Assembly: GCA_943354965.1 (NCBI GenBank)
Contig: CALRDN010000003.1
Span: 1-64,000 of the forward strand
Direction of reading: 5' to 3'
DNA from: Candidatus Peribacteria bacterium
GTDB lineage: Bacteria; Patescibacteriota; Gracilibacteria; UBA1369; UBA12463
Length of the DNA: 64,000 nt
A model generated the notes under the pieces. That model was not told where the DNA came from, made no database searches, and worked only from the letters and a program-made list of their open reading frames with translations. Shown here in pieces: positions 1 to 64,000 of the stretch. Position 1 is the stretch's first letter. The number at the start of each line of letters is the position of its first letter. Position numbers and translations under genes: made by a program.

Positions 1-411
1 CATAAGCGTACTATTCATCCCACAATTAGTATCGTGGAAAATGCTTTTCGAGATGACGTTCTCTCTCACTCTGCTCCCGATCAGATGCCCGTACTTGTTT
101 TTGAAGAAGGTCATCGGATTGCAGCACTCATTCAAGAATTTCGACATGCAAAACTTCTCCCCTATATCATTCCAACGATGGCATCCAATCCAACACCTCT
201 TGTCAAAAAACCCCTGTTTTCTACACCATGGGATACCCTCCGTGAGCTTCTTCTCGACCTAGGAGTTCGCCGCATTAACCTGGGGGGAATGCTTTCTGGT
301 CAATGTGTTGAAGTCGCCCATACTCAACTTCAAAGAGTCTTTTACGTTGAGACATCCCTACCTGTTCATCCTCCAAAAAATGAATTGACAGTAGACCACT
401 TCGGCCTGTAG
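1..411 (+). CDS. C-terminal part of a protein truncated by the window edge; possibly isochorismatase/cysteine-hydrolase-like
   Basis: Frame is open from base 1 (HKRTIHPTISIV..) to TAG at 409-411. The segment LLLDLGVRRINLGGMLSGQCVEVAHTQLQRVF resembles the isochorismatase-fold GVxTxxCVxxTAxxA region. Confidence 0.5.
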   Translation, partial: HKRTIHPTISIVENAFRDDVLSHSAPDQMPVLVFEEGHRIAALIQEFRHAKLLPYIIPTMASNPTPLVKKPLFSTPWDTLRELLLDLGVRRINLGGMLSGQCVEVAHTQLQRVFYVETSLPVHPPKNELTVDHFGL

Positions 412-414
412 TAT
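385..414 (+). promoter_or_regulatory. Sigma70-like promoter for the L10 leader/rplJL
   Basis: TTGACA (385-390), 18-nt spacer, TAGTAT (409-414), overlapping the end of the upstream ORF. Confidence 0.5.
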
Positions 415-420
415 CTCAGC

Positions 421-592
421 GCATCAGAGACAGGCGGCATCCCAACCGAAGCTGAAAAGCATAGGAAAACGGGTAGAAGTCCTCCCAAGATGGCATTAAG
501 AACACTCTTTCGAAGCTGAAATCCGAATAGTCGGATGAATAGCCTCATTATAAAGAGTTAAGCGTAAGTCTCTGCATGTCAGAGATTTTTTT
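421..592 (+). ncRNA. Ribosomal protein L10 leader-like element with attenuator terminator
   Basis: Long untranslated leader before rplJ with AGACAGGCGGCAU...CCUCCCAAGAUGG, resembling the L10-leader core, then a hairpin TCTCTG-CATGT-CAGAGA + T7 (569-592) before the rplJ start. Confidence 0.6.
569..592 (+). terminator. Intrinsic terminator/attenuator upstream of rplJ
   Basis: Perfect 6-bp stem TCTCTG/CAGAGA, 5-nt loop, run of 7 T. Confidence 0.7.
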
Positions 593-631
593 GTATATTA
601 CCCCTTTTATTTCTTAACCTAACCCCTACCT

Positions 632-1156
632 ATGGCTGCATCGAAAGCAAAAAAGCAGGAAATGCTCACTGAGGTTCAGGAATTGTTCGCGAATGGAAAA
701 TCATTCTTCTTCGCAGACTTCCGAGGACTTCCAGTAGCTGCTGTTTCAGCAATTCGAAAAGAGCTTCGGGCTAACAATGTCGGGTATAAGGTTGCCAAGA
801 AAACACTCATCCGCAAAGCTGCTGGCGAGCATGGTTATAAAGAGATTCCCCGTGAGGTCATGGAGGGCTCTGTAGCTATGACGGTTTCTTATGGTGATCC
901 TATTGCTCCGGCACGACTTCTCAAAAAGTTGAAAAAGACTTATGAGAAACTCGAGTTGCTCGGTGGACTTTTTGAAGGTCAGATTTTGTCGAGTAGCGAG
1001 GCTGCGCAATATGCTGCACTTCCATCAAAGGAGGAGCTCATCGCAAAGTTGGTCTACATGATGAAGTCACCAATTCAGGGTTTCCATGGTTCACTTCATG
1101 GTCTCCTTGCCAAGTTTGTTCGTACGGTTGATGCCGTCGCGAAACAAAAAGCTTAA
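632..1156 (+). CDS. rplJ: 50S ribosomal protein L10
   Basis: L10-like N-terminus ([50 protein letters not shown]), followed by L7/L12. Confidence 0.95.
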
Positions 1157-1188
1157 TATATTATTTATTTCTCTCTAATTTAATTTTT

Positions 1189-1569
1189 ATGGAACTCAGT
1201 TCAAACGCAAAAAAAGTTCTCGACGCAGTCAAAGAGCTCTCAGTCCTCGACCTTGCTGGCCTTGTTAAGGCTATGGAAGAAGAGTTCGGAGTTACTGCTG
1301 CTGCTCCTATGATGATGGCTGCTGCCGGTGGTGCTGGTGCTGCTGCTGAAGAAGTTTCTTCAACAGTAACTGTTACCCTTCTCGATGGTGGTGCAAGCAA
1401 GATCAATGTGATCAAGGCTGTTCGTGAGCTTACAGGTCTCGGACTTAAGGAAGCTAAGGACCTCGTAGATGGTGCTCCAAAGCCAGTTAAGGAAGGAATC
1501 GACCGTGCAGAAGGCGAGAAAGTCAAGAAGACTCTCGAAGATGCAGGTGCTAAGGTTGAAATGAAGTAA
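1189..1569 (+). CDS. rplL: 50S ribosomal protein L7/L12
   Basis: C-terminal [33 protein letters not shown] and Ala/Gly-rich hinge. Confidence 0.97.
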
Positions 1570-1599
1570 ATCTTCGTTTCTTTATCTAAGAAACTAATA

Positions 1600-1628
1600 A
1601 AGACCCCGGGAAACTGGGGTCTTTTTTT
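1600..1628 (+). terminator. Intrinsic terminator after rplL
   Basis: AGACCCC...GGGGTCT stem followed by a T-run; also overlaps the stop of the convergent ORF, so possibly bidirectional. Confidence 0.8.
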
Positions 1629-1908
1629 ATGGAAATTCTGTACGACCTATCCAGAGAGGAAGCACGACGAAGTGGTGTAAAATGTCGGAGAGCAGAAGAG
1701 CTGCTCCAATCATTGTGAGCGTCTTGGACGTGTAAAAAAAGTGTGCGACAATTAGTATCAGTATTCCGATATATCCATGGTGGATTCTGGGTATATTCAT
1801 GTCTAACAGCTTCTGCGCGCTCGCATGCCATCCCTTCATCGATCCAAACATTACTCTGCCGATAATGGCTGCTAATTCTATTATGACCGTGAGGAGGAGA
1901 ATCTTCAT
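1627..1908 (-). CDS. Small integral membrane protein, unknown function
   Basis: 93 aa with several hydrophobic segments; fills the space between rplL and lplB; TAA stop. Confidence 0.55.
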   Translation of the reverse strand: MKILLLTVIIELAAIIGRVMFGSMKGWHASAQKLLDMNIPRIHHGYIGILILIVAHFFYTSKTLTMIGAALLLSDILHHFVVLPLWIGRTEFP

Positions 1909-1976
1909 GGCATTATTGTATCATATCTCTAAAAAAAAATGTTTACTCGCCCCGAAAACGTCTGTACTATGCGCCT

Positions 1977-2369
1977 ATGGAATACATAGCTACCAAAAAA
2001 GTTGCCGGAGGAAAGTTGCTTCGCGTGAAGTGTGATGTAGAGGGAGGAGTTTTGAGTAATGTATCTCTGACCGGAGATTTCTTCATGCATCCGGAGGAGG
2101 GCGTGAGTGAGTTGGAAAATGCACTGAATGGTATGTCGAATGAGACACCCGTGAGGGAGTTCGTATCAAAACTGAATGACCTTATTCATGAGCGTGGTTT
2201 TGAGCTGATTGGATTTAGCGCGAGCAATATTGCAGAGACGCTTGTAGAAGCGATTCGTGGAGGTAAGGATAGCTGGGGAAGTGGAGGTGTTGCGAGCGGT
2301 GAGGCCGGCAAGGATGATACTTCCAGTGGACTTGATGAATTAGTACGGTCAGCTATTTCCGGTAAATAA
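1977..2369 (+). CDS. lplB: Lipoate-protein ligase accessory subunit/C-terminal domain-like protein (LplB-like)
   Basis: KKVAGGKLLRVKCDVEGGVLSNVSLTGDFFMHPEEGVSELENALNG resembles the LplA C-terminal/LplB accessory domain; 6 nt before the ligase gene. Confidence 0.75.
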   Translation: MEYIATKKVAGGKLLRVKCDVEGGVLSNVSLTGDFFMHPEEGVSELENALNGMSNETPVREFVSKLNDLIHERGFELIGFSASNIAETLVEAIRGGKDSWGSGGVASGEAGKDDTSSGLDELVRSAISGK

Positions 2370-2375
2370 TTTTCT

Positions 2376-3164
2376 ATGGCACTTTCTGATATTTCTTGGC
2401 GCGTAATTGAGTTGGAGACGCATGATGCTTTTATGAATATGGCATTGGATGAGGCGTGCTGCGAGAGTGTGGCGAGTGGGGTGAGTAAGGCTACTATCAG
2501 ATTTTACCGATGGAACCCAAGCGCGGTTTCTATTGGATATTTTCAGAGCTTGGATGATGAAATTAATATAGAGGCATGCGTTGCGGGCGGTGTAGACGTC
2601 ATTCGTCGACGTACGGGCGGCGGTGCGGTATATCATGATTTCGATGGAGAGATTACCTATTCCGTGATGGTTCCGGAGAAAGATTTTTGTAGTACGGATG
2701 GCGTGCGACTTGGCATTACTGAATCATATCATGAGATATGTGGATGGATTATTAACGGATTAAAATTAGTTGGAATCGATGCCGAGTTTAAGCCGATAAA
2801 TGATGTAATCGTTAGTTCATCGGGTAAGAAAATTTCCGGAAATGCGCAGACGCGAAGAGGTGGTGTAATCTTGCAACATGGAACAATTTTGCTGACCGTT
2901 GACGTGAAGAAGATGTTTTCTTTATTAAAAGTTGGGAAAGAAAAAATTGCCGATAAAATGATTGCGGCCGTTGAGGAGAGAGTGACTTCCGTGGCTCAGG
3001 TGCGGCCAGAGGTGACTCGCGAGGAGGTCTATAGCGCCCTGATGAGTGCATTTACGAGTGGGAAGACTTTTGAGGTGGGAACGTGGACCACAGAGGAGTC
3101 TGCGCGCGCAGAAGAGCTCGTACAGGAAAGATACCGGACGAAAGAGTGGAATGAGATGAGGTAA
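2376..3164 (+). CDS. lplA: Lipoate-protein ligase A catalytic subunit
   Basis: RRRTGGGAVYHDFDGEITYS and INDVIVSSSGKKISGNAQTRRGGVILQHGTILL motifs; lacks the fused C-terminal domain. Confidence 0.85.
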   Translation: MALSDISWRVIELETHDAFMNMALDEACCESVASGVSKATIRFYRWNPSAVSIGYFQSLDDEINIEACVAGGVDVIRRRTGGGAVYHDFDGEITYSVMVPEKDFCSTDGVRLGITESYHEICGWIINGLKLVGIDAEFKPINDVIVSSSGKKISGNAQTRRGGVILQHGTILLTVDVKKMFSLLKVGKEKIADKMIAAVEERVTSVAQVRPEVTREEVYSALMSAFTSGKTFEVGTWTTEESARAEELVQERYRTKEWNEMR

Positions 3165-3165
3165 T

Positions 3166-3840
3166 CTACTTCCTTCTGAGGTAGACGAGTTGGTAGAGGG
3201 CGGCTGCGAGAAGGGCGCCGAGGATAGGGCCGGCGAGGTAGACGTACCAGTTGGTCCACATGTTTGAGATAAGGGCTGGGCCGAACCATCGGGCCGGGTT
3301 CATGGCGGCGCCTGTGAGAAGACCTCCTACGAGAATGTCCATAGTGATCACTGAGCCGATTATGACTCCTGCGGTGTTGCTTCGAGTTTCTTTTTGATCA
3401 ACAGCAACAGAGAAAATGACGAGTACAAGTACAAAGGTAAGGATAGCCTCAATAATAATTCCTGAGACAGGAGAGAGTCCGCCGACGAGTGATGGAACGC
3501 CGTATTCGGTGACGAGGAGGTCGACGAAGATGAGTTTGAGCGCGAGCGTAGCGAGCGCGGCTCCAAGAAGTTGAGAAATAATATACGACACACCCTCCAT
3601 GATGCGCATTTTTTTCGTGGCCATCATGGCGATTGATACAGCCGGATTGAAGTGAGCTCCGGAAATATGTGCAAATGCATAAATACCTACCATAATAGCC
3701 AGTCCATGCGCCACTGCGACGCCTAGAAGATCAAATGTTCCAAATGTCTGGCCAACAATAACCGATCCAGCTCCCATGAATATGAGAAAAAACGTACCGA
3801 GAAGTTCAGCGAGATATTTTCTCCAATCTTGAGGATGCAT
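3166..3840 (-). CDS. Aquaporin/MIP family channel
   Basis: Two NPA boxes (HFNPAVS, MNPARWFGPAL) and six hydrophobic segments. Confidence 0.93.
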   Translation of the reverse strand: MHPQDWRKYLAELLGTFFLIFMGAGSVIVGQTFGTFDLLGVAVAHGLAIMVGIYAFAHISGAHFNPAVSIAMMATKKMRIMEGVSYIISQLLGAALATLALKLIFVDLLVTEYGVPSLVGGLSPVSGIIIEAILTFVLVLVIFSVAVDQKETRSNTAGVIIGSVITMDILVGGLLTGAAMNPARWFGPALISNMWTNWYVYLAGPILGALLAAALYQLVYLRRK

Positions 3841-3973
3841 AGTGGGGTGGGTTAGGTAGTGATTTATGTAAGCTAACGTTTCGTATTGTACCTCGGGGAG
3901 TATACTTTCGGCTTTACGTTTATGTTGCGTGAAATATTTTTTATATTTTATTACTTTTTGAGAGAGAGGAGTC

Positions 3974-4012
3974 AGTTCCTATTTTTTTATATATAGAAAT
4001 ATATAAGGAACT
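3974..4012. other. Inverted repeat/hairpin in the pdhC-aquaporin spacer
   Basis: AGTTCCT (3974-3980) pairs with AGGAACT (4006-4012), extended by AT pairing; no T-run on the reading strand. Confidence 0.45.
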
Positions 4013-4065
4013 TATAAGAAATCTCCAGGGTTACTGCGGGGCGGATATTCGGCTATACCCACCTA

Positions 4066-5331
4066 TTATTGTAGCTTCGACATTAGCGCATTCATAAATC
4101 GGGCGGCGACGGCGCCGTCGATGAGACGGTGGTCAAAGGTGAGGGAGAGGCCCATGGTTTTGATGAGGTGCGGTGCGGCTGTTGGATTTGCAGGGTCGAG
4201 CGCGAGGGTATCGCGTATTTTGCCGAGGCCAAGGATGGCAGACTGCGGATAATTAATGACTGGAGTAGCAAAATCGCCGCCTACAGAGCCATAGTTCGTG
4301 ATCGTGAAGCTTCCGCCTGACATTTCATCGAGCGTAAGTTTTTTCGACTTTGCTTTTTCGGCAAGGGTGACAATTTCTTGGGCAATCGCGTAGAGATCTT
4401 TCTTGTCAGCGTCTTTGATAACCGGAACGAGGAGACCCTCTTCTGTATCGACCGCTATGCCAATATGATAATAATTTTTGGTAACAATTTCTTCCGTAGA
4501 TTCATTAAGTTCACTATTTACTATTGGAAATTCTTTGAGTGTTTGCGTGACGGCCTGCACAATGTAGGCAAGGAAGGTGAGTTTGATATTTTGAGCCTGT
4601 GCTGCGGCTTTTTCTGCTTCTCGTTTATTGAAAAGATTTGTAATATCGAGTGTATCAAAGTGCGTAACAGGAACGGTATGTTTGTGCGATTCAGAGACGT
4701 GATCACCTACGGCTTTTCTGACTCCTCTGTATTCCGTAACGGTGACCGGACCGGGGAAAGTTTTTGATGATAGTGCGGTCGATGTCGGCTTGACTGACGA
4801 TATAGCCATAACGTCCGCGTCGGTGATCATTCCGTTTGAGCCGGAGCCCTTTATGGTTGATAGATCTACGCCAAGCTTGAGGGCGAGATTGCGGGTTCCT
4901 GGTAGGATTTTTGGTTGTATTGATAGATTTAAAGCTGGAATCTCTGCCCGGGCAGAAGGCGTGGCTGCTGGAATCTCTCTATTCGACGCGTCGATTGAGC
5001 CAACTACACCTGGTCCTTTATCTGGAGGAGGAACTGCGGCTGTAGCCGTTGCGGGTAAAATTGCAGATGTCGGTGCAGTAGGATTATATGCTTCTCCCTT
5101 ATCAGTAATCACTACGAGCGTGTCGCCGACTTTTATGGTTTCTTTTTCTGCATGAAATGTCTTGGCAATAACTCCCGCTCGAGGAGATGGAATTTCTACG
5201 ACGGCCTTGTCGGTTTCAATTTCTACCAGGACTTGGTCGGATTTCACCTCATCGCCTTCTTTCACGCGCCATTTGACGATTGTTCCTTCGTGAATTCCTT
5301 CGCCGACGTCTGGAAATTTGAATTCAAGCAT
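4066..5331 (-). CDS. pdhC: Pyruvate dehydrogenase E2, dihydrolipoamide acetyltransferase (single lipoyl domain)
   Basis: Lipoyl domain EIETDKAVVEIPSP, peripheral-subunit-binding region, catalytic FDHRLIDGA. Confidence 0.93.
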   Translation of the reverse strand: MLEFKFPDVGEGIHEGTIVKWRVKEGDEVKSDQVLVEIETDKAVVEIPSPRAGVIAKTFHAEKETIKVGDTLVVITDKGEAYNPTAPTSAILPATATAAVPPPDKGPGVVGSIDASNREIPAATPSARAEIPALNLSIQPKILPGTRNLALKLGVDLSTIKGSGSNGMITDADVMAISSVKPTSTALSSKTFPGPVTVTEYRGVRKAVGDHVSESHKHTVPVTHFDTLDITNLFNKREAEKAAAQAQNIKLTFLAYIVQAVTQTLKEFPIVNSELNESTEEIVTKNYYHIGIAVDTEEGLLVPVIKDADKKDLYAIAQEIVTLAEKAKSKKLTLDEMSGGSFTITNYGSVGGDFATPVINYPQSAILGLGKIRDTLALDPANPTAAPHLIKTMGLSLTFDHRLIDGAVAARFMNALMSKLQ

Positions 5332-5341
5332 ATGTATTATA

Positions 5342-6337
5342 TTAAGAGGCCATTACGGTCGTAATTGCATTTTGAATTTGCTGAGCGTTAGGGAGGTACC
5401 ATTGCTCCGCCTGTAAGTATGGCACAGTTATGTCAGGTGCTGCAACGCGGTGGATGGGACTCTTGAGAGAGTAAAGGAGTTTTTCGGCTACCAGGGCGGC
5501 GATTTCGGCTCCCGGCCCGAAGGACTTCACTGCCTCCTGGACGATTACCAGGCGGCCGGTTTTTTCGACGGAGGCGAAAATAGTTGCTTGATCGATTGGA
5601 GAGATTGTACGCAGATCGATTAGCTCAACTGAATACTGTGCTGTTGTCGGATTTGTTTTGAGATTTTCCATAGCTGCCTGTGCCTCTCGAACCATTGCTC
5701 CCCATGCAATGACGGTAATGTCCGTACCTTCCTGGAGAACGTTTGCGACACCAATCGGTACGATATAATCTTCGAGGGGAACTTCTTGTTTGATGGCCCT
5801 ATAGAGTCTTTTCGGCTCCATGAAGATTACCGGATCCGGATCACGAATTGCCGCGAGGAGAAGACCTTTCGCATCGTATGGCGTGGAAGGATATACCACT
5901 TTTAGACCTGGAGTATGGGCAACAAATGTCTCGATAGATTCGGAGTGATGCTCGAGCGCTTTGATTCCGCCTCCACTTGGAACGCGCACTACCATCGGAA
6001 CGGTGTAGCGTCCTCGTGAACGATTGCGCATGCGTGCCGCATGCTGCAACATTTGATCAAGCATCTGATGATAAAATCCATCGAACTGAACCTCGACAAC
6101 CGGCTTGAATCCGTACATCGCGAGGCCAATCGCCATACCAGCGATTCCTGACTCCCCTAGCGGCGAATCAAAGACTCTGTCCTCCGTAAATTGCGCCTGT
6201 AATTTATCCGTAACGCGAAATACTCCACCATCTTTTCCAACGTCCTCACCAAAAATTAGCACTGACGGATCTCGCTCCATTTCCTGCTTGAGTGCGAGAT
6301 TAATTGCTTCGACGATATTTAGTTTTGGATTTTCCAT
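5342..6337 (-). CDS. pdhB: Pyruvate dehydrogenase E1 beta subunit
   Basis: FGEDVGKDGGVFRVTDKLQAQF..RVFDSPLGESGIAGMAIGLAMYGFKPVVEVQFDGF typical of E1 beta. Confidence 0.95.
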   Translation of the reverse strand: MENPKLNIVEAINLALKQEMERDPSVLIFGEDVGKDGGVFRVTDKLQAQFTEDRVFDSPLGESGIAGMAIGLAMYGFKPVVEVQFDGFYHQMLDQMLQHAARMRNRSRGRYTVPMVVRVPSGGGIKALEHHSESIETFVAHTPGLKVVYPSTPYDAKGLLLAAIRDPDPVIFMEPKRLYRAIKQEVPLEDYIVPIGVANVLQEGTDITVIAWGAMVREAQAAMENLKTNPTTAQYSVELIDLRTISPIDQATIFASVEKTGRLVIVQEAVKSFGPGAEIAALVAEKLLYSLKSPIHRVAAPDITVPYLQAEQWYLPNAQQIQNAITTVMAS

Positions 6338-6342
6338 GACTA

Positions 6343-7440
6343 TTATATTTGTGGCAAATTACGAAGGAGTTCTTCTTTCTGTGCTTGTAGCTGCGGTGGA
6401 AGTACGGCATATGTGTAGTCAAACATATCTGATGGATTGTAGATTATCGCCTGAGCTTTTTCTACAATTGCCTCAATTTCTTTTTCATATTTCGCCGTGA
6501 GTTGATCTTCGGTCTCTTGAGTCCAAAGATTTTTTGACGCCAAATATTTTTGTAAACGTATCAATGGATCTCGTGGTTTCCATAGTTCGACTTCTTCCGG
6601 ATCACGATATTTTTTCGCATCATCAGAGGTAGTATGGTCGCCTAGACGATAGGTATATGCCTCAATCAATGTAATGCCCTCGCCTCTAATAGCTCTTTCT
6701 CGTGCGGTTTTTACGGCTACATACATTCCAATCAAATCATTCCCATCAACCTGGATTCCTGGGACTCCATAGGCGATTGCCTTCTGCGCGATTGTCGTTG
6801 ATGCCGTCTGATAACTTCTCGGAACAGAAATTGCCCACTGATTATTTTGACAAATTAATATCGTATTTGGTTTGAATACGCCGGCGCAGTTCATAGCCTC
6901 ATGGAAATCTCCTTCGCTCGTCGCACCATCTCCAAAAAAGGCGACTGCTACTTTTTGCTCTTTTTTCTTTTTCATACCAAGACCAACTCCTACCGCATGG
7001 AGCATTTGAGAGCCAACGACGATTGATATTGGCACGCAGTTCACGTTTTCCGGAGGACGACTTCCCATCTCATTACCCATCCAGTAGGAATACATATTTT
7101 CAATGGGAATACCATGGAGCCACATAATTCCGAGCTCACGAAATGCCGGCAAGAGCCAGTCTTCGGGCTTCATCACCAGTCCGGCTCCCATCTGTGTCGC
7201 CTCTTGTCCGCGAATTGAGGCATATGTTCCCATTCTCCCAGTACGCTGAAGATTATTTGCCTTCTGGTCGGCCATTTTCATAAAGAGCATTTTTTCGTAT
7301 GCTTGCTTGATGAGCTCATCTGTTAGTTCAGGTGGTCGAAGCGCTGATACAGCTGGATCGGCGGATATAACGCCGTTTTCATCCATGATCTGGAGGCGCT
7401 TACCTAGGAGAGGGTCGAACTGAGAAAAAATATCGGACAT
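6343..7440 (-). CDS. pdhA: Pyruvate dehydrogenase E1 alpha subunit
   Basis: TPP-binding GDGATSEGDFHEAMNCAGVFKPNTILICQNN. Confidence 0.95.
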   Translation of the reverse strand: MSDIFSQFDPLLGKRLQIMDENGVISADPAVSALRPPELTDELIKQAYEKMLFMKMADQKANNLQRTGRMGTYASIRGQEATQMGAGLVMKPEDWLLPAFRELGIMWLHGIPIENMYSYWMGNEMGSRPPENVNCVPISIVVGSQMLHAVGVGLGMKKKKEQKVAVAFFGDGATSEGDFHEAMNCAGVFKPNTILICQNNQWAISVPRSYQTASTTIAQKAIAYGVPGIQVDGNDLIGMYVAVKTARERAIRGEGITLIEAYTYRLGDHTTSDDAKKYRDPEEVELWKPRDPLIRLQKYLASKNLWTQETEDQLTAKYEKEIEAIVEKAQAIIYNPSDMFDYTYAVLPPQLQAQKEELLRNLPQI

Positions 7441-7492
7441 TTGATAGCGTTATCGTACGGTATTTAAGATTCTTTGTGAAGGATAAGCTGCC

Positions 7493-7720
7493 TTATTTGC
7501 ATGGACCGGAAGACACTCCATACGCTACTCTTATACAGGCGTCACCGTTACCCCAAGAGCCACTATTATTGCTGCCGTCATCTTCGTCACCTATAACTGC
7601 CGCAACGAGAGCTGTCGTATCCCGAACTTCTTGCGCGATTTTCGGTAAGGGTAGGTGACAGCCTCCGCGAGTTTCGCGCCCATCATCTTCCCCTAGATCT
7701 GCTAGTGGTAACTTGTTCAT
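7493..7720 (-). CDS. Small hypothetical protein between lipA and pdhA
   Basis: 75-aa ORF filling the operonic gap; Gly/Asp-rich, no recognised domain. Confidence 0.4.
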   Translation of the reverse strand: MNKLPLADLGEDDGRETRGGCHLPLPKIAQEVRDTTALVAAVIGDEDDGSNNSGSWGNGDACIRVAYGVSSGPCK

Positions 7721-7751
7721 ATTTTTAAGATTATATTTTCGGAAGGTAACT

Positions 7752-8717
7752 TTACTTACTATTGTCGGATTTTACAAGTGTTTTCACAAAGAGTTCTCCA
7801 GCTTTGTATGAGCTTCGCACCAGAGGGCCGGAAGCTACATAGATAAAACCGAGGTCGAGACCGATTTTTTCAAGTTTCTTGAACTGGTCGGGATGGACGT
7901 ATTCTTTTAGGGAAATATGCGTCTCCGATGGGGGAAGATATTGACCAAGCGTGAGCATATCCGTTCCGACGTCGCGGAGATCTTTCATGGTCTGAATTAT
8001 TTCTTCCTCTGTCTCACCAAGTCCAAGCATGATGGAAGATTTTGTGTAGATATTTTGTGCGATTTTTTTTGCATTTTTTAGTACTTGAAGCGATTGCGCA
8101 TATGCTGCGCGGCCGTCTCGTACAAATTTCGTGAGCCCTTCAGTTGTCTCTATGTTATGCGCAAATACGACGATGCCACTTTCTAAAATTACCTTGAGGG
8201 CGACCGCGTTTCCTCGCAAATCCGAGGCGAGCATCTCGATGAGAATTTTTGGATTTTCTTTGTGAATCGCGCGAATACATTGTGCAATATGTGCGGCTCC
8301 GCCGTCCGGAATATCGTCGCGCGCCACCATCGTCAAAACAATATAATCGATGTTCATTTTCTTGATCGATTGGGAAATTTTGTAGGGCTCGAGAGGATCA
8401 ACCTCTTGATGTGGATTGCCAGTCTTCACGGCACAAAATCGGCAGCCTCGCGTACAGGTCTCGCCCAGGAGCATAAATGTCGCCGTTCCGCCGCTCCAAC
8501 ATTCGGAGAGGTTCGGGCAGTGTGCCTCCTCGCAAACCGTCTTTAAACCGGTAGTTTGAAGCTGTTTTTTGATTTTTTCGAAGGATTCCGTAGATGGCGG
8601 ACGGATCTTGAACCACTCGGGAAGTGCTGGGCGTTTCTGGGTCTTCATAGCATGAAGATTAGCTGATTTTAGTGTGGTCGTCCACGCTTCAGCAGAAGTG
8701 TCCTTTGGGGCAACCAC
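7752..8717 (-). CDS. lipA: Lipoyl synthase (radical SAM)
   Basis: Auxiliary-cluster motif CEEAHCPNLSECW and radical SAM CTRGCRFC. The start may be internal, at MKTQKRPALPEWF. Confidence 0.96.
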   Translation of the reverse strand: MVAPKDTSAEAWTTTLKSANLHAMKTQKRPALPEWFKIRPPSTESFEKIKKQLQTTGLKTVCEEAHCPNLSECWSGGTATFMLLGETCTRGCRFCAVKTGNPHQEVDPLEPYKISQSIKKMNIDYIVLTMVARDDIPDGGAAHIAQCIRAIHKENPKILIEMLASDLRGNAVALKVILESGIVVFAHNIETTEGLTKFVRDGRAAYAQSLQVLKNAKKIAQNIYTKSSIMLGLGETEEEIIQTMKDLRDVGTDMLTLGQYLPPSETHISLKEYVHPDQFKKLEKIGLDLGFIYVASGPLVRSSYKAGELFVKTLVKSDNSK

Positions 8718-8808
8718 AACCCTTTCTTTGATTATGTCATTTTTTAGCTTTACTTTGCCTATTTTTACTCATTAATACGTCTCTATCCCACAATTAGCCT
8801 CTAAGCTA

Positions 8809-8837
8809 TTTACATAATAGTCAAAATTTGGTACAAT
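8809..8837 (+). promoter_or_regulatory. Sigma70-like promoter for the pilus operon
   Basis: TTTACA (8809-8814), 17-nt spacer, TACAAT (8832-8837), about 30 nt before the ATG. Confidence 0.65.
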
Positions 8838-8867
8838 GACTGGATATAAAAAACAAAAGAAAAACAA

Positions 8868-10439
8868 ATGCACAAGTTATTTAGTTTCGAAAATTCAGAT
8901 TTGTTTGATTTCAATGCTGAGGCAAAGCTCTTTCATTTCCTAGGAGACGCCTCGGGCGGTGACATTACCATCTCAACTCCGCATCTTACTGATGCTCAAC
9001 CTCCGACGCCAAGTGGTGAGGCCGGTTCATTTGCATTAGGTGGAAATATCGCCGCAGGAAGTGTCGGTTCTCCGAAATCTGCAGCGCCGGGAGAAGATAC
9101 ATTCCTCAAGAATCTCGCATCACAGAAACAGAAAAACAGTGATAGTGATCTCGTTTTACAGGCATTGGCACAGAGCGAGGGGAAAAATGTTGAAAAGAAA
9201 AAAGCCATACTTGGAGAGCTACCAAAAATTGATACCAGCCTCTTCATCGATCGTGAATTTCATCTCAAAAAACAACTCTCATTTATCAAAGTTTTGTTTG
9301 CCTCATTGATTTCACTTGGATTTGTTTTGTATATGCTTTTCTTCACGCAACTTAATCCCGACATCACTCTTTTTGGTAATCAAAATGCTGGCGCCAAATT
9401 GAAAATTTCGAGCGACTCACTGAGAAGTGTCATGACCGATGTAAATTACAATCGTTATCGTTCGGCAAAAGAATATCTCGATCAGTTTTTCTACAAATCA
9501 AATGAATACTTGCAGGTTTATGATGCGTGGAGAGCTGCTGACAACTCGAAAAAGGACGCGTTAGCCGCCGATCTTGAAAAGGCAAAAAATGAACTTGTGA
9601 AGCCATTTGAGTTGGCTCGAGGCATTCTCGCTAAACAAAACTTTACGGTCGTATACCGCGAACAGAGCCTGGTTCCGAATGCCGTCGGTATGGATCCGGA
9701 AGTACTCAAAGAAGAAGAAAAAAAGTTAGCCACCGCTGAGTTCAATACGCTCTTGCAGGAGAATATTGCTGAGAAAAAGCGTATAGCCTCGGAGGAGCTT
9801 AAGAGTCTCACCTCGGGAACAAATAAAGAACTCAAGAAACAAGAAATTCGAGATATGGATGAGCTCTTACAGCTCATTGGCAACGCTGCGCTCCAGCAAC
9901 TTATTTCTACCGATATCAAAAAAATGCCGCATAACAAGTTGCGTGAACACATTATTAAAATTTCTTCGAAATATAATAATCGTCTCGCCTTTATTTTCCA
10001 GATCAAGGATAAGCGCATTCCGTGGGCTGTTCTCATTAAGGAAATTTATACCAAGACCGAGGCGAGCGATAGTAACTTTAAGACGAAGCTTTATAAAGAT
10101 CTTGGAGGCATTCTCTATACCGGATTTGATTTTGACGGATCTACCGGACGCCTCACTATTAGCGGTAATGCAAAGACCTTCGATGGCCAAAACTTCAAAA
10201 TTCTTGCCATACTTATTGATCAACTGGAAGGCTCAACGCGATTCAAAGATGTAGAGATGCGGAATTTTTCAAAAACATTTTCCGAGAAAGATGGCTTCGA
10301 GGGAAACTTCAAAATTGATTTGGGAATTCAGCCAGATGGCGAGATACATGACCGCGATAAGATAATCGGTCTCGGCCAAGACGCACAATTCTTTGGAGAT
10401 ACTACACCCGCCGTACCTGCCATAACTCCAAAACCTTAA
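8868..10439 (+). CDS. Type IV pilus assembly protein, PilN-like, with long N-terminal region
   Basis: One TM segment; C-terminal TGRLTISGNAKTFDGQNFKILAILIDQLEGSTRFKDVEMRNFSKT resembles PilN; followed by PilO-, PilB- and PilC-like genes. Confidence 0.6.
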   Translation: MHKLFSFENSDLFDFNAEAKLFHFLGDASGGDITISTPHLTDAQPPTPSGEAGSFALGGNIAAGSVGSPKSAAPGEDTFLKNLASQKQKNSDSDLVLQALAQSEGKNVEKKKAILGELPKIDTSLFIDREFHLKKQLSFIKVLFASLISLGFVLYMLFFTQLNPDITLFGNQNAGAKLKISSDSLRSVMTDVNYNRYRSAKEYLDQFFYKSNEYLQVYDAWRAADNSKKDALAADLEKAKNELVKPFELARGILAKQNFTVVYREQSLVPNAVGMDPEVLKEEEKKLATAEFNTLLQENIAEKKRIASEELKSLTSGTNKELKKQEIRDMDELLQLIGNAALQQLISTDIKKMPHNKLREHIIKISSKYNNRLAFIFQIKDKRIPWAVLIKEIYTKTEASDSNFKTKLYKDLGGILYTGFDFDGSTGRLTISGNAKTFDGQNFKILAILIDQLEGSTRFKDVEMRNFSKTFSEKDGFEGNFKIDLGIQPDGEIHDRDKIIGLGQDAQFFGDTTPAVPAITPKP

Positions 10440-10445
10440 ATATAT

Positions 10446-11105
10446 ATGGACACCATTCCACAAACACAATTAGGATCGCCGGCATTTATTCGCCAGCACT
10501 ATCTCAGCAGGAGCATCAAGCTCTATCTGATCGGCGTTGTTATCGTGGGACTCCTTGTGTCCTTTTATGGCATAGAAAAATATCTCGAGTATAGCGATAA
10601 AGCTACTATTGTAAGCGATAGCGAAAAAGAGCTCGTTACGTTGACTCAGTCTAAGAAAGATGAGGGAGACACTTATGCCAAGGTTCGCACTGAGTATAAG
10701 GCTCAAGACGAATCCATGCTGAAGGAGCTCGCACTCGTGTTTCCTTCACAGGAAAATTACACCGAGTTAACGAAGATTTTTGATGCGTATTTCTTGGAAA
10801 ATAATCGTACTACCAATCCTATTATTGCTACTGATATGCAGTTTGGGACGCCGACGAGAGATAAGGGTGGTAAATATGATGTCCTTCCTATTAGTATGAA
10901 TATTACAGCCTCAGAGGCCAATTTCTATAAGTTTCTCTCCTTCGTTCAGGACTCCGGAACACTTTCCAAGAAACTTCGACTTCTGGATTTGAAATCCGTA
11001 CAGATGAATTTCGCTGAAGATGAGGCTGGGGCTACAGGAGCAAACAAAAATAAAATTCAGTTCCGCGCTGAGATTCAGGCATATTTTCAAAAAGATAAAT
11101 CATGA
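10446..11105 (+). CDS. Type IV pilus assembly protein, PilO-like
   Basis: N-terminal TM, PilO-like C-terminus (ANFYKFLSFVQDSGTLSKKLRLLDLKS); TGA stop overlaps the next ATG. Confidence 0.6.
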   Translation: MDTIPQTQLGSPAFIRQHYLSRSIKLYLIGVVIVGLLVSFYGIEKYLEYSDKATIVSDSEKELVTLTQSKKDEGDTYAKVRTEYKAQDESMLKELALVFPSQENYTELTKIFDAYFLENNRTTNPIIATDMQFGTPTRDKGGKYDVLPISMNITASEANFYKFLSFVQDSGTLSKKLRLLDLKSVQMNFAEDEAGATGANKNKIQFRAEIQAYFQKDKS

Positions 11106-12370
11106 TAGATAATGCTAAATTTCAGCAACTCAAAGAGGCAATCATTGCGGGAAATATCCCACAACTTGCCCTGATGATGATCTCGTTGGCACTTGATATG
11201 CGTGCCTCTGATATTCATATAGAGCCTGAAGAAAAACTCATACGTATTCGTTATCGTATTGATGGATCATTGCAAAAAATCGTAGAATATCCACCAAACA
11301 TTCATCCGGCTGTTGTTTCTCGAGTGAAGATTATGTCTAACTTGAAAATTGATGAGCAGCGTATTCCGCAGGATGGTAGATGTCAGGTAACCTCAAAAGA
11401 TAACCGCGAAATGGATCTTCGTGTTTCTACTTTTCCTACCGTAAATGGTGAAAAGATCGTTATGCGTATCCAAGATAAATCACGAAAAATTCCTGATGTT
11501 ACGGAAATCGGTTTAGATGGAAATAATTTCAAATACCTCATGGAGGGACTCGAGAGTCCAAACGGAATTATCCTTACTTCTGGTCCTACAGGTTCTGGAA
11601 AAACGACAACGCTGTATACATGTTTGAATAAGATTAATACTGAAGATGTAAATATTTTGACGATTGAAGATCCAGTTGAAATTCAAATGGATGGATTGAG
11701 TCAGAGTCAGGTACATCATGATATTCAGTATGATTTTGCGATGGGTATGCGCGCCGCACTTCGTCAGGATCCCGATATTATCATGGTCGGAGAAATTCGT
11801 GATCATGAAACGGTTGATATTGCGATTGAGGCTTCATTGACGGGTCATTTGGTATTATCAACGATTCATACTAATAGCGCGGTTGAGACCCTAACTCGTA
11901 TTGAAAATATGGATGTTCCGGAGTTTCTCGTCGCCTCGACGGTGGAGGTAATTATCGCTCAACGTCTCGTGCGTAAGTTGTGCCAGTCGTGTAAACAGCC
12001 GGCTACCGTGCCTGTCGAACCTCTCCTCGCTGCGCAAATTGATAAGGCTCTTGCTGGTGGTGTTGAGGCAAAATTTCCTGGATTAGATAAGGCGTTACTC
12101 GCGGGTAAAGCGTTTTTTGTCGCTAAGGGATGCGACCAGTGCAACAATATCGGATACTTCGGACGTATGGCGATTTATGAAGTGTTGCGTATGAATAATG
12201 AAATTCGACGCTTGATTCTCGATAAAGCTCCTTCCGTTCAGATTGAAAAAGCAGCCATTAAATTGGGAATGATCACGTTGGAACAAGATGGTTTAGTAAA
12301 ATGTTTAAAAGGCATTACCTCATTAGAAGAAGTGTACGCCGTAGCCCGTAAGGTTGAAGAATATGTCTAA
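11102..12370 (+). CDS. pilB: Type IV pilus/type II secretion assembly ATPase (PilB/GspE family)
   Basis: Walker A GPTGSGKTTTLYTCL, DPDIIMVGEIRDHETVDIAIEASLTGHLVLSTIHTN, tetracysteine CQSC..CDQC; lacks an extended N-terminal MshEN region. Confidence 0.93.
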   Translation: MIDNAKFQQLKEAIIAGNIPQLALMMISLALDMRASDIHIEPEEKLIRIRYRIDGSLQKIVEYPPNIHPAVVSRVKIMSNLKIDEQRIPQDGRCQVTSKDNREMDLRVSTFPTVNGEKIVMRIQDKSRKIPDVTEIGLDGNNFKYLMEGLESPNGIILTSGPTGSGKTTTLYTCLNKINTEDVNILTIEDPVEIQMDGLSQSQVHHDIQYDFAMGMRAALRQDPDIIMVGEIRDHETVDIAIEASLTGHLVLSTIHTNSAVETLTRIENMDVPEFLVASTVEVIIAQRLVRKLCQSCKQPATVPVEPLLAAQIDKALAGGVEAKFPGLDKALLAGKAFFVAKGCDQCNNIGYFGRMAIYEVLRMNNEIRRLILDKAPSVQIEKAAIKLGMITLEQDGLVKCLKGITSLEEVYAVARKVEEYV

Positions 12371-13637
12371 TACTGTTGGAGAAAATTCGGAAAATGCCCT
12401 GAAGGGAGCCATAAATTTGCTTGGTAGCGAATCTGGTTCCGATGACTCCGGTATCACTCCTATTACTCTCGATATTGCTGAGGTATCTATGGTGAAGAAG
12501 CTCATCGAACAGGAGCAACTTCGTTATGGAAAACTAACCGGTAATCCGATTCTCGACTTTTTTTATCGTATTAATGACTGGCTCGTCGCCCATTCTCAGG
12601 TTACCGTGAAGGATTTGGCAAGTTTTTTCCGATTATTGGCAGTGATGATTAATGCCGGTGTTCCATTGATTAAATCTCTCGAAACGCTCTCGGCACAGTC
12701 TGCGCAGAGTCCGAAATTAGCGCGCATAATTTCTGAAATTTCTCAAAAAATTGAGCAGGGAAAAAGTTTGTCTGATGCGATGAGTATGTATAAGGACGTG
12801 TTTGATGACTCTCAAATTGGTATGACGAAGTCGGGTGAGGCGACAGGTCAGCTGAATCAAGTGCTTACCGGTTTAGCTGATAGACTTGAGAAAAACGCCT
12901 CTATCGGTGCCAAGGTAAAAGGTGCGTTGATTTATCCTCTCGTTATTGTCACGCTTTTGATCGTCGTTGTGTTTGTGATGATGGTCGTCGTCGTTCCCAA
13001 GATGACGGAGTTTTTCACACAGTCCGGCAAAGAGCTTCCATTCGCAACGAAGATCTTGATTACTATGAGTGAATTTTTCCAGAATTACTGGATGTTCATT
13101 GGTGTTGTCGTAGTCGGTCTCATCTTGTCCATAAGCGCCTGGAGAAAAACGGTAATGGGACGTTATCAGTGGGATGGTATGCTTCTGAAAATTCCTATGT
13201 TCGGTCCATTAATTCGTAAGAGCTTGCTGGCTCGCTTCGCTCGCCTCCTCAGTGATTTGCTGGAAAGTGGCGTGCAGGTGGTGCAGTCGCTCCATATTAT
13301 CGCTGATGCTATCGGTAATGATGTGTATCGACAGCGTTTGATTCTGGCTTCACAGGATGTCGAGCAGGGTATTCCCCTTGCTGAGTCTTTGAATGATCCA
13401 AGTCTCTTCCCGGTTGTTTTGATCAATATGATTGAAATTGGTGAACAGACTGCGCATTTGGATGTCGTGGCCGAGAAGGTTGCCGCCCTCTATGACGATG
13501 AGGTTGATGCCATGATTCAGGGTTTGACCAAGGCTTTTGAGCCTATTTTGCTCATTATGATCGGCTTGGTGGTAGGTGGCATGGTCGCCGCCGTCATGCT
13601 TCCGATTATGGATATGTCGAACGTGGCCGGTGGCTAA
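12354..13637 (+). CDS. pilC: Type IV pilus inner-membrane platform protein (PilC/GspF family)
   Basis: FFRLLAVMINAGVPLIKSLETLSAQ..., GSFxx-type duplicated T2SF domains with TM segments. Confidence 0.92.
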   Translation: MKNMSNTVGENSENALKGAINLLGSESGSDDSGITPITLDIAEVSMVKKLIEQEQLRYGKLTGNPILDFFYRINDWLVAHSQVTVKDLASFFRLLAVMINAGVPLIKSLETLSAQSAQSPKLARIISEISQKIEQGKSLSDAMSMYKDVFDDSQIGMTKSGEATGQLNQVLTGLADRLEKNASIGAKVKGALIYPLVIVTLLIVVVFVMMVVVVPKMTEFFTQSGKELPFATKILITMSEFFQNYWMFIGVVVVGLILSISAWRKTVMGRYQWDGMLLKIPMFGPLIRKSLLARFARLLSDLLESGVQVVQSLHIIADAIGNDVYRQRLILASQDVEQGIPLAESLNDPSLFPVVLINMIEIGEQTAHLDVVAEKVAALYDDEVDAMIQGLTKAFEPILLIMIGLVVGGMVAAVMLPIMDMSNVAGG

Positions 13638-13677
13638 TTTTACCTTCATCATTCCGGAGTTTCTGCTTTTGTCGTGC

Positions 13678-13706
13678 TTGCATTAAGTACAAAAATCATG
13701 TATAAT
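13678..13706 (+). promoter_or_regulatory. Sigma70-like promoter
   Basis: TTGCAT (13678-13683), 17-nt spacer, TATAAT (13701-13706). Confidence 0.65.
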
Positions 13707-13747
13707 GTTTTTAAGGAAATAAAAATATACCTTAAAAACAAATACCT

Positions 13748-14302
13748 ATGGAGCAGCAGATTCCGTTCTCCGAACCAAATACTGGTTCAAAAAAAACCCT
13801 CTTTATTATTCTCGGCGCTGTTGTGGCGGTCGTGATTATTGCTTTTGTCGCAACGAATGGCGGCGGATTGATGGGTTCGTTTATCGGTGGAACAGCGGCT
13901 AGTGGCCTCAAGGTTTCCGTGACCGATGCAACCTTCCTCAAGAGTGGAGATCTCGCTCTTACGTATTCTATGGAGAATACGGGCGATACTGTTACGAACA
14001 AAGATTTTTATATTTTATTCAAGGGATTTGTGAACCGCGTGAAGGTACCAACCTTTGTAAAGCCATGGAATGACCAGGGTTTGACAGAGCTTCGCAAGGG
14101 CGAAAAAGTTACCTACAACACGGTAATTCCACAGTCCATGTTTCCATCAGAGACATACGGTGCTATCGATGACGCATCCGGCTTACCTCCATCAATCTCA
14201 CCAATCAAAACGGTTGAGGTAAAGCTCTTTGGTTTTGACAGCCAGGGTAGTGAGGCAGAACTCGCAACCTCGAAAGAAGTTCTACCAACTATAGAAAAAT
14301 AA
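13748..14302 (+). CDS. Exported/membrane-anchored protein with one Ig-like domain
   Basis: Single N-terminal TM, then GLKVSVTDATFLKSGDLALTYSMENTGDTVTNKDFYILFKGFV. Confidence 0.6.
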   Translation: MEQQIPFSEPNTGSKKTLFIILGAVVAVVIIAFVATNGGGLMGSFIGGTAASGLKVSVTDATFLKSGDLALTYSMENTGDTVTNKDFYILFKGFVNRVKVPTFVKPWNDQGLTELRKGEKVTYNTVIPQSMFPSETYGAIDDASGLPPSISPIKTVEVKLFGFDSQGSEAELATSKEVLPTIEK

Positions 14303-14335
14303 CCCTCACTTACAAACCCTAAAACAAAAACCAAT

Positions 14336-17300
14336 ATGAATACACCGCTTAACATCAAAAAAATCGCCCTCATCGTCACCGGCCTCGTGGTCGTTGTCGC
14401 ATTGGGAGTTTTCTTGGGAAGGGGCAATCTCTTCAAGGGAAGCTTTATCGGAACTGAGTCCGATGCTATTCCTAGCCCTTCAGGCCTCGAGGTTACAAAA
14501 AACGCCGCTAATAAATATATCCTTAGCTGGGGCTATTCTCCAGATGCTTCTGTCTCCAAGTTCACCTATACCGATGGGGCTGGTGATAAAGTTCCCGTGA
14601 GCGCAGTATTCAATTGGACTATTAAAAATTCTGCAGGTGATACTATCGTCGATGCGGATGCGGATAATACTGCCTTCCCTTTGCCAGGGTCTACTTGTGT
14701 TAAAAATCTCAACGACCCCGATATGGGGAATTTTTTCAATGGGTATACCTGTCAGGATGTTGTCTTGAGTGATGATATCGTTGCTAAGTTTGTACCTGGA
14801 GCTACCTATACCTTCAGCGTTCAGGCCTATACGGGCGTTGTTGATAAAACAACTGATCCGGCAAACCCTACGCGACAGATTTCTAAATATGGAACGGTAA
14901 CATATATGCCAATTCCAGTCCCTACCATCACCCCTGCAAATCCTCTTGATACCGTTGCATTCAAAGGTGTTGACCCTGTGACGGGCGTGCCTCAGTTCAT
15001 TGATTATGGATGGAATGATGCAAGCTATAGGGCTGGTGATACTAATTCAAAATTTACTGATCATGATGCTTCCTATTTCGGATTTGGTTGGGAGATTACA
15101 GATGTAACTATTACCGGAGAGGCAAAAGTTATTCTCAAGAAAGATGTTTTTGGTGATCCGGGTCCACTATCGTTCCCAATCGTTGGCTCACTCATTCCGA
15201 TCGGAATGGCACCATTTACTTCTGAGGCAGCAGCAAAACAGACCTGTCTCATGAATCCAAGTGGTTTCGCTGAGAAGATCTGGACCTGCAAGACCGGCTA
15301 TATTGGCTATATTCCAGCAGTAGAAGGATTTATTGATGGCCATGCTTATGTCGTTTCTGTCAGCGTTTACAATGGCACGACGGATGTAGATGGTAATCCT
15401 GTCGCAAGTGCCCCAAAGAGTTCAAAAGCATTCGTCGTAAAGGCGACACCTGCAAAACCTGCAGATTTCGTTACGTTCAATGGAGTTGACCCTGTAACGG
15501 GTGTTCCTGGTGCTATTAACTGGGGATATGACACTTCTGCAGCAAATACATCAAATTCAAAATTTGCTGATAATTTTAAATCCTATTTCGGATTTGGTTG
15601 GGAGATTACAGATGTAACTATTACCGGAGAGGCACCAGTTGTTTTCAAGAAAGATGTTTTCGGAGATCCTGGTACAATGTTTTCATCTACAAGCAGCCCA
15701 TTTACCTCTGAGGCTTCAGCGAGAGCGACATGCTCGGTCGCACCTAGCAATTTCGATGGCAATATCTGGACCTGCAATAAGGCTTATGTTCCAGATGTAA
15801 GAGGGTATATCGATGGTCACTCATACAAAGCTACCGTGCAAGCGTACAATGGCCTTCGGGATGTTGCTGGTAATTTAGTTCCTAGCGCGCCCGTATCTTC
15901 TGGAAAATTCACTATCAAGGGAACTCCGGCAAAATCTGTCGACTATGCTATGTTCACCGAAGTTGATCCTGTGACGGGCGTTCCGCACTTCATCGACTGG
16001 GGATATGACACTTCCGCTGCAAATAAATCAAATTCTAAATTTGCCGATAACTTTAAGTCCTATTTCGGATTTGGTTGGGAGATTGCTGATGTAACTATTA
16101 CTGGAGAGGCACCTGTTATTCTGAGCAAAGGTCTCTTTGAGGATCCTGGTACGCTCGCATTCCCTTCTAGCAACCCATTCACCTCTGAGGCGATGGCACG
16201 GAATACTTGTATGGTAGATACTATTTGGACCTGCACCAGAGCATACATCCCTGCACTGAAGGGCTTTACAAATGGTCACTCATACAAAGCTACCGTGAAA
16301 GCATATAATGGTCTTCGGGATGCAAATGGCCTCGATGTTGGAAGTGCTCCTGTGACTACAAAAACATTCACCATGAAGGCTGCTAAGGTTGAGGTCGTCG
16401 CTGATTCCTCCTCTGATACCACAGCCCCAAAGGTAGTTTCAGCTACCTCGATTACTCCAAATCAAGTGAAAGTTGTCTTCTCTGAAAAGGTAAAACTTCC
16501 GGCAGTTCCAGAAAGTGCATTTTCTATTATTAATACAAACTATAAGAATGCAGATGGTACCCCTGGATCTATCAAAGTAACAGGTGTCGTTCTCGACCCT
16601 GATGACCTATCCGGAGCGACCGTTATTCTTACTACCGGCGACCAAGGCTTAGGTATGCCCTATGTTCTTACTGTAGGAAATGGCATTACGGATCTTGCTG
16701 GCAATGCTATTATTCCTGGTGCCTCCGATACCGCCGCCTTCGCCGGCACTGCCATTCAACCACCAGTACTTGATTATGTTAACGTAACCCTTCCTACAAA
16801 AGCAGGTGACAAGATTACCTTTGCCTATGGATGGAACGATTCATCCGTTAAGCCAAATGCGGCTAATACATTCCTGAAGGATTCAAATGATGCCTATCAG
16901 TTTGTATATAACTGGATCATTCGTGACGACAAGGGTACCGAAGTGTGGGCTGGAAATAGTCCATTTTCCAAAGTCTCCGAAGAACCTATTTGCTCTGTTC
17001 CAATGAGCGAGAAAGGACTATACGGTTGGATTTGCAAGAATAATAGCATTCCATTGAATGCGACATTAAAGCCTGGTCAAACCTATACTCTTGGCGTTCA
17101 AACGTTCTTCAAAAGTAATTATTCCACATTCCTCACCTTCTCCAAACCATTTATTATGCCTGCTGCTGCGATGACTCCCGTGACTCCGGTGACGCCTGTC
17201 GTTGTCATTCCCCCAACCATGACTCTCAAGAATTTGAGCGTGAAGAAGTTGACGGATGGAAACGTGGCTCTTACGTATACAATTGATCTTGCCGGAAAGT

Positions 17301-18607
17301 GGACGGCTACAGAATTTAGCAGCGAGGTTCGCTTGAATAATTCAAAAATATTTGTGGCAAAGTTCAATGAGACCGTGAAGCCTGGAACAACTACATATAC
17401 CTACGAGGTAGTTCTTCTTCCTTGGGAGATCAAGGCTGGTGATACATTGAAAGTATTTATGAATGCCAGTGGTCTCAACGCAAATGATTACACTAATGAC
17501 GGGCAGTCCGTTGTTTATGACGCTGGTGCCAAGATCTTGGATGCGGTTGTTGGATTAGTTACGGCCAATGCCCTTCCTAGCGCTACGGTTGGCTCTCCAT
17601 ATAGTGCGGCAATCGTCGTGAAGGATGGTGTGGCTCCTTACAAATATATCGTGGGTGCCGGTTCGACACTTCCTGATGGACTTAGTCTGGATCCTTTGAC
17701 GGGTGTATTAAGCGGAACTCCTATAAAAGATAATGCCTATGCATTTGGACTTAGTATTACTGATGCTAAAAAGGCCGCATTGAACGCTACCTTTACGTTA
17801 AAGGTTGTTCCTGCACCTGTTGCCGGTACGGTTGTTGTTCCTGCTGGAGGCGGAACGACGATTATCAATAATTATACGACCTATAATCCGGTAGCACCTG
17901 CTGTGCCTGCTGTGCCTGCTGTGCCTGCTGTGCCTGCTGTGCCTGCTGTGCCTGCTGTGCCTGCTGTGCCTGTTGTTCCCGCAACGCCACCTTCAAACCG
18001 ATTCCTCTTCCCTATTAATCTCGGACCTTCCCTCTTCCAGGATGTCGCTTACCACTGGGCACGAAATTATATTAACGTCCTATGGAATGCCGGATTTGTT
18101 CAGGGCTACACGGGAAGAACATTTGGTCCGGATGATTCGTTGACCCGAGGTCAGTTACTCAAGATTGTCATGGAGTCTCTCCACTATAAGATTCCTACAA
18201 AGGTCGCCTACAGTCCTTGTGTCGATGTTCAGACAAATCAATGGTATGCGAAGTACTTTGCCGTCGCTCGAGAGAAGGGAATTATTGGAGGCTATACCGA
18301 TGGCACATGCCGACCTAATAAGATCACCAATCGCGCAGAGTCATTGAAGATTCTCTATGCTGCTATTGCGCAAATGCCGGAAGTCCCCGTCATGAAGGTA
18401 ACCGCTACTGTTCCTGCAGGATTCCGAAACACTTTCTACGACCTCAATGAGAACTCATGGTATTACCCATACTTCGCTAATGCTCAGAGTCTTGGAATTA
18501 TCAACGGATTCGCCGATGAGACCGCACGACCGGATAGCGAGTTGAGCCGAGCTCAGATGGCCAAGATCGTCGTCCTCATGATGCAGAAGTTGGCATGGGC
18601 GCAGTAA
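14336..18607 (+). CDS. S-layer-like surface protein with tandem repeat domains, Ig-like domains and three C-terminal SLH domains
   Basis: N-terminal TM/signal; three VDPVTGVP...YFGFGWEITDVTITGEA repeats; He_PIG-like domain; (AVP)n linker; SLH motifs FQDVAYHWARNYINVLWNAGFVQGYTGRTFGPDDSLTRGQ etc. Confidence 0.88.
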   Translation: MNTPLNIKKIALIVTGLVVVVALGVFLGRGNLFKGSFIGTESDAIPSPSGLEVTKNAANKYILSWGYSPDASVSKFTYTDGAGDKVPVSAVFNWTIKNSAGDTIVDADADNTAFPLPGSTCVKNLNDPDMGNFFNGYTCQDVVLSDDIVAKFVPGATYTFSVQAYTGVVDKTTDPANPTRQISKYGTVTYMPIPVPTITPANPLDTVAFKGVDPVTGVPQFIDYGWNDASYRAGDTNSKFTDHDASYFGFGWEITDVTITGEAKVILKKDVFGDPGPLSFPIVGSLIPIGMAPFTSEAAAKQTCLMNPSGFAEKIWTCKTGYIGYIPAVEGFIDGHAYVVSVSVYNGTTDVDGNPVASAPKSSKAFVVKATPAKPADFVTFNGVDPVTGVPGAINWGYDTSAANTSNSKFADNFKSYFGFGWEITDVTITGEAPVVFKKDVFGDPGTMFSSTSSPFTSEASARATCSVAPSNFDGNIWTCNKAYVPDVRGYIDGHSYKATVQAYNGLRDVAGNLVPSAPVSSGKFTIKGTPAKSVDYAMFTEVDPVTGVPHFIDWGYDTSAANKSNSKFADNFKSYFGFGWEIADVTITGEAPVILSKGLFEDPGTLAFPSSNPFTSEAMARNTCMVDTIWTCTRAYIPALKGFTNGHSYKATVKAYNGLRDANGLDVGSAPVTTKTFTMKAAKVEVVADSSSDTTAPKVVSATSITPNQVKVVFSEKVKLPAVPESAFSIINTNYKNADGTPGSIKVTGVVLDPDDLSGATVILTTGDQGLGMPYVLTVGNGITDLAGNAIIPGASDTAAFAGTAIQPPVLDYVNVTLPTKAGDKITFAYGWNDSSVKPNAANTFLKDSNDAYQFVYNWIIRDDKGTEVWAGNSPFSKVSEEPICSVPMSEKGLYGWICKNNSIPLNATLKPGQTYTLGVQTFFKSNYSTFLTFSKPFIMPAAAMTPVTPVTPVVVIPPTMTLKNLSVKKLTDGNVALTYTIDLAGKWTATEFSSEVRLNNSKIFVAKFNETVKPGTTTYTYEVVLLPWEIKAGDTLKVFMNASGLNANDYTNDGQSVVYDAGAKILDAVVGLVTANALPSATVGSPYSAAIVVKDGVAPYKYIVGAGSTLPDGLSLDPLTGVLSGTPIKDNAYAFGLSITDAKKAALNATFTLKVVPAPVAGTVVVPAGGGTTIINNYTTYNPVAPAVPAVPAVPAVPAVPAVPAVPAVPVVPATPPSNRFLFPINLGPSLFQDVAYHWARNYINVLWNAGFVQGYTGRTFGPDDSLTRGQLLKIVMESLHYKIPTKVAYSPCVDVQTNQWYAKYFAVAREKGIIGGYTDGTCRPNKITNRAESLKILYAAIAQMPEVPVMKVTATVPAGFRNTFYDLNENSWYYPYFANAQSLGIINGFADETARPDSELSRAQMAKIVVLMMQKLAWAQ
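14946..16380 (+). repeat. Three tandem protein-coding repeats of about 450-520 bp
   Basis: VDPVTGVPQFIDYG / VDPVTGVPGAINWG / VDPVTGVPHFIDWG, each followed by SYFGFGWEI(T/A)DVTITGEA and a Cys pair (TC...WTC). Confidence 0.9.
17897..17968 (+). repeat. Eight perfect 9-bp tandem repeats (cctgctgtg) encoding (PAV)n
   Basis: Directly read; flanked by degenerate copies. Confidence 0.97.
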
Positions 18608-18652
18608 TACGCGTGGCGTGACGAATAGTGAGTAGCCGAATTGCAAATCATC

Positions 18653-18687
18653 AGACGGTAGAGCCAAAAACTCTACCGTCTTTTTTT
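18653..18687 (+). terminator. Intrinsic terminator after the SLH protein gene
   Basis: AGACGGTAGAG / CTCTACCGTCT 11-bp stem plus T-run. Confidence 0.9.
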
Positions 18688-18738
18688 GTGAGTAGTCGGG
18701 GGTTGAGCAGCATTGCTCGAGCCGTTCGAAAGATGAAC

Positions 18739-19557
18739 CTACCTCCGCCTCATCTCATAGAATTTCACATCTATTGCATGTGCGATTTGGTGATGTTCTT
18801 TGCAAAGTGGCGCCAAGAAGTTCGGATTATGAGATGGGATTACTCCAAACCGTCTTGTATGATGTATGGTATTTGATGGCTTCCTGCAATGCCCTATTGA
18901 ACATACATTCCCATACTCTTTTCTGAGAATGTTTTTGACTCTTGCGGGAATGTGCCTGGAAGAATGCTCCGGAAGTGATTCTGCAATCTGTTCTTTTGCT
19001 TGGATGATTTCTTTTTCTCGATCATTTAGTGCCTTCCTGAGGAGCTCATTAATATCTATTCCTTTTTTCTCAAGTTCTATTAATTTTTCTCTCACATCAG
19101 TATCGAGATGCAACTCTTGCGCAAATAGCAAATTACTTTCTGGCTTGTGCGTGCGCACAATTTCAGCTTCACTCACACCTTGACGTATATCTCTTACGAA
19201 TGTTTCAATCGCTGATTGTGACATGATTTGTACTTTTTCCGCCAACGTTTCTTGATTCTCGACTGTAGCGATCGATGCAATCCTGGAAAGTTTATTTACA
19301 CTTACCGTGCCTTCTTCTAATAACTTCTTCAATACCGGCTTATCGGTAAAATTTTTAAAAACACTCAGGGCCCGAGATACCTGCTCCTCGCTCAGTCCTG
19401 CCACTTTTTTCGCATACTCATAAACGCTGGAACATCCGCGCTTTTCATATAATTCCCGCCTAGAAACTTCCGGCAGTAATCCAATAACTTTATTGCGGTA
19501 TTCAAGAGCTTTTTTGCCAAAATATTCAAAACGAGATAAAAGGTCTGTATCGGTCAT
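18739..19557 (-). CDS. HNH endonuclease domain protein
   Basis: C-terminal CSIGHCRKPSNTIHHTRRFGVIPSHNPNFLAPLCKEHHQIAH. Confidence 0.7.
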   Translation of the reverse strand: MTDTDLLSRFEYFGKKALEYRNKVIGLLPEVSRRELYEKRGCSSVYEYAKKVAGLSEEQVSRALSVFKNFTDKPVLKKLLEEGTVSVNKLSRIASIATVENQETLAEKVQIMSQSAIETFVRDIRQGVSEAEIVRTHKPESNLLFAQELHLDTDVREKLIELEKKGIDINELLRKALNDREKEIIQAKEQIAESLPEHSSRHIPARVKNILRKEYGNVCSIGHCRKPSNTIHHTRRFGVIPSHNPNFLAPLCKEHHQIAHAIDVKFYEMRRR

Positions 19558-19816
19558 GGGCTTATGGGATGAATAAATAAAAAAAGCGGCCAGAAATAAT
19601 CCTTGGAACTTCTCTCATGAGAACCTCCAATGTATAGGACTAATTCCTTAACCGTTTTGTGCATAGATTATATCAAATTAACCGCAGAGGATAAACATAA
19701 ACAACACATTCTAACGTGACAAGGGCGAATAAAAATGATGGAGTATACCTGCCCCACAATGCAACCATAGATTACAAAATATTTGTCCCATTCCGAAAGA
19801 ATAGGGTAGACTCCAG

Positions 19817-20794
19817 ATGACATTATTTTTACATTCACATTCTATGTTCTCCGCCCACAAAACAGACCAAACCCTTACGGACAAGTTCAAAGTTTCTATT
19901 ATCGGTTGTGGAAATGTGGGCGCGACTATGGCTTATGCACTGCTTCTCGATGGAGCGGTTACCGACCTCGCGATTATTGATATGAACAAAGAAAAAGCTG
20001 AAGGCATCCTCCTCGATCTCGGCCACTCCCTCCCGTTCACGTCATACATCAAGCTCTCCGGAGGTGACGATTATGCGCTTTGTGCCGACTCGGATGTAAT
20101 TATTATCACGGCGGGGAAGAAACAGGCGGATGGCGAGTCCCGTTTGGATTTGATCCAGGCCAACCGTGCTATTTTTGAGAGTATGATTCCGAAAATTGCC
20201 GCAGCGGCACCCAATTCACTCCTGATGATCGTAACAAATCCTGTCGATGTGCTCACCTATGAGGCTCTGCGAATTTCCGGATTTCCCGAGAATCGCGTAT
20301 TTGGAACGGGCACGACGCTCGATACCTCGCGTCTCCGTTTTAACATTTCTGAAAAAATTCATATCCATCCACAAAATATCGAAGCTTATATTCTCGGCGA
20401 GCATGGAGACAGCTCTTTCCCGGTATATGGCTCGGCAAATGTCTCCGGCAAGCCACTTTTGGAGTTCCCTGAGTTCACTCAAGAGGCCGCTAGCCAGTGC
20501 TATGACGATACAAAAAATGCCGCCTATCGTATCATCCATGACGTCGGCTACACCTGCTACTCCATCGCCACCGTCGCCCGCGAACTTGTACGAAATATTT
20601 TTAATGATTCACGAAAAGTTTTTCCTCTCTCCGTCAAACTCCACGACTACTATGGCGTTTCCGATGTTGCCCTGAGCGTTCCGTGTGTATTGAGCCGCAA
20701 TGGTATTGAAAAAATAATTTCTGTGCCGCTGAATGAGACTGAACAGGGGCAGCTGAAAAAGAGTGCAGAAATACTTTCAGGATTGATTCGCTAA
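19817..20794 (+). CDS. ldh: L-lactate dehydrogenase
   Basis: GCGNVGATMAYALLLDG Rossmann motif, ITAGKKQADGESRLDL (Gln typical of LDH), GEHGDSSFPVYG. A likelier start is 19844. Confidence 0.88.
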   Translation: MTLFLHSHSMFSAHKTDQTLTDKFKVSIIGCGNVGATMAYALLLDGAVTDLAIIDMNKEKAEGILLDLGHSLPFTSYIKLSGGDDYALCADSDVIIITAGKKQADGESRLDLIQANRAIFESMIPKIAAAAPNSLLMIVTNPVDVLTYEALRISGFPENRVFGTGTTLDTSRLRFNISEKIHIHPQNIEAYILGEHGDSSFPVYGSANVSGKPLLEFPEFTQEAASQCYDDTKNAAYRIIHDVGYTCYSIATVARELVRNIFNDSRKVFPLSVKLHDYYGVSDVALSVPCVLSRNGIEKIISVPLNETEQGQLKKSAEILSGLIR

Positions 20795-20816
20795 TATATT
20801 TATAACTCCTCACTAC

Positions 20817-21314
20817 ATGAAAATATTCAAAAAAGGTTTCACGCTCATTGAGCTCCTGATCGTCATCGTAATCATCGGTATTTTGTCTGTAGGATTTGCT
20901 CCTACACTTTTGAATGCGCCGAAAAAGGCGAGGGATGGCATCAGAAAAGGAAATATAGCGAGCATTAAGGATGCGATTGAGGCGCAAGCGCTAGAGAAGG
21001 GTGTGTATCCAACTACAAACAATGGATTAACATGCAAAACTCTAAATGCATATTTCGCTGGTACCACCTATTTTCAAGGTGGACAAATACCAAAAGACCC
21101 AGCTCCCGCCAACTCCGCATGTCCTTCCAATGAGGGTTATTTATTTGCCAACTACGATTCAGCAAAATGCTATGTAATTGGGGCTAAGTTAGAAATAAGC
21201 GGCTCTGGCAATAGTAATGTTAATAATACTAGCATGGGGTTCTGCACTGATCCTACTAAGTTGATAAGCGGAGCTACTTCAAAGGATTATTATTATGTGA
21301 TAGTCAATTACTGA
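20817..21314 (+). CDS. Type IV pilin/pseudopilin 1
   Basis: Prepilin motif KKGFTLIELLIVIVIIGILSVGFAPTLLN; TGA stop. Confidence 0.93.
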   Translation: MKIFKKGFTLIELLIVIVIIGILSVGFAPTLLNAPKKARDGIRKGNIASIKDAIEAQALEKGVYPTTNNGLTCKTLNAYFAGTTYFQGGQIPKDPAPANSACPSNEGYLFANYDSAKCYVIGAKLEISGSGNSNVNNTSMGFCTDPTKLISGATSKDYYYVIVNY

Positions 21315-21331
21315 GCATAAATTCCATATTT

Positions 21332-21352
21332 TGTTGCATAATTTCTGCAACA
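21332..21352. other. Small hairpin between the pilin genes
   Basis: TGTTGCA / TGCAACA perfect 7-bp stem with 7-nt loop; no T-run. Confidence 0.5.
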
Positions 21353-21444
21353 TATTCTGATTCATATTCCAAAGCCAGTTTAGCTTGTAAAAAAGGGGTT
21401 ATTTTTGTACACTTGAGATACTTATTTTTCTCACATATTTACGT

Positions 21445-21945
21445 ATGAAAAAGCTTCTCCAGAGGCGGCAGGGATTCACGCTCATTGAGCTCCTTATCGT
21501 CATCGTTATCATCGGAATTTTGTCAGTAGGATTTGCTCCTACACTTTTGAATGCGCCGAAGAAGGCTCGTGATGGTGTCAGAAAAGGACAGATTGCACGT
21601 ATTCAGCAGGCGGTTGAGGCATATGCGTTGGATCAGTCAAAATATCCTGCTACGGGATGCATCACTTCTGACACCGATGTTGGCAAAGCACTGGCTCCAT
21701 TTTTCCAAGGAAGTGTACTACCAAAAGATCAATCTGTTCAGGCATTTGATGCCGATCCAAAACCTACTGCCGCATGCGCTAGTGGTTTCTATTTCTACAA
21801 TCCAGGCTCATGCTATGCCATTATGACAAAACTTGAGGTTGGACCAGGAAATACCGATAAACTTACTCCTGACTGTGCAGCATCTCTGAATACTGGTACG
21901 GATCAGAAGTTAACTCCCTATTTTGCTGTCACTCAGAAGTACTAG
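21445..21945 (+). CDS. Type IV pilin/pseudopilin 2
   Basis: RRQGFTLIELLIVIVIIGILSVGFAPTLLNAPKKARDGVRKG, nearly identical N-terminus to pilin 1. Confidence 0.93.
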   Translation: MKKLLQRRQGFTLIELLIVIVIIGILSVGFAPTLLNAPKKARDGVRKGQIARIQQAVEAYALDQSKYPATGCITSDTDVGKALAPFFQGSVLPKDQSVQAFDADPKPTAACASGFYFYNPGSCYAIMTKLEVGPGNTDKLTPDCAASLNTGTDQKLTPYFAVTQKY

Positions 21946-21982
21946 TCTTTCATAATCTTTCTGGGCGGTATGCGCGTGTCGT

Positions 21983-24900
21983 GTGCCGCCCGAGTTGTTC
22001 TTTCAGAAGTTTCACTCCGTACTTTTCATGCCTCATTTCTCGCTCAAGCACAGCATTGTTGCCGTCGTCTTGGCTGCCTTTCTGGCGGCGAATGTGGTGC
22101 AGGTGCCGGTGGTGTTTGCGGAGGCTATTTCGACGTATGGGGTGGATGAGAAGGGTAGTGATTTTGGGCTTATGGGAGCCAATGTGAAGGATGCACATGA
22201 TTTGGTGGCGATTGTGGTGAGTGAGGATGTGTGGAATGATTCGCAAAAATATGCAGGATTATCGGGGTCGTATGATGATGTCGATAAGGAAAAATTACAG
22301 AATCGCGTGAAGCGATATGCGGAGGATGTTCAGGCAGCGTTGCCGAAGACAAATACGATAATTATTCCTGTTTCCGGTGCAGCGGAGAGTGTTTTGAAGG
22401 TGCAGCAGGTGTTGGAAAAATTATATTTAGGAGGACAAAAAGTCAGCGGTAATGCGACGCAGCTGAGTGGCGTGGTTTTGGTGGGGAATGTACCACTACC
22501 GGTGGTCACGAAGGGGTCACAGTCGTTTATAAGTGTTTTGCCGTATACGGATTTCGTAGAGCCGAGTTATGTTTTTGATGCTGGTTTGCAGAAGTATACA
22601 AGAAGCCCATCCGCTCCTGCGGCTCCAAAAGCGGAGATTTGGCATGGAGTGATTCATGCGCCGGTAAAGGGTTTGCAGGGAATGGGTATGTTGGCGGAAT
22701 ATTTTGATAAAAATCATTTGTACCATAGTGGGAACAAAGATTTCTCTGAGTTTGGTAAAAAAATTCTTTATAATGATTTGGTTGCGGAGTCGAAGAATAT
22801 GAATCGTGCGAGCTTTCCGCGATACCAGCAGTTTTTGAAAGAGATGGAAGATATTGTGTATAGTCGATTCAGTGCTAAGTGGCTCTCTGCCTTGCAAAAA
22901 CAGTTTGACGGAGGAACGGGAGAACCGATCACTGACATCCCTGATATCCAAACCGTACAGCCGATACAGAGTTATCATTTGAGCTATCCTGAACTTTTTG
23001 GGACGTTACTGGGTTCGATTACGGATTTTGCGACGGGCAGTGGCAGGTGGAGCGAGGATGATGTTGAGAGCATGCCTTCACTCATTGCAAAGAAGGATGC
23101 CTACATGATGCAGACCATTCGAGAGACCAATGATGCTATTGAGGCAAAGATTGATACTGAGCTCGAGGCCGTCCAGAAGCCACTTCCGCTCTACCGTGAT
23201 ACGACGATTGAGGGCGTGGTGCGATATCAAAATCCAGGGAAGATAGGTTTACTGAAGAGTATTGCCTCTACATTGTCCGGTAAAATTACTTCGAATGATT
23301 ATTTGATTGGAGGTGGTAAATTTGTTTTTACGAATAACTCTGTCATCGCGGGGATACAGTATGTAAATGGTGTTGCTTCCGGTGATATCGTGCGGGCACA
23401 GCAGTGCTCGACGTATGCGGGAAGCTCGCAGATCGTTCGTTTTATTCGTTCTTTGAATCCTCTAACTATCAATGTGAGCGGAGCTACGGGTGCGGCAGGT
23501 GAATCTGATAATGCGAAAAATCCTGGACTGCTGCCGACACTTGGAGTGACAACCAGAACGCTGAGCTCGAGTGAGGCGTCGAAATTAAGTCAGGGTAATA
23601 TCCTGCACGGAGCGATCGTTGAGGCGGATAAAGAGTTGGGATTGCCGGCGAAGTTTGCGGCGGTGAGCCTGAATCAGGGGGATATTTTGTTAGATCTCGA
23701 TGGGGCCACTATTGATGAAGATCATCCCGTTCCCTCGCTTCTGCAGACGAAAAGCGTGGGCCAGAAGGTTCAGATTGGGCTGTATCGTGACGGAAAAACA
23801 CTGAGTGCCAATTCGGTAATACTTGATGCTAATTCTGATTCTCTCGTAGCGGGATGCTATGGAATTAATTTCACGAATGAAAAAAATGTCATCGCGGGAA
23901 AAGAAAAACGTCTTTGCTTCCCATTGGCAAGTACCTATCCGATTGCTGATCATGCCGGGACGACTCCGATTGATAGTATTGTGGGATTAAGCGATATGGA
24001 TCGCGGCTTGAGCTGTACGTCGTTTCGCGGACAGAAGCAGTTCAACACCTTCATGGATGAGGTAAGAAAATATTTGGGCGACTCGAGAAGTGATGGCCCA
24101 TCGGGACTTACCGTTCCTAATTTGCCAACGCAGGAGCCATCAAAGATTTTGCTACTTGAGAAGAAATTGGTGCTCGGAGCGCCGCAGGATTTTTCTTTTC
24201 AGCAGTTTTTGGACCTGCAGGGAATTATGAATGTACAGGATGATAATGGTGATTATTCCGATACCAATGCGAACGGAAAGGTTGATCAGATTGCGTGGAT
24301 TGATTATAACGGAAATGGAAAGTTGGATTTGTGGGTGAATCCTAAACTTACCGGGAGTTCGGTGAATGTCGTGAGTTTGCCAGGCGAGGATGACCTCTTG
24401 TCGGTGCTATTTAGTAAACTACCTTTATCGCTGAGCGTAGAGGAGTACAGGGCGAAATTTCCTCAGTTCTTCCAGGGATCGAAATACGTGGGACCTTATA
24501 CGGGAGAGTTTGTGGGTGGAGATTTCGGCGTAGATGACCCATCAGAAATTGGATTTGGATATAAACCACTTGGGACAAGTGAGGCTGAGCGCTGGGGAAA
24601 TATTCAGAAAAAATATTTGGAAGTTGTATCTCCTATTGTATATGCCACACCCCGCAGAGCTCCGACGCAGCAGGAATATCGAGCACACTTGCAGGCGATG
24701 CAAAAAAATCATCCGGGTTTAAAACTGGATGTGCTGAATTTATTGTATGGAGGAAGTAGTTGCATCACTTCGGGCACGGGATGCGTGGATGAACTCCTGC
24801 AGATTGATGGCTTGCGCAAGAGCACTTCTGATATATGGATGAGATTCTCTTCCTTAAAAGAAAAAGATATTTCCAGCGTGGGATATCACAAAGAGCCTAC

Positions 24901-27900
24901 CGCTGCGACACTCGGCGCACAGTTCAAGGGCGTTCTCTCGTCGGCTCTTCCTATCGATAAACCACGGCATGCAACCTTCATAGACAAAAGTGGTTCGGCA
25001 AAAACGTTTATCTATCCGAATGTTTTTTCTGTATCAACCTATAGCGAGCTAGTGAAGAAACTTGGAGAGAGTGAGAAAAGTTTGACTGAATATGGGGATT
25101 CCAAGAGTAATGGCTTGCTGACGGCAATGTTTTCAGCGGATGAGGCGAAGAAAATTCAATCGCTCTTGGATTGGAGGGGTTTGAGTTTGGATCAGAAACA
25201 TGCACGGATCATGTTGGAATATCTCAATCCATCTGTCGACGGATATATCGATGACTCACCGCTCGGATATGAGGCGATGTATTTTGTCGCTAATGGGAAG
25301 CCGACATCCTATGCTACCGACTTCTCGGGAGAGGGACTTGTCACGGAAGATGACCCTGAATATATGGCTATCATGAGCGGAGATAGCGTCAAGGGTCAGG
25401 GGAGTATCGTGGCCTCGGCGGCAAATGGAGTTTCTATAGATACGAGTGCGAGTGGCGGCGTTCCTGTTACTGCTGCATCCGAATCAGTTTCTGTCAGTAC
25501 AAAATCTGCTGCCGCTTCTGCGTCCTCGCCTGCCGATTTTTCGGATCCCGATGTTGTTGATATCGATAAGTGGTTTCCTGCGATTGAAAAATGGCTCGAT
25601 AATCTGAAAAATTCTTTTAAGCCTTTGGGATTAAGCCTCACGCATGTTGGTGGCTATGACTCTCTCGTGGCTCCTGGAGCCCCTCTGCAAACTCTGAAGA
25701 TATCTCTTCCAAAGATGAATCCCCTGATTGGCGGAGATAGTGTAGTTGTCGACGTTATTGGATTTGATGCCAAGGGTTCACTCGCGACGAATGATCACAC
25801 CTCTCTTGTTCGACTGGATGTTGCAGGATTGGATTCGAGTCCTGAAAGCGCGAAGGTAATTCCCGATGAGAGCGATATGCCGGATGGAGGCATCTATTTG
25901 TCTCAGGGACATGCGAGTTTCCAAATTGTTCCCGGGAAAAAAGCACAGACTATTGTTGTGAGGGCGCGAGCCACTGTGTCGGGAGCGAGCATAGCGAGCG
26001 ACAGTGTAACGCTTCGTATTTCCGAGGCGACTGATGCTGATACGGTTGTGGCGAGCGACGCATTACTAGGTGTTCCGAACTCTGTCACGTTGAACGCCGA
26101 AAATGCGATACTCATCGCTCCCACCGTCCTCCCTGCCCTGCCGCAGACCGTCTCCGTTTCGCTTTCTGATGCTGCAGGCCATCCAGTAGAGGGTCAACTT
26201 GCCTCGTATACTATTACTGTCAGTGGTCCGGTATCTGTTTCCGGAATAAGCGATTCTGATTCTAGCCGTGAAGGATATCAGGTCGAAAGTATGGGTCAGC
26301 CCATAAAAATATCTCTCACGCCAACGGCGCAGTCCGGTCAGGTCGTCATTACGGCGTCGAGCTCGAAAGATGACGGATCTCCGATGAATCGTACGCTTAC
26401 TTTGCCTATCCGTAGCGATCTCCATCTCGCCGTATCGAGCAATGTCTCTCAGCTCAAGGCTGATGATGGAACTTCCGTGGCCGTTGTTACGGCAACCGTT
26501 CGCGATGCGGGCGGAGTTATTATTCCAACCTTCTCCGGACCGGTTCATTTTTCTATTGATGACACGAAACTTGGAATCTTCTCTTCGCAGACACCTACGC
26601 ATTTTTCCAAGGGTCAGGCCGTTGTAACCCTTCAATCAAGTACGCGCAGTGGAAATGTGCATGTAATAGTTGATGGCTCAGGACTTCCTCCTGCCAAGGC
26701 TTCTGTTGAAATTCTCCCATTACAGGCTGCCGGTATTCAGATTGTAAATGGCGCCAAAACGCTTGCTCTTGCGGCTGGATCTAATCTTGTCCTTAACGTA
26801 GTAGATCAGTACGGCAATCTGGCTACGGAGAACTCCCTTCCTCTACAGATTCGCATAACCTCAAAAACGGAAAAATATGGCAATCTTAGATCTGCAAATG
26901 GCACGCTCTCGAAAACCCTCATAGCCTATGCTCAGCGCGGAGCCGGAGCTGTTACCGTTCAGGCAAGTGACGTTTCTGGAGCTATTCATATTGTCGCGTC
27001 CTCACCGGGACTCAGTGGCGCTGCCTATGAAATTACTACCAGTGGCGTGAGTGGTAATGGAGTTATCTCCTCTCTGAATCCAAGTGTTCTCTATGCTTCG
27101 TTTCTCGGCGGACCTTTTGGAAAAGTTTCTGAACAGAATTATCTTGCCGGCACTATGTTGTTTAGCGGGAAGATGGAGGCTGCTGCTGCCCTCTCGACTG
27201 ATGCAAAACCTCTCCATAATCTCATCAGTATTGGAGCTTATGGTGGTGTGACTGTGTTTGATTCTGCGGCTGCGATACGCGTTCTCTCCTCTAGCGAGGG
27301 TGATCCGCTACGGATGTCGCTTACGACGAATGTCGGCAAAGATACCGTAGGTGAACTGATTATCAAGCGTGATGGAAAGGCTTCTGATTATGTCAGTATG
27401 GTGGCTACGGGAACGGATGCTTATTCTTTTGCCCCTACCGGTTCCGCTGGTACTAACGGGGTAATTCGCGACTCTGAAAAAGATCTTCTCCGTATCTTTG
27501 GCAGCGGCGGTGTACAAATTCTCGATCCGAAGATTACCGTGACGTTATCGGCTACGCCTTCCAACAAATTTATCTCACTCGATGTGAGTAGTGACTCAAG
27601 TGTCATCGCTACGATCCGTATTCCCTTTGATGCCGTGAACTCTCTCGCCCTTCTCAACGCTCCTCCTGCGTCATATCAGCAGTTACCAATCGGCGTGTGG
27701 TTAGTGAATCAAATTCACAGTGGAGATTATATTTTTGAGCCGTCCTATAGCGGTTTTTCTTCGGAAGAGCCGATGGGATATAAACTTGTCAGCACACTCT
27801 CTACTGATATCACGGCGAGCGATACTATTGGCTCTTCTTCAACTTCGCTCGAGGATGCTTCCTTTACGAACGGTATTGGTTTTGCCGGAGATAATAAACA

Positions 27901-30900
27901 CATGCTCCTTCTGGCCGCCGGAAATACGGTCGGTGAGTCGCACAAATCCTATCCTTCCGAGATTGGAATCGTATTAGGTGATCCTACCGTTCGGCTTCCA
28001 GGAGCAAACGCGCCGTCGGCGATGGGCTTCTCTATGGATCTGGGAAAAAGTATCGGATCAGTCACGCAGGGCGCAAAAGTTCTTCTCCCTCTTGATGTAA
28101 ATAATGATGGCAAAAAAGATCTCCTCGTGGGCAATGAAGATGGTTCAATTCGTTATTTCCAGTATACGGGAGGCTCGGAGACGTTCCGCGATAGAGGCGA
28201 GCTGCTGCGTGTAAAGCATGGTATCTATGATGCAGGAGTTGCTGATATTGATGGGGATGGAGATGAAGATATCGTCATCGCTACAAAAGAATCCTGTACG
28301 ACGAAAGAGACATGTGTTGATATTTATCGAAATAACAAAGGATCATTTACTCGGGAGAATCTCGGGCTTGCTATCGAGCCGGATCGACGTGTCGCCGTAA
28401 TGCGGCTTGTTGATATGAATGCCGATGGTGTGCCTGATCTTCTCGTATCACTTACTAATGGCGAAATCCGTCTATTCTACAATGATGGCAAGGGTGTTTT
28501 TGAGCATAGCGGTCAGCTCATTGGCTCATTCAATGTCTCTCCTGGACAGAGGGTTCTTCTCTCGGCCGGTACGAGTGTTGCGCTGGCGGCTGGGGGAGCG
28601 AGCGTAGCGAGCGATATAACTTTCGCTTCGGATTCTCATGATAGTTTTGCGGATATATTCGCTCAGCCGGAGGGAAGTGCCAATGCCATGTTGGTTTATT
28701 TTGTCGCTAATGGCTCGTCATCCCTGAAGGGCGGTCATGTGATGTATCGAAAAATTGAGGTACCTGCGGGCATCTCAACATCAGATGCTATGGATAAACT
28801 CAAGGACGATCTTTCCGCGACACTGTCTCCAAAGGGCTCCACTGGAGCCAAATCTGAACTTACCGCTGCCGGTCAGGGTATGAGTCTCCTTATGAATGAA
28901 AATAATAAAGATGCCAATCACGATGGTATCCCTGACTATATCGATGGCTCTTCGGCGGATGACATTATCAACAAAGCCAGTAGCGTTGTCAGCTCCGTGA
29001 AATCAACTATCAAGAAGTTGCGCTGTGGCGAGGGATGTCTACCCCTACCTGTAAACTTTGCTTTTTTAGCACCCGGTCCAATTAATGTTAATGGAAAATC
29101 TGTCGGCGATGATCCTTTTGCCATTCCGGTTTTTGGTGCGGCTGGTGGTTGTTACCCTTGGCCAATTTGGCCACCGTGCCCATATACGAATAAGGCCCAG
29201 ACATTCCGTATCTACGTCTCCCCTACACTCACCGGACAGGTTGGATTTGGCATATGTTGGGGTGGTTCGTTCAAGAATGCGAAGTGTGCCGCCTTTGCTC
29301 CGAATATATCCTTTATTCCAAAAGGCCTCTGCAAGGCCATTTCCCAAAAAATGAATACCGTGCTGAAGAACGCCTCATCGTTTGGATCCGGTGGTGGCAG
29401 TGGATTTACCTCGATGATTGCGGGAGGCGGCAAGAAGTTTCCAAGTACCGATACCTCCAATACCCATACCAATAAAGAACTTCTACAGGGTTATGGTGTT
29501 GAAGCGAATGTCGCCAGCAATATTCGCATACCGGGATTCCCTGCTGCTTTCACGGACTGGATCGATCGACAAATTGAAGAAATTCTCGATAAACTTACCG
29601 ACCTCCCTGATCTCTATCTCATGTATCCGGACCTCGGTTCTGCCGGAAGAGCGGTGATACCTCAGATGTCTTCCGGCAAAATTGCAGGATACTCCACCTT
29701 CCTCGCGTGGCTCAATAGTGTCCCCTTGATTCAGATTGAGCCGAAGCCCGTTCTCCTCATTCTTCCATCTCTCACAAAGGGACAGATTTTGAAACTCGAG
29801 GCGAATCTTGGCTTGTGGCTTAATGATTTGACGCTCGAGATATTCCGCGTGAAGTCCCTCTTTGGCTGCGAAAAACAGACAAAAGATAAACGCTATATCG
29901 ATATCTGCGGATTGATTGATGTAAAAGGAAATATTCTTTTCAAGAAAATTAATGATATTTTCAAAACACTTGATGCCTATAAAGCATTTCCAAAAAAACT
30001 TCTTCAATATCGTAATATTGAGTCTAAATATATTAGTCAGATTATCAACTATCTCACCACTGTCAGCCAGTTCCTCGGTGGATATATCCGCAGACAAGAG
30101 AAACGTCTCGGAGCGTGGGTGGATATGATCAAGTCCGTGAAAAAGGCCCTGGGGCAGTGGCAATACGTCGTAGATATTACACAAAAATACGCTGAGAATT
30201 GTGATAGCTGCAAGACAGAGAGAGGCTCGCTTTTCCCTGTACTCCTCAATGCATTTGTAAATATTCCTCCACCGCCGATTATCGCTTTTCCAAAATGGCC
30301 TGACATTATCATGGACTTCTCTCGTGTTCAGACTGGCGTCAAAATTGTCTGGCCGGATCTCACCTTTGCTCCAAAACAGATTCTTCTCCCAATACTTCCT
30401 TCCATCAAACTCCCCATTGATATCAATCTTCTCGCTGAATTGGGCGGATTAGACAAATTAAGTAGTGTCAATATTTCCAAGATCACTATCGACCTCAGCG
30501 CTACCTTTGATTCTTATATTCCCGTACTACCAGCCCTTCCTGCCGTACCTTCTCTTCCTAATTTACCGGATCTTCCACCACTTCCTGCCTTCAAACTTCC
30601 TGACATCCCTCCTGCCCCTAGAATTCCCGGCTTGGACAAGATCAAAGGCGGAAGTCTGAGTAAATCTCTTGCGAGTATCAAAGATCTCCTCGAGATCGTA
30701 TGTTTAGTAAAAAAAGGATATGTGATTGTGGATGAGGATAGCGTTAAGAGCAATCTCAAGACGATGATTGAGCAGCTCACACAACGATCGTTGACTCCGC
30801 CATTGAGTATTGATCTGGAAAAAACTGTTTCCTATCCACCTATAAAATATGATGCCGTTGAGCAGATTATTCTTCGAGGAAAATTCAAATTTGAGCTGGG

Positions 30901-33900
30901 GACTGACGTTATCTACAAGACCTTCAAGAGTTTTGCCGATAGCGTAAATAGTGAAACGACTGATCTCGTGAGGGGTATAAATAGTCTAGGTGCTAAGGGC
31001 AAGTTGGGCAGTTTTAATTCTGATGAAAGTCAGATCCATCTCGTGGCTGAGCAGGCATCTGTTGATATTTCCAAGCTTCCTCTTGCGAATGGAGACAACA
31101 ATACCGTTAACGCCTCAAGTGTTCTGGGTCATCAATTACAACAATACTTAGCCGATAGAACGATCGAGATGCCCGATCTTTCGAGTGAAATCATCGCCTC
31201 TACTACCCCGCTCAGTAAATATATGGCACAGGCGAGTGCTGGTGATACTATTCCTGATTCTTCTGGATCGAGGATGGTTGCGTTGGCTACAGGAGCAGCT
31301 GAAGAGATAGGAACAGGAGCGAGTGTGGCACCTACTGCCGCTGGTGTGATGAGTGATTATGCCGATAGTGCCGCTCAGCCTGTTGGTATATTCCTTTCGA
31401 ATCCTGCGACGGGCAATGCGGAAAAACTTCTCTCCTATACTCTTGAGACCGGTCGCGATCCGGTCTTAAGTCAGATTGACGTTGATAATGATGGTGATAC
31501 CGATGTTTTCTATAGTTTCGGTGGGGATATTTATTTCAAAGAAAATCAGACAAAACATACTACCGATGCCTACAATGAAGTAGATACCTCGAGCCCGATG
31601 GTGTCTTCATTGGAAGATCTCTCACCGGCCGCAGGAGGAGTGAATGGAGTCTCTTTTGATGACTCACAACGTGATCTCATCACGCTTTCATGGAATGCCT
31701 CGGTTAACAGTATTGGATATGAACTTGATTTGTGGAGTGTAGAAAATGGCTTGCAGAGGCGCCAATACCTATTGCCAGTTGCCAGTGGTCAGATCCCCTA
31801 TAATGCAAGTATTGTGACTGAAGAAATTTCTGATGATAATTCCGTATCGATTTCACTGTCGTTACCATATGGGAATACCTACTTCCAGATCGTTCCGCTT
31901 GGGGCAAAGGGTGCGAAAGGTACGCCATCCTCTGTGCATTTGTTCGCGCCACAAATTTGCGGAGATTCTACGCCTCCTCTTTCCTCGCTTGAGGGTGGAA
32001 TAGGTGGAGAGAGTGCCGGCGGAGTTGCTGGTGGTGCCACGGGAGATGATATCCGTAGCGTCGCCCTAGGCAAAACACTATCTATCAATTTATCTGGCAT
32101 CGTCGATGTGAAGTCGCAGATTGTGAAATATTATGCCGATTCTGACCTCTCAAAGGACTCAAATGGTGATGGTAATCCGGAAAATGATAACGATGTGAGT
32201 TCTACGCTACCATCATTGACGTTTGGTCCTTATTTCAAAAATGGCGATGTGAATGTGAAGGTGTTTGCAGAAAATGCCCATGGCAATGTGAGTGAACAGG
32301 TACTTGGCATTCGTGTCTATGTTCCAAATATTTTTCTCAAACATGCCTCTGCGCAAGACGGCAGTGTCTATGGGTATATCAGTCCCGGCGAGGGTGATGT
32401 TCCTTTCTCTCTTGTTCGCGAAAGAGGAGGTAACGCCGAGATTGTTGGAGATTATCTAACTGACTCCGTAGGAAACTTCTCCGTGAGTGGATTGCAGACT
32501 TCCGGCAAGACCGTTATTCGCAATATAAAGAATGAAATTGTGGCCGAGTACGAAAGCGAGACTGGAAAGTTCCGCATTTTAATGACCGGATATTCGCTAC
32601 GTGCTCACGTTGCCGCTCCCGCTTATCTGGCGACCGTAGAAGTTGTTGATTCAAACGGAACGGTACTGGCTAGCTCATTTGCCGTGCCGGATGCCAATAC
32701 TGATGTTACCAATGATCCTGCCTCGCTCCCCTATACTCCAACCACCGTGGGGGTTATGAAAGGTGTTCATGTCGCCGACCGAAACGAAAGTGATTCCGTC
32801 CTGCTCAAGAGTATTCCTGCGGATGATCCGGCTTATTTCGGTGGAACAGAAATCGTACGTCGAGATACCAATGGCGATACGAGACTGGCCCTTATCGACT
32901 CTAGCGCGCATATACTCATTACTGACGAGCGTGTATCCATTCGACTGAGGGACGTAGCCGATATGCCTTATTCGTTTGAAGTCTTGTTGGACTCCAAGGT
33001 TATTGGAGAGATATTTATCGCTACAAAAATTCCTTCGAAACCTATTATTCTAGATCCGACCGAGTTCTCTATTCCTGCGAGTACATCCGTAGACGCACAG
33101 GTCGCTGCTATTCCTATCGAATCCCTGACTCCTTCGTCAAACTTTTCCGATATTGCCAAGGGGACCGAGCTCTACAGTGCTGTATCTGCACTGCAGGGCG
33201 ATGGTATTATTGAGGGATATCAAGAAAACGGACAACAGGTGTTTAAACCAGATCAGGCGATCTTGCGCGCGGAATACACCAAGATCGTGCTCAAGGCATT
33301 ATGTATTGTTCCGCGCGCCTCAGCCTACCAAGCCCCATCCCCCTTCTCTGATATTACCTTCACTCAGCCAGTATCCTGGTTCTATCCGTTCGTGAAGGAA
33401 TCATTCTTGCTTAATTTGATTACGGGATATACAGGGGAGAAAAACGCCTCAGGCGTTTCCCCATTCAAGCCACTTGCCTATATCTCACGCGCTGAGTCGG
33501 TAAAAATTCTCATAGAAGCACTACGTATGTTGAATGTCATCCGTCTCGACTCTGTAAGTATCGGCTCAAGCGAGGCCTGGTATGCGCCATTTATGAAGGT
33601 TGGCCAAAATCTTACACCCTATACTATTGCACCAACCGCCAGCTCTTCCGCAAAGACGAAGGAGTCTTTTATCATCACTCCTTCCGAGTCACAATCTCCA
33701 AATTATCGCATGACACGAGGTGATTTTGCCATCATGGCTGCTCGAGTTTTCAAAACGTACGACTGCTACAAAGATTCCCGTGACGCCAAATTAAAAAAGC
33801 TCCAGGAAGATATGGCCCTTCAGCAAAAGACAGTGCAGGACGCCGCACAAAAAGCACTAGACGCCAAGCGATCGGCGGCATTTACTCAACTCCAAAAAAC

Positions 33901-34102
33901 ACTTTCTCAGAAAACTTCCAAGCTCTCGCCAGGCATCTATGCATTCCTTCCTGTTTGCAACTCCTGCCCATGCGCCTCAGTCATAGATAATACCGGCCAG
34001 CTCTTACCAGGAGATCGAATTTTTGCAATACTATCTACAAAGGATCATGCAACTATTCTCAAAAAAAGTAATGTTATTATTCTTCCTATCTTACAGCCAT
34101 AA
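21983..34102 (+). CDS. Giant multidomain surface protein (about 4000 aa) with Ig-like, FG-GAP/Ca-binding and C-terminal SLH domains
   Basis: Signal-like HSIVAVVLAAFLAANVVQVPVVFAE; Big_1-like region; VNNDGKKDLLVGNEDGS repeats; SLH-like SNFSDIAKGTELYSAVSALQGDGIIEGY and PFSDITFTQPVSWFYPFVKES. The start may be ATG 22028. Confidence 0.9.
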   Translation: MPPELFFQKFHSVLFMPHFSLKHSIVAVVLAAFLAANVVQVPVVFAEAISTYGVDEKGSDFGLMGANVKDAHDLVAIVVSEDVWNDSQKYAGLSGSYDDVDKEKLQNRVKRYAEDVQAALPKTNTIIIPVSGAAESVLKVQQVLEKLYLGGQKVSGNATQLSGVVLVGNVPLPVVTKGSQSFISVLPYTDFVEPSYVFDAGLQKYTRSPSAPAAPKAEIWHGVIHAPVKGLQGMGMLAEYFDKNHLYHSGNKDFSEFGKKILYNDLVAESKNMNRASFPRYQQFLKEMEDIVYSRFSAKWLSALQKQFDGGTGEPITDIPDIQTVQPIQSYHLSYPELFGTLLGSITDFATGSGRWSEDDVESMPSLIAKKDAYMMQTIRETNDAIEAKIDTELEAVQKPLPLYRDTTIEGVVRYQNPGKIGLLKSIASTLSGKITSNDYLIGGGKFVFTNNSVIAGIQYVNGVASGDIVRAQQCSTYAGSSQIVRFIRSLNPLTINVSGATGAAGESDNAKNPGLLPTLGVTTRTLSSSEASKLSQGNILHGAIVEADKELGLPAKFAAVSLNQGDILLDLDGATIDEDHPVPSLLQTKSVGQKVQIGLYRDGKTLSANSVILDANSDSLVAGCYGINFTNEKNVIAGKEKRLCFPLASTYPIADHAGTTPIDSIVGLSDMDRGLSCTSFRGQKQFNTFMDEVRKYLGDSRSDGPSGLTVPNLPTQEPSKILLLEKKLVLGAPQDFSFQQFLDLQGIMNVQDDNGDYSDTNANGKVDQIAWIDYNGNGKLDLWVNPKLTGSSVNVVSLPGEDDLLSVLFSKLPLSLSVEEYRAKFPQFFQGSKYVGPYTGEFVGGDFGVDDPSEIGFGYKPLGTSEAERWGNIQKKYLEVVSPIVYATPRRAPTQQEYRAHLQAMQKNHPGLKLDVLNLLYGGSSCITSGTGCVDELLQIDGLRKSTSDIWMRFSSLKEKDISSVGYHKEPTAATLGAQFKGVLSSALPIDKPRHATFIDKSGSAKTFIYPNVFSVSTYSELVKKLGESEKSLTEYGDSKSNGLLTAMFSADEAKKIQSLLDWRGLSLDQKHARIMLEYLNPSVDGYIDDSPLGYEAMYFVANGKPTSYATDFSGEGLVTEDDPEYMAIMSGDSVKGQGSIVASAANGVSIDTSASGGVPVTAASESVSVSTKSAAASASSPADFSDPDVVDIDKWFPAIEKWLDNLKNSFKPLGLSLTHVGGYDSLVAPGAPLQTLKISLPKMNPLIGGDSVVVDVIGFDAKGSLATNDHTSLVRLDVAGLDSSPESAKVIPDESDMPDGGIYLSQGHASFQIVPGKKAQTIVVRARATVSGASIASDSVTLRISEATDADTVVASDALLGVPNSVTLNAENAILIAPTVLPALPQTVSVSLSDAAGHPVEGQLASYTITVSGPVSVSGISDSDSSREGYQVESMGQPIKISLTPTAQSGQVVITASSSKDDGSPMNRTLTLPIRSDLHLAVSSNVSQLKADDGTSVAVVTATVRDAGGVIIPTFSGPVHFSIDDTKLGIFSSQTPTHFSKGQAVVTLQSSTRSGNVHVIVDGSGLPPAKASVEILPLQAAGIQIVNGAKTLALAAGSNLVLNVVDQYGNLATENSLPLQIRITSKTEKYGNLRSANGTLSKTLIAYAQRGAGAVTVQASDVSGAIHIVASSPGLSGAAYEITTSGVSGNGVISSLNPSVLYASFLGGPFGKVSEQNYLAGTMLFSGKMEAAAALSTDAKPLHNLISIGAYGGVTVFDSAAAIRVLSSSEGDPLRMSLTTNVGKDTVGELIIKRDGKASDYVSMVATGTDAYSFAPTGSAGTNGVIRDSEKDLLRIFGSGGVQILDPKITVTLSATPSNKFISLDVSSDSSVIATIRIPFDAVNSLALLNAPPASYQQLPIGVWLVNQIHSGDYIFEPSYSGFSSEEPMGYKLVSTLSTDITASDTIGSSSTSLEDASFTNGIGFAGDNKHMLLLAAGNTVGESHKSYPSEIGIVLGDPTVRLPGANAPSAMGFSMDLGKSIGSVTQGAKVLLPLDVNNDGKKDLLVGNEDGSIRYFQYTGGSETFRDRGELLRVKHGIYDAGVADIDGDGDEDIVIATKESCTTKETCVDIYRNNKGSFTRENLGLAIEPDRRVAVMRLVDMNADGVPDLLVSLTNGEIRLFYNDGKGVFEHSGQLIGSFNVSPGQRVLLSAGTSVALAAGGASVASDITFASDSHDSFADIFAQPEGSANAMLVYFVANGSSSLKGGHVMYRKIEVPAGISTSDAMDKLKDDLSATLSPKGSTGAKSELTAAGQGMSLLMNENNKDANHDGIPDYIDGSSADDIINKASSVVSSVKSTIKKLRCGEGCLPLPVNFAFLAPGPINVNGKSVGDDPFAIPVFGAAGGCYPWPIWPPCPYTNKAQTFRIYVSPTLTGQVGFGICWGGSFKNAKCAAFAPNISFIPKGLCKAISQKMNTVLKNASSFGSGGGSGFTSMIAGGGKKFPSTDTSNTHTNKELLQGYGVEANVASNIRIPGFPAAFTDWIDRQIEEILDKLTDLPDLYLMYPDLGSAGRAVIPQMSSGKIAGYSTFLAWLNSVPLIQIEPKPVLLILPSLTKGQILKLEANLGLWLNDLTLEIFRVKSLFGCEKQTKDKRYIDICGLIDVKGNILFKKINDIFKTLDAYKAFPKKLLQYRNIESKYISQIINYLTTVSQFLGGYIRRQEKRLGAWVDMIKSVKKALGQWQYVVDITQKYAENCDSCKTERGSLFPVLLNAFVNIPPPPIIAFPKWPDIIMDFSRVQTGVKIVWPDLTFAPKQILLPILPSIKLPIDINLLAELGGLDKLSSVNISKITIDLSATFDSYIPVLPALPAVPSLPNLPDLPPLPAFKLPDIPPAPRIPGLDKIKGGSLSKSLASIKDLLEIVCLVKKGYVIVDEDSVKSNLKTMIEQLTQRSLTPPLSIDLEKTVSYPPIKYDAVEQIILRGKFKFELGTDVIYKTFKSFADSVNSETTDLVRGINSLGAKGKLGSFNSDESQIHLVAEQASVDISKLPLANGDNNTVNASSVLGHQLQQYLADRTIEMPDLSSEIIASTTPLSKYMAQASAGDTIPDSSGSRMVALATGAAEEIGTGASVAPTAAGVMSDYADSAAQPVGIFLSNPATGNAEKLLSYTLETGRDPVLSQIDVDNDGDTDVFYSFGGDIYFKENQTKHTTDAYNEVDTSSPMVSSLEDLSPAAGGVNGVSFDDSQRDLITLSWNASVNSIGYELDLWSVENGLQRRQYLLPVASGQIPYNASIVTEEISDDNSVSISLSLPYGNTYFQIVPLGAKGAKGTPSSVHLFAPQICGDSTPPLSSLEGGIGGESAGGVAGGATGDDIRSVALGKTLSINLSGIVDVKSQIVKYYADSDLSKDSNGDGNPENDNDVSSTLPSLTFGPYFKNGDVNVKVFAENAHGNVSEQVLGIRVYVPNIFLKHASAQDGSVYGYISPGEGDVPFSLVRERGGNAEIVGDYLTDSVGNFSVSGLQTSGKTVIRNIKNEIVAEYESETGKFRILMTGYSLRAHVAAPAYLATVEVVDSNGTVLASSFAVPDANTDVTNDPASLPYTPTTVGVMKGVHVADRNESDSVLLKSIPADDPAYFGGTEIVRRDTNGDTRLALIDSSAHILITDERVSIRLRDVADMPYSFEVLLDSKVIGEIFIATKIPSKPIILDPTEFSIPASTSVDAQVAAIPIESLTPSSNFSDIAKGTELYSAVSALQGDGIIEGYQENGQQVFKPDQAILRAEYTKIVLKALCIVPRASAYQAPSPFSDITFTQPVSWFYPFVKESFLLNLITGYTGEKNASGVSPFKPLAYISRAESVKILIEALRMLNVIRLDSVSIGSSEAWYAPFMKVGQNLTPYTIAPTASSSAKTKESFIITPSESQSPNYRMTRGDFAIMAARVFKTYDCYKDSRDAKLKKLQEDMALQQKTVQDAAQKALDAKRSAAFTQLQKTLSQKTSKLSPGIYAFLPVCNSCPCASVIDNTGQLLPGDRIFAILSTKDHATILKKSNVIILPILQP
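28090..28500 (+). repeat. Coding region for FG-GAP/VCBS-type Ca-binding repeats
   Basis: DVNNDGKKDLLVGNEDGSIRYF, DIDGDGDEDIVIATK, DMNADGVPDLLVSLTNGEIRLFYNDG. Confidence 0.8.
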
Positions 34103-34104
34103 CT

Positions 34105-34728
34105 ATGAGTCAACGCGTTCGTCATTATAGTGCCTATATTTTCGGTTCACTGATCGGTGTCGCCATGTTCGTCGCCGTGTCTACCGGTGTACCGATGATT
34201 TTCGCTCAGGTCAGTCCCGTATCAGCCCCTGACGCAATAGTATCTACACCCATAAGCGCTGCCGACCAGAGCTGTAGAGATGCGATGCCTCCTATCTTTG
34301 CCGCAGAACAAAAGAAATTTGTAGATTTCATGAATAATCATTTCAAAAATGCAGCACCTACTTCCACGCTTCTCCAGACCGGACTCGACCGTCTTCAGAA
34401 CTATCGCAGCACCCTCATCACCGCGCGAAATTCATTTGCACTCACTTCCGTCTACCAATCAGCGGCCAGCGGCGAATCATCACTCTGTGATAATGATGTT
34501 AACGCTCAAATCTTGATTGCCGAGCAGACCTTTCAGTCTTATGTCGAGGAGACCGCCTTTTCCAAAAAATCTACCGCCCTTACGGAAAAATTATCCGGTA
34601 TCAATGGAAAACTGCGCACATTGAATGAGCTTCTCATCCAACTCAATGGCTATTTTGCCTCATTCGATAGCGCTCTCCCGGGCTTCACTCAAAAATGTAT
34701 CAAAAAAGATGGTAGCACGACTCCGTAA
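34105..34728 (+). CDS. Exported hypothetical protein
   Basis: N-terminal hydrophobic segment (SAYIFGSLIGVAMFVAVSTGVPMIFAQ); 2 nt after the giant gene. Confidence 0.75.
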   Translation: MSQRVRHYSAYIFGSLIGVAMFVAVSTGVPMIFAQVSPVSAPDAIVSTPISAADQSCRDAMPPIFAAEQKKFVDFMNNHFKNAAPTSTLLQTGLDRLQNYRSTLITARNSFALTSVYQSAASGESSLCDNDVNAQILIAEQTFQSYVEETAFSKKSTALTEKLSGINGKLRTLNELLIQLNGYFASFDSALPGFTQKCIKKDGSTTP

Positions 34729-34746
34729 TTTTACTGATTCTCTCTT

Positions 34747-35490
34747 ATGTCTTTCTTTTCTCCTACTCATTCCCATACAACAAAAAAACACTCCCCAAAG
34801 AGTGCCCTAAGTCATGGTGTTTTTTCTGGTGTTTTGGTGAGCTTACTTATCTCTCTTGCTCTTCAGTTCCTTCCTCTCACGTCGAATGCCGCTGATAATA
34901 GCCCTTTCTCCGTGAAGGATTTAGCAAAAATTGCGAGTCAGCTCGAGAATGTCGATAGCTCTATGGAAAGTCTGAGCTCTCTCTACCACCAGACGGTGAA
35001 CAATATCGTCAACGCTTATATGGACGGCTTTACCAAAAACAATGCCGATAACAAGGCTCTCGTTGCGCCGCCAAAAGATCCCGCCGAGTGCACAACCGTA
35101 GGTGCAAAAATGAACCTCAGTACCTACTGCCTCTTTCTCCGTATTGATGGACTGTATATCCCATACTCCAATACCCTAAAACTCAAACAAAGTACGGTAT
35201 TACAAGATATTGCCGCCATCCAGCAGGGGAAGAATTATCTGGATAATACTGCAAACGACTACCGCCTTCGCCAGGATTGGATCAACAAGGAACTTACCGC
35301 ATCTCGCAGCGCCCTCGATAACGTTCTGCGCGCCTATAGCGAACTCCTCATTCAATATCCGATGCATTTGGAGTATCAAAAAACACTCAAGCTCCTCATC
35401 AAATATTACGATCACCTCTCTGATGTTCGCAAGAAAGTCTCTACCTATCCTGCACGATTCCAAGACGTCACGACCGCTAACTGCACCTAA
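34747..35490 (+). CDS. Exported hypothetical protein, helical
   Basis: Signal-like GVFSGVLVSLLISLALQFLPLTSNAA; tightly spaced in the operon. Confidence 0.75.
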   Translation: MSFFSPTHSHTTKKHSPKSALSHGVFSGVLVSLLISLALQFLPLTSNAADNSPFSVKDLAKIASQLENVDSSMESLSSLYHQTVNNIVNAYMDGFTKNNADNKALVAPPKDPAECTTVGAKMNLSTYCLFLRIDGLYIPYSNTLKLKQSTVLQDIAAIQQGKNYLDNTANDYRLRQDWINKELTASRSALDNVLRAYSELLIQYPMHLEYQKTLKLLIKYYDHLSDVRKKVSTYPARFQDVTTANCT

Positions 35491-35501
35491 ACTTCCTCCT
35501 C

Positions 35502-37277
35502 ATGAGACGCTCATTCCTCATATCAACTACACTCACCCTACTGCTCATTGGAGCGGCAATGGGTGTCGAACGCGATATGGGAATGGGTAGTGCTGTGCGA
35601 ATGACACGCGCTGCATTTGCGGCATCTGATATACCCGTGCTCGATCCTCCACCTACCACCCACGCCGTTTTTTCTACAATGCTTCGGGCTGTAGGTATCG
35701 ATAATCCAAGCGGTGAGATTACCTCTGGTGATGTATTCGGGGATACTCCCAAAAATCTCTATACCTATGTTTATCAGCAGATATTTGAGCGTCCCGACCA
35801 AGATGCCATGATGGATATTGCAGGCGGTTATGGTCTCACCCCCGTTGATGCGCGCGCTGTATTGCAGGGATCAGTCGCACCATTGATGCGTGGAAAAATA
35901 AACTATACCCAGGACCGCGCTATCGCCGATGTGAACAAAATTCAGAAATCCTACGCTGAAATGCTGCGTCAACGACGAATGAAATATGAGCTTCAGCTCA
36001 CCGTCCTTCCTACAGAGATCTTCTCTAATGGAAACTTGGATGATTCCGGTTTTGATCTGATTAATGACCTTAATCTCATTGAGGAAATTCTCTTTGTCGA
36101 TAAGACAAAAGTATATTTGAATCAACAGCCGTTTGGCTCGAAGGGTTTAACTGTCAATAAAAATATTGGCTCACAGATTGGTTCAAACTCATCTACCACT
36201 TCGGGAACCGGCTCATCCGGATCTGCGAGCGGAGTTACATCCGGATCTGGAAATACTTCATCCACAACTCCTTCATCCGATAACAGCGCCAAGTCATTCA
36301 CTCTGGATAATATCCTCAAGGGCACGGCAGCAAGTGGTGGTGATTTAAACTACTGCGCATCAGGTTCTCCTCTTAACAAAGCCCTGGATCAGTATGCGAA
36401 GGATGGCGGAGCAGATGGTACGTCCGGAGCAAACACGGGGACTTCGTATGGAGACACGGGAGGTGGTTCTAATGCCACCGTCGCAACCACCATAGAAAAT
36501 ATCGATGTTGCCTCCGTAGTTCCCCCTGAACTCGCCCAGACTACCGCCATTCCTCGTGGTGTCTTCACCCCGCCAAGTGATTCATTCTGTAGCGAAATCG
36601 GTGGAACGCTTCTCTATACCTATCGTACAAAAATCGGCGGTGCGGAACATGAAATCTTCTGCATGAGTTTGGACAAAAAAATACGCACCTATACGTCATT
36701 CAGCCCTACTAAGTCATGTATTCAGTGTGCTGTCGCTGCCATGAATGAGGATATGAAAAAGCTTCTCTCTAAAAACATCACTCCAAATAAGCTTACCGGC
36801 AACATGTATGAATCCACGAAGTGCAAGTCTGCTATTAACTTTTCCGATCGCCTGAATATGAATATCATCATGGTTCCGACTCCAATCATTACACCAAATA
36901 AATATGGAATGTTTGTCGTTGGTGATATGACGAAGCGCATAAACGCCTATGTACGAAACTACCTTCCTTACGGTAATCCAAAAGATAGCCCTCCGGAACG
37001 CATCAAAGACGAGGCTGTTGCGAATCTTGGTGACTCTAGCACCATCAATGTCGTCGACCAAATCCAAGCGCAGATTGCCGCTAACAGAAAATCAATTGCC
37101 GAGAGTCAAGCCATGCAACCCATCGAACAGACTGGCGCAGCAAAGAATGCCTCATATCAGCAAGTGATCAAGGAAATGCGTCTCATGACCTCCTACTTTC
37201 AATCATTCCAGGATATTTTCGTACGTCTCGGCACAAACGCAAAAGGTATTTGCGATAAAAAAGATATTAATAGTTAA
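35502..37277 (+). CDS. Exported hypothetical protein with Ser/Gly/Thr-rich linker and Cys pairs
   Basis: Signal-like N-terminus; SGTGSSGSASGVTSGSGNTSSTTPS linker; 11-nt gap to the preceding gene. Confidence 0.75.
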   Translation: MRRSFLISTTLTLLLIGAAMGVERDMGMGSAVRMTRAAFAASDIPVLDPPPTTHAVFSTMLRAVGIDNPSGEITSGDVFGDTPKNLYTYVYQQIFERPDQDAMMDIAGGYGLTPVDARAVLQGSVAPLMRGKINYTQDRAIADVNKIQKSYAEMLRQRRMKYELQLTVLPTEIFSNGNLDDSGFDLINDLNLIEEILFVDKTKVYLNQQPFGSKGLTVNKNIGSQIGSNSSTTSGTGSSGSASGVTSGSGNTSSTTPSSDNSAKSFTLDNILKGTAASGGDLNYCASGSPLNKALDQYAKDGGADGTSGANTGTSYGDTGGGSNATVATTIENIDVASVVPPELAQTTAIPRGVFTPPSDSFCSEIGGTLLYTYRTKIGGAEHEIFCMSLDKKIRTYTSFSPTKSCIQCAVAAMNEDMKKLLSKNITPNKLTGNMYESTKCKSAINFSDRLNMNIIMVPTPIITPNKYGMFVVGDMTKRINAYVRNYLPYGNPKDSPPERIKDEAVANLGDSSTINVVDQIQAQIAANRKSIAESQAMQPIEQTGAAKNASYQQVIKEMRLMTSYFQSFQDIFVRLGTNAKGICDKKDINS

Positions 37278-37285
37278 TTTTTCTC

Positions 37286-38413
37286 ATGAAAATTTCTCGT
37301 ACTCATATCGGCAGAATCGGCAAGCTCACAGCGCTTGCTGCTTGCCTTGGTGCCATCGGCTTCATGGGAATCGTACTCGTTCCTCAGATAAGTCTTGGCG
37401 CGAGCACTAATCCTTTTATCCCCTCTAACTACCCAAACATTCAGGGTTGCCCTATTAATTCTCGTTTTGATAACTGGGGTCGATTCATCAAGGACGGTGC
37501 GTCATTCTCTGATTTCTATTCGAACTGGGGAGATATTTTCACCCGTAACTCTTGTCAGCAGCAGGATATTTTCGCTATTCAAAAAACAATCGAAGGCACC
37601 CAAAATCAACTCAGGCAAAAAATCTTTCAGTGTCAGTCTGGTGGCCTCTCCGAGCTCAGCACCAAAATTCATGAACTTCAGTTTGAACTGGAATATGTCC
37701 GCCACGTTATCGATACCGACGATGAACGTCCGGCACCCGAAGGTACTAAAGGGGAAGTTCGTCCGCCTGCGGCTATTGTTCAATATATGCTCGATAGTCC
37801 TATGCTCAAAGATGGCACTATTAGCAGCGACCGATTTGATGCGCTCTTCGCTATCGTTCAGCAAAAGTATGCTACGCGAGTCGAACAGTATCGTAACTGC
37901 AAGGATGCCGACTGGGCGGCCCTCACGAAGCAATGGAACAACTTCACCTCTACCTGGGCCGGTATTAAGCCTGCCACGCAGCAATCTGCCAAATCCCTCA
38001 ATAATCGAGTTAACGGGTTCCTAGATGCCCCCTCGGATCACAATGGCCGCTTCCTCGGTGGTCTTCTCGACATCAAAATGAATGGGCTTACTCCGGAGCG
38101 AAATCTTGCTGGAGTGTATCAGGATCTCACTCGCGATGTACGCACCGGTGCCGCAAAAAATCCCCCGGACTACTCTGTCTTCCTCAATCAAGCAGAGAGT
38201 GAACATGATCGCTACTCTCGTGACGCGGAAGACGCCAAGAGGAAGTCATATTATGAAGGCCTATTTCGATATACTTCGGATGCCTCTGGTGACGAGGTAA
38301 AGATTGAAATTCAAAAAATGAACTCTATTATTCAGGCTACCATTCAGCCGGTGATCGATAATATGCGCGCCTGTACGGCTTTGATTGCACAGAGACAGTG
38401 TGGGGGAAAGTAA
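37286..38413 (+). CDS. Exported hypothetical protein
   Basis: Signal-like LTALAACLGAIGFMGIVLVPQISLGAS; 8-nt gap to the preceding gene. Confidence 0.75.
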   Translation: MKISRTHIGRIGKLTALAACLGAIGFMGIVLVPQISLGASTNPFIPSNYPNIQGCPINSRFDNWGRFIKDGASFSDFYSNWGDIFTRNSCQQQDIFAIQKTIEGTQNQLRQKIFQCQSGGLSELSTKIHELQFELEYVRHVIDTDDERPAPEGTKGEVRPPAAIVQYMLDSPMLKDGTISSDRFDALFAIVQQKYATRVEQYRNCKDADWAALTKQWNNFTSTWAGIKPATQQSAKSLNNRVNGFLDAPSDHNGRFLGGLLDIKMNGLTPERNLAGVYQDLTRDVRTGAAKNPPDYSVFLNQAESEHDRYSRDAEDAKRKSYYEGLFRYTSDASGDEVKIEIQKMNSIIQATIQPVIDNMRACTALIAQRQCGGK

Positions 38414-38575
38414 GCGGTTCATAACGTACTCACACAAACATAAGCCGCCCTTCTTTTTCAGTGAGGGTGACGTATGTTGGGGGAATTCGAGGCTTTTCTA
38501 GGGCAAAATTTAAACTGTTTGGGGGTGTAGTTGGGGTCTGAGAGACGAAAACGAGATCTGACACTAACGTGTCTA

Positions 38576-38749
38576 CTATCCAAGAACAAACGAGAGCAGT
38601 GATGTGGCGAAAGTCCTTCTTTTTCCTTCCTGTGAGGAAGTGACTGGCGAGTGGTTCAGCTCGAGCTCGACTACCTCAGCTTTGCAATATGGGCAAAGAT
38701 TGATTTTGTTCGAGACGGACTTACCGCACGTATAGCAGTTGAGAATCAT
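38576..38749 (-). CDS. Small zinc-ribbon protein (57 aa), absent from the ORF track
   Basis: Hand translation: MILNCYTCGKSVSNKINLCPYCKAEVVELELNHSPVTSSQEGKRRTFATSLLSFVLG, TAG stop. CxxC...CxxC pattern; directly downstream of the HTH gene. Confidence 0.7.
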   Translation of the reverse strand: MILNCYTCGKSVSNKINLCPYCKAEVVELELNHSPVTSSQEGKRRTFATSLLSFVLG

Positions 38750-38810
38750 GTGAGTGAGGGGGAGAGGGTGAGTGAGGGTTTTGAGGGGGATTTTTTGTGT
38801 GATTCTTTTT

Positions 38811-39203
38811 CTACGTCTCTAGGTTGATGCTGTATATCTGGTCGCTTGTCTCGGAAAAGTTTTTGGGAATATTTGGGATGCTATATGCGGGTGGCTGTGG
38901 ACTGGTGACTTCTACTTTCTCTTCCGTCGTTGCATACCTTGGGAAGTGTGCCGGGATCGGTAGGGTGACTTGATTGAGTGTCACGGTACCTGCCTGGCCC
39001 GCCGACGAGGCGCGCATTACATCCATCGCGGAGTCATGGGCTGTCTGTCCGAGGAAGGCGTTGATCTCACTCTCGGTTGTTCGGTAGACCCGACCAAATT
39101 TGAGTGCTCGCAACTTCCCTTCTCTGATCCACTTCAATACGGTGTATTGATGAACCTGGAGAATCTCGGCGACCTGCTTCGGAGTGTAGAATTTTTCATT
39201 CAT
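38811..39203 (-). CDS. Excisionase/MerR-type helix-turn-helix DNA-binding protein
   Basis: KFYTPKQVAEILQVHQYTVLKWIREGKLRALKFGRVYRTTESEINAFL. Confidence 0.88.
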   Translation of the reverse strand: MNEKFYTPKQVAEILQVHQYTVLKWIREGKLRALKFGRVYRTTESEINAFLGQTAHDSAMDVMRASSAGQAGTVTLNQVTLPIPAHFPRYATTEEKVEVTSPQPPAYSIPNIPKNFSETSDQIYSINLET

Positions 39204-39229
39204 GGACTCCTAGCATACCATACGATATG

Positions 39230-39319
39230 TCAACTTCTCTACACTTTTTTACATTTTAGACTGTTCTACTATACTTTTTTATATTCTTTTACACTTTATT
39301 ACAGTCTACGTTGTCCTAC
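39230..39319. repeat. 10-bp-phased TACACTTTTT repeat array upstream of the HTH gene
   Basis: TACACTTTTTTACA (39240), TATACTTTTTTATA (39270), TACACTTTATTACA (39290); degenerate 10-mers lie between and around them. Confidence 0.7.
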
Positions 39320-39520
39320 CTACCGACTCGGGAAACCTGAACTTTAACTAAACCCTATCAAACTTAATGTAATGTAATTTATTTAAACTCTTACTTTGTT
39401 GTGCCAACTTTAGCAAAGTTATTTATCGTTTACAATGTTTTTGTACACTTTTCTTAATTTGTTTAAATCTTATTAAAGTTATTATATTTTGTGTTTGAGC
39501 TTATTTGTTTATCGTTAGCC

Positions 39521-39580
39521 ATATTTAATACAATCTGATGATATTTAATTACATCTAATGATATTGAATTTGTTCAACCA
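39521..39580. repeat. 20-bp tandem repeat in an AT-rich intergenic island
   Basis: ATATTTAATACAATCTGATG / ATATTTAATTACATCTAATG (16/20 match) / a degenerate third copy. Confidence 0.7.
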
Positions 39581-39710
39581 TTGTGCAAAACTTTTTCATA
39601 ACTTGTCACTCCAGCTATTGTGCGGTTTTTATAATGATTTTTAATTCTATCTCTTTTAAAAGTAGGGCACGTCAAAATGACGAACCTCATAGCTGTACTA
39701 TTTTAAAAAA

Positions 39711-42632
39711 CTACATAATCTTCTTCAGCCACTTTCCAGTAAGGGAGGTCTTGGATTTGATGATGTCTTCGGGGGTGCCTTGGGCGACGAGTTCGCCACC
39801 GCCGTCGCCGCCTTCTGGACCCATGTCGAGGAGGTGGTCGCAGCATTTGATGACGTCGAGGTTGTGCTCGATGATGAGGACGGTGTTGCCCTTCTCTACG
39901 AGACGCTGGAGAACCTCCAGGAGACGTCGGACGTCGTCAAAGTGGAGACCGGTGGTAGGTTCGTCGAGGACGTAGAGGGTACGGCCGGTCGAGCGGCGAG
40001 AAAGTTCTGTCGCGAGTTTGATACGCTGGGCTTCGCCGCCGGAGAGCGTGGTTGCGGACTGACCGAGGTGGAGGTAGTTGAGACCGACATCGACTAGGGT
40101 TTGCATCTTCGTCTTGATTGATGGTACTGCCTGGAAAAACTCGAGTGCCTCTTCCGTAGTCATATCGAGAACGTCGGCAATGTTTTTTCCACGGTAACGG
40201 ATTTCCAATGCTTCGTTGTTATATCGGCGGCCCTTACACTCTTCGCAAGGTACGTATACATCTGGAAGGAAGTGCATCTCAATTTTCTTAATACCATCAC
40301 CGGCACAAGCCTCGCAACGACCTCCCTTCACATTGAACGAGAAGCGACCGCTCTTGTAGCCACGCATGCGAGAATCGCTTGTTTGAGCGAAGATTTCACG
40401 AATGTCCGTAAACACTCCGGTATAGGTAGCTGGATTACTTCGTGGTGTACGACCAATCGGAGATTGATCAATATTAATAATTTTATCGATATGTTCGATA
40501 CCCTCGATTCGCTCGTGACGGCCCGGCTGCTCGTGACTTCCGTAGAGCTCTTGTGAGATTTTTTTCACCAAGATGTCATTAATCAGTGTCGATTTTCCTG
40601 ATCCGGATACACCCGTGACACCAATAAGTGTACCAAGTGGAAACTTCGCGGTAACCGTCTTGAGATTATGCTCAAATGCCCCAACAATTACTAACTGCTT
40701 GCCATTCCCCTTTCTTCGTACTTTTGGCATCTTGATACTCTCTTTCCCTGAAAGGTATCTTCCTGTAAGTGAGTTTGGATTATCCATGACCTCCTGTGGC
40801 GTACCGTGTGCCACAACCTGTCCGCCGTGCTTACCTGCGCCCGGTCCAATATCCAATAAATAATCCGCCTGGAGCATCATGTCACTATCATGCTCTACGA
40901 CGATGACGGTGTTGCCAAGCTCCTTTAAATGAACGAGTGTCTTGATTAATTTTTCATTATCATTTTGATGAAGTCCGATAGATGGCTCATCCAAGACATA
41001 AACCACACCTGATAATCGTGAACCGATTTGTGTAGCGAGACGAATACGCTGCGCCTCACCTCCGGAGAGCGTGTTAGCGGCACGATTGAGTGTTAAATAT
41101 GAGAGACCTACATCGGTCAAAAATTGTAATCGTGAGTTCACCTCCTGGAAAATTAATTTTCCGATATGTTTCTCGCTCTCGCTCAGCACAAGTCCGTTGA
41201 AAAATGTTTTGGCCTTACCGACGGAAAATTCCGTGACATCGATAATCGACATATCTCCAACCTTCACCGCAAGAACCTCAGGGCGAAGCCGTTTCCCATG
41301 ACACATAGGACAGTCGAGAATTCGCATAAAGGTCTCAATCTTCTTTCTCACATAATCTGAGTCCGTTTCTAAATATCTACGTTCGAGATTTGGAATAACT
41401 CCTTCGAATGTTGTTGTATATTCTCCGCGGAAGCCAGGAGTTAGCGCCGGGGTTTCGTCGTCATCGCCCTCTGTTGGCCTACTCGCGCCTATATTTATCG
41501 TATATTTTTTGTCTCCTGTTCCATAAAACACTATATCCATCGCCTCTTTTGAAAGATTCTTCACGGAAGTATTCATGGAGAATTTGTAGGTCTTTGCTAC
41601 CGCCTCGAGAATACGATTATACCATGTCAAGTGCGACGTAGTGGCCGACCATGGCATGATAGCACCCTCTGCGAGCGTTAAATCTTTGCTTGGAAGTACG
41701 AGTGTCGGATCGATCTCCAATTTCGTTCCAAGTCCATGACAGGTAGGACAAGCTCCATGCGGTGAGTTGAAAGAGAAAAATCGTGGAGAAATTTCAGGAA
41801 TAGAAATATTACAATCTGCGCAGGCGAAACGCTCTGAAAATACTTCTTCTTTCTTGGTGTCATTATCTTGAATGATCATTATACCCTCGCCGTGCTTGAG
41901 GGCGATCTCGACGGAATCGGCGAGACGGGATCGATCTGAGTTTGGAACTTCAATTTCCTCACCTGTTGAAAGTTTTTCTACGGTTCTACCGAAGTTTTTG
42001 ATTACGAGACGATCAACTACGACATCAATTGAATGCTTCTTTGTCTCATCAAGCTCAGGAATTTCGAGGACGTTTACTACTTCGCCGTCTACTCTTACGC
42101 GGACAAATCCATCTTTTTTAATTTTCTCAATCGCTTTTTCATGACGTCCTTTTCTGTCTCTCACGGCTGGCGAGAGAATCAAAATCTTCTTTCCCTCCGG
42201 CATAGCCGCCACGATCTCAACAATCTGAGATGTTGATTGTCTGGAAATAGTTTTTCCACACTCCGGACAGTGAGGATGACCGATTTTCGCAAAAAGTAGT
42301 CGCAAATAATCATAAATTTCTGTCACGGTTCCGACGGTAGAGCGCGGATTACGCGGTGCGGTCTTCTGATCAATAGAAATAGCCGGGCTTAAACCCTCGA
42401 TTGAGTCTACATCCGGCTTCTCCATGAGCTGGAGAAACTGACGCGCATAGGTCGAAAGTGACTCTACATATCGTCTCTGGCCCTCAGCGTAAATCGTATC
42501 AAAGGCGAGGGAACTTTTTCCCGAGCCTGAAAGACCCGTCATTACCGTAAGCTGATTCCTCGGGATTTCCACGCTCACATTCTTTAAATTGTGAATTCGG
42601 GCTCCCTTTACAATAATTTTGTCATTTGTCAT
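39711..42632 (-). CDS. uvrA: UvrABC system protein A
   Basis: Two ABC cassettes ([43 protein letters not shown]), Zn-finger CxxC pairs, [17 protein letters not shown]. Confidence 0.98.
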
Positions 42633-42686
42633 GGTACCGTGCAGCGTAGCACGGATTTATACAAGATTCAAGTCTATAGAGTCCCC

Positions 42687-43571
42687 TTATCCTATAATCG
42701 CATCAACGGTCTCTCCGATGAGATTGGAAGCTGGCGCACTATCATGTGTCGTAAGGTAGCCAAATTTCTTACTATTTTCCTTTTTTTCGAAGAGGTAGGT
42801 CAGATAAATATAGCCAATAATGAGGAATGGCACGAGGAGGAAGGTCCACTCCATTTCGAGGAAGACGTTGAAAATAGCGTGGAGCGTTGCGGCGATGAGG
42901 AAGCCTTGCACGAGGTTCTGTACGGCAAAAATCTTTTCATCATCGATTCCAAAAATCTTCTCCATCATCTTTGGCCAAATGATTGTTTTTTGTTGACGAA
43001 GGATTGGTGTGGAGAAATAGGAAATACCATAATAGTAGCCCATCATTCCCGAGAAGAGGACGTGCACGAAGGTGGAAAAAATCGAACGGAAGATAAACGG
43101 CAACATGAGGTTTTGCGGCCCCTGATGCACCCAAATGTTATGAAAGTACATAATATTTTCCGTGAAAGAAAATCCGAGAGCGCAGAGAATCGATAGCTCA
43201 ATTACATCATCAATATCATGAAATTCACTCGTGCCCATCGCACGAACGGCAATATGTTTCATAAACTCTTCTATGACACCAACGATAGCAAATGTGAGAA
43301 TGACGCTGAGCGGAATACTCACAAATCCTAATGGTCCAATCATATTCGCCGTAAATGGCTGCGTATAGCGAAAGGCGTTAATCCATGGGAAAAACTGCCA
43401 GAGATATTTATAAAAAAGAATCGGAAAGACTGCTGTCGCACCGAGGAAGAATGCATAGAAGATTACACTTCTTCTGTAGGGATTTTTTACGTAAAAAATA
43501 TACCCCCACACTGCTGCAGGAATTCCTGCCAGGAGAATCGATCCTATAATTTGTATGATTTGGGAGTTCAT
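42687..43571 (-). CDS. PrsW-family intramembrane protease-like protein
   Basis: Multi-TM with VGVIEEFMKHIAVRA and LGFSFTENIMYF. The track start is 43652; MNSQIIQII at 43571 is likelier. Confidence 0.75.
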   Translation of the reverse strand: MNSQIIQIIGSILLAGIPAAVWGYIFYVKNPYRRSVIFYAFFLGATAVFPILFYKYLWQFFPWINAFRYTQPFTANMIGPLGFVSIPLSVILTFAIVGVIEEFMKHIAVRAMGTSEFHDIDDVIELSILCALGFSFTENIMYFHNIWVHQGPQNLMLPFIFRSIFSTFVHVLFSGMMGYYYGISYFSTPILRQQKTIIWPKMMEKIFGIDDEKIFAVQNLVQGFLIAATLHAIFNVFLEMEWTFLLVPFLIIGYIYLTYLFEKKENSKKFGYLTTHDSAPASNLIGETVDAIIG

Positions 43572-43683
43572 ATCTGCGGTGTTTGGGTTCGGTTCATTCT
43601 TTTGATTATACCATGAAAAGCCCCTAAAGCCAAGGCAAAGCTGATACTGCAAAAAGGCAGCCTCCTCTATGCCATATATTGAA

Positions 43684-43749
43684 ATGCTCGCGAATTGCTA
43701 GCTCTATGGGGTACAAATGCTAAGGAATTGCTAAGGAGATGCTAGCATA
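43684..43749. repeat. 11-bp periodic array, consensus about WTGCTAAGGAA
   Basis: ATGCTCGCGAA, TTGCTAGCTCT, ATGGGGTACAA, ATGCTAAGGAA, TTGCTAAGGAG, ATGCTAGCATA as consecutive 11-mers. Confidence 0.8.
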
Positions 43750-43785
43750 TCAAAAACCGCATAATAAGAAGGGCGCCGACCGTTA

Positions 43786-44922
43786 TTAATCCATTATTTG
43801 CCCCTCGTGAACTTTCCTAACCGTTGAAGCTGAGCGCAGCTTTGGAGAGGTTGGAAGTGGGTTGCCCTGTGCGACGGTCATAATGATCTGGGTATTAGGC
43901 GGGAGCATCTCAAAAATGTCATTTTTACGATCGGAGTCGAGCTCGGAGAAGATATCGTCGAGGAGAATGATCGGAGTTTCGCCGGTTTTGTAGGCAAACC
44001 AAGCAATCTCGGCCTCCTTGAGTCCCATGAGCGCTGATCGAAGCTCGCCGCGAGAGGCGATGAGTTCGAGAGGGTATCCACGAATTTTCAGCTTTATATC
44101 GTCGCGGTGCGGGCCTACGGAGGTATGGGTGGAGCGAGTATCCCGGGAACGATTCTGCGTAAGGGCATGAAGGAGAAGAGATTGAATCTCATTTTGAAGC
44201 TGAGTTGAAGCTGAATTTTGGAGAAAGCTTACGTAGTCGATCTGATAGAGTGCCTCTCCTACCTGTTCGCAAAGCTGTTTTCGGAGAAAATCAATAAGTT
44301 CAAGTCGACTAGTCAACAAAGCTGCTCCAGCTTCGGCGAGTGGCGGATCCCATATGTCGAGGGCTGAGATAGAGGCAGTTCCCAGCTTTATCTGAAGCAG
44401 AAGAGCGTTGCGTTGGGATAAAAGCTTCTGGTAGGTCTGAAGCTGTCTCATATATCCCGGAACGGTTTGGATGAGAATGGTATTGATATATTTTCGGCGA
44501 AGAGCGGGCTCTCCGGTGAGAATATGAAGGTCCTCAGGGCGGAAGAGGACGGTTTTTATGTGTCCAAGAAACTTGGGGGCAGAGATTTTGGTACCGTTTT
44601 TTTTGAGAACACGCTGATGCTGCGGTGTGGTGATCTCGCACATCTCCAAATGAATAGGCGTGTCTGTTTTATCAGTCTGAGACTGATCTCCCGAGACCCC
44701 CTTCGCTTCGATTCGGAAAAAATCTTTATCAAACTGCTTCAAAAATTCACGATCTCCTAGTCGGAACGACTTTGTGATCGCCATCAGGTACATCGCCTCC
44801 AGAAAATTTGTTTTTCCTTGCGCGTTTTCTCCACTCAATATGACGATTGGCTCATCAGGGAAAGCAAAATCGAGCCTCGCGTAGTTGCGAAAATTTTCGA
44901 GATGGAGAGAGTTAAGTTTCAT
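43786..44922 (-). CDS. recF: DNA replication/repair protein RecF
   Basis: LHLENFRNYARLDFAF...GENAQGKTNFLEAMYLMA, IILLDDIFSELDSDRK. Confidence 0.95.
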   Translation of the reverse strand: MKLNSLHLENFRNYARLDFAFPDEPIVILSGENAQGKTNFLEAMYLMAITKSFRLGDREFLKQFDKDFFRIEAKGVSGDQSQTDKTDTPIHLEMCEITTPQHQRVLKKNGTKISAPKFLGHIKTVLFRPEDLHILTGEPALRRKYINTILIQTVPGYMRQLQTYQKLLSQRNALLLQIKLGTASISALDIWDPPLAEAGAALLTSRLELIDFLRKQLCEQVGEALYQIDYVSFLQNSASTQLQNEIQSLLLHALTQNRSRDTRSTHTSVGPHRDDIKLKIRGYPLELIASRGELRSALMGLKEAEIAWFAYKTGETPIILLDDIFSELDSDRKNDIFEMLPPNTQIIMTVAQGNPLPTSPKLRSASTVRKVHEGQIMD

Positions 44923-44953
44923 TGCCGCGAGTGTAACATATTTTGATCAAGGT

Positions 44954-44981
44954 TTGCATTGTGATGGAAAGCAGCTAGAAT
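44954..44981 (+). promoter_or_regulatory. Sigma70-like promoter for thrS
   Basis: TTGCAT (44954-44959), 16-nt spacer, TAGAAT (44976-44981). Confidence 0.5.
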
Positions 44982-45012
44982 GTGTGGGCTCCTATGTTTT
45001 AATACTATTTTC

Positions 45013-46827
45013 ATGCCTCCACGATCATCAAAACCAGCAGAAACAGACCCAATTTATGGCATGAGACACTCATGCGCGCATATGCTCGCCCAGGCGGTAT
45101 TGCAGATTTTTCCTGATGCAAAATTGGGAGTTGGACCGGTGATTGAAAATGGCTTTTATTATGACTTTCAGCTTCCAAGGACGTTAACTCCGGAGGATAT
45201 GAAAGATCTCCAGAAGAAGATGGAGCATATTGGAAAGCAGGGGCAGACGTTTGTACGACAAGAAAAAACGATCGTGGAGGCGAAAGAATTTTTGAAAAAT
45301 GGAGGAATGGGAGTGAAAACGGGAACGGGATCCGACACCTCCGGTGTCCAGCCATTCAAAATTGAGCTCGTAGAGGATCTCGCGGCAAAAGGAGAGACGG
45401 GCGTAAGCTTTTATGAAAATGTGGATCAGAAAGGTGAGGTACGATTTGTAGATTTATGCCGTGGAAATCACACGGAAACGACCGGAAAAGTCGGAGCGTT
45501 TCAACTCACAAGTATTGCCAGCGCGTACTGGAAGGGAGACAGCGAAAATCCATCGATGCAGCGTATTTATGGTGTCTGCTTCGAGACAGAGGCGGAGTTG
45601 AAAGAATACCTCGCACGAATTGAAGAGGCGAAGAAACGTGATCATAAAATTCTTGGAAAACAGTTAGGATTATTTGCATTTAGTCCGCTTGTTGGTGCGG
45701 GTTTGCCGTTGTTTCTTCCAAAGGGCGCTCGTTTGAAAAAACTATTAGAAGATTTCATTACGAAGGAAAAAGAAAAACGTGGATACTCATTTGTTTGCAT
45801 TCCACACATCGCGAAAGATGCGTTGTATGTCACGAGCGGACATTTGGGAAAGTATGATGCCATGATGCCGATTATGGAGACGGAAGAAGGCGGAGATGCT
45901 CTCGTGATGAAGGCGATGAACTGTCCGCATCACTTTGAATTATTCAAAGCAGAAGCACACTCATACCGTGAATTACCGCTTCGTTATGCGGAGAATACGA
46001 CGGTATATCGAAATGAAAAAAGCGGTGAGGTAAACGGATTATTCCGAGTACGCGCTGTCACGCAGGATGATACGCACCACTTCGTGCGACATGATCAGAT
46101 CGGTTCTGAAATTGATATGATCTTGGGTTTGACTCGCGTGGTCTATGAAAAATTTGATTTCAAAAACTTCCGTGCTCGTGTCAGTATCCGCGATCCGAAA
46201 AAGCCGGAGAAATATTTTGGTGATGATGCGTTATGGCAGCTTGCCGAGAAAAATCTCGTAGAGGGCGTACAACGATGGGGTGCAGAATACTTCATCGGTG
46301 AGGGAGAAGCGGCTTTCTACGGACCTAAAATCGATATCATGGTAGAGGATGCGTTGGGACGAGAATGGCAGCTCACTACCGTTCAGCTCGACTTCACTCA
46401 GCCGGAAAATTTTGATCTGGAGTATACCGGGGAAGACGGGAAGCGACAGCGGCCGGCCGTATTGCATGTTGCGATTTTCGGCTCGCTCGAGCGATTTATG
46501 GGAATTATTATTGAGCATTTCGCCGGAGCATTTCCCGCATGGCTCGCGCCGATTCAGGTACGCATTCTGCCGGTGAGTGATCAGTTTCTACCCTATGCCA
46601 CCGAGGTTTTTGAGAAATTGCGAGCGGAGGGGTGCCGAGTGGAAATCGATACTGCGGCGGAGACGTTGGGTAAAAAAATCCGAAATGCCGAGCATACTCG
46701 AGTGCCATACATGGTCGTTATTGGCGAAAAAGAAACAGCCGATAAAACCGTTGCCGTGCGCGATTATGCTACGAAAAAACAGGAGACGATGGAGCTGAAT
46801 GCGTTACTTGTACTGCTGCGAGCGTAA
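45013..46827 (+). CDS. thrS: Threonyl-tRNA synthetase lacking an N-terminal TGS domain
   Basis: MRHSCAHMLAQAVLQIFPDAKLGVGPVIENGFYYDF; class II motifs; anticodon-binding C-terminus. The track start 44980 overlaps the predicted -10. Confidence 0.95.
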   Translation: MPPRSSKPAETDPIYGMRHSCAHMLAQAVLQIFPDAKLGVGPVIENGFYYDFQLPRTLTPEDMKDLQKKMEHIGKQGQTFVRQEKTIVEAKEFLKNGGMGVKTGTGSDTSGVQPFKIELVEDLAAKGETGVSFYENVDQKGEVRFVDLCRGNHTETTGKVGAFQLTSIASAYWKGDSENPSMQRIYGVCFETEAELKEYLARIEEAKKRDHKILGKQLGLFAFSPLVGAGLPLFLPKGARLKKLLEDFITKEKEKRGYSFVCIPHIAKDALYVTSGHLGKYDAMMPIMETEEGGDALVMKAMNCPHHFELFKAEAHSYRELPLRYAENTTVYRNEKSGEVNGLFRVRAVTQDDTHHFVRHDQIGSEIDMILGLTRVVYEKFDFKNFRARVSIRDPKKPEKYFGDDALWQLAEKNLVEGVQRWGAEYFIGEGEAAFYGPKIDIMVEDALGREWQLTTVQLDFTQPENFDLEYTGEDGKRQRPAVLHVAIFGSLERFMGIIIEHFAGAFPAWLAPIQVRILPVSDQFLPYATEVFEKLRAEGCRVEIDTAAETLGKKIRNAEHTRVPYMVVIGEKETADKTVAVRDYATKKQETMELNALLVLLRA

Positions 46828-46837
46828 GCCATAAAAG

Positions 46838-46972
46838 CTCACTTTTAAAAATGTATTTAACTCACAGGATATCTCCTCTAAATGCTTGTTTTGATATGAT
46901 ATCAATTTGATAGCAATTTAGTATCAAGTTGCTATGGGTTTGTATATCGTATGATAGCTTTTCAAAAGTGAG
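46838..46972. repeat. Inverted repeat enclosing an 11-bp periodic array
   Basis: CTCACTTTTAAAA (46838-46850) pairs with TTTTCAAAAGTGAG (46959-46972). Inside are 11-mers TTTGATATGAT, ATCAATTTGAT, AGCAATTTAGT, ATCAAGTTGCT, ATGGGTTTGTA, TATCGTATGAT. Confidence 0.75.
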
Positions 46973-47091
46973 GCAGAAGATGCCCCCGGAACCCCATTAA
47001 TGAATATCCCCCAAGGGACACCCCCCCCCTTAGGGACAACTCTGCTGAGCCGCCTGCTGGGGCGCAGGTGATATCACTTCGATTTCCAATC

Positions 47092-49560
47092 TCAATGTGG
47101 CTTATACTTCGGAATCTCGCTATTGAACTCTCGCATTGCGGGGAAAATTAATCCCGGGAAAAGTACATCGCGGAAGAGTCCGAGTGATCGATCGGCGTCA
47201 TACACATCATGCGACATGACGGTTTCTTGGCTTAACCATCCGATGCAGAGGTTTTCGATGGTATAGAGTTGTACCTCCACTGTTTCGGTGATCATCTTGC
47301 CGTCCTTGGCTCGAATGTGATGTCTGGATCCTCGCTGTCCGGCGCGATGATGCGCTGATAGAATCGCCGTTACCGATGGCCTTTCTTTCTTCTTGAGACG
47401 CCCGCTACTCGGATCCTCCACCTTTACGGTTGTTCCACCGATTTCATTAAATACAAAATCCTTTGCTCTGCGCATCTGCTTGCGAATATTTCCGTTTACC
47501 GCCACGCATGTACGTGTTCCATCTGTTATTTCTCTTTCGCCCTGTCGTAACTGCGATATAAGTCTTGATTGCAATGACTTAGAGTTCCATAGTATTCCAT
47601 TTTCTTCAAAACTAGGACTAAAGAAATAGAGCGTTAACGGCTCGTCCTGATGATGAAGCGTCACTTCGTAGAGCGTTACTTCTTCTATCTTTTTTTCTTC
47701 ATAGAATCTACCATCAATCTCTTTTAATGGCTTTCCCTCGCCACTATCATGCTCTCCTTCCTGAACTTGCTCGTACCTGTATTCCGGAACTCTTGCTTTC
47801 ATAAAGTCGCTCAAAACCGGTGCGCCCGATTCATCCACTTCCTGTAGAATTCTCCACCTGAATTTCACAGGTTTTATTTCCTCCGGAACAATTCCAAATC
47901 TCTCACGAAATCTCTCGTCAAATGCCTTTGTCGTTTCTATAAACCTTGACGTATCCCCACCTGGCAACATATCGTGTGATTTGTACCAAAACTCAAGCAT
48001 AGTCCGTGCCTCATACCCTACGATTCGCTCAATCATTCCATGTAAATCCTCCTCGCTTGAAGCATATTCCCTGAGCTGATAGGTATCCGTAATCCACTGA
48101 CCAGCTTCATCATTATCCTCCAGGAATAGCGAAGGATTATCGCACCATACCATGAGATTTTTGATGTTTCTCTCATTTTCAATTGCGGGAATAAATACCG
48201 CCATCTGCTTCTCTGGTACCGAATCCGGGACAAAATGAAGTGCCTCTCTTTTAATTTTATCTATGGTTTTTTTACCCTCATTAATTTCTCTTTCTATCAT
48301 CGCCCTCGCTTCACTTACCGTCATATTTTCTAATTCTAACCTCCATAAAAGTCTACTTTCTCCCATTTTTGCTTCTTCAACTAACATGTGGATCGGTTCC
48401 CTCATTTCAGCTTTCGGAACGATAATACGGGCCATGGTATTCATACTTACCACCGTCGTCTCAGCTATATCCATTCTGAACTTTGGGACTCTTTGGTCGC
48501 GAATATCCTTGATAAAATGGCGAGCAAACCAAGAGTGAAAACTATTTCCATTTGTAACACCATATCCCGCTTCTCCCGTAGCCTCTTGCACCTCTACTCG
48601 TTTCTTCCTTCGCACTTTCTGACGCGCTTCGCGCGCCTTGAAAATCGACTGCGTGAATAAAAGCCTATCGAGATTTTCCAATCTGAATCCGATTTTTTCG
48701 AGATATTCAATTAATTGTTTGCGTGGTCCTTCCAATGTTAAAATCTTTTCTCCCTGTTCGCCTAACACTCGAGCAAAAAGAAAATCTAATATTGTTCGGT
48801 TTTTCTTGAACGCTTCTTCGAATTTAGAAGTACTAATATCTACAGTCTCCTTCACAATTCTCTCCGTGAGATCCGTCATAATATCTTGATCACCCTTCAT
48901 GATATCAATCACATTCATGTCCGAATATTTCTCTTGTAGCCTCTCTATGACTTCAAACACCTTCCTCTCTTCCTTTTCTGTTCCGTATACTAAAATAAAT
49001 TCACTGAATTCATGCTTAAGTGCGTCAATTTGACTTTGAATTACTCCTGCGCGAAAAGGAAGTTCTGTCGTTGCTCCGGTCTGCATTCTGTTGTCTCTTC
49101 TTTCTTGCAACCCTTGAAAAAAACTTTCAAGAAGATCTCTTACGAGTTTACTCGAATTTGTAGTATCATCCGGATCACTTCTCCCAAGAAGTTCCAAAAA
49201 CTCGCCAGGAAGTAAATGATGATCACGAATCACTTCATCCACTAGATCGTTCATAATTCCTTTTAGAGAGGCTCGCACATCTCCGGCTCGGCGTTTTACG
49301 TTCGTCGTAAGCCCTTGGTGAATTTTATCCTTTTTCACGTCATCGAGCATCAAAGCATCATAAGGTCTCATTTCCCGATCCTTTACTTTCACATGAGCTT
49401 TTGGCTCCTCTGTCTCCTGCTCCATTTCCGCCTCGGGAACAACACTATTCAATAAATTTCCCGCTGAATCATATGTGCCCGTCGTGCTAGCCCAATCGTC
49501 GGCATGGGCATTTCCATCGTCATTGGTCATCGGTCTTGGAATATCGGGACTACTGGACAT
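47092..49560 (-). CDS. Large hypothetical protein; C-terminus weakly RelA/SpoT-like
   Basis: 822-aa ORF, TGA stop; SRHHIRAKDGKMITETVEVQLYTIENLC...SHDVYDADR is reminiscent of RelA/SpoT-fold nucleotidyltransferases. Confidence 0.75.
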   Translation of the reverse strand: MSSSPDIPRPMTNDDGNAHADDWASTTGTYDSAGNLLNSVVPEAEMEQETEEPKAHVKVKDREMRPYDALMLDDVKKDKIHQGLTTNVKRRAGDVRASLKGIMNDLVDEVIRDHHLLPGEFLELLGRSDPDDTTNSSKLVRDLLESFFQGLQERRDNRMQTGATTELPFRAGVIQSQIDALKHEFSEFILVYGTEKEERKVFEVIERLQEKYSDMNVIDIMKGDQDIMTDLTERIVKETVDISTSKFEEAFKKNRTILDFLFARVLGEQGEKILTLEGPRKQLIEYLEKIGFRLENLDRLLFTQSIFKAREARQKVRRKKRVEVQEATGEAGYGVTNGNSFHSWFARHFIKDIRDQRVPKFRMDIAETTVVSMNTMARIIVPKAEMREPIHMLVEEAKMGESRLLWRLELENMTVSEARAMIEREINEGKKTIDKIKREALHFVPDSVPEKQMAVFIPAIENERNIKNLMVWCDNPSLFLEDNDEAGQWITDTYQLREYASSEEDLHGMIERIVGYEARTMLEFWYKSHDMLPGGDTSRFIETTKAFDERFRERFGIVPEEIKPVKFRWRILQEVDESGAPVLSDFMKARVPEYRYEQVQEGEHDSGEGKPLKEIDGRFYEEKKIEEVTLYEVTLHHQDEPLTLYFFSPSFEENGILWNSKSLQSRLISQLRQGEREITDGTRTCVAVNGNIRKQMRRAKDFVFNEIGGTTVKVEDPSSGRLKKKERPSVTAILSAHHRAGQRGSRHHIRAKDGKMITETVEVQLYTIENLCIGWLSQETVMSHDVYDADRSLGLFRDVLFPGLIFPAMREFNSEIPKYKPH

Positions 49561-49644
49561 GGCTCAATTATACCATATTTTATGTTTTTGTGGCAAATCG
49601 GCTTTGAGTGATTATTAGCCCTCAAGAAAGTTCAAATTTTACCC

Positions 49645-49673
49645 TTGCTTTTTTCTTGCAACATTTCTACTAT
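49645..49673 (+). promoter_or_regulatory. Sigma70-like promoter for the atp operon
   Basis: TTGCTT, 17-nt spacer, TACTAT; about 40 nt before the atpD ATG. Confidence 0.5.
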
Positions 49674-49686
49674 CTTTCGGAACTAA

Positions 49687-51114
<1,428 letters not shown>

Positions 51115-51147
51115 TTATTTAGAAAAATTTTTCTTCTAAAAAATCTC

Positions 51148-51588
51148 ATGAAAATTCCTTTTTATCTCGTCACACCGGAAAAAATCGTCTTCCAACAGGA
51201 TGTCGAATCGGCAACTATGCCTACGGTTGATGGAGAGATCACGGTTTTACCACATCATATTCCCCTTATCACAGCGCTTACTCATGGCGTCATCCAGCTC
51301 AAGACCGCTGAGGAAACGCATTATGTATCAGTAAGCCACGGAGTTGTAAAAGTCGACTCTATGGGAATCACGGTACTATCAGCAAGTGCTGAGAGAGCCG
51401 ACGAGATGGTCATGGAACAAGTTGAAAAAGCCCTCGCAGATGCCAAGAAACTCGCTGAGCTCAAGAAAGAAAGTGATGAAGAGTACATTCAAGCAATGGC
51501 AATTGTGGCCAAAGAAAGCGCTCGACTCCATGCTCTCCGAAAACATCACACACGAGTACAAGATATAACCGGCAGATCCTCATCATAA
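51148..51588 (+). CDS. atpC: ATP synthase epsilon subunit
   Basis: YLVTPEKIVFQQDVESATMPTVDGEITVLPHHIPLITALTHGVI. Confidence 0.95.
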   Translation: MKIPFYLVTPEKIVFQQDVESATMPTVDGEITVLPHHIPLITALTHGVIQLKTAEETHYVSVSHGVVKVDSMGITVLSASAERADEMVMEQVEKALADAKKLAELKKESDEEYIQAMAIVAKESARLHALRKHHTRVQDITGRSSS

Positions 51589-51593
51589 ATAGT

Positions 51594-51839
51594 ATGGATA
51601 AAAAAGAGACAAAAAGAGAAAAGTCAGCAATGTGGTTAGCGCTCGACGTAGCATGGGAGCTTGGATACATCGTCGTCATACCCATCGTTGTACTGGGAGC
51701 AGGAGGAGCTTATGCAGATAAAAAATTCGGAACATCACCATTATTTCTCTTCATCGGAATCATCATCGCCTTCACTGTCACCTCAATAGCCGCCTACCGA
51801 AAGATCAAAGTCATAACTCAAGAAATTAACTCATTGTAA
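51594..51839 (+). CDS. AtpI/AtpZ-like small membrane protein
   Basis: Two-TM protein, GGAYADKKFGTSPLFLFIGIIIAFTVTSIAAYRKIK; between atpC and atpB. Confidence 0.8.
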   Translation: MDKKETKREKSAMWLALDVAWELGYIVVIPIVVLGAGGAYADKKFGTSPLFLFIGIIIAFTVTSIAAYRKIKVITQEINSL

Positions 51840-51840
51840 G

Positions 51841-52731
51841 ATGTCACAAGAAATAGTAGTACAAACGGGAACGGGAGAAGGAACGGGTACAGCACCGACT
51901 GCTGCCGGTGTGGAAACGAGCACGTTTTTCCCACCAACTATCTACTCTGAGACGGTTGGACATGTTGGAGGTTTTGAAATTCGAAATACCTTATTGATGT
52001 CCTGGATTTCGGTATTATTCCTGTGCATTGTTGCATGGAGATTTTCACGAAAATACGTGGAGAATGCCGTTCCTAATGGTTTTCAGAATCTCGTGGAAAT
52101 GATTATCGAGGGATTATATGACTTTTTCCACTCGGTAACTCAGGATACAAAACAGACAAAACAGTTCTTCGGTGTTTGCGCCACGATCTTTTTCTTCATC
52201 GTCGTCTCAAACTGGTTCGGTATCTTCCCTGGCGTTGGACCGATTGGTATCTGGGAAATGCATAACGGACATGAAATTCTGGTTCCTCTCTTCCGATCAA
52301 CATTCTCTGACGTGAATATGACGCTTGCCATCGCCTTTATCTCGGTCTTCATGACTCAGGTATATGGTATGATGAATCTCAAATTTGGTGGATACTGGGG
52401 TAAGTTCTTTGTAAACCCCCTTAGGGATCCGATTGGATTTGCCGTTGGATTACTCGAACTTATTTCTGAATTCTCTAAGATTATCTCCTTTAGTTTCCGT
52501 CTTTACGGAAATATATTCGCGGGTGAGGTGCTTCTCGCGGTTATCGGCTTCTTGGCACCCTATCTCGCATCAATTCCTTTCTACGGCCTCGAACTTTTCG
52601 TCGGTCTCATTCAAGGATTGGTGTTCTCACTTCTTACGTTGGTCTTCTTCAAAATGGGATCGACTGGTCACGGTGACCACGACGAGGTTGCGCATACCTC
52701 AGACGTAAAACATGCTGTTATCGCATCATAA
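51841..52731 (+). CDS. atpB: ATP synthase a subunit
   Basis: FSFRLYGNIFAGEVLL containing the conserved Arg; multi-TM. Confidence 0.95.
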   Translation: MSQEIVVQTGTGEGTGTAPTAAGVETSTFFPPTIYSETVGHVGGFEIRNTLLMSWISVLFLCIVAWRFSRKYVENAVPNGFQNLVEMIIEGLYDFFHSVTQDTKQTKQFFGVCATIFFFIVVSNWFGIFPGVGPIGIWEMHNGHEILVPLFRSTFSDVNMTLAIAFISVFMTQVYGMMNLKFGGYWGKFFVNPLRDPIGFAVGLLELISEFSKIISFSFRLYGNIFAGEVLLAVIGFLAPYLASIPFYGLELFVGLIQGLVFSLLTLVFFKMGSTGHGDHDEVAHTSDVKHAVIAS

Positions 52732-52756
52732 ATTTATTATTTAATACACCCAATTT

Positions 52757-52972
52757 ATGGATAAAAATCTTTTCGTAGCGCTCGTAATCGCCGTTGGTTC
52801 AGCAATTCCAGCCTACTCAATCGGCAAGATTGGTGCACATGGTCTCGACGCTATCGGACGAAATCCAGAAGCAGCTCCAAAAGTTCAGACAGCTATGATT
52901 CTCGCAATCGCTTTTGCTGAAGCTATCGCTATTTACGCTCTCGTTGTTGCTCTTATCATCAAGTTTGTGTAA
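52757..52972 (+). CDS. atpE: ATP synthase c subunit
   Basis: 71-aa hairpin, GLDAIGRNPEA loop and AFAEAIAIYALVVALII. Confidence 0.97.
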   Translation: MDKNLFVALVIAVGSAIPAYSIGKIGAHGLDAIGRNPEAAPKVQTAMILAIAFAEAIAIYALVVALIIKFV

Positions 52973-53047
52973 CAGACACGCGGGTCAGCAGACCTGTCCC
53001 TCCGGGGAAAGTGTCATATCCCGTTTTCTTTATAATTATTTTTCCTC

Positions 53048-53548
53048 ATGGAACTCATCTCAAAGTTAGGCATTAACCTCGGCATGCTCGTTGCGCAGCT
53101 CGTAAACTTCCTTCTTTTGCTTTTTATTCTTAAGAAGTTTGTATACGGTCCTGTTCTCGAAAAGCTGGAGCAGCGTAAAAACATGATTGCTAAGTCGGTC
53201 AGCGACTCAAAGGCTGCCGATGAGACCCTCAGAGATATCGAGAAGGCTCGTAGTGAGATGATTGAAAAAACTAAATCTCAATCTCTTGCTATGATCGAAG
53301 CTGCTGCAACAAGTGCTGAAGAAGCCAAAAACAGCATTACTGAAAGCGCACGTCGTGAGGCTCAAGCTATCTTTGATCAGAGCAAACTCCAGATCGCTCG
53401 CGAGAAGGAGAAGATGCTCAAGGAGGCTGGTGAAGAACTTGGAAGATTGGTCGTGAGGGCCGCCGAGAAGATCATCGAGCGTGAGTTCACTCCTGAAGAT
53501 CAGAAGCGACTTGCCACACAGGCTACCGAGCAGTTTGGACAGAAATAA
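53048..53548 (+). CDS. atpF: ATP synthase b subunit
   Basis: N-terminal TM plus long coiled coil; position in operon. Confidence 0.95.
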   Translation: MELISKLGINLGMLVAQLVNFLLLLFILKKFVYGPVLEKLEQRKNMIAKSVSDSKAADETLRDIEKARSEMIEKTKSQSLAMIEAAATSAEEAKNSITESARREAQAIFDQSKLQIAREKEKMLKEAGEELGRLVVRAAEKIIEREFTPEDQKRLATQATEQFGQK

Positions 53549-53568
53549 TTTTTCCTCAGAAACTTTTC

Positions 53569-53964
53569 ATGAAACTTACCGCCAAACAGTACGCTGAAGT
53601 CCTCGTCAATGTCGTCTCAAAGGCACCTGCTGCCGCTGACCGTTTTGGTGAGTCATTCTGGGCGCTGTTACGAGAGAACCGACAAGAGAAGCTTTTTGGC
53701 TCTATCATGCGCCAGGCAAAGAAGCTGTGGAATGAAAAGCACGGTATCGTCGAGGTGACGGTAACGGTCGCGAGCGAGGATGGCAATGAAAAAGAAAAAC
53801 TCATCGCGAGTCTCGAAAAAGCTCTTGGAAAGAAGGTTCAACTTCATATGAAGGTCGATCCAACTATCAAGGGTGGAATTATTCTGCAAGTTGATGACGC
53901 GCGTTATGATGCCTCTGTTTCCGGAAAACTCGCAGCACTATCCCGACAATTTCAGACACTCTAA
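53569..53964 (+). CDS. atpH: ATP synthase delta subunit (short)
   Basis: KVDPTIKGGIILQVDDARYDASVSGKLAALSRQF; position between b and alpha. Confidence 0.88.
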   Translation: MKLTAKQYAEVLVNVVSKAPAAADRFGESFWALLRENRQEKLFGSIMRQAKKLWNEKHGIVEVTVTVASEDGNEKEKLIASLEKALGKKVQLHMKVDPTIKGGIILQVDDARYDASVSGKLAALSRQFQTL

Positions 53965-54030
53965 GTTCAGACCGTATTCTACGCACATTCATTCACAAAA
54001 AACTTTTACAACCATTTACTCAACGACTCT

Positions 54031-55533
54031 ATGCAAGACTCCGTACTAGACGCCCTCAAAAGGCACATTCAGGACTTTCGATCTACCTCTACCGTTGAAC
54101 ACACTGGTACGGTTCTCGAGGTTGGTGATGGTATCGCTCGATTGAGCGGACTTAAGGACGTGAAGTCTTCTGAGGTTCTTGAGTTCCCAAACGGTGTATA
54201 CGGCTGGGCCCTTAACTTGGAAGAAGATACCGTAGGATGCGTTATCTTGGGTGATTCCAAGCAGGTCAAAGAAGGCGATACGGTAAAATCTACCGGACGA
54301 ATTCTCTCCGTTCCTGTTGGCGAAGGAATGATTGGACGTGTTGTAAACGCTTTGGGTGAGCCATTAGATGGCAAAGGAGCTATCGTAAGTACAAAACAAT
54401 ATCCTGTGGAAAAAGTTGCTCCTGGTGTTATTACTCGTAAGTCTGTCGGTGTTCCACTCCAGACCGGTATTCGTGCCATCGATGGTATGATTCCGATTGG
54501 TCGTGGTCAGCGTGAGCTGATTATCGGCGATCGTCAGACGGGAAAAACCGCTATTGCGATTGATACGATTTTGAATCAAAAAGGAAAAGGTGTGATTTGT
54601 ATTTATGTAGCGATCGGCCAGAAGGAGTCCAAGATCGCGAAGATCGTTGCTGAGCTCGAGCGCCACGGCTCTATGGCCTATACCATCGTTGTGGTTGCCG
54701 GTGCATCACATCCTGCCGCATTCCAATTTCTCGCTCCGTACTCCGGTTGTGCTATTGGAGAATATTTCGTTGATCAGGGAAAAGATGTGTTGGCGGTTTA
54801 CGATGACCTTTCCAAGCATGCATGGGCTTATCGACAGATGTCATTGCTCCTCAAGCGTCCACCTGGTCGTGAGGCTTACCCTGGAGATATTTTTTACCTC
54901 CACTCCCGCTTATTGGAACGTGCGGTTTGTTTGAATGAAGAAAATGGTGGTGGATCGCTTACTGCCCTCCCGGTTATTGAAACTCAGGCAGGTGATGTAT
55001 CTGCGTATATTCCTACGAATGTTATCTCCATTACGGATGGTCAGATTTATTTGGAACCGGATCTCTTCTTCAAGGGTATTCGTCCCGCTATTAACGTCGG
55101 TCTCTCGGTTTCACGTGTAGGATCTGCCGCTCAGGTAAAGGGTATGAAGAAGGTTGCTGGTAAATTACGTTTGGAACTTGCCCAGTATCGTGAACTTGCT
55201 GCGTTCGCGCAGTTTGGTTCTGATCTCGATGCGGCGACGAAGCGACAACTTGATTTGGGAGCTCGTTTGACTGAGATTTTGAAACAAGATCAGTATGAGC
55301 CAACTCCTGTCGAACAACAGATTACGATTATCTATGCCGCCATCAATGGCCACTTGAACGAGCTAGAGACAACACAGGTTAAGGCTTTTATGAAGGGCTT
55401 TTTCTACCACTTGTCTACCGCTCAGAAGGTCTTCATGGATCAGTTCGCCGCCAAGCCGGAGATCACTCCGGAAAATGAGGTAAAATTGAAGGAGATTATT
55501 ACTGGCTATAAGAATGAATTTCTAAACAAATAA
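54031..55533 (+). CDS. atpA: ATP synthase alpha subunit
   Basis: [40 protein letters not shown]. Confidence 0.98.
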
Positions 55534-55537
55534 AACC

Positions 55538-56458
55538 ATGGCAGGAAGTCGAGAAATACGCAGAAAGATCAAATCAATCAAGGCAACCAAGCAGATCACG
55601 CGAGCCATGGAGCTCGTCTCTGCCGCAAAAATGAAACGTGCGGTCAACCATGCCCTCGGTATGCGTGCCTATGCTTCAACCGCCTTGATGGTGCTCTCAC
55701 ATCTTGCTGACAAAACTCATCCCGACCTTCATCCATTACTTGAGGTTCGCAATTCGACGAAGCGTGTGCTCGTCGTTGCCTACTCATCGGATCGTGGACT
55801 CTGCGGAAGTTTCAATGCCTTGTTATTCAAAAAAGTAGTTGAACATGAGAAAGAATTGAAACAGGAGATTCCTGGAATTGAAATTGATTATATGGCTGTT
55901 GGAAAACGTGTTGGTGAGTTTTTGGCTCGCACGGGCCGAAATGTCGTCGCCTCATTCACGGGTATGACGAACCGACCATCTCTCCAGTCTACCCTTCCTG
56001 TTGGAAAAATTGCATTGGATTCATATTTAGAAAAACGATACGACCGCGTGGTACTCGTATATCAGCACTTCCTCTCTGCTCTCTTCCAGAAACCTACCGC
56101 TTTTCAATTGCTTCCTTTCAGTACGGAAACACTCATCGAGATGGGCGCAGAACTCAATCTCTTCAAACACATCAATCAGAATATCAAAGAAGAGGGCGAA
56201 GAATATCTCTTCGAACCTTCGGCTGATGTCATCTTGGAAGAACTCCTTCCCCAGCTGACCCAAATGCAGCTCTTCCAGGCCGTCTTAGAGACGACTGCGT
56301 CCGAACACTCCGCTCGAATGGTTGCGATGCGTGCCGCCACGGATAATGCCACTGAAATGATGTCAGACCTCACCCTACACTTGAACCAGGTCCGTCAGGC
56401 CGGTATCACCCGCGAAATCGCCGAAATCTCGGCTGGCAAGATCGCGTTGGGGTTGTAG
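55538..56458 (+). CDS. atpG: ATP synthase gamma subunit
   Basis: REIRRKIKSIKATKQITRAMELVSAAKMKRA and SDRGLCGSFN. Confidence 0.97.
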   Translation: MAGSREIRRKIKSIKATKQITRAMELVSAAKMKRAVNHALGMRAYASTALMVLSHLADKTHPDLHPLLEVRNSTKRVLVVAYSSDRGLCGSFNALLFKKVVEHEKELKQEIPGIEIDYMAVGKRVGEFLARTGRNVVASFTGMTNRPSLQSTLPVGKIALDSYLEKRYDRVVLVYQHFLSALFQKPTAFQLLPFSTETLIEMGAELNLFKHINQNIKEEGEEYLFEPSADVILEELLPQLTQMQLFQAVLETTASEHSARMVAMRAATDNATEMMSDLTLHLNQVRQAGITREIAEISAGKIALGL

Positions 56459-56477
56459 TGCACTTCTTGGCTTGATA

Positions 56478-59400
56478 CTATTCTCCTCCTGCTCCTGCTT
56501 CTGCCTGTGCAGCCGCTTTTGCTTTTGCTCTGGCTACCAGGGCTGGGTCTGGGTTTCCGCTGTATCCTTTTAGATTACAATCGTTTACGATCTTAAATAG
56601 CGCCTCCTCTCCAATATAATTTATCGCACTATTAAGCTCCGGACCGAACTCCTCGATGAAATTTTCAATCTGTTTCTGTCTCCCTCCGCCCACATCCGCG
56701 GATGCTTTGTCTACTTTTTCGAATAATATCTTCCACTCATCCCCTTTCTCTGCCTTCGCTCCAATCTTCAAAATCATATTCCTCATCTGATCTATATGAA
56801 ATTTTGATGGAGTCAACGGATCTACTACCGATCCATCATTGTCCAAAACGTTATCCGAAATTACCTGCTTTTTTGTATCACTTTTCAGAAAACGTCCTGT
56901 AATAATTCCATCAAAATTCACGTACGAGAGAATGGCCTTTTCGAGGAGATTTCTGTTTTTGGTTGCAGCAAGGGTCCGTGACCATTCGCTGAATCCCGGG
57001 AACACGTTGAGATATCCCGGTGGTGAGAAGTACTTCTTGTCACCTGCCGATGATCCACACATATTTCTCACCTGCCGATAATCAAGACACGGCATGAAAA
57101 AGTGAGCATCATCATGATCTATACCCTCGGCTGCTCGCGATGCCTTCAGGGTTCTCGTCTGTGTTGTATGATGGGGCATAATTTTTTTCCAGAAGAACTC
57201 ATGTACATTCTTTCCCGGACTATATTTCTTCTTACTTGGGTCTGAATCCTTATCAAAAAAGTTCGCCATTACCTGGAAATCGCTCACCGTAAATGTTCGA
57301 TTATAATGCGGCGGAACCTGACTCTGCATCGTCGTTAACGTCAAAGGCTTATCCTCATCCTTTGCCTGCGTGAAAAAGTCTAGCCATGGTTGCTTGTTAC
57401 ACAGGCCATTAATATCAGCAACACGATCCAGTGTAAGGAGATTTGTGGCCACTCCCATGACGATATAGTAGAGCCTGTTTTCAGCGCTCGATTTTCCTTC
57501 TTCGATCGCATAACGAATAAACTCCTCATATTTCTGCGGATCTACCTGATTTCCCTTCATATGCTCGCTCAATAACGTCCTCATTCCACCGGTTAGGCCG
57601 TTCGGATCATTTTCAAGCGCTGCGGCGTCGCTCTTATACTTATCCAAACCGGACTTGTAGGCGCCCTTATTTTTTGCTTTCCATGAGTCGTACAAATTAT
57701 CGTCTCCCCATATATTTTCAAATGCATCCTTCAGATAATCCATACCTTTTTTTGGAATACCAGAAGGACTCATCCCCACAATTGCATAGGCGTTACCATC
57801 ATTTGGAATAGGAATTTTCTTATCATTTGATAGCGCCGGTATGCGATTAATCGCCTTCCATGTGCGCACATCATCCCATCGCATCATACCTTTCTCCGTG
57901 AGAACTTGAATACAGGCCTTGATCTGATCCTGATTAGAGCTCCCATTCAAAAGTCCACGAATTTCAAAGTCACCCATATGCGCCATGGCGTGTTCAAACT
58001 TTCCGACTTCCTCGTGCTCGGTATCTTCCTTGATACGTAACATTTCCGTACCGATGAATGGTAGGTGTGAACCAAATTTCGAAAATCTATTCTTCATTCT
58101 ACGTTCCCACGTACGCGTCCAATATTCCCAGATGTGCTTGCCGAGCTGACCAACATCCTGCGCACTAAGAAACTGTGTCTCGTTCCATATATGGGCGATT
58201 GTTCCCTCATGCGGTATAGTGACATTTGCCTTTTGCCTCGCTGCTTCCTCATCCATCCATGTTTTTTGCTGGGCCTCCTCTGGAGTTAATGCTGGTCCTG
58301 CATGGGCGCCGTGGTCTTCCTTTGCATGGGCATCATGGAGTGCATGATTCTGCTCTTCAAGCTCTTGCATGTCGGCAATCTCATCCAACTCATCCTCAAG
58401 TTTTTTTGTATATTTTTCTCGCGCCTCAATACGCTTGCCCTCTGGAATCATGGCCGTAGCAGCTGTAGCCACTACAAGTGGATCATTTGATCGCCAGTTA
58501 GCGTTCATCGCGTGCCGGAGGAGTTCTGCCGGTCTATATGATGCCCTACTAATGCGCGTCATCTCGACGTCATCATCCTTGGTCACTTCTTTTACGGTGA
58601 GGAAATTTTTCTGCTCCAACGGGCCATATGCCAACTGCCCCCCTTTTTGAAAACTTACCGGAGCGGCGCCGGGATTGCCATGAACGGCCTTCCAATTATT
58701 GTAGGCATTTTCTGCTTCTACGCCACTCTTCAGATGAGGTACCACCTGGAATCGCTTGATCCATTGGGAAAACTCTCCATAAGTGAGCTTCTTTTTTGCA
58801 ATAGGTCGCGTAAGTATTTGTCCGGCAACCGTTCCACTTCCCGGATATACGACGTTCACTTCTCTATCGAGCTCTACAAAACCATCTGCGTGTATTTTTG
58901 CAATTTTTGCAAAGTTTATCTCATTCTTCTCATTCTTTTTTATCTCATATTCCAGCTCCATTCCTTCTCGGAGAGGGAGCTTCATCGCGTCGAACTGGAT
59001 CTCACGATCGAGCTCTTCTTTGTTATCAATAACTTGGTGTGCCTGCGTATCTGTTACCCATTTCTTGAAACGGCCGAATGTTTCACGCCCTGCGCCTGTT
59101 ACAACAACCAATGGTAGATTGTCTATTTCTATTTTCTCTCCGTTCCAATCAAGTGTTTCATCTGTTGGTTTGTCGAGATATACTCCCTGGACCTCTGTAG
59201 TGACCCATTTGTGCTCGATGATATTATCATCGCGCAGCACCTCCATCTTGTATTGAATTTTCGTGCCAGGTTTGAGATTGATTCCAGATTGCTTACTGCA
59301 GTTCGCGATATCTTGTTTCAGACGAACACGCTTCATCGTCTCTTCCATGCGCGGGGCGAGTTCCTTGATCGTGATGGCGTCATAATTTTTGGCAATTTTT

Positions 59401-60482
59401 GCCTGAATGTCCTGCAGGAAACAAAGTCGTTCTTCAATGTGCTTCAGCGTATCGCTTGGAATTAATTTTGAAAGATCCACTCCGGTCTTATCCCTTGCCT
59501 CGGCCATTCCTCGCTTCATGTCGTCTTTATCAATTCTTTTTTCTGATTTACGGATAGCATCGCCGAAACATTCGCTCAACATGATGTCGATCGCTTTTTC
59601 TATTTTTGGATCACCTTTTGCGATGGAATCTTTTGTTCTCCTTGTTAATTCACCCCATGAATCAAGATGTGATTTGCTGGCATCGCCAAACTCCTTAATC
59701 ATAGCGCGAACTTTCTCGGCATCTTCCGGAGAATCAATCTTTGCACTCAAATAATCCTGCGCCTCTACGCCTACAAACTCGGTTAGGCTCTTACGAAAAC
59801 GATCTTCTTCGCTGTCAAAAGCGCTTATTCCTGATACGTCCTGAAGTGCTTTCTTCTCACTCAGAGGATTCTCTTTCATGAAATTCTTGAAGTCTTTTGC
59901 GGACTTCGGATCGCGAATAAATGCCTTGGCTGCATTTTTGTGCTTATCGCTATTGCTGTCGAGGGCGCTGAGCGCGAGATCGAAATCTGATGGAGAAATT
60001 CTTCCGGTAAGTTCATGCTCGGCGAGATCTCTGCGAAATAACGGCTCATTGCCATCTCCCTTCGGTTCATGAGAGCACTCGTAGAGTTTATTAAATCTAT
60101 ATGCCGTAATTGAACCTTGTGTAAGGCGCAATGCAAGCGTGCGATCCATAAACATACTACTACTTGCCAATCTTTTTGCTTTTTCATAATTTCCCGTACT
60201 CAACTTCCCGTCGCTCATCATCTTGTTGAGATTTTTCATGAGATCATCGGCGCTCGTCGAGTTGAGCGAACCCATAATTTTGTTCCCCATACTATCCGTC
60301 ATCGCATCGAGCGGAGTAGCCGGCTTCTTCTTTTCCTCCTCCTCACTTGAACTTCCGCTACCGGATCCCTTTCCCGAAGACGAACTTGCTGCCGGTACAA
60401 AAAAGGCCCTCCTACCCGTGAACAATATGTTCTCGGCGCTGGAGCACTTCAGGAGCTGGTTTTGGATATACCAGTTATTCAT
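56478..60482 (-). CDS. Very large hypothetical protein (1334 aa) with an internal duplicated module
   Basis: Single long ORF, TAG stop; two related segments (PGTKIQYKMEV..TFGRFKKWVTDTQAHQVI and EGMELEYEIKK..TYGEFSQWIKRFQVVPHL). Confidence 0.85.
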   Translation of the reverse strand: MNNWYIQNQLLKCSSAENILFTGRRAFFVPAASSSSGKGSGSGSSSEEEEKKKPATPLDAMTDSMGNKIMGSLNSTSADDLMKNLNKMMSDGKLSTGNYEKAKRLASSSMFMDRTLALRLTQGSITAYRFNKLYECSHEPKGDGNEPLFRRDLAEHELTGRISPSDFDLALSALDSNSDKHKNAAKAFIRDPKSAKDFKNFMKENPLSEKKALQDVSGISAFDSEEDRFRKSLTEFVGVEAQDYLSAKIDSPEDAEKVRAMIKEFGDASKSHLDSWGELTRRTKDSIAKGDPKIEKAIDIMLSECFGDAIRKSEKRIDKDDMKRGMAEARDKTGVDLSKLIPSDTLKHIEERLCFLQDIQAKIAKNYDAITIKELAPRMEETMKRVRLKQDIANCSKQSGINLKPGTKIQYKMEVLRDDNIIEHKWVTTEVQGVYLDKPTDETLDWNGEKIEIDNLPLVVVTGAGRETFGRFKKWVTDTQAHQVIDNKEELDREIQFDAMKLPLREGMELEYEIKKNEKNEINFAKIAKIHADGFVELDREVNVVYPGSGTVAGQILTRPIAKKKLTYGEFSQWIKRFQVVPHLKSGVEAENAYNNWKAVHGNPGAAPVSFQKGGQLAYGPLEQKNFLTVKEVTKDDDVEMTRISRASYRPAELLRHAMNANWRSNDPLVVATAATAMIPEGKRIEAREKYTKKLEDELDEIADMQELEEQNHALHDAHAKEDHGAHAGPALTPEEAQQKTWMDEEAARQKANVTIPHEGTIAHIWNETQFLSAQDVGQLGKHIWEYWTRTWERRMKNRFSKFGSHLPFIGTEMLRIKEDTEHEEVGKFEHAMAHMGDFEIRGLLNGSSNQDQIKACIQVLTEKGMMRWDDVRTWKAINRIPALSNDKKIPIPNDGNAYAIVGMSPSGIPKKGMDYLKDAFENIWGDDNLYDSWKAKNKGAYKSGLDKYKSDAAALENDPNGLTGGMRTLLSEHMKGNQVDPQKYEEFIRYAIEEGKSSAENRLYYIVMGVATNLLTLDRVADINGLCNKQPWLDFFTQAKDEDKPLTLTTMQSQVPPHYNRTFTVSDFQVMANFFDKDSDPSKKKYSPGKNVHEFFWKKIMPHHTTQTRTLKASRAAEGIDHDDAHFFMPCLDYRQVRNMCGSSAGDKKYFSPPGYLNVFPGFSEWSRTLAATKNRNLLEKAILSYVNFDGIITGRFLKSDTKKQVISDNVLDNDGSVVDPLTPSKFHIDQMRNMILKIGAKAEKGDEWKILFEKVDKASADVGGGRQKQIENFIEEFGPELNSAINYIGEEALFKIVNDCNLKGYSGNPDPALVARAKAKAAAQAEAGAGGE

Positions 60483-60606
60483 AAGCGTAGGGGGTTATTC
60501 ATCCTGCTACCTCTGTCCTGTCTTTGATTGTATTTTACTATATTTTTCATGTATTGCAAGTTTTTTGTGTTGAGGTGAGGCTGGGGGAGCTTAGGGGTTT
60601 ATAGGA

Positions 60607-63141
60607 TTATGGAGCGGCATTAATGGCTGCAACTAGGGCTGCTGCGTCAGCTGCTGACATTTTCGGAGGTGGGCCTGTAAGAGCTGCAATCGTTGCGGCA
60701 GTCATCGCTGCTGTCCTGCTTGCCTTACTAACGCTTTCCTCTGAATAAAGTTTTGCAATCTCAATTCCTCTATCGGCTGGATTTGCCATACCGCTACCGA
60801 CAAGAGCGGCATTATGCTTCTGAATGGCCGCCGCTGTCGCAGCCGGAGTAGGAGGAGTTGTAGAATTCATGGCTTTAATTACCTGAACAACAACTGCGTC
60901 CGCTTTCATAGTTGTATTTATTTGCTGTGCTGGCGTTTGAGGTGTGGCAGGTGCTGGAGCTGCTGGCGGAGGCATAAATCTTTGAATTTTTGGGAGTGTA
61001 AGCTTACCGGCCACTGCCTCCTTATGAAGCTCATGAAATTCTGGTTTGTAATTCGGGTTACCTGGGTTTAAATAGTCTGGGCGATCATGACCAATCTTTT
61101 TAACCGCATCAATAAGCTCCTTTTGGTTGGCAAGGTAGTAACTCGCATCATTTTTCCTTTCCCCCAAAAGACTCTTCAAAGCATCTGGAGAGGTGGCCTC
61201 GCTAAGTGGTTGCGCTCCATGTCCGATTCCCAGAAGATCTCGCGCATTCTGCATTCTCTTGTTATCTTTTTCCTGCAATATTTCATGCATAAGTCCTGGA
61301 ATGAGATCCACTCCAATTTTTCCCATCTTTTGGAGATCGTGATGGCCGGCGTGTGGGGTGACAACCTGGAAGAGAGGAGTGTACTTGAATGGAGCCTTGG
61401 CGAGCCATGTGCCGGCAGTCTGAGCTCCTTCGAGAATAGGACCGGTGATTTTGTCGCTGATCGTATCGCTTGTGGCGGTTTTGATGCCGTACCAGAGGAA
61501 TACAACACTTCCGATTGCCACGAGGAGATCCTGGAAGGTATCGATACTCGAGGTCGGAGCTCCGCTCGTCAGTGTGCCCTGGCCGTTGTAATTAATATTC
61601 TGCATCGTCGCCAATAAAATAAATCCAATAGAAAGGACGAATCCGATAAGCATCGGTGCGATGAGTGTTTTCACAATCTTGCTTGAATTTCCTCCCACCC
61701 CTGGAATAGGAAATGTCGCATTGAGGACAATTACCGGTGAGAAAATAATAATCATCCACAATACGGCCGCGCGCGTGAAGAGTACTACAACGAGCACGAC
61801 GAAACTGACGGCGTAGATCAAGAACATGACCAACGAGAAAAGCATGTTGATCGTGAGCGCCGCTATACCGCCTTTTGCCGCTGCAGCCGAAACCTTTGGC
61901 AAGTCTTGAATATTCATAAACTTGATCGCAATAATCATCAATGAACTATCCACATTCCAACTCTTGAGATAGCGCTGTACTTTGTCATTAATCACCAGTT
62001 TTCCGTTTTTGTCCGGAACACACATGGCCGAACTAGAGGAAGAACCTTTGGAGGAATAATATTTATTCGTATTTTCTTTACACGTAGCTTCAGTTTTCTT
62101 GTCACTCTCGCATAGTTTTAATGCATTATTCTTCGCATCTGTTGCGAGATTTACCGCTAAATCTCCGCCGCCTCCGATGGTGTCACAAATCGGCCCCTGC
62201 GCTTTTTGAATTTCCAGCAAGGTCGCCTGGGTGAGACGGGCATCGGTTTGACCAATAGAAAAGGCGAATGTCGTACCTACATTTATTACATCCAAGACTA
62301 CTTTTACGCCGGCGTAGGAGAAGTTTACCAATACTAATCCAATAATAATCTTTGGAAGTGCTTTTTTGAGTTCGAGCATGGAAACGGTTTCGCCAAGTCC
62401 TACTACATTATAAAGTGCGACGGCGAGTAAGAGTAATACATAGGCGATATTTACGAGATTTCTCACCTGAATCCACATCTCACTCAATTTCAAATCAATG
62501 GCTCCTGTATAGAGGAAGTCGCTCTTCATCAAGCCTCCGGCAAACATCAGTAACGGCCAGAGAAGCTGCGATATCATGCTCAAAATAATCGAAAGAACCT
62601 TCGAGAGCATCACAATGATATCATTATTCGGAAGCACCGATCCGACCGACTGACCACCTATGGTTGATCCGGGGGCGGTAGCTGGACTGGCTGCCGCTAC
62701 GACTGTATTAAATTTGGTTGTCGCGGCCGTTACTGTTGCATCATATTCCGCTATCGCGGCATTACTCGCTGCCTTGAATTTTGCCTCTGCGGCAGTTTTT
62801 GCTGCCTCATCCGTTGCGGCCGCAATTTCTGCATCACGGACTTTCTCCGCTGCGAGTATCAATGGATCTCTTTTTTCCGCCGCCGCATTTTTTGTCGCCG
62901 TAAGTTCTTTACCTGCTTCATCTACGGCAGCCTTCTGCTTATCCTTTGCAGCCTTCGCTTCAGCGGCATCCTTTTCCGCCTTTATCTCTTCTGCTGTTTT
63001 TGGCTTTTCTTCTGCTGGTGCCGCTGCGGCCTGTGCATAGGTTATGTTGGCGGAAAATACGTTCGTGAAACTGGCGAGAGTTACCACGATGAGGAGGCTG
63101 AGGGCTATGTTTCGGAGGATGTGAGTATGTATGTTTTTCAT
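60607..63141 (-). CDS. Exported multi-TM protein, possibly VirB6/TrbL-like secretion-channel component
   Basis: Signal-like N-terminus, Ala/Lys-rich helical segment, then about 7 TM segments (SMISQLLWPLLMFAGGLM..., FVVLVVVLFTRAAVLWMIIIFSPVIVL...), soluble Pro-rich tail. Confidence 0.7.
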   Translation of the reverse strand: MKNIHTHILRNIALSLLIVVTLASFTNVFSANITYAQAAAAPAEEKPKTAEEIKAEKDAAEAKAAKDKQKAAVDEAGKELTATKNAAAEKRDPLILAAEKVRDAEIAAATDEAAKTAAEAKFKAASNAAIAEYDATVTAATTKFNTVVAAASPATAPGSTIGGQSVGSVLPNNDIIVMLSKVLSIILSMISQLLWPLLMFAGGLMKSDFLYTGAIDLKLSEMWIQVRNLVNIAYVLLLLAVALYNVVGLGETVSMLELKKALPKIIIGLVLVNFSYAGVKVVLDVINVGTTFAFSIGQTDARLTQATLLEIQKAQGPICDTIGGGGDLAVNLATDAKNNALKLCESDKKTEATCKENTNKYYSSKGSSSSSAMCVPDKNGKLVINDKVQRYLKSWNVDSSLMIIAIKFMNIQDLPKVSAAAAKGGIAALTINMLFSLVMFLIYAVSFVVLVVVLFTRAAVLWMIIIFSPVIVLNATFPIPGVGGNSSKIVKTLIAPMLIGFVLSIGFILLATMQNINYNGQGTLTSGAPTSSIDTFQDLLVAIGSVVFLWYGIKTATSDTISDKITGPILEGAQTAGTWLAKAPFKYTPLFQVVTPHAGHHDLQKMGKIGVDLIPGLMHEILQEKDNKRMQNARDLLGIGHGAQPLSEATSPDALKSLLGERKNDASYYLANQKELIDAVKKIGHDRPDYLNPGNPNYKPEFHELHKEAVAGKLTLPKIQRFMPPPAAPAPATPQTPAQQINTTMKADAVVVQVIKAMNSTTPPTPAATAAAIQKHNAALVGSGMANPADRGIEIAKLYSEESVSKASRTAAMTAATIAALTGPPPKMSAADAAALVAAINAAP

Positions 63142-63163
63142 TGGTTTTTGTGTTTTTTGTCGG

Positions 63164-63553
63164 TTATGCGTTTCCGAAGAAGAGAGGAAACATAGTGGCG
63201 CCCCCTACTATGGTGGCCGATGATGCTCCTCCTATGATGAGCGCATTGCGAACAAAATTTGATTCTTTTCGTGGTACGGCCGGTAGATTAAATGTTCTTT
63301 TCTTCTTTGCTTTTTCCCTCTCAGCAAATTGTTCCTGTTCATCTTGCTGGGCTTGAGCCTTCTCCATCCCTTCTCCCTCTGCTTTTTTCACGGCATTGTC
63401 ACTGGCCGTTTGCTCTTCCCGATTTTTCATTACGCTTGCTTGCGCCACCTGCACTTGACCGATAGATTGTATGGCACCTAGCATCATCGTCCGTGCGGCG
63501 AGATTTTCCTTATTAGCCTGAATGTTCATTGGTGTTGCCATATAGGTGAGCAT
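63164..63553 (-). CDS. Small hypothetical protein with C-terminal TM
   Basis: Charged helical segment then NFVRNALIIGGASSATIVGGATMFPLFF; clustered with neighbours. Confidence 0.6.
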   Translation of the reverse strand: MLTYMATPMNIQANKENLAARTMMLGAIQSIGQVQVAQASVMKNREEQTASDNAVKKAEGEGMEKAQAQQDEQEQFAEREKAKKKRTFNLPAVPRKESNFVRNALIIGGASSATIVGGATMFPLFFGNA

Positions 63554-63574
63554 TTTCTCAGAAAATACAAATAA

Positions 63575-64000
63575 TTATTTTATACCGTGGAGACGTTTCA
63601 TTTCCGCTACATGCTGTTTCAATATGTCGGTATTCTGCATTGTTCTAGAGGCCAATATAACGTTCGCATACTGTATAAATTCGCTGCCCTCTTCTCCAAC
63701 CCCGCTCTTTGATTTTGCCTCTTGCAGTAGCGCGATTAGCTCGGGACTTACTCCTCTTATCACTTCGTGATTTTTTGTTTTACTGTCTTTGCCTTCGGCG
63801 AACGTTAACATTTCTTCAATTTTTACATTCATTGGCTGCTTCTTATCCGTCTTCTCTCTTCGAATAAGTGTCAATAACTCAACCATTCCTGTCTCTTTCT
63901 TTCCTCCTGGAATATCTTTCTGCGCTCTCGTGAAATATTTATCGGTAATGCGTGGCTTGTTGATAATCATCTCGCACATAGCCATCGCTATCGCTTGATC
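63575..64000 (-). CDS. Hypothetical protein, possibly truncated at the window edge
   Basis: Track start is 63985, but the frame remains open to the window end (DQAIAMAMCEM). Confidence 0.6.
   Translation of the reverse strand, partial: DQAIAMAMCEMIINKPRITDKYFTRAQKDIPGGKKETGMVELLTLIRREKTDKKQPMNVKIEEMLTFAEGKDSKTKNHEVIRGVSPELIALLQEAKSKSGVGEEGSEFIQYANVILASRTMQNTDILKQHVAEMKRLHGIK

Follow-up and report, generated by a model that had tools for sequence, protein, structure and literature searches.

A type IV pilus locus of Peregrinibacteria that probably carries an undescribed giant surface module

The window analysed here is a 64,000-nucleotide stretch of contig CALRDN010000003.1, taken from the assembly GCA_943354965.1 of a Candidatus Peribacteria bacterium. 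The organism is a Patescibacterium of the Peregrinibacteria group (class Gracilibacteria), whose members are tiny, uncultured and probably host-dependent, and its genome of 1,163,421 bases in 23 contigs is rated 100% complete. Five genes lie on the plus strand of the window between 21983 and 38413, and they are referred to in their order as G, A, B, C and D (Table 1). The intergenic gaps are 2 nt for G/A, 18 nt for A/B, 11 nt for B/C and 8 nt for C/D. Each of the five encoded proteins has one strong, signal-peptide-like hydrophobic stretch within its first ~45 residues, and a scan of all five found no second transmembrane-like window beyond it. Searches of A-D against Pfam and NCBIfam returned no family match. 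The arrangement with its gaps, the signal-like N-termini and the lack of recognised families among the four downstream proteins had all been put forward in an earlier sequence-only reading of this DNA, and they agree with what we find.

The open reading frame of G begins at GTG 21983. A terminator-like hairpin of 13 pairs occupies 21962-21992, between the second prepilin gene and G, and overlaps this codon, whereas the signal peptide of G, MPHFSLKHSIVAVVLAAFLAANVVQVPVVFAEA, begins at ATG 22028. For these two reasons the true start of G is probably ATG 22028, which gives a protein of 4024 aa that starts 82 nt past the second pilin. The hairpin could attenuate read-through into G.

Table 1. Features of the pilus locus and of the five-gene block; residue positions within G are numbered from GTG 21983
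Feature	Position	Strand	Remarks
PilN-like alignment protein	8868..10439	+	start of the locus; weak PF05137 PilN match, E 0.007
PilO-like protein	10446..11105	+	named by position between the PilN-like gene and pilB; no Pfam match
PilB-type assembly ATPase	11102..12370	+	422 aa; PF00437 T2SSE, E 6.6e-128; nearest solved relatives PilB ATPases, E 3e-110
PilC-type membrane platform	12354..13637	+	PF00482 T2SSF, E 1e-54
SLH-repeat surface protein	14336..18607	+	1423 aa; PF00395 SLH, E 6.9e-25, 3 stretches; inserted in the locus here
HNH-endonuclease-like gene	18739-19557	-	identity by eye from sequence
Lactate/malate-dehydrogenase-like gene	19817-20794	+	identity by eye from sequence
Prepilin 1 (T2SSG-like)	20817..21314	+	PF07963 N_methyl, E 5.5e-8; PF08334, E 3.6e-4
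Prepilin 2 (T2SSG-like)	21445..21945	+	PF07963 N_methyl, E 5.7e-9
G	ORF 21983-34102	+	opens at GTG 21983, 4039 aa; likely CDS 22028..34102, ~4024 aa
G, signal peptide		+	
G, Rossmann-like N-domain		+	
G, PDZ	residues 559-610	+	
G, Ig-like	residues ~1486-1577	+	
G, FG-GAP repeats	from residue ~2038	+	
G, conserved Cys-rich region	residues ~2340-2910	+	
G, further Ca2+-loop repeat	residue 3166	+	
G, SLH	residues 3721-3765	+	C-terminal part
G, C..CPC	near the end	+	C-terminal part
A	34105..34728	+	exported, 207 aa; invariant C57 and C128, near-invariant C198; no family match
B	34747..35490	+	exported, 247 aa; invariant C115, C128, C246, Y197 and H207; no family match
C	35502..37277	+	exported, 591 aa; N-half helical, linker at ~205-288 of low confidence, C-half conserved and Cys-rich; no family match
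D	37286..38413	+	exported, 375 aa; six conserved Cys; invariant E134, R139 and Y195; no family match

Upstream of G, an assembly ATPase, a membrane platform and two N_methyl prepilins are encoded together in the window, as in a type IV pilus assembly locus, and the genome has no T2SSF gene other than the pilC of this locus. Three T2SSE proteins are encoded in the genome: the PilB of the locus, a PilB-like protein of 582 aa (contig 16) and a protein of 346 aa (contig 4) that is PilT-like by size and start only; the pilus locus itself contains no PilT gene. On contig 4 (L228 8577-12690), the PilT-like gene is followed by a series of small exported proteins, which have hydrophobic segments at the C-terminus and resemble T4SS_pilin arrays. 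On contig 7 (L231 4011-9779), a minor-pilin-like operon includes a 666-aa protein, which is a possible PilY1 equivalent apart from G.

A stretch of 13-20 kb immediately 5' of G was surveyed in 20 genomes of the order, belonging to nine families. PilN-like and PilO-like genes, pilB, pilC and one to four prepilins precede G in that order in 19 of them, and the exception (G086) still has a prepilin, as do all 20. Because this order is maintained in 19/20 genomes and the locus holds the sole T2SSF gene, G-A-B-C-D makes up the downstream half of a type IV pilus locus with its first gene at 8868, and the linkage of the block to the pilus genes is well supported. The sequence-only reading had treated 21983-38413 as a unit of its own, forming one surface machine with pilins just upstream. 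Those boundaries have to be given up, as the locus starts at 8868, and so does the idea of an independent system; the association with pilins, together with the co-occurrence of the genes described below, stands. In most relatives nothing but pilins is encoded downstream of pilC and ahead of G; in the window, the HNH-like gene, the dehydrogenase-like gene and the large SLH protein lie between pilC and the prepilins. The latter contains three near-repeated modules, with a VPAVPAVPA linker ahead of its SLH repeats, and relatives do not consistently have it at this position.

The five-gene block itself is deeply conserved. D is present in 71 of the 89 genomes of the order, with one copy per genome. 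Its surroundings were taken from 40 genomes of the order, and the 34 loci with sufficient sequence were regarded as informative; all 34 have G-A-B-C-D in this order on one strand. Among these relatives, A in L061 is recognised by profile search only, G in L048 is missed by a single-sequence search and recognised by profile, and both G and C are interrupted in L037. A second set was drawn from named MAG contigs that match the middle of G and comprises 31 loci with all five genes, of which none is out of order and in which the median gaps are 2, -11, -10 and -4 nt; the two sets share genomes and their counts are not additive. The named MAGs that match the middle of G are Peregrinibacteria, Peribacteria, Gracilibacteria or unassigned Patescibacteria. 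Since the same genes recur in the same order and on the same strand in 34/34 informative loci, the arrangement is not due to chance. An apparent absence of the G middle from some genomes of the order was discounted, as the missing part in L040 (G075) is a long run of N; G071 and G074 look like L040 and are treated as uninformative. Presence counts for G and C are probably too low in general, some stretches being read as N. A single genome (G016) has C and D fused as one 1,069-aa ORF (L063 14784-17993), which may be a natural hint that the two proteins are in contact.

G belongs to an ortholog family with a median length of ~4,265 aa (48 sequences). Pfam detects FG-GAP_3 over three stretches (E 3.4e-16) and an Ig/invasin-type domain, and calcium-type loops of the form D.[DN].[DNS]G are observed eight times against 0.58 in shuffles. 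G therefore has the predicted combination of a beta-propeller with Ca2+ loops, a feature that is common to many proteins other than PilY1. Around 18 cysteines are invariant where aligned, many of them in 2340-2910, and no conserved cysteine occurs before C475. The 419-residue stretch that follows the signal is predicted as a confident alpha/beta domain (AF2, pLDDT 83.6), the fold of which has no significant match among solved or viral structures in Foldseek (E<=0.001 for solved). A clan CD (gingipain/caspase-like) peptidase was considered for this N-domain and rejected, there being no Pfam or PDB sequence match, no Foldseek hit and no His/Cys dyad. The profile for T4P_PilY1 (PF05567) is not among the Pfam matches of G at E<=1. 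It is also found in 0/89 genomes of the order, a result that is not proof of absence because the controls were silent too.

All four partners keep conserved cysteines. Besides those of A and B (Table 1), they are found at positions 285, 363, 387, 406, 409 and 441 of C, with a weaker one at 580, and at 55, 90, 116, 205, 363 and 372 of D. With three such residues apiece, A and B would each be left with one unpaired cysteine unless the two proteins are joined to each other or to G. The profiles of C and D gave nothing convincing against the PDB, and the predicted structure of C is poor (pLDDT 57.7). A haem c in C was rejected; many relatives have CxxCH, but the His is only 62% conserved and is Ala in the window. 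Profile comparison with hhalign gives probabilities of 92% for A-B and 80% for A-D, with every other pair among the four below 25%. Helical proteins reach such scores easily, and a common origin of A-D was for this reason not adopted.

Beyond the order, the distribution of G is restricted. A survey of 380 genomes from the whole phylum detects the conserved middle of G in 17 genomes of the order and four others of the class, with no match outside the class. G forms a class-restricted ortholog family and is single-copy. Within the class, 245 genomes of at least 90% completeness were surveyed, and G is present in 164 and C in 155. The two are found together in 143 genomes; 69 lack both, 21 have G without C and 12 have C without G (Fisher p 2e-29, uncorrected for shared ancestry). 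Outside the order the corresponding counts, likewise uncorrected, are 91, 67, 20 and 4. The co-occurrence could reflect few gains or losses. The sequence-only reading had suggested looking for the partners beside the giant gene in other genomes and had seen a failure to co-occur as telling against it; they do lie beside it in every informative locus, and G and C co-occur also in genomes where the two are unlinked.

The block is rearranged or broken up in those families whose genetic code assigns UGA to glycine. L184 and L175 have the order G, A-like gene, D-like gene, B, C, in which the A-like and D-like labels refer to position and export signals only. In the broken-up loci, C is followed by a D-like exported gene at a site apart from G, and B lies elsewhere. 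An initial view that G stands alone in recoded Gracilibacteria through loss of its partners was overturned, as divergent homologs of B and C exist elsewhere in the same genomes. Partners that are kept after separation support a shared function better than adjacency alone. In family f167, the isolated B is no more than 4.5 kb from a T2SSE-type ATPase in the seven loci examined, two of the ATPases being confirmed by Pfam and the others by their shared N- and C-terminal sequence. In family f166, B directly follows a gene for a ~800-aa TrwB/HerA-like ATPase (L179 4072-7463, L180, L189, L191, L192, L193), which in L179 is preceded by a T4SS_pilin gene. A link to type IV secretion was not taken as the main reading, since T4SS_pilin (PF18895) is found, usually in ~10-15 copies, in 245/245 genomes of the class whether or not they have G.

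Taken together, the data describe a type IV pilus locus that probably encodes a giant surface module not described before. The reading that we favour, with moderate confidence, is that G-A-B-C-D forms the surface arm of this Peregrinibacteria pilus locus, in which a giant Ca2+-dependent G with disulfide-stapled partners serves contact with a partner cell. The filament would be built by PilB and PilC from the adjacent prepilins. G would be exported by Sec, and the SLH-type sequence towards its C-terminal end would hold it at the envelope. It would be displayed by the pilus or together with it, and would work with the pilus as a giant Ca2+-dependent multidomain protein in the manner of the PilY1 and PilX2 propeller adhesins. 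A-D would be exported helical proteins, stapled by disulfides, which are assembled onto G and most likely dock at its conserved Cys-rich middle. The net task would be to make contact with, or to hold on to, a partner cell. The gene block, its fixed linkage to pilB, pilC and the prepilins, the export signals, the conserved cysteines and the Ca2+-loop and propeller repeats are observed; from them we infer a physical complex of the five proteins, disulfide bonds joining A to B, display of G with the pilus and a role in adhesion. G is regarded as a putative pilus-linked surface protein because of its fixed place behind the assembly genes, the sole platform gene and its content of propeller and calcium-loop sequence. 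It is not filed in the PilY1 family, as it has no PF05567 profile match; the likeness to PilY1 is proposed for its way of working and not for its family.

Likenesses to known systems help to define the module. PilY1 and its Neisseria counterpart PilC (PF05567), a type IVa tip adhesin, are likewise large exported proteins with a beta-propeller and Ca2+-loop repeats that are encoded with pilins. G, however, is about four times larger, does not match PF05567, and has SLH, PDZ and Rossmann-like domains as well as four exported partners of unknown families. In the Saccharibacterium Nanosynbacter lyticus, a second type IV pilus contributes to host binding from a locus without the retraction ATPase gene pilT, and PilX2, which has a C-terminal propeller, has been proposed as the adhesin of this T4P-2 in the manner of PilY1 (PMC12206443). 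The resemblance lies in a patescibacterial pilus, a propeller protein needed for full host binding and an assembly locus without pilT. PilX2 is itself a putative minor pilin, whereas here the propeller is found in an exported protein of 4,000 aa that is encoded in a fixed operon with A-D. Large cysteine-rich extracellular proteins, two with an FG-GAP annotation, have been noted in Ca. Peribacter riflensis (PMC4736985), and Vampirococcus has giant membrane proteins, the longest of 4,163 aa, for which a role in host attachment was proposed (PMC8080830). These giants are, like G, very large and exported, and some are of FG-GAP or integrin type, the Vampirococcus proteins being likened by description. 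The passages covered of the two reports make no mention of this five-gene operon, of its partners or of a pilus linkage (PMC8080830, PMC4736985), and a partial literature search found no earlier account of any of the three.

Some observations count against G as the arm of a pilus, the lack of a PF05567 signature among them. The minor-pilin-like operon on contig 7 is separate and holds three more prepilins, and such an operon is the more usual place for a PilY1 equivalent. G does not adjoin prepilin genes in the UGA-recoded relatives. The conservation and single copy of G bring it nearer to a structural part than to a typical variable adhesin, and this same property suits the main alternative, in which G and A-D are not an adhesin but an envelope-anchored exit port or collar that lets the pilus through the wall and S-layer as a monoderm stand-in for the secretin. 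The SLH sequence of G, its PDZ domain with a weak GspC match (E 0.038), the fixed position of the block beside the platform gene and the export and conserved cysteines of every partner would all be in keeping with such a port. Against it, Pfam and NCBIfam gave no ring-forming or secretin-like domain, the SLH sequence (PF00395), present in the window G and in L074, was not found in the recoded ortholog tested (L109), and recoded genomes retain T2SSE genes while G lies elsewhere; we consider the port unlikely. A reading that joins both functions is rather doubtful, though it deserves statement: the envelope-anchored, disulfide-stapled five-protein complex of 4,000-5,000 residues, found across this one class and in no other sampled genome of the phylum, would define a type IV pilus component of a new kind, at once exit collar and host-contact device, replacing both PilY1 and the secretin.

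A surface coat and a secretion cargo fit less well. It is quite improbable that the five genes encode a surface layer or fibrous coat of their own, which has inherited its pilus neighbourhood without joint function. The SLH domain of G and its separation from pilus genes in the recoded relatives could be so explained, and giant proteins have been proposed to make up the fibrous surface of Vampirococcus (PMC8080830), but the pilus linkage is kept in 19/20 genomes across nine families and B is again found near T2SSE in recoded genomes. Least probable of all is a type II-like secretion system formed by PilB, PilC and the prepilins with G and A-D as its cargo, a reading in line with T2SSG-like prepilins, the placing of the PilT-like gene outside the locus and the exported proteins encoded next to the machine, but opposed by an assembly ATPase closest to PilB, by a monoderm needing no second step after Sec, and by an obligate five-gene cargo block being unusual for a T2SS.

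With the surface arm of the pilus as the favoured reading, the locus bears on how Patescibacteria find and hold their hosts, for which the block puts forward five individual proteins that can be tested for a part in host contact. It ties a deeply conserved, single-copy set of five genes, four of which encode proteins without known families, to a pilus locus of another branch of the Patescibacteria, and it gives a likely role to G, which is among the largest proteins of these small genomes. The block can further serve as a genomic marker, and it offers structural work a set of partners that are probably disulfide-linked.
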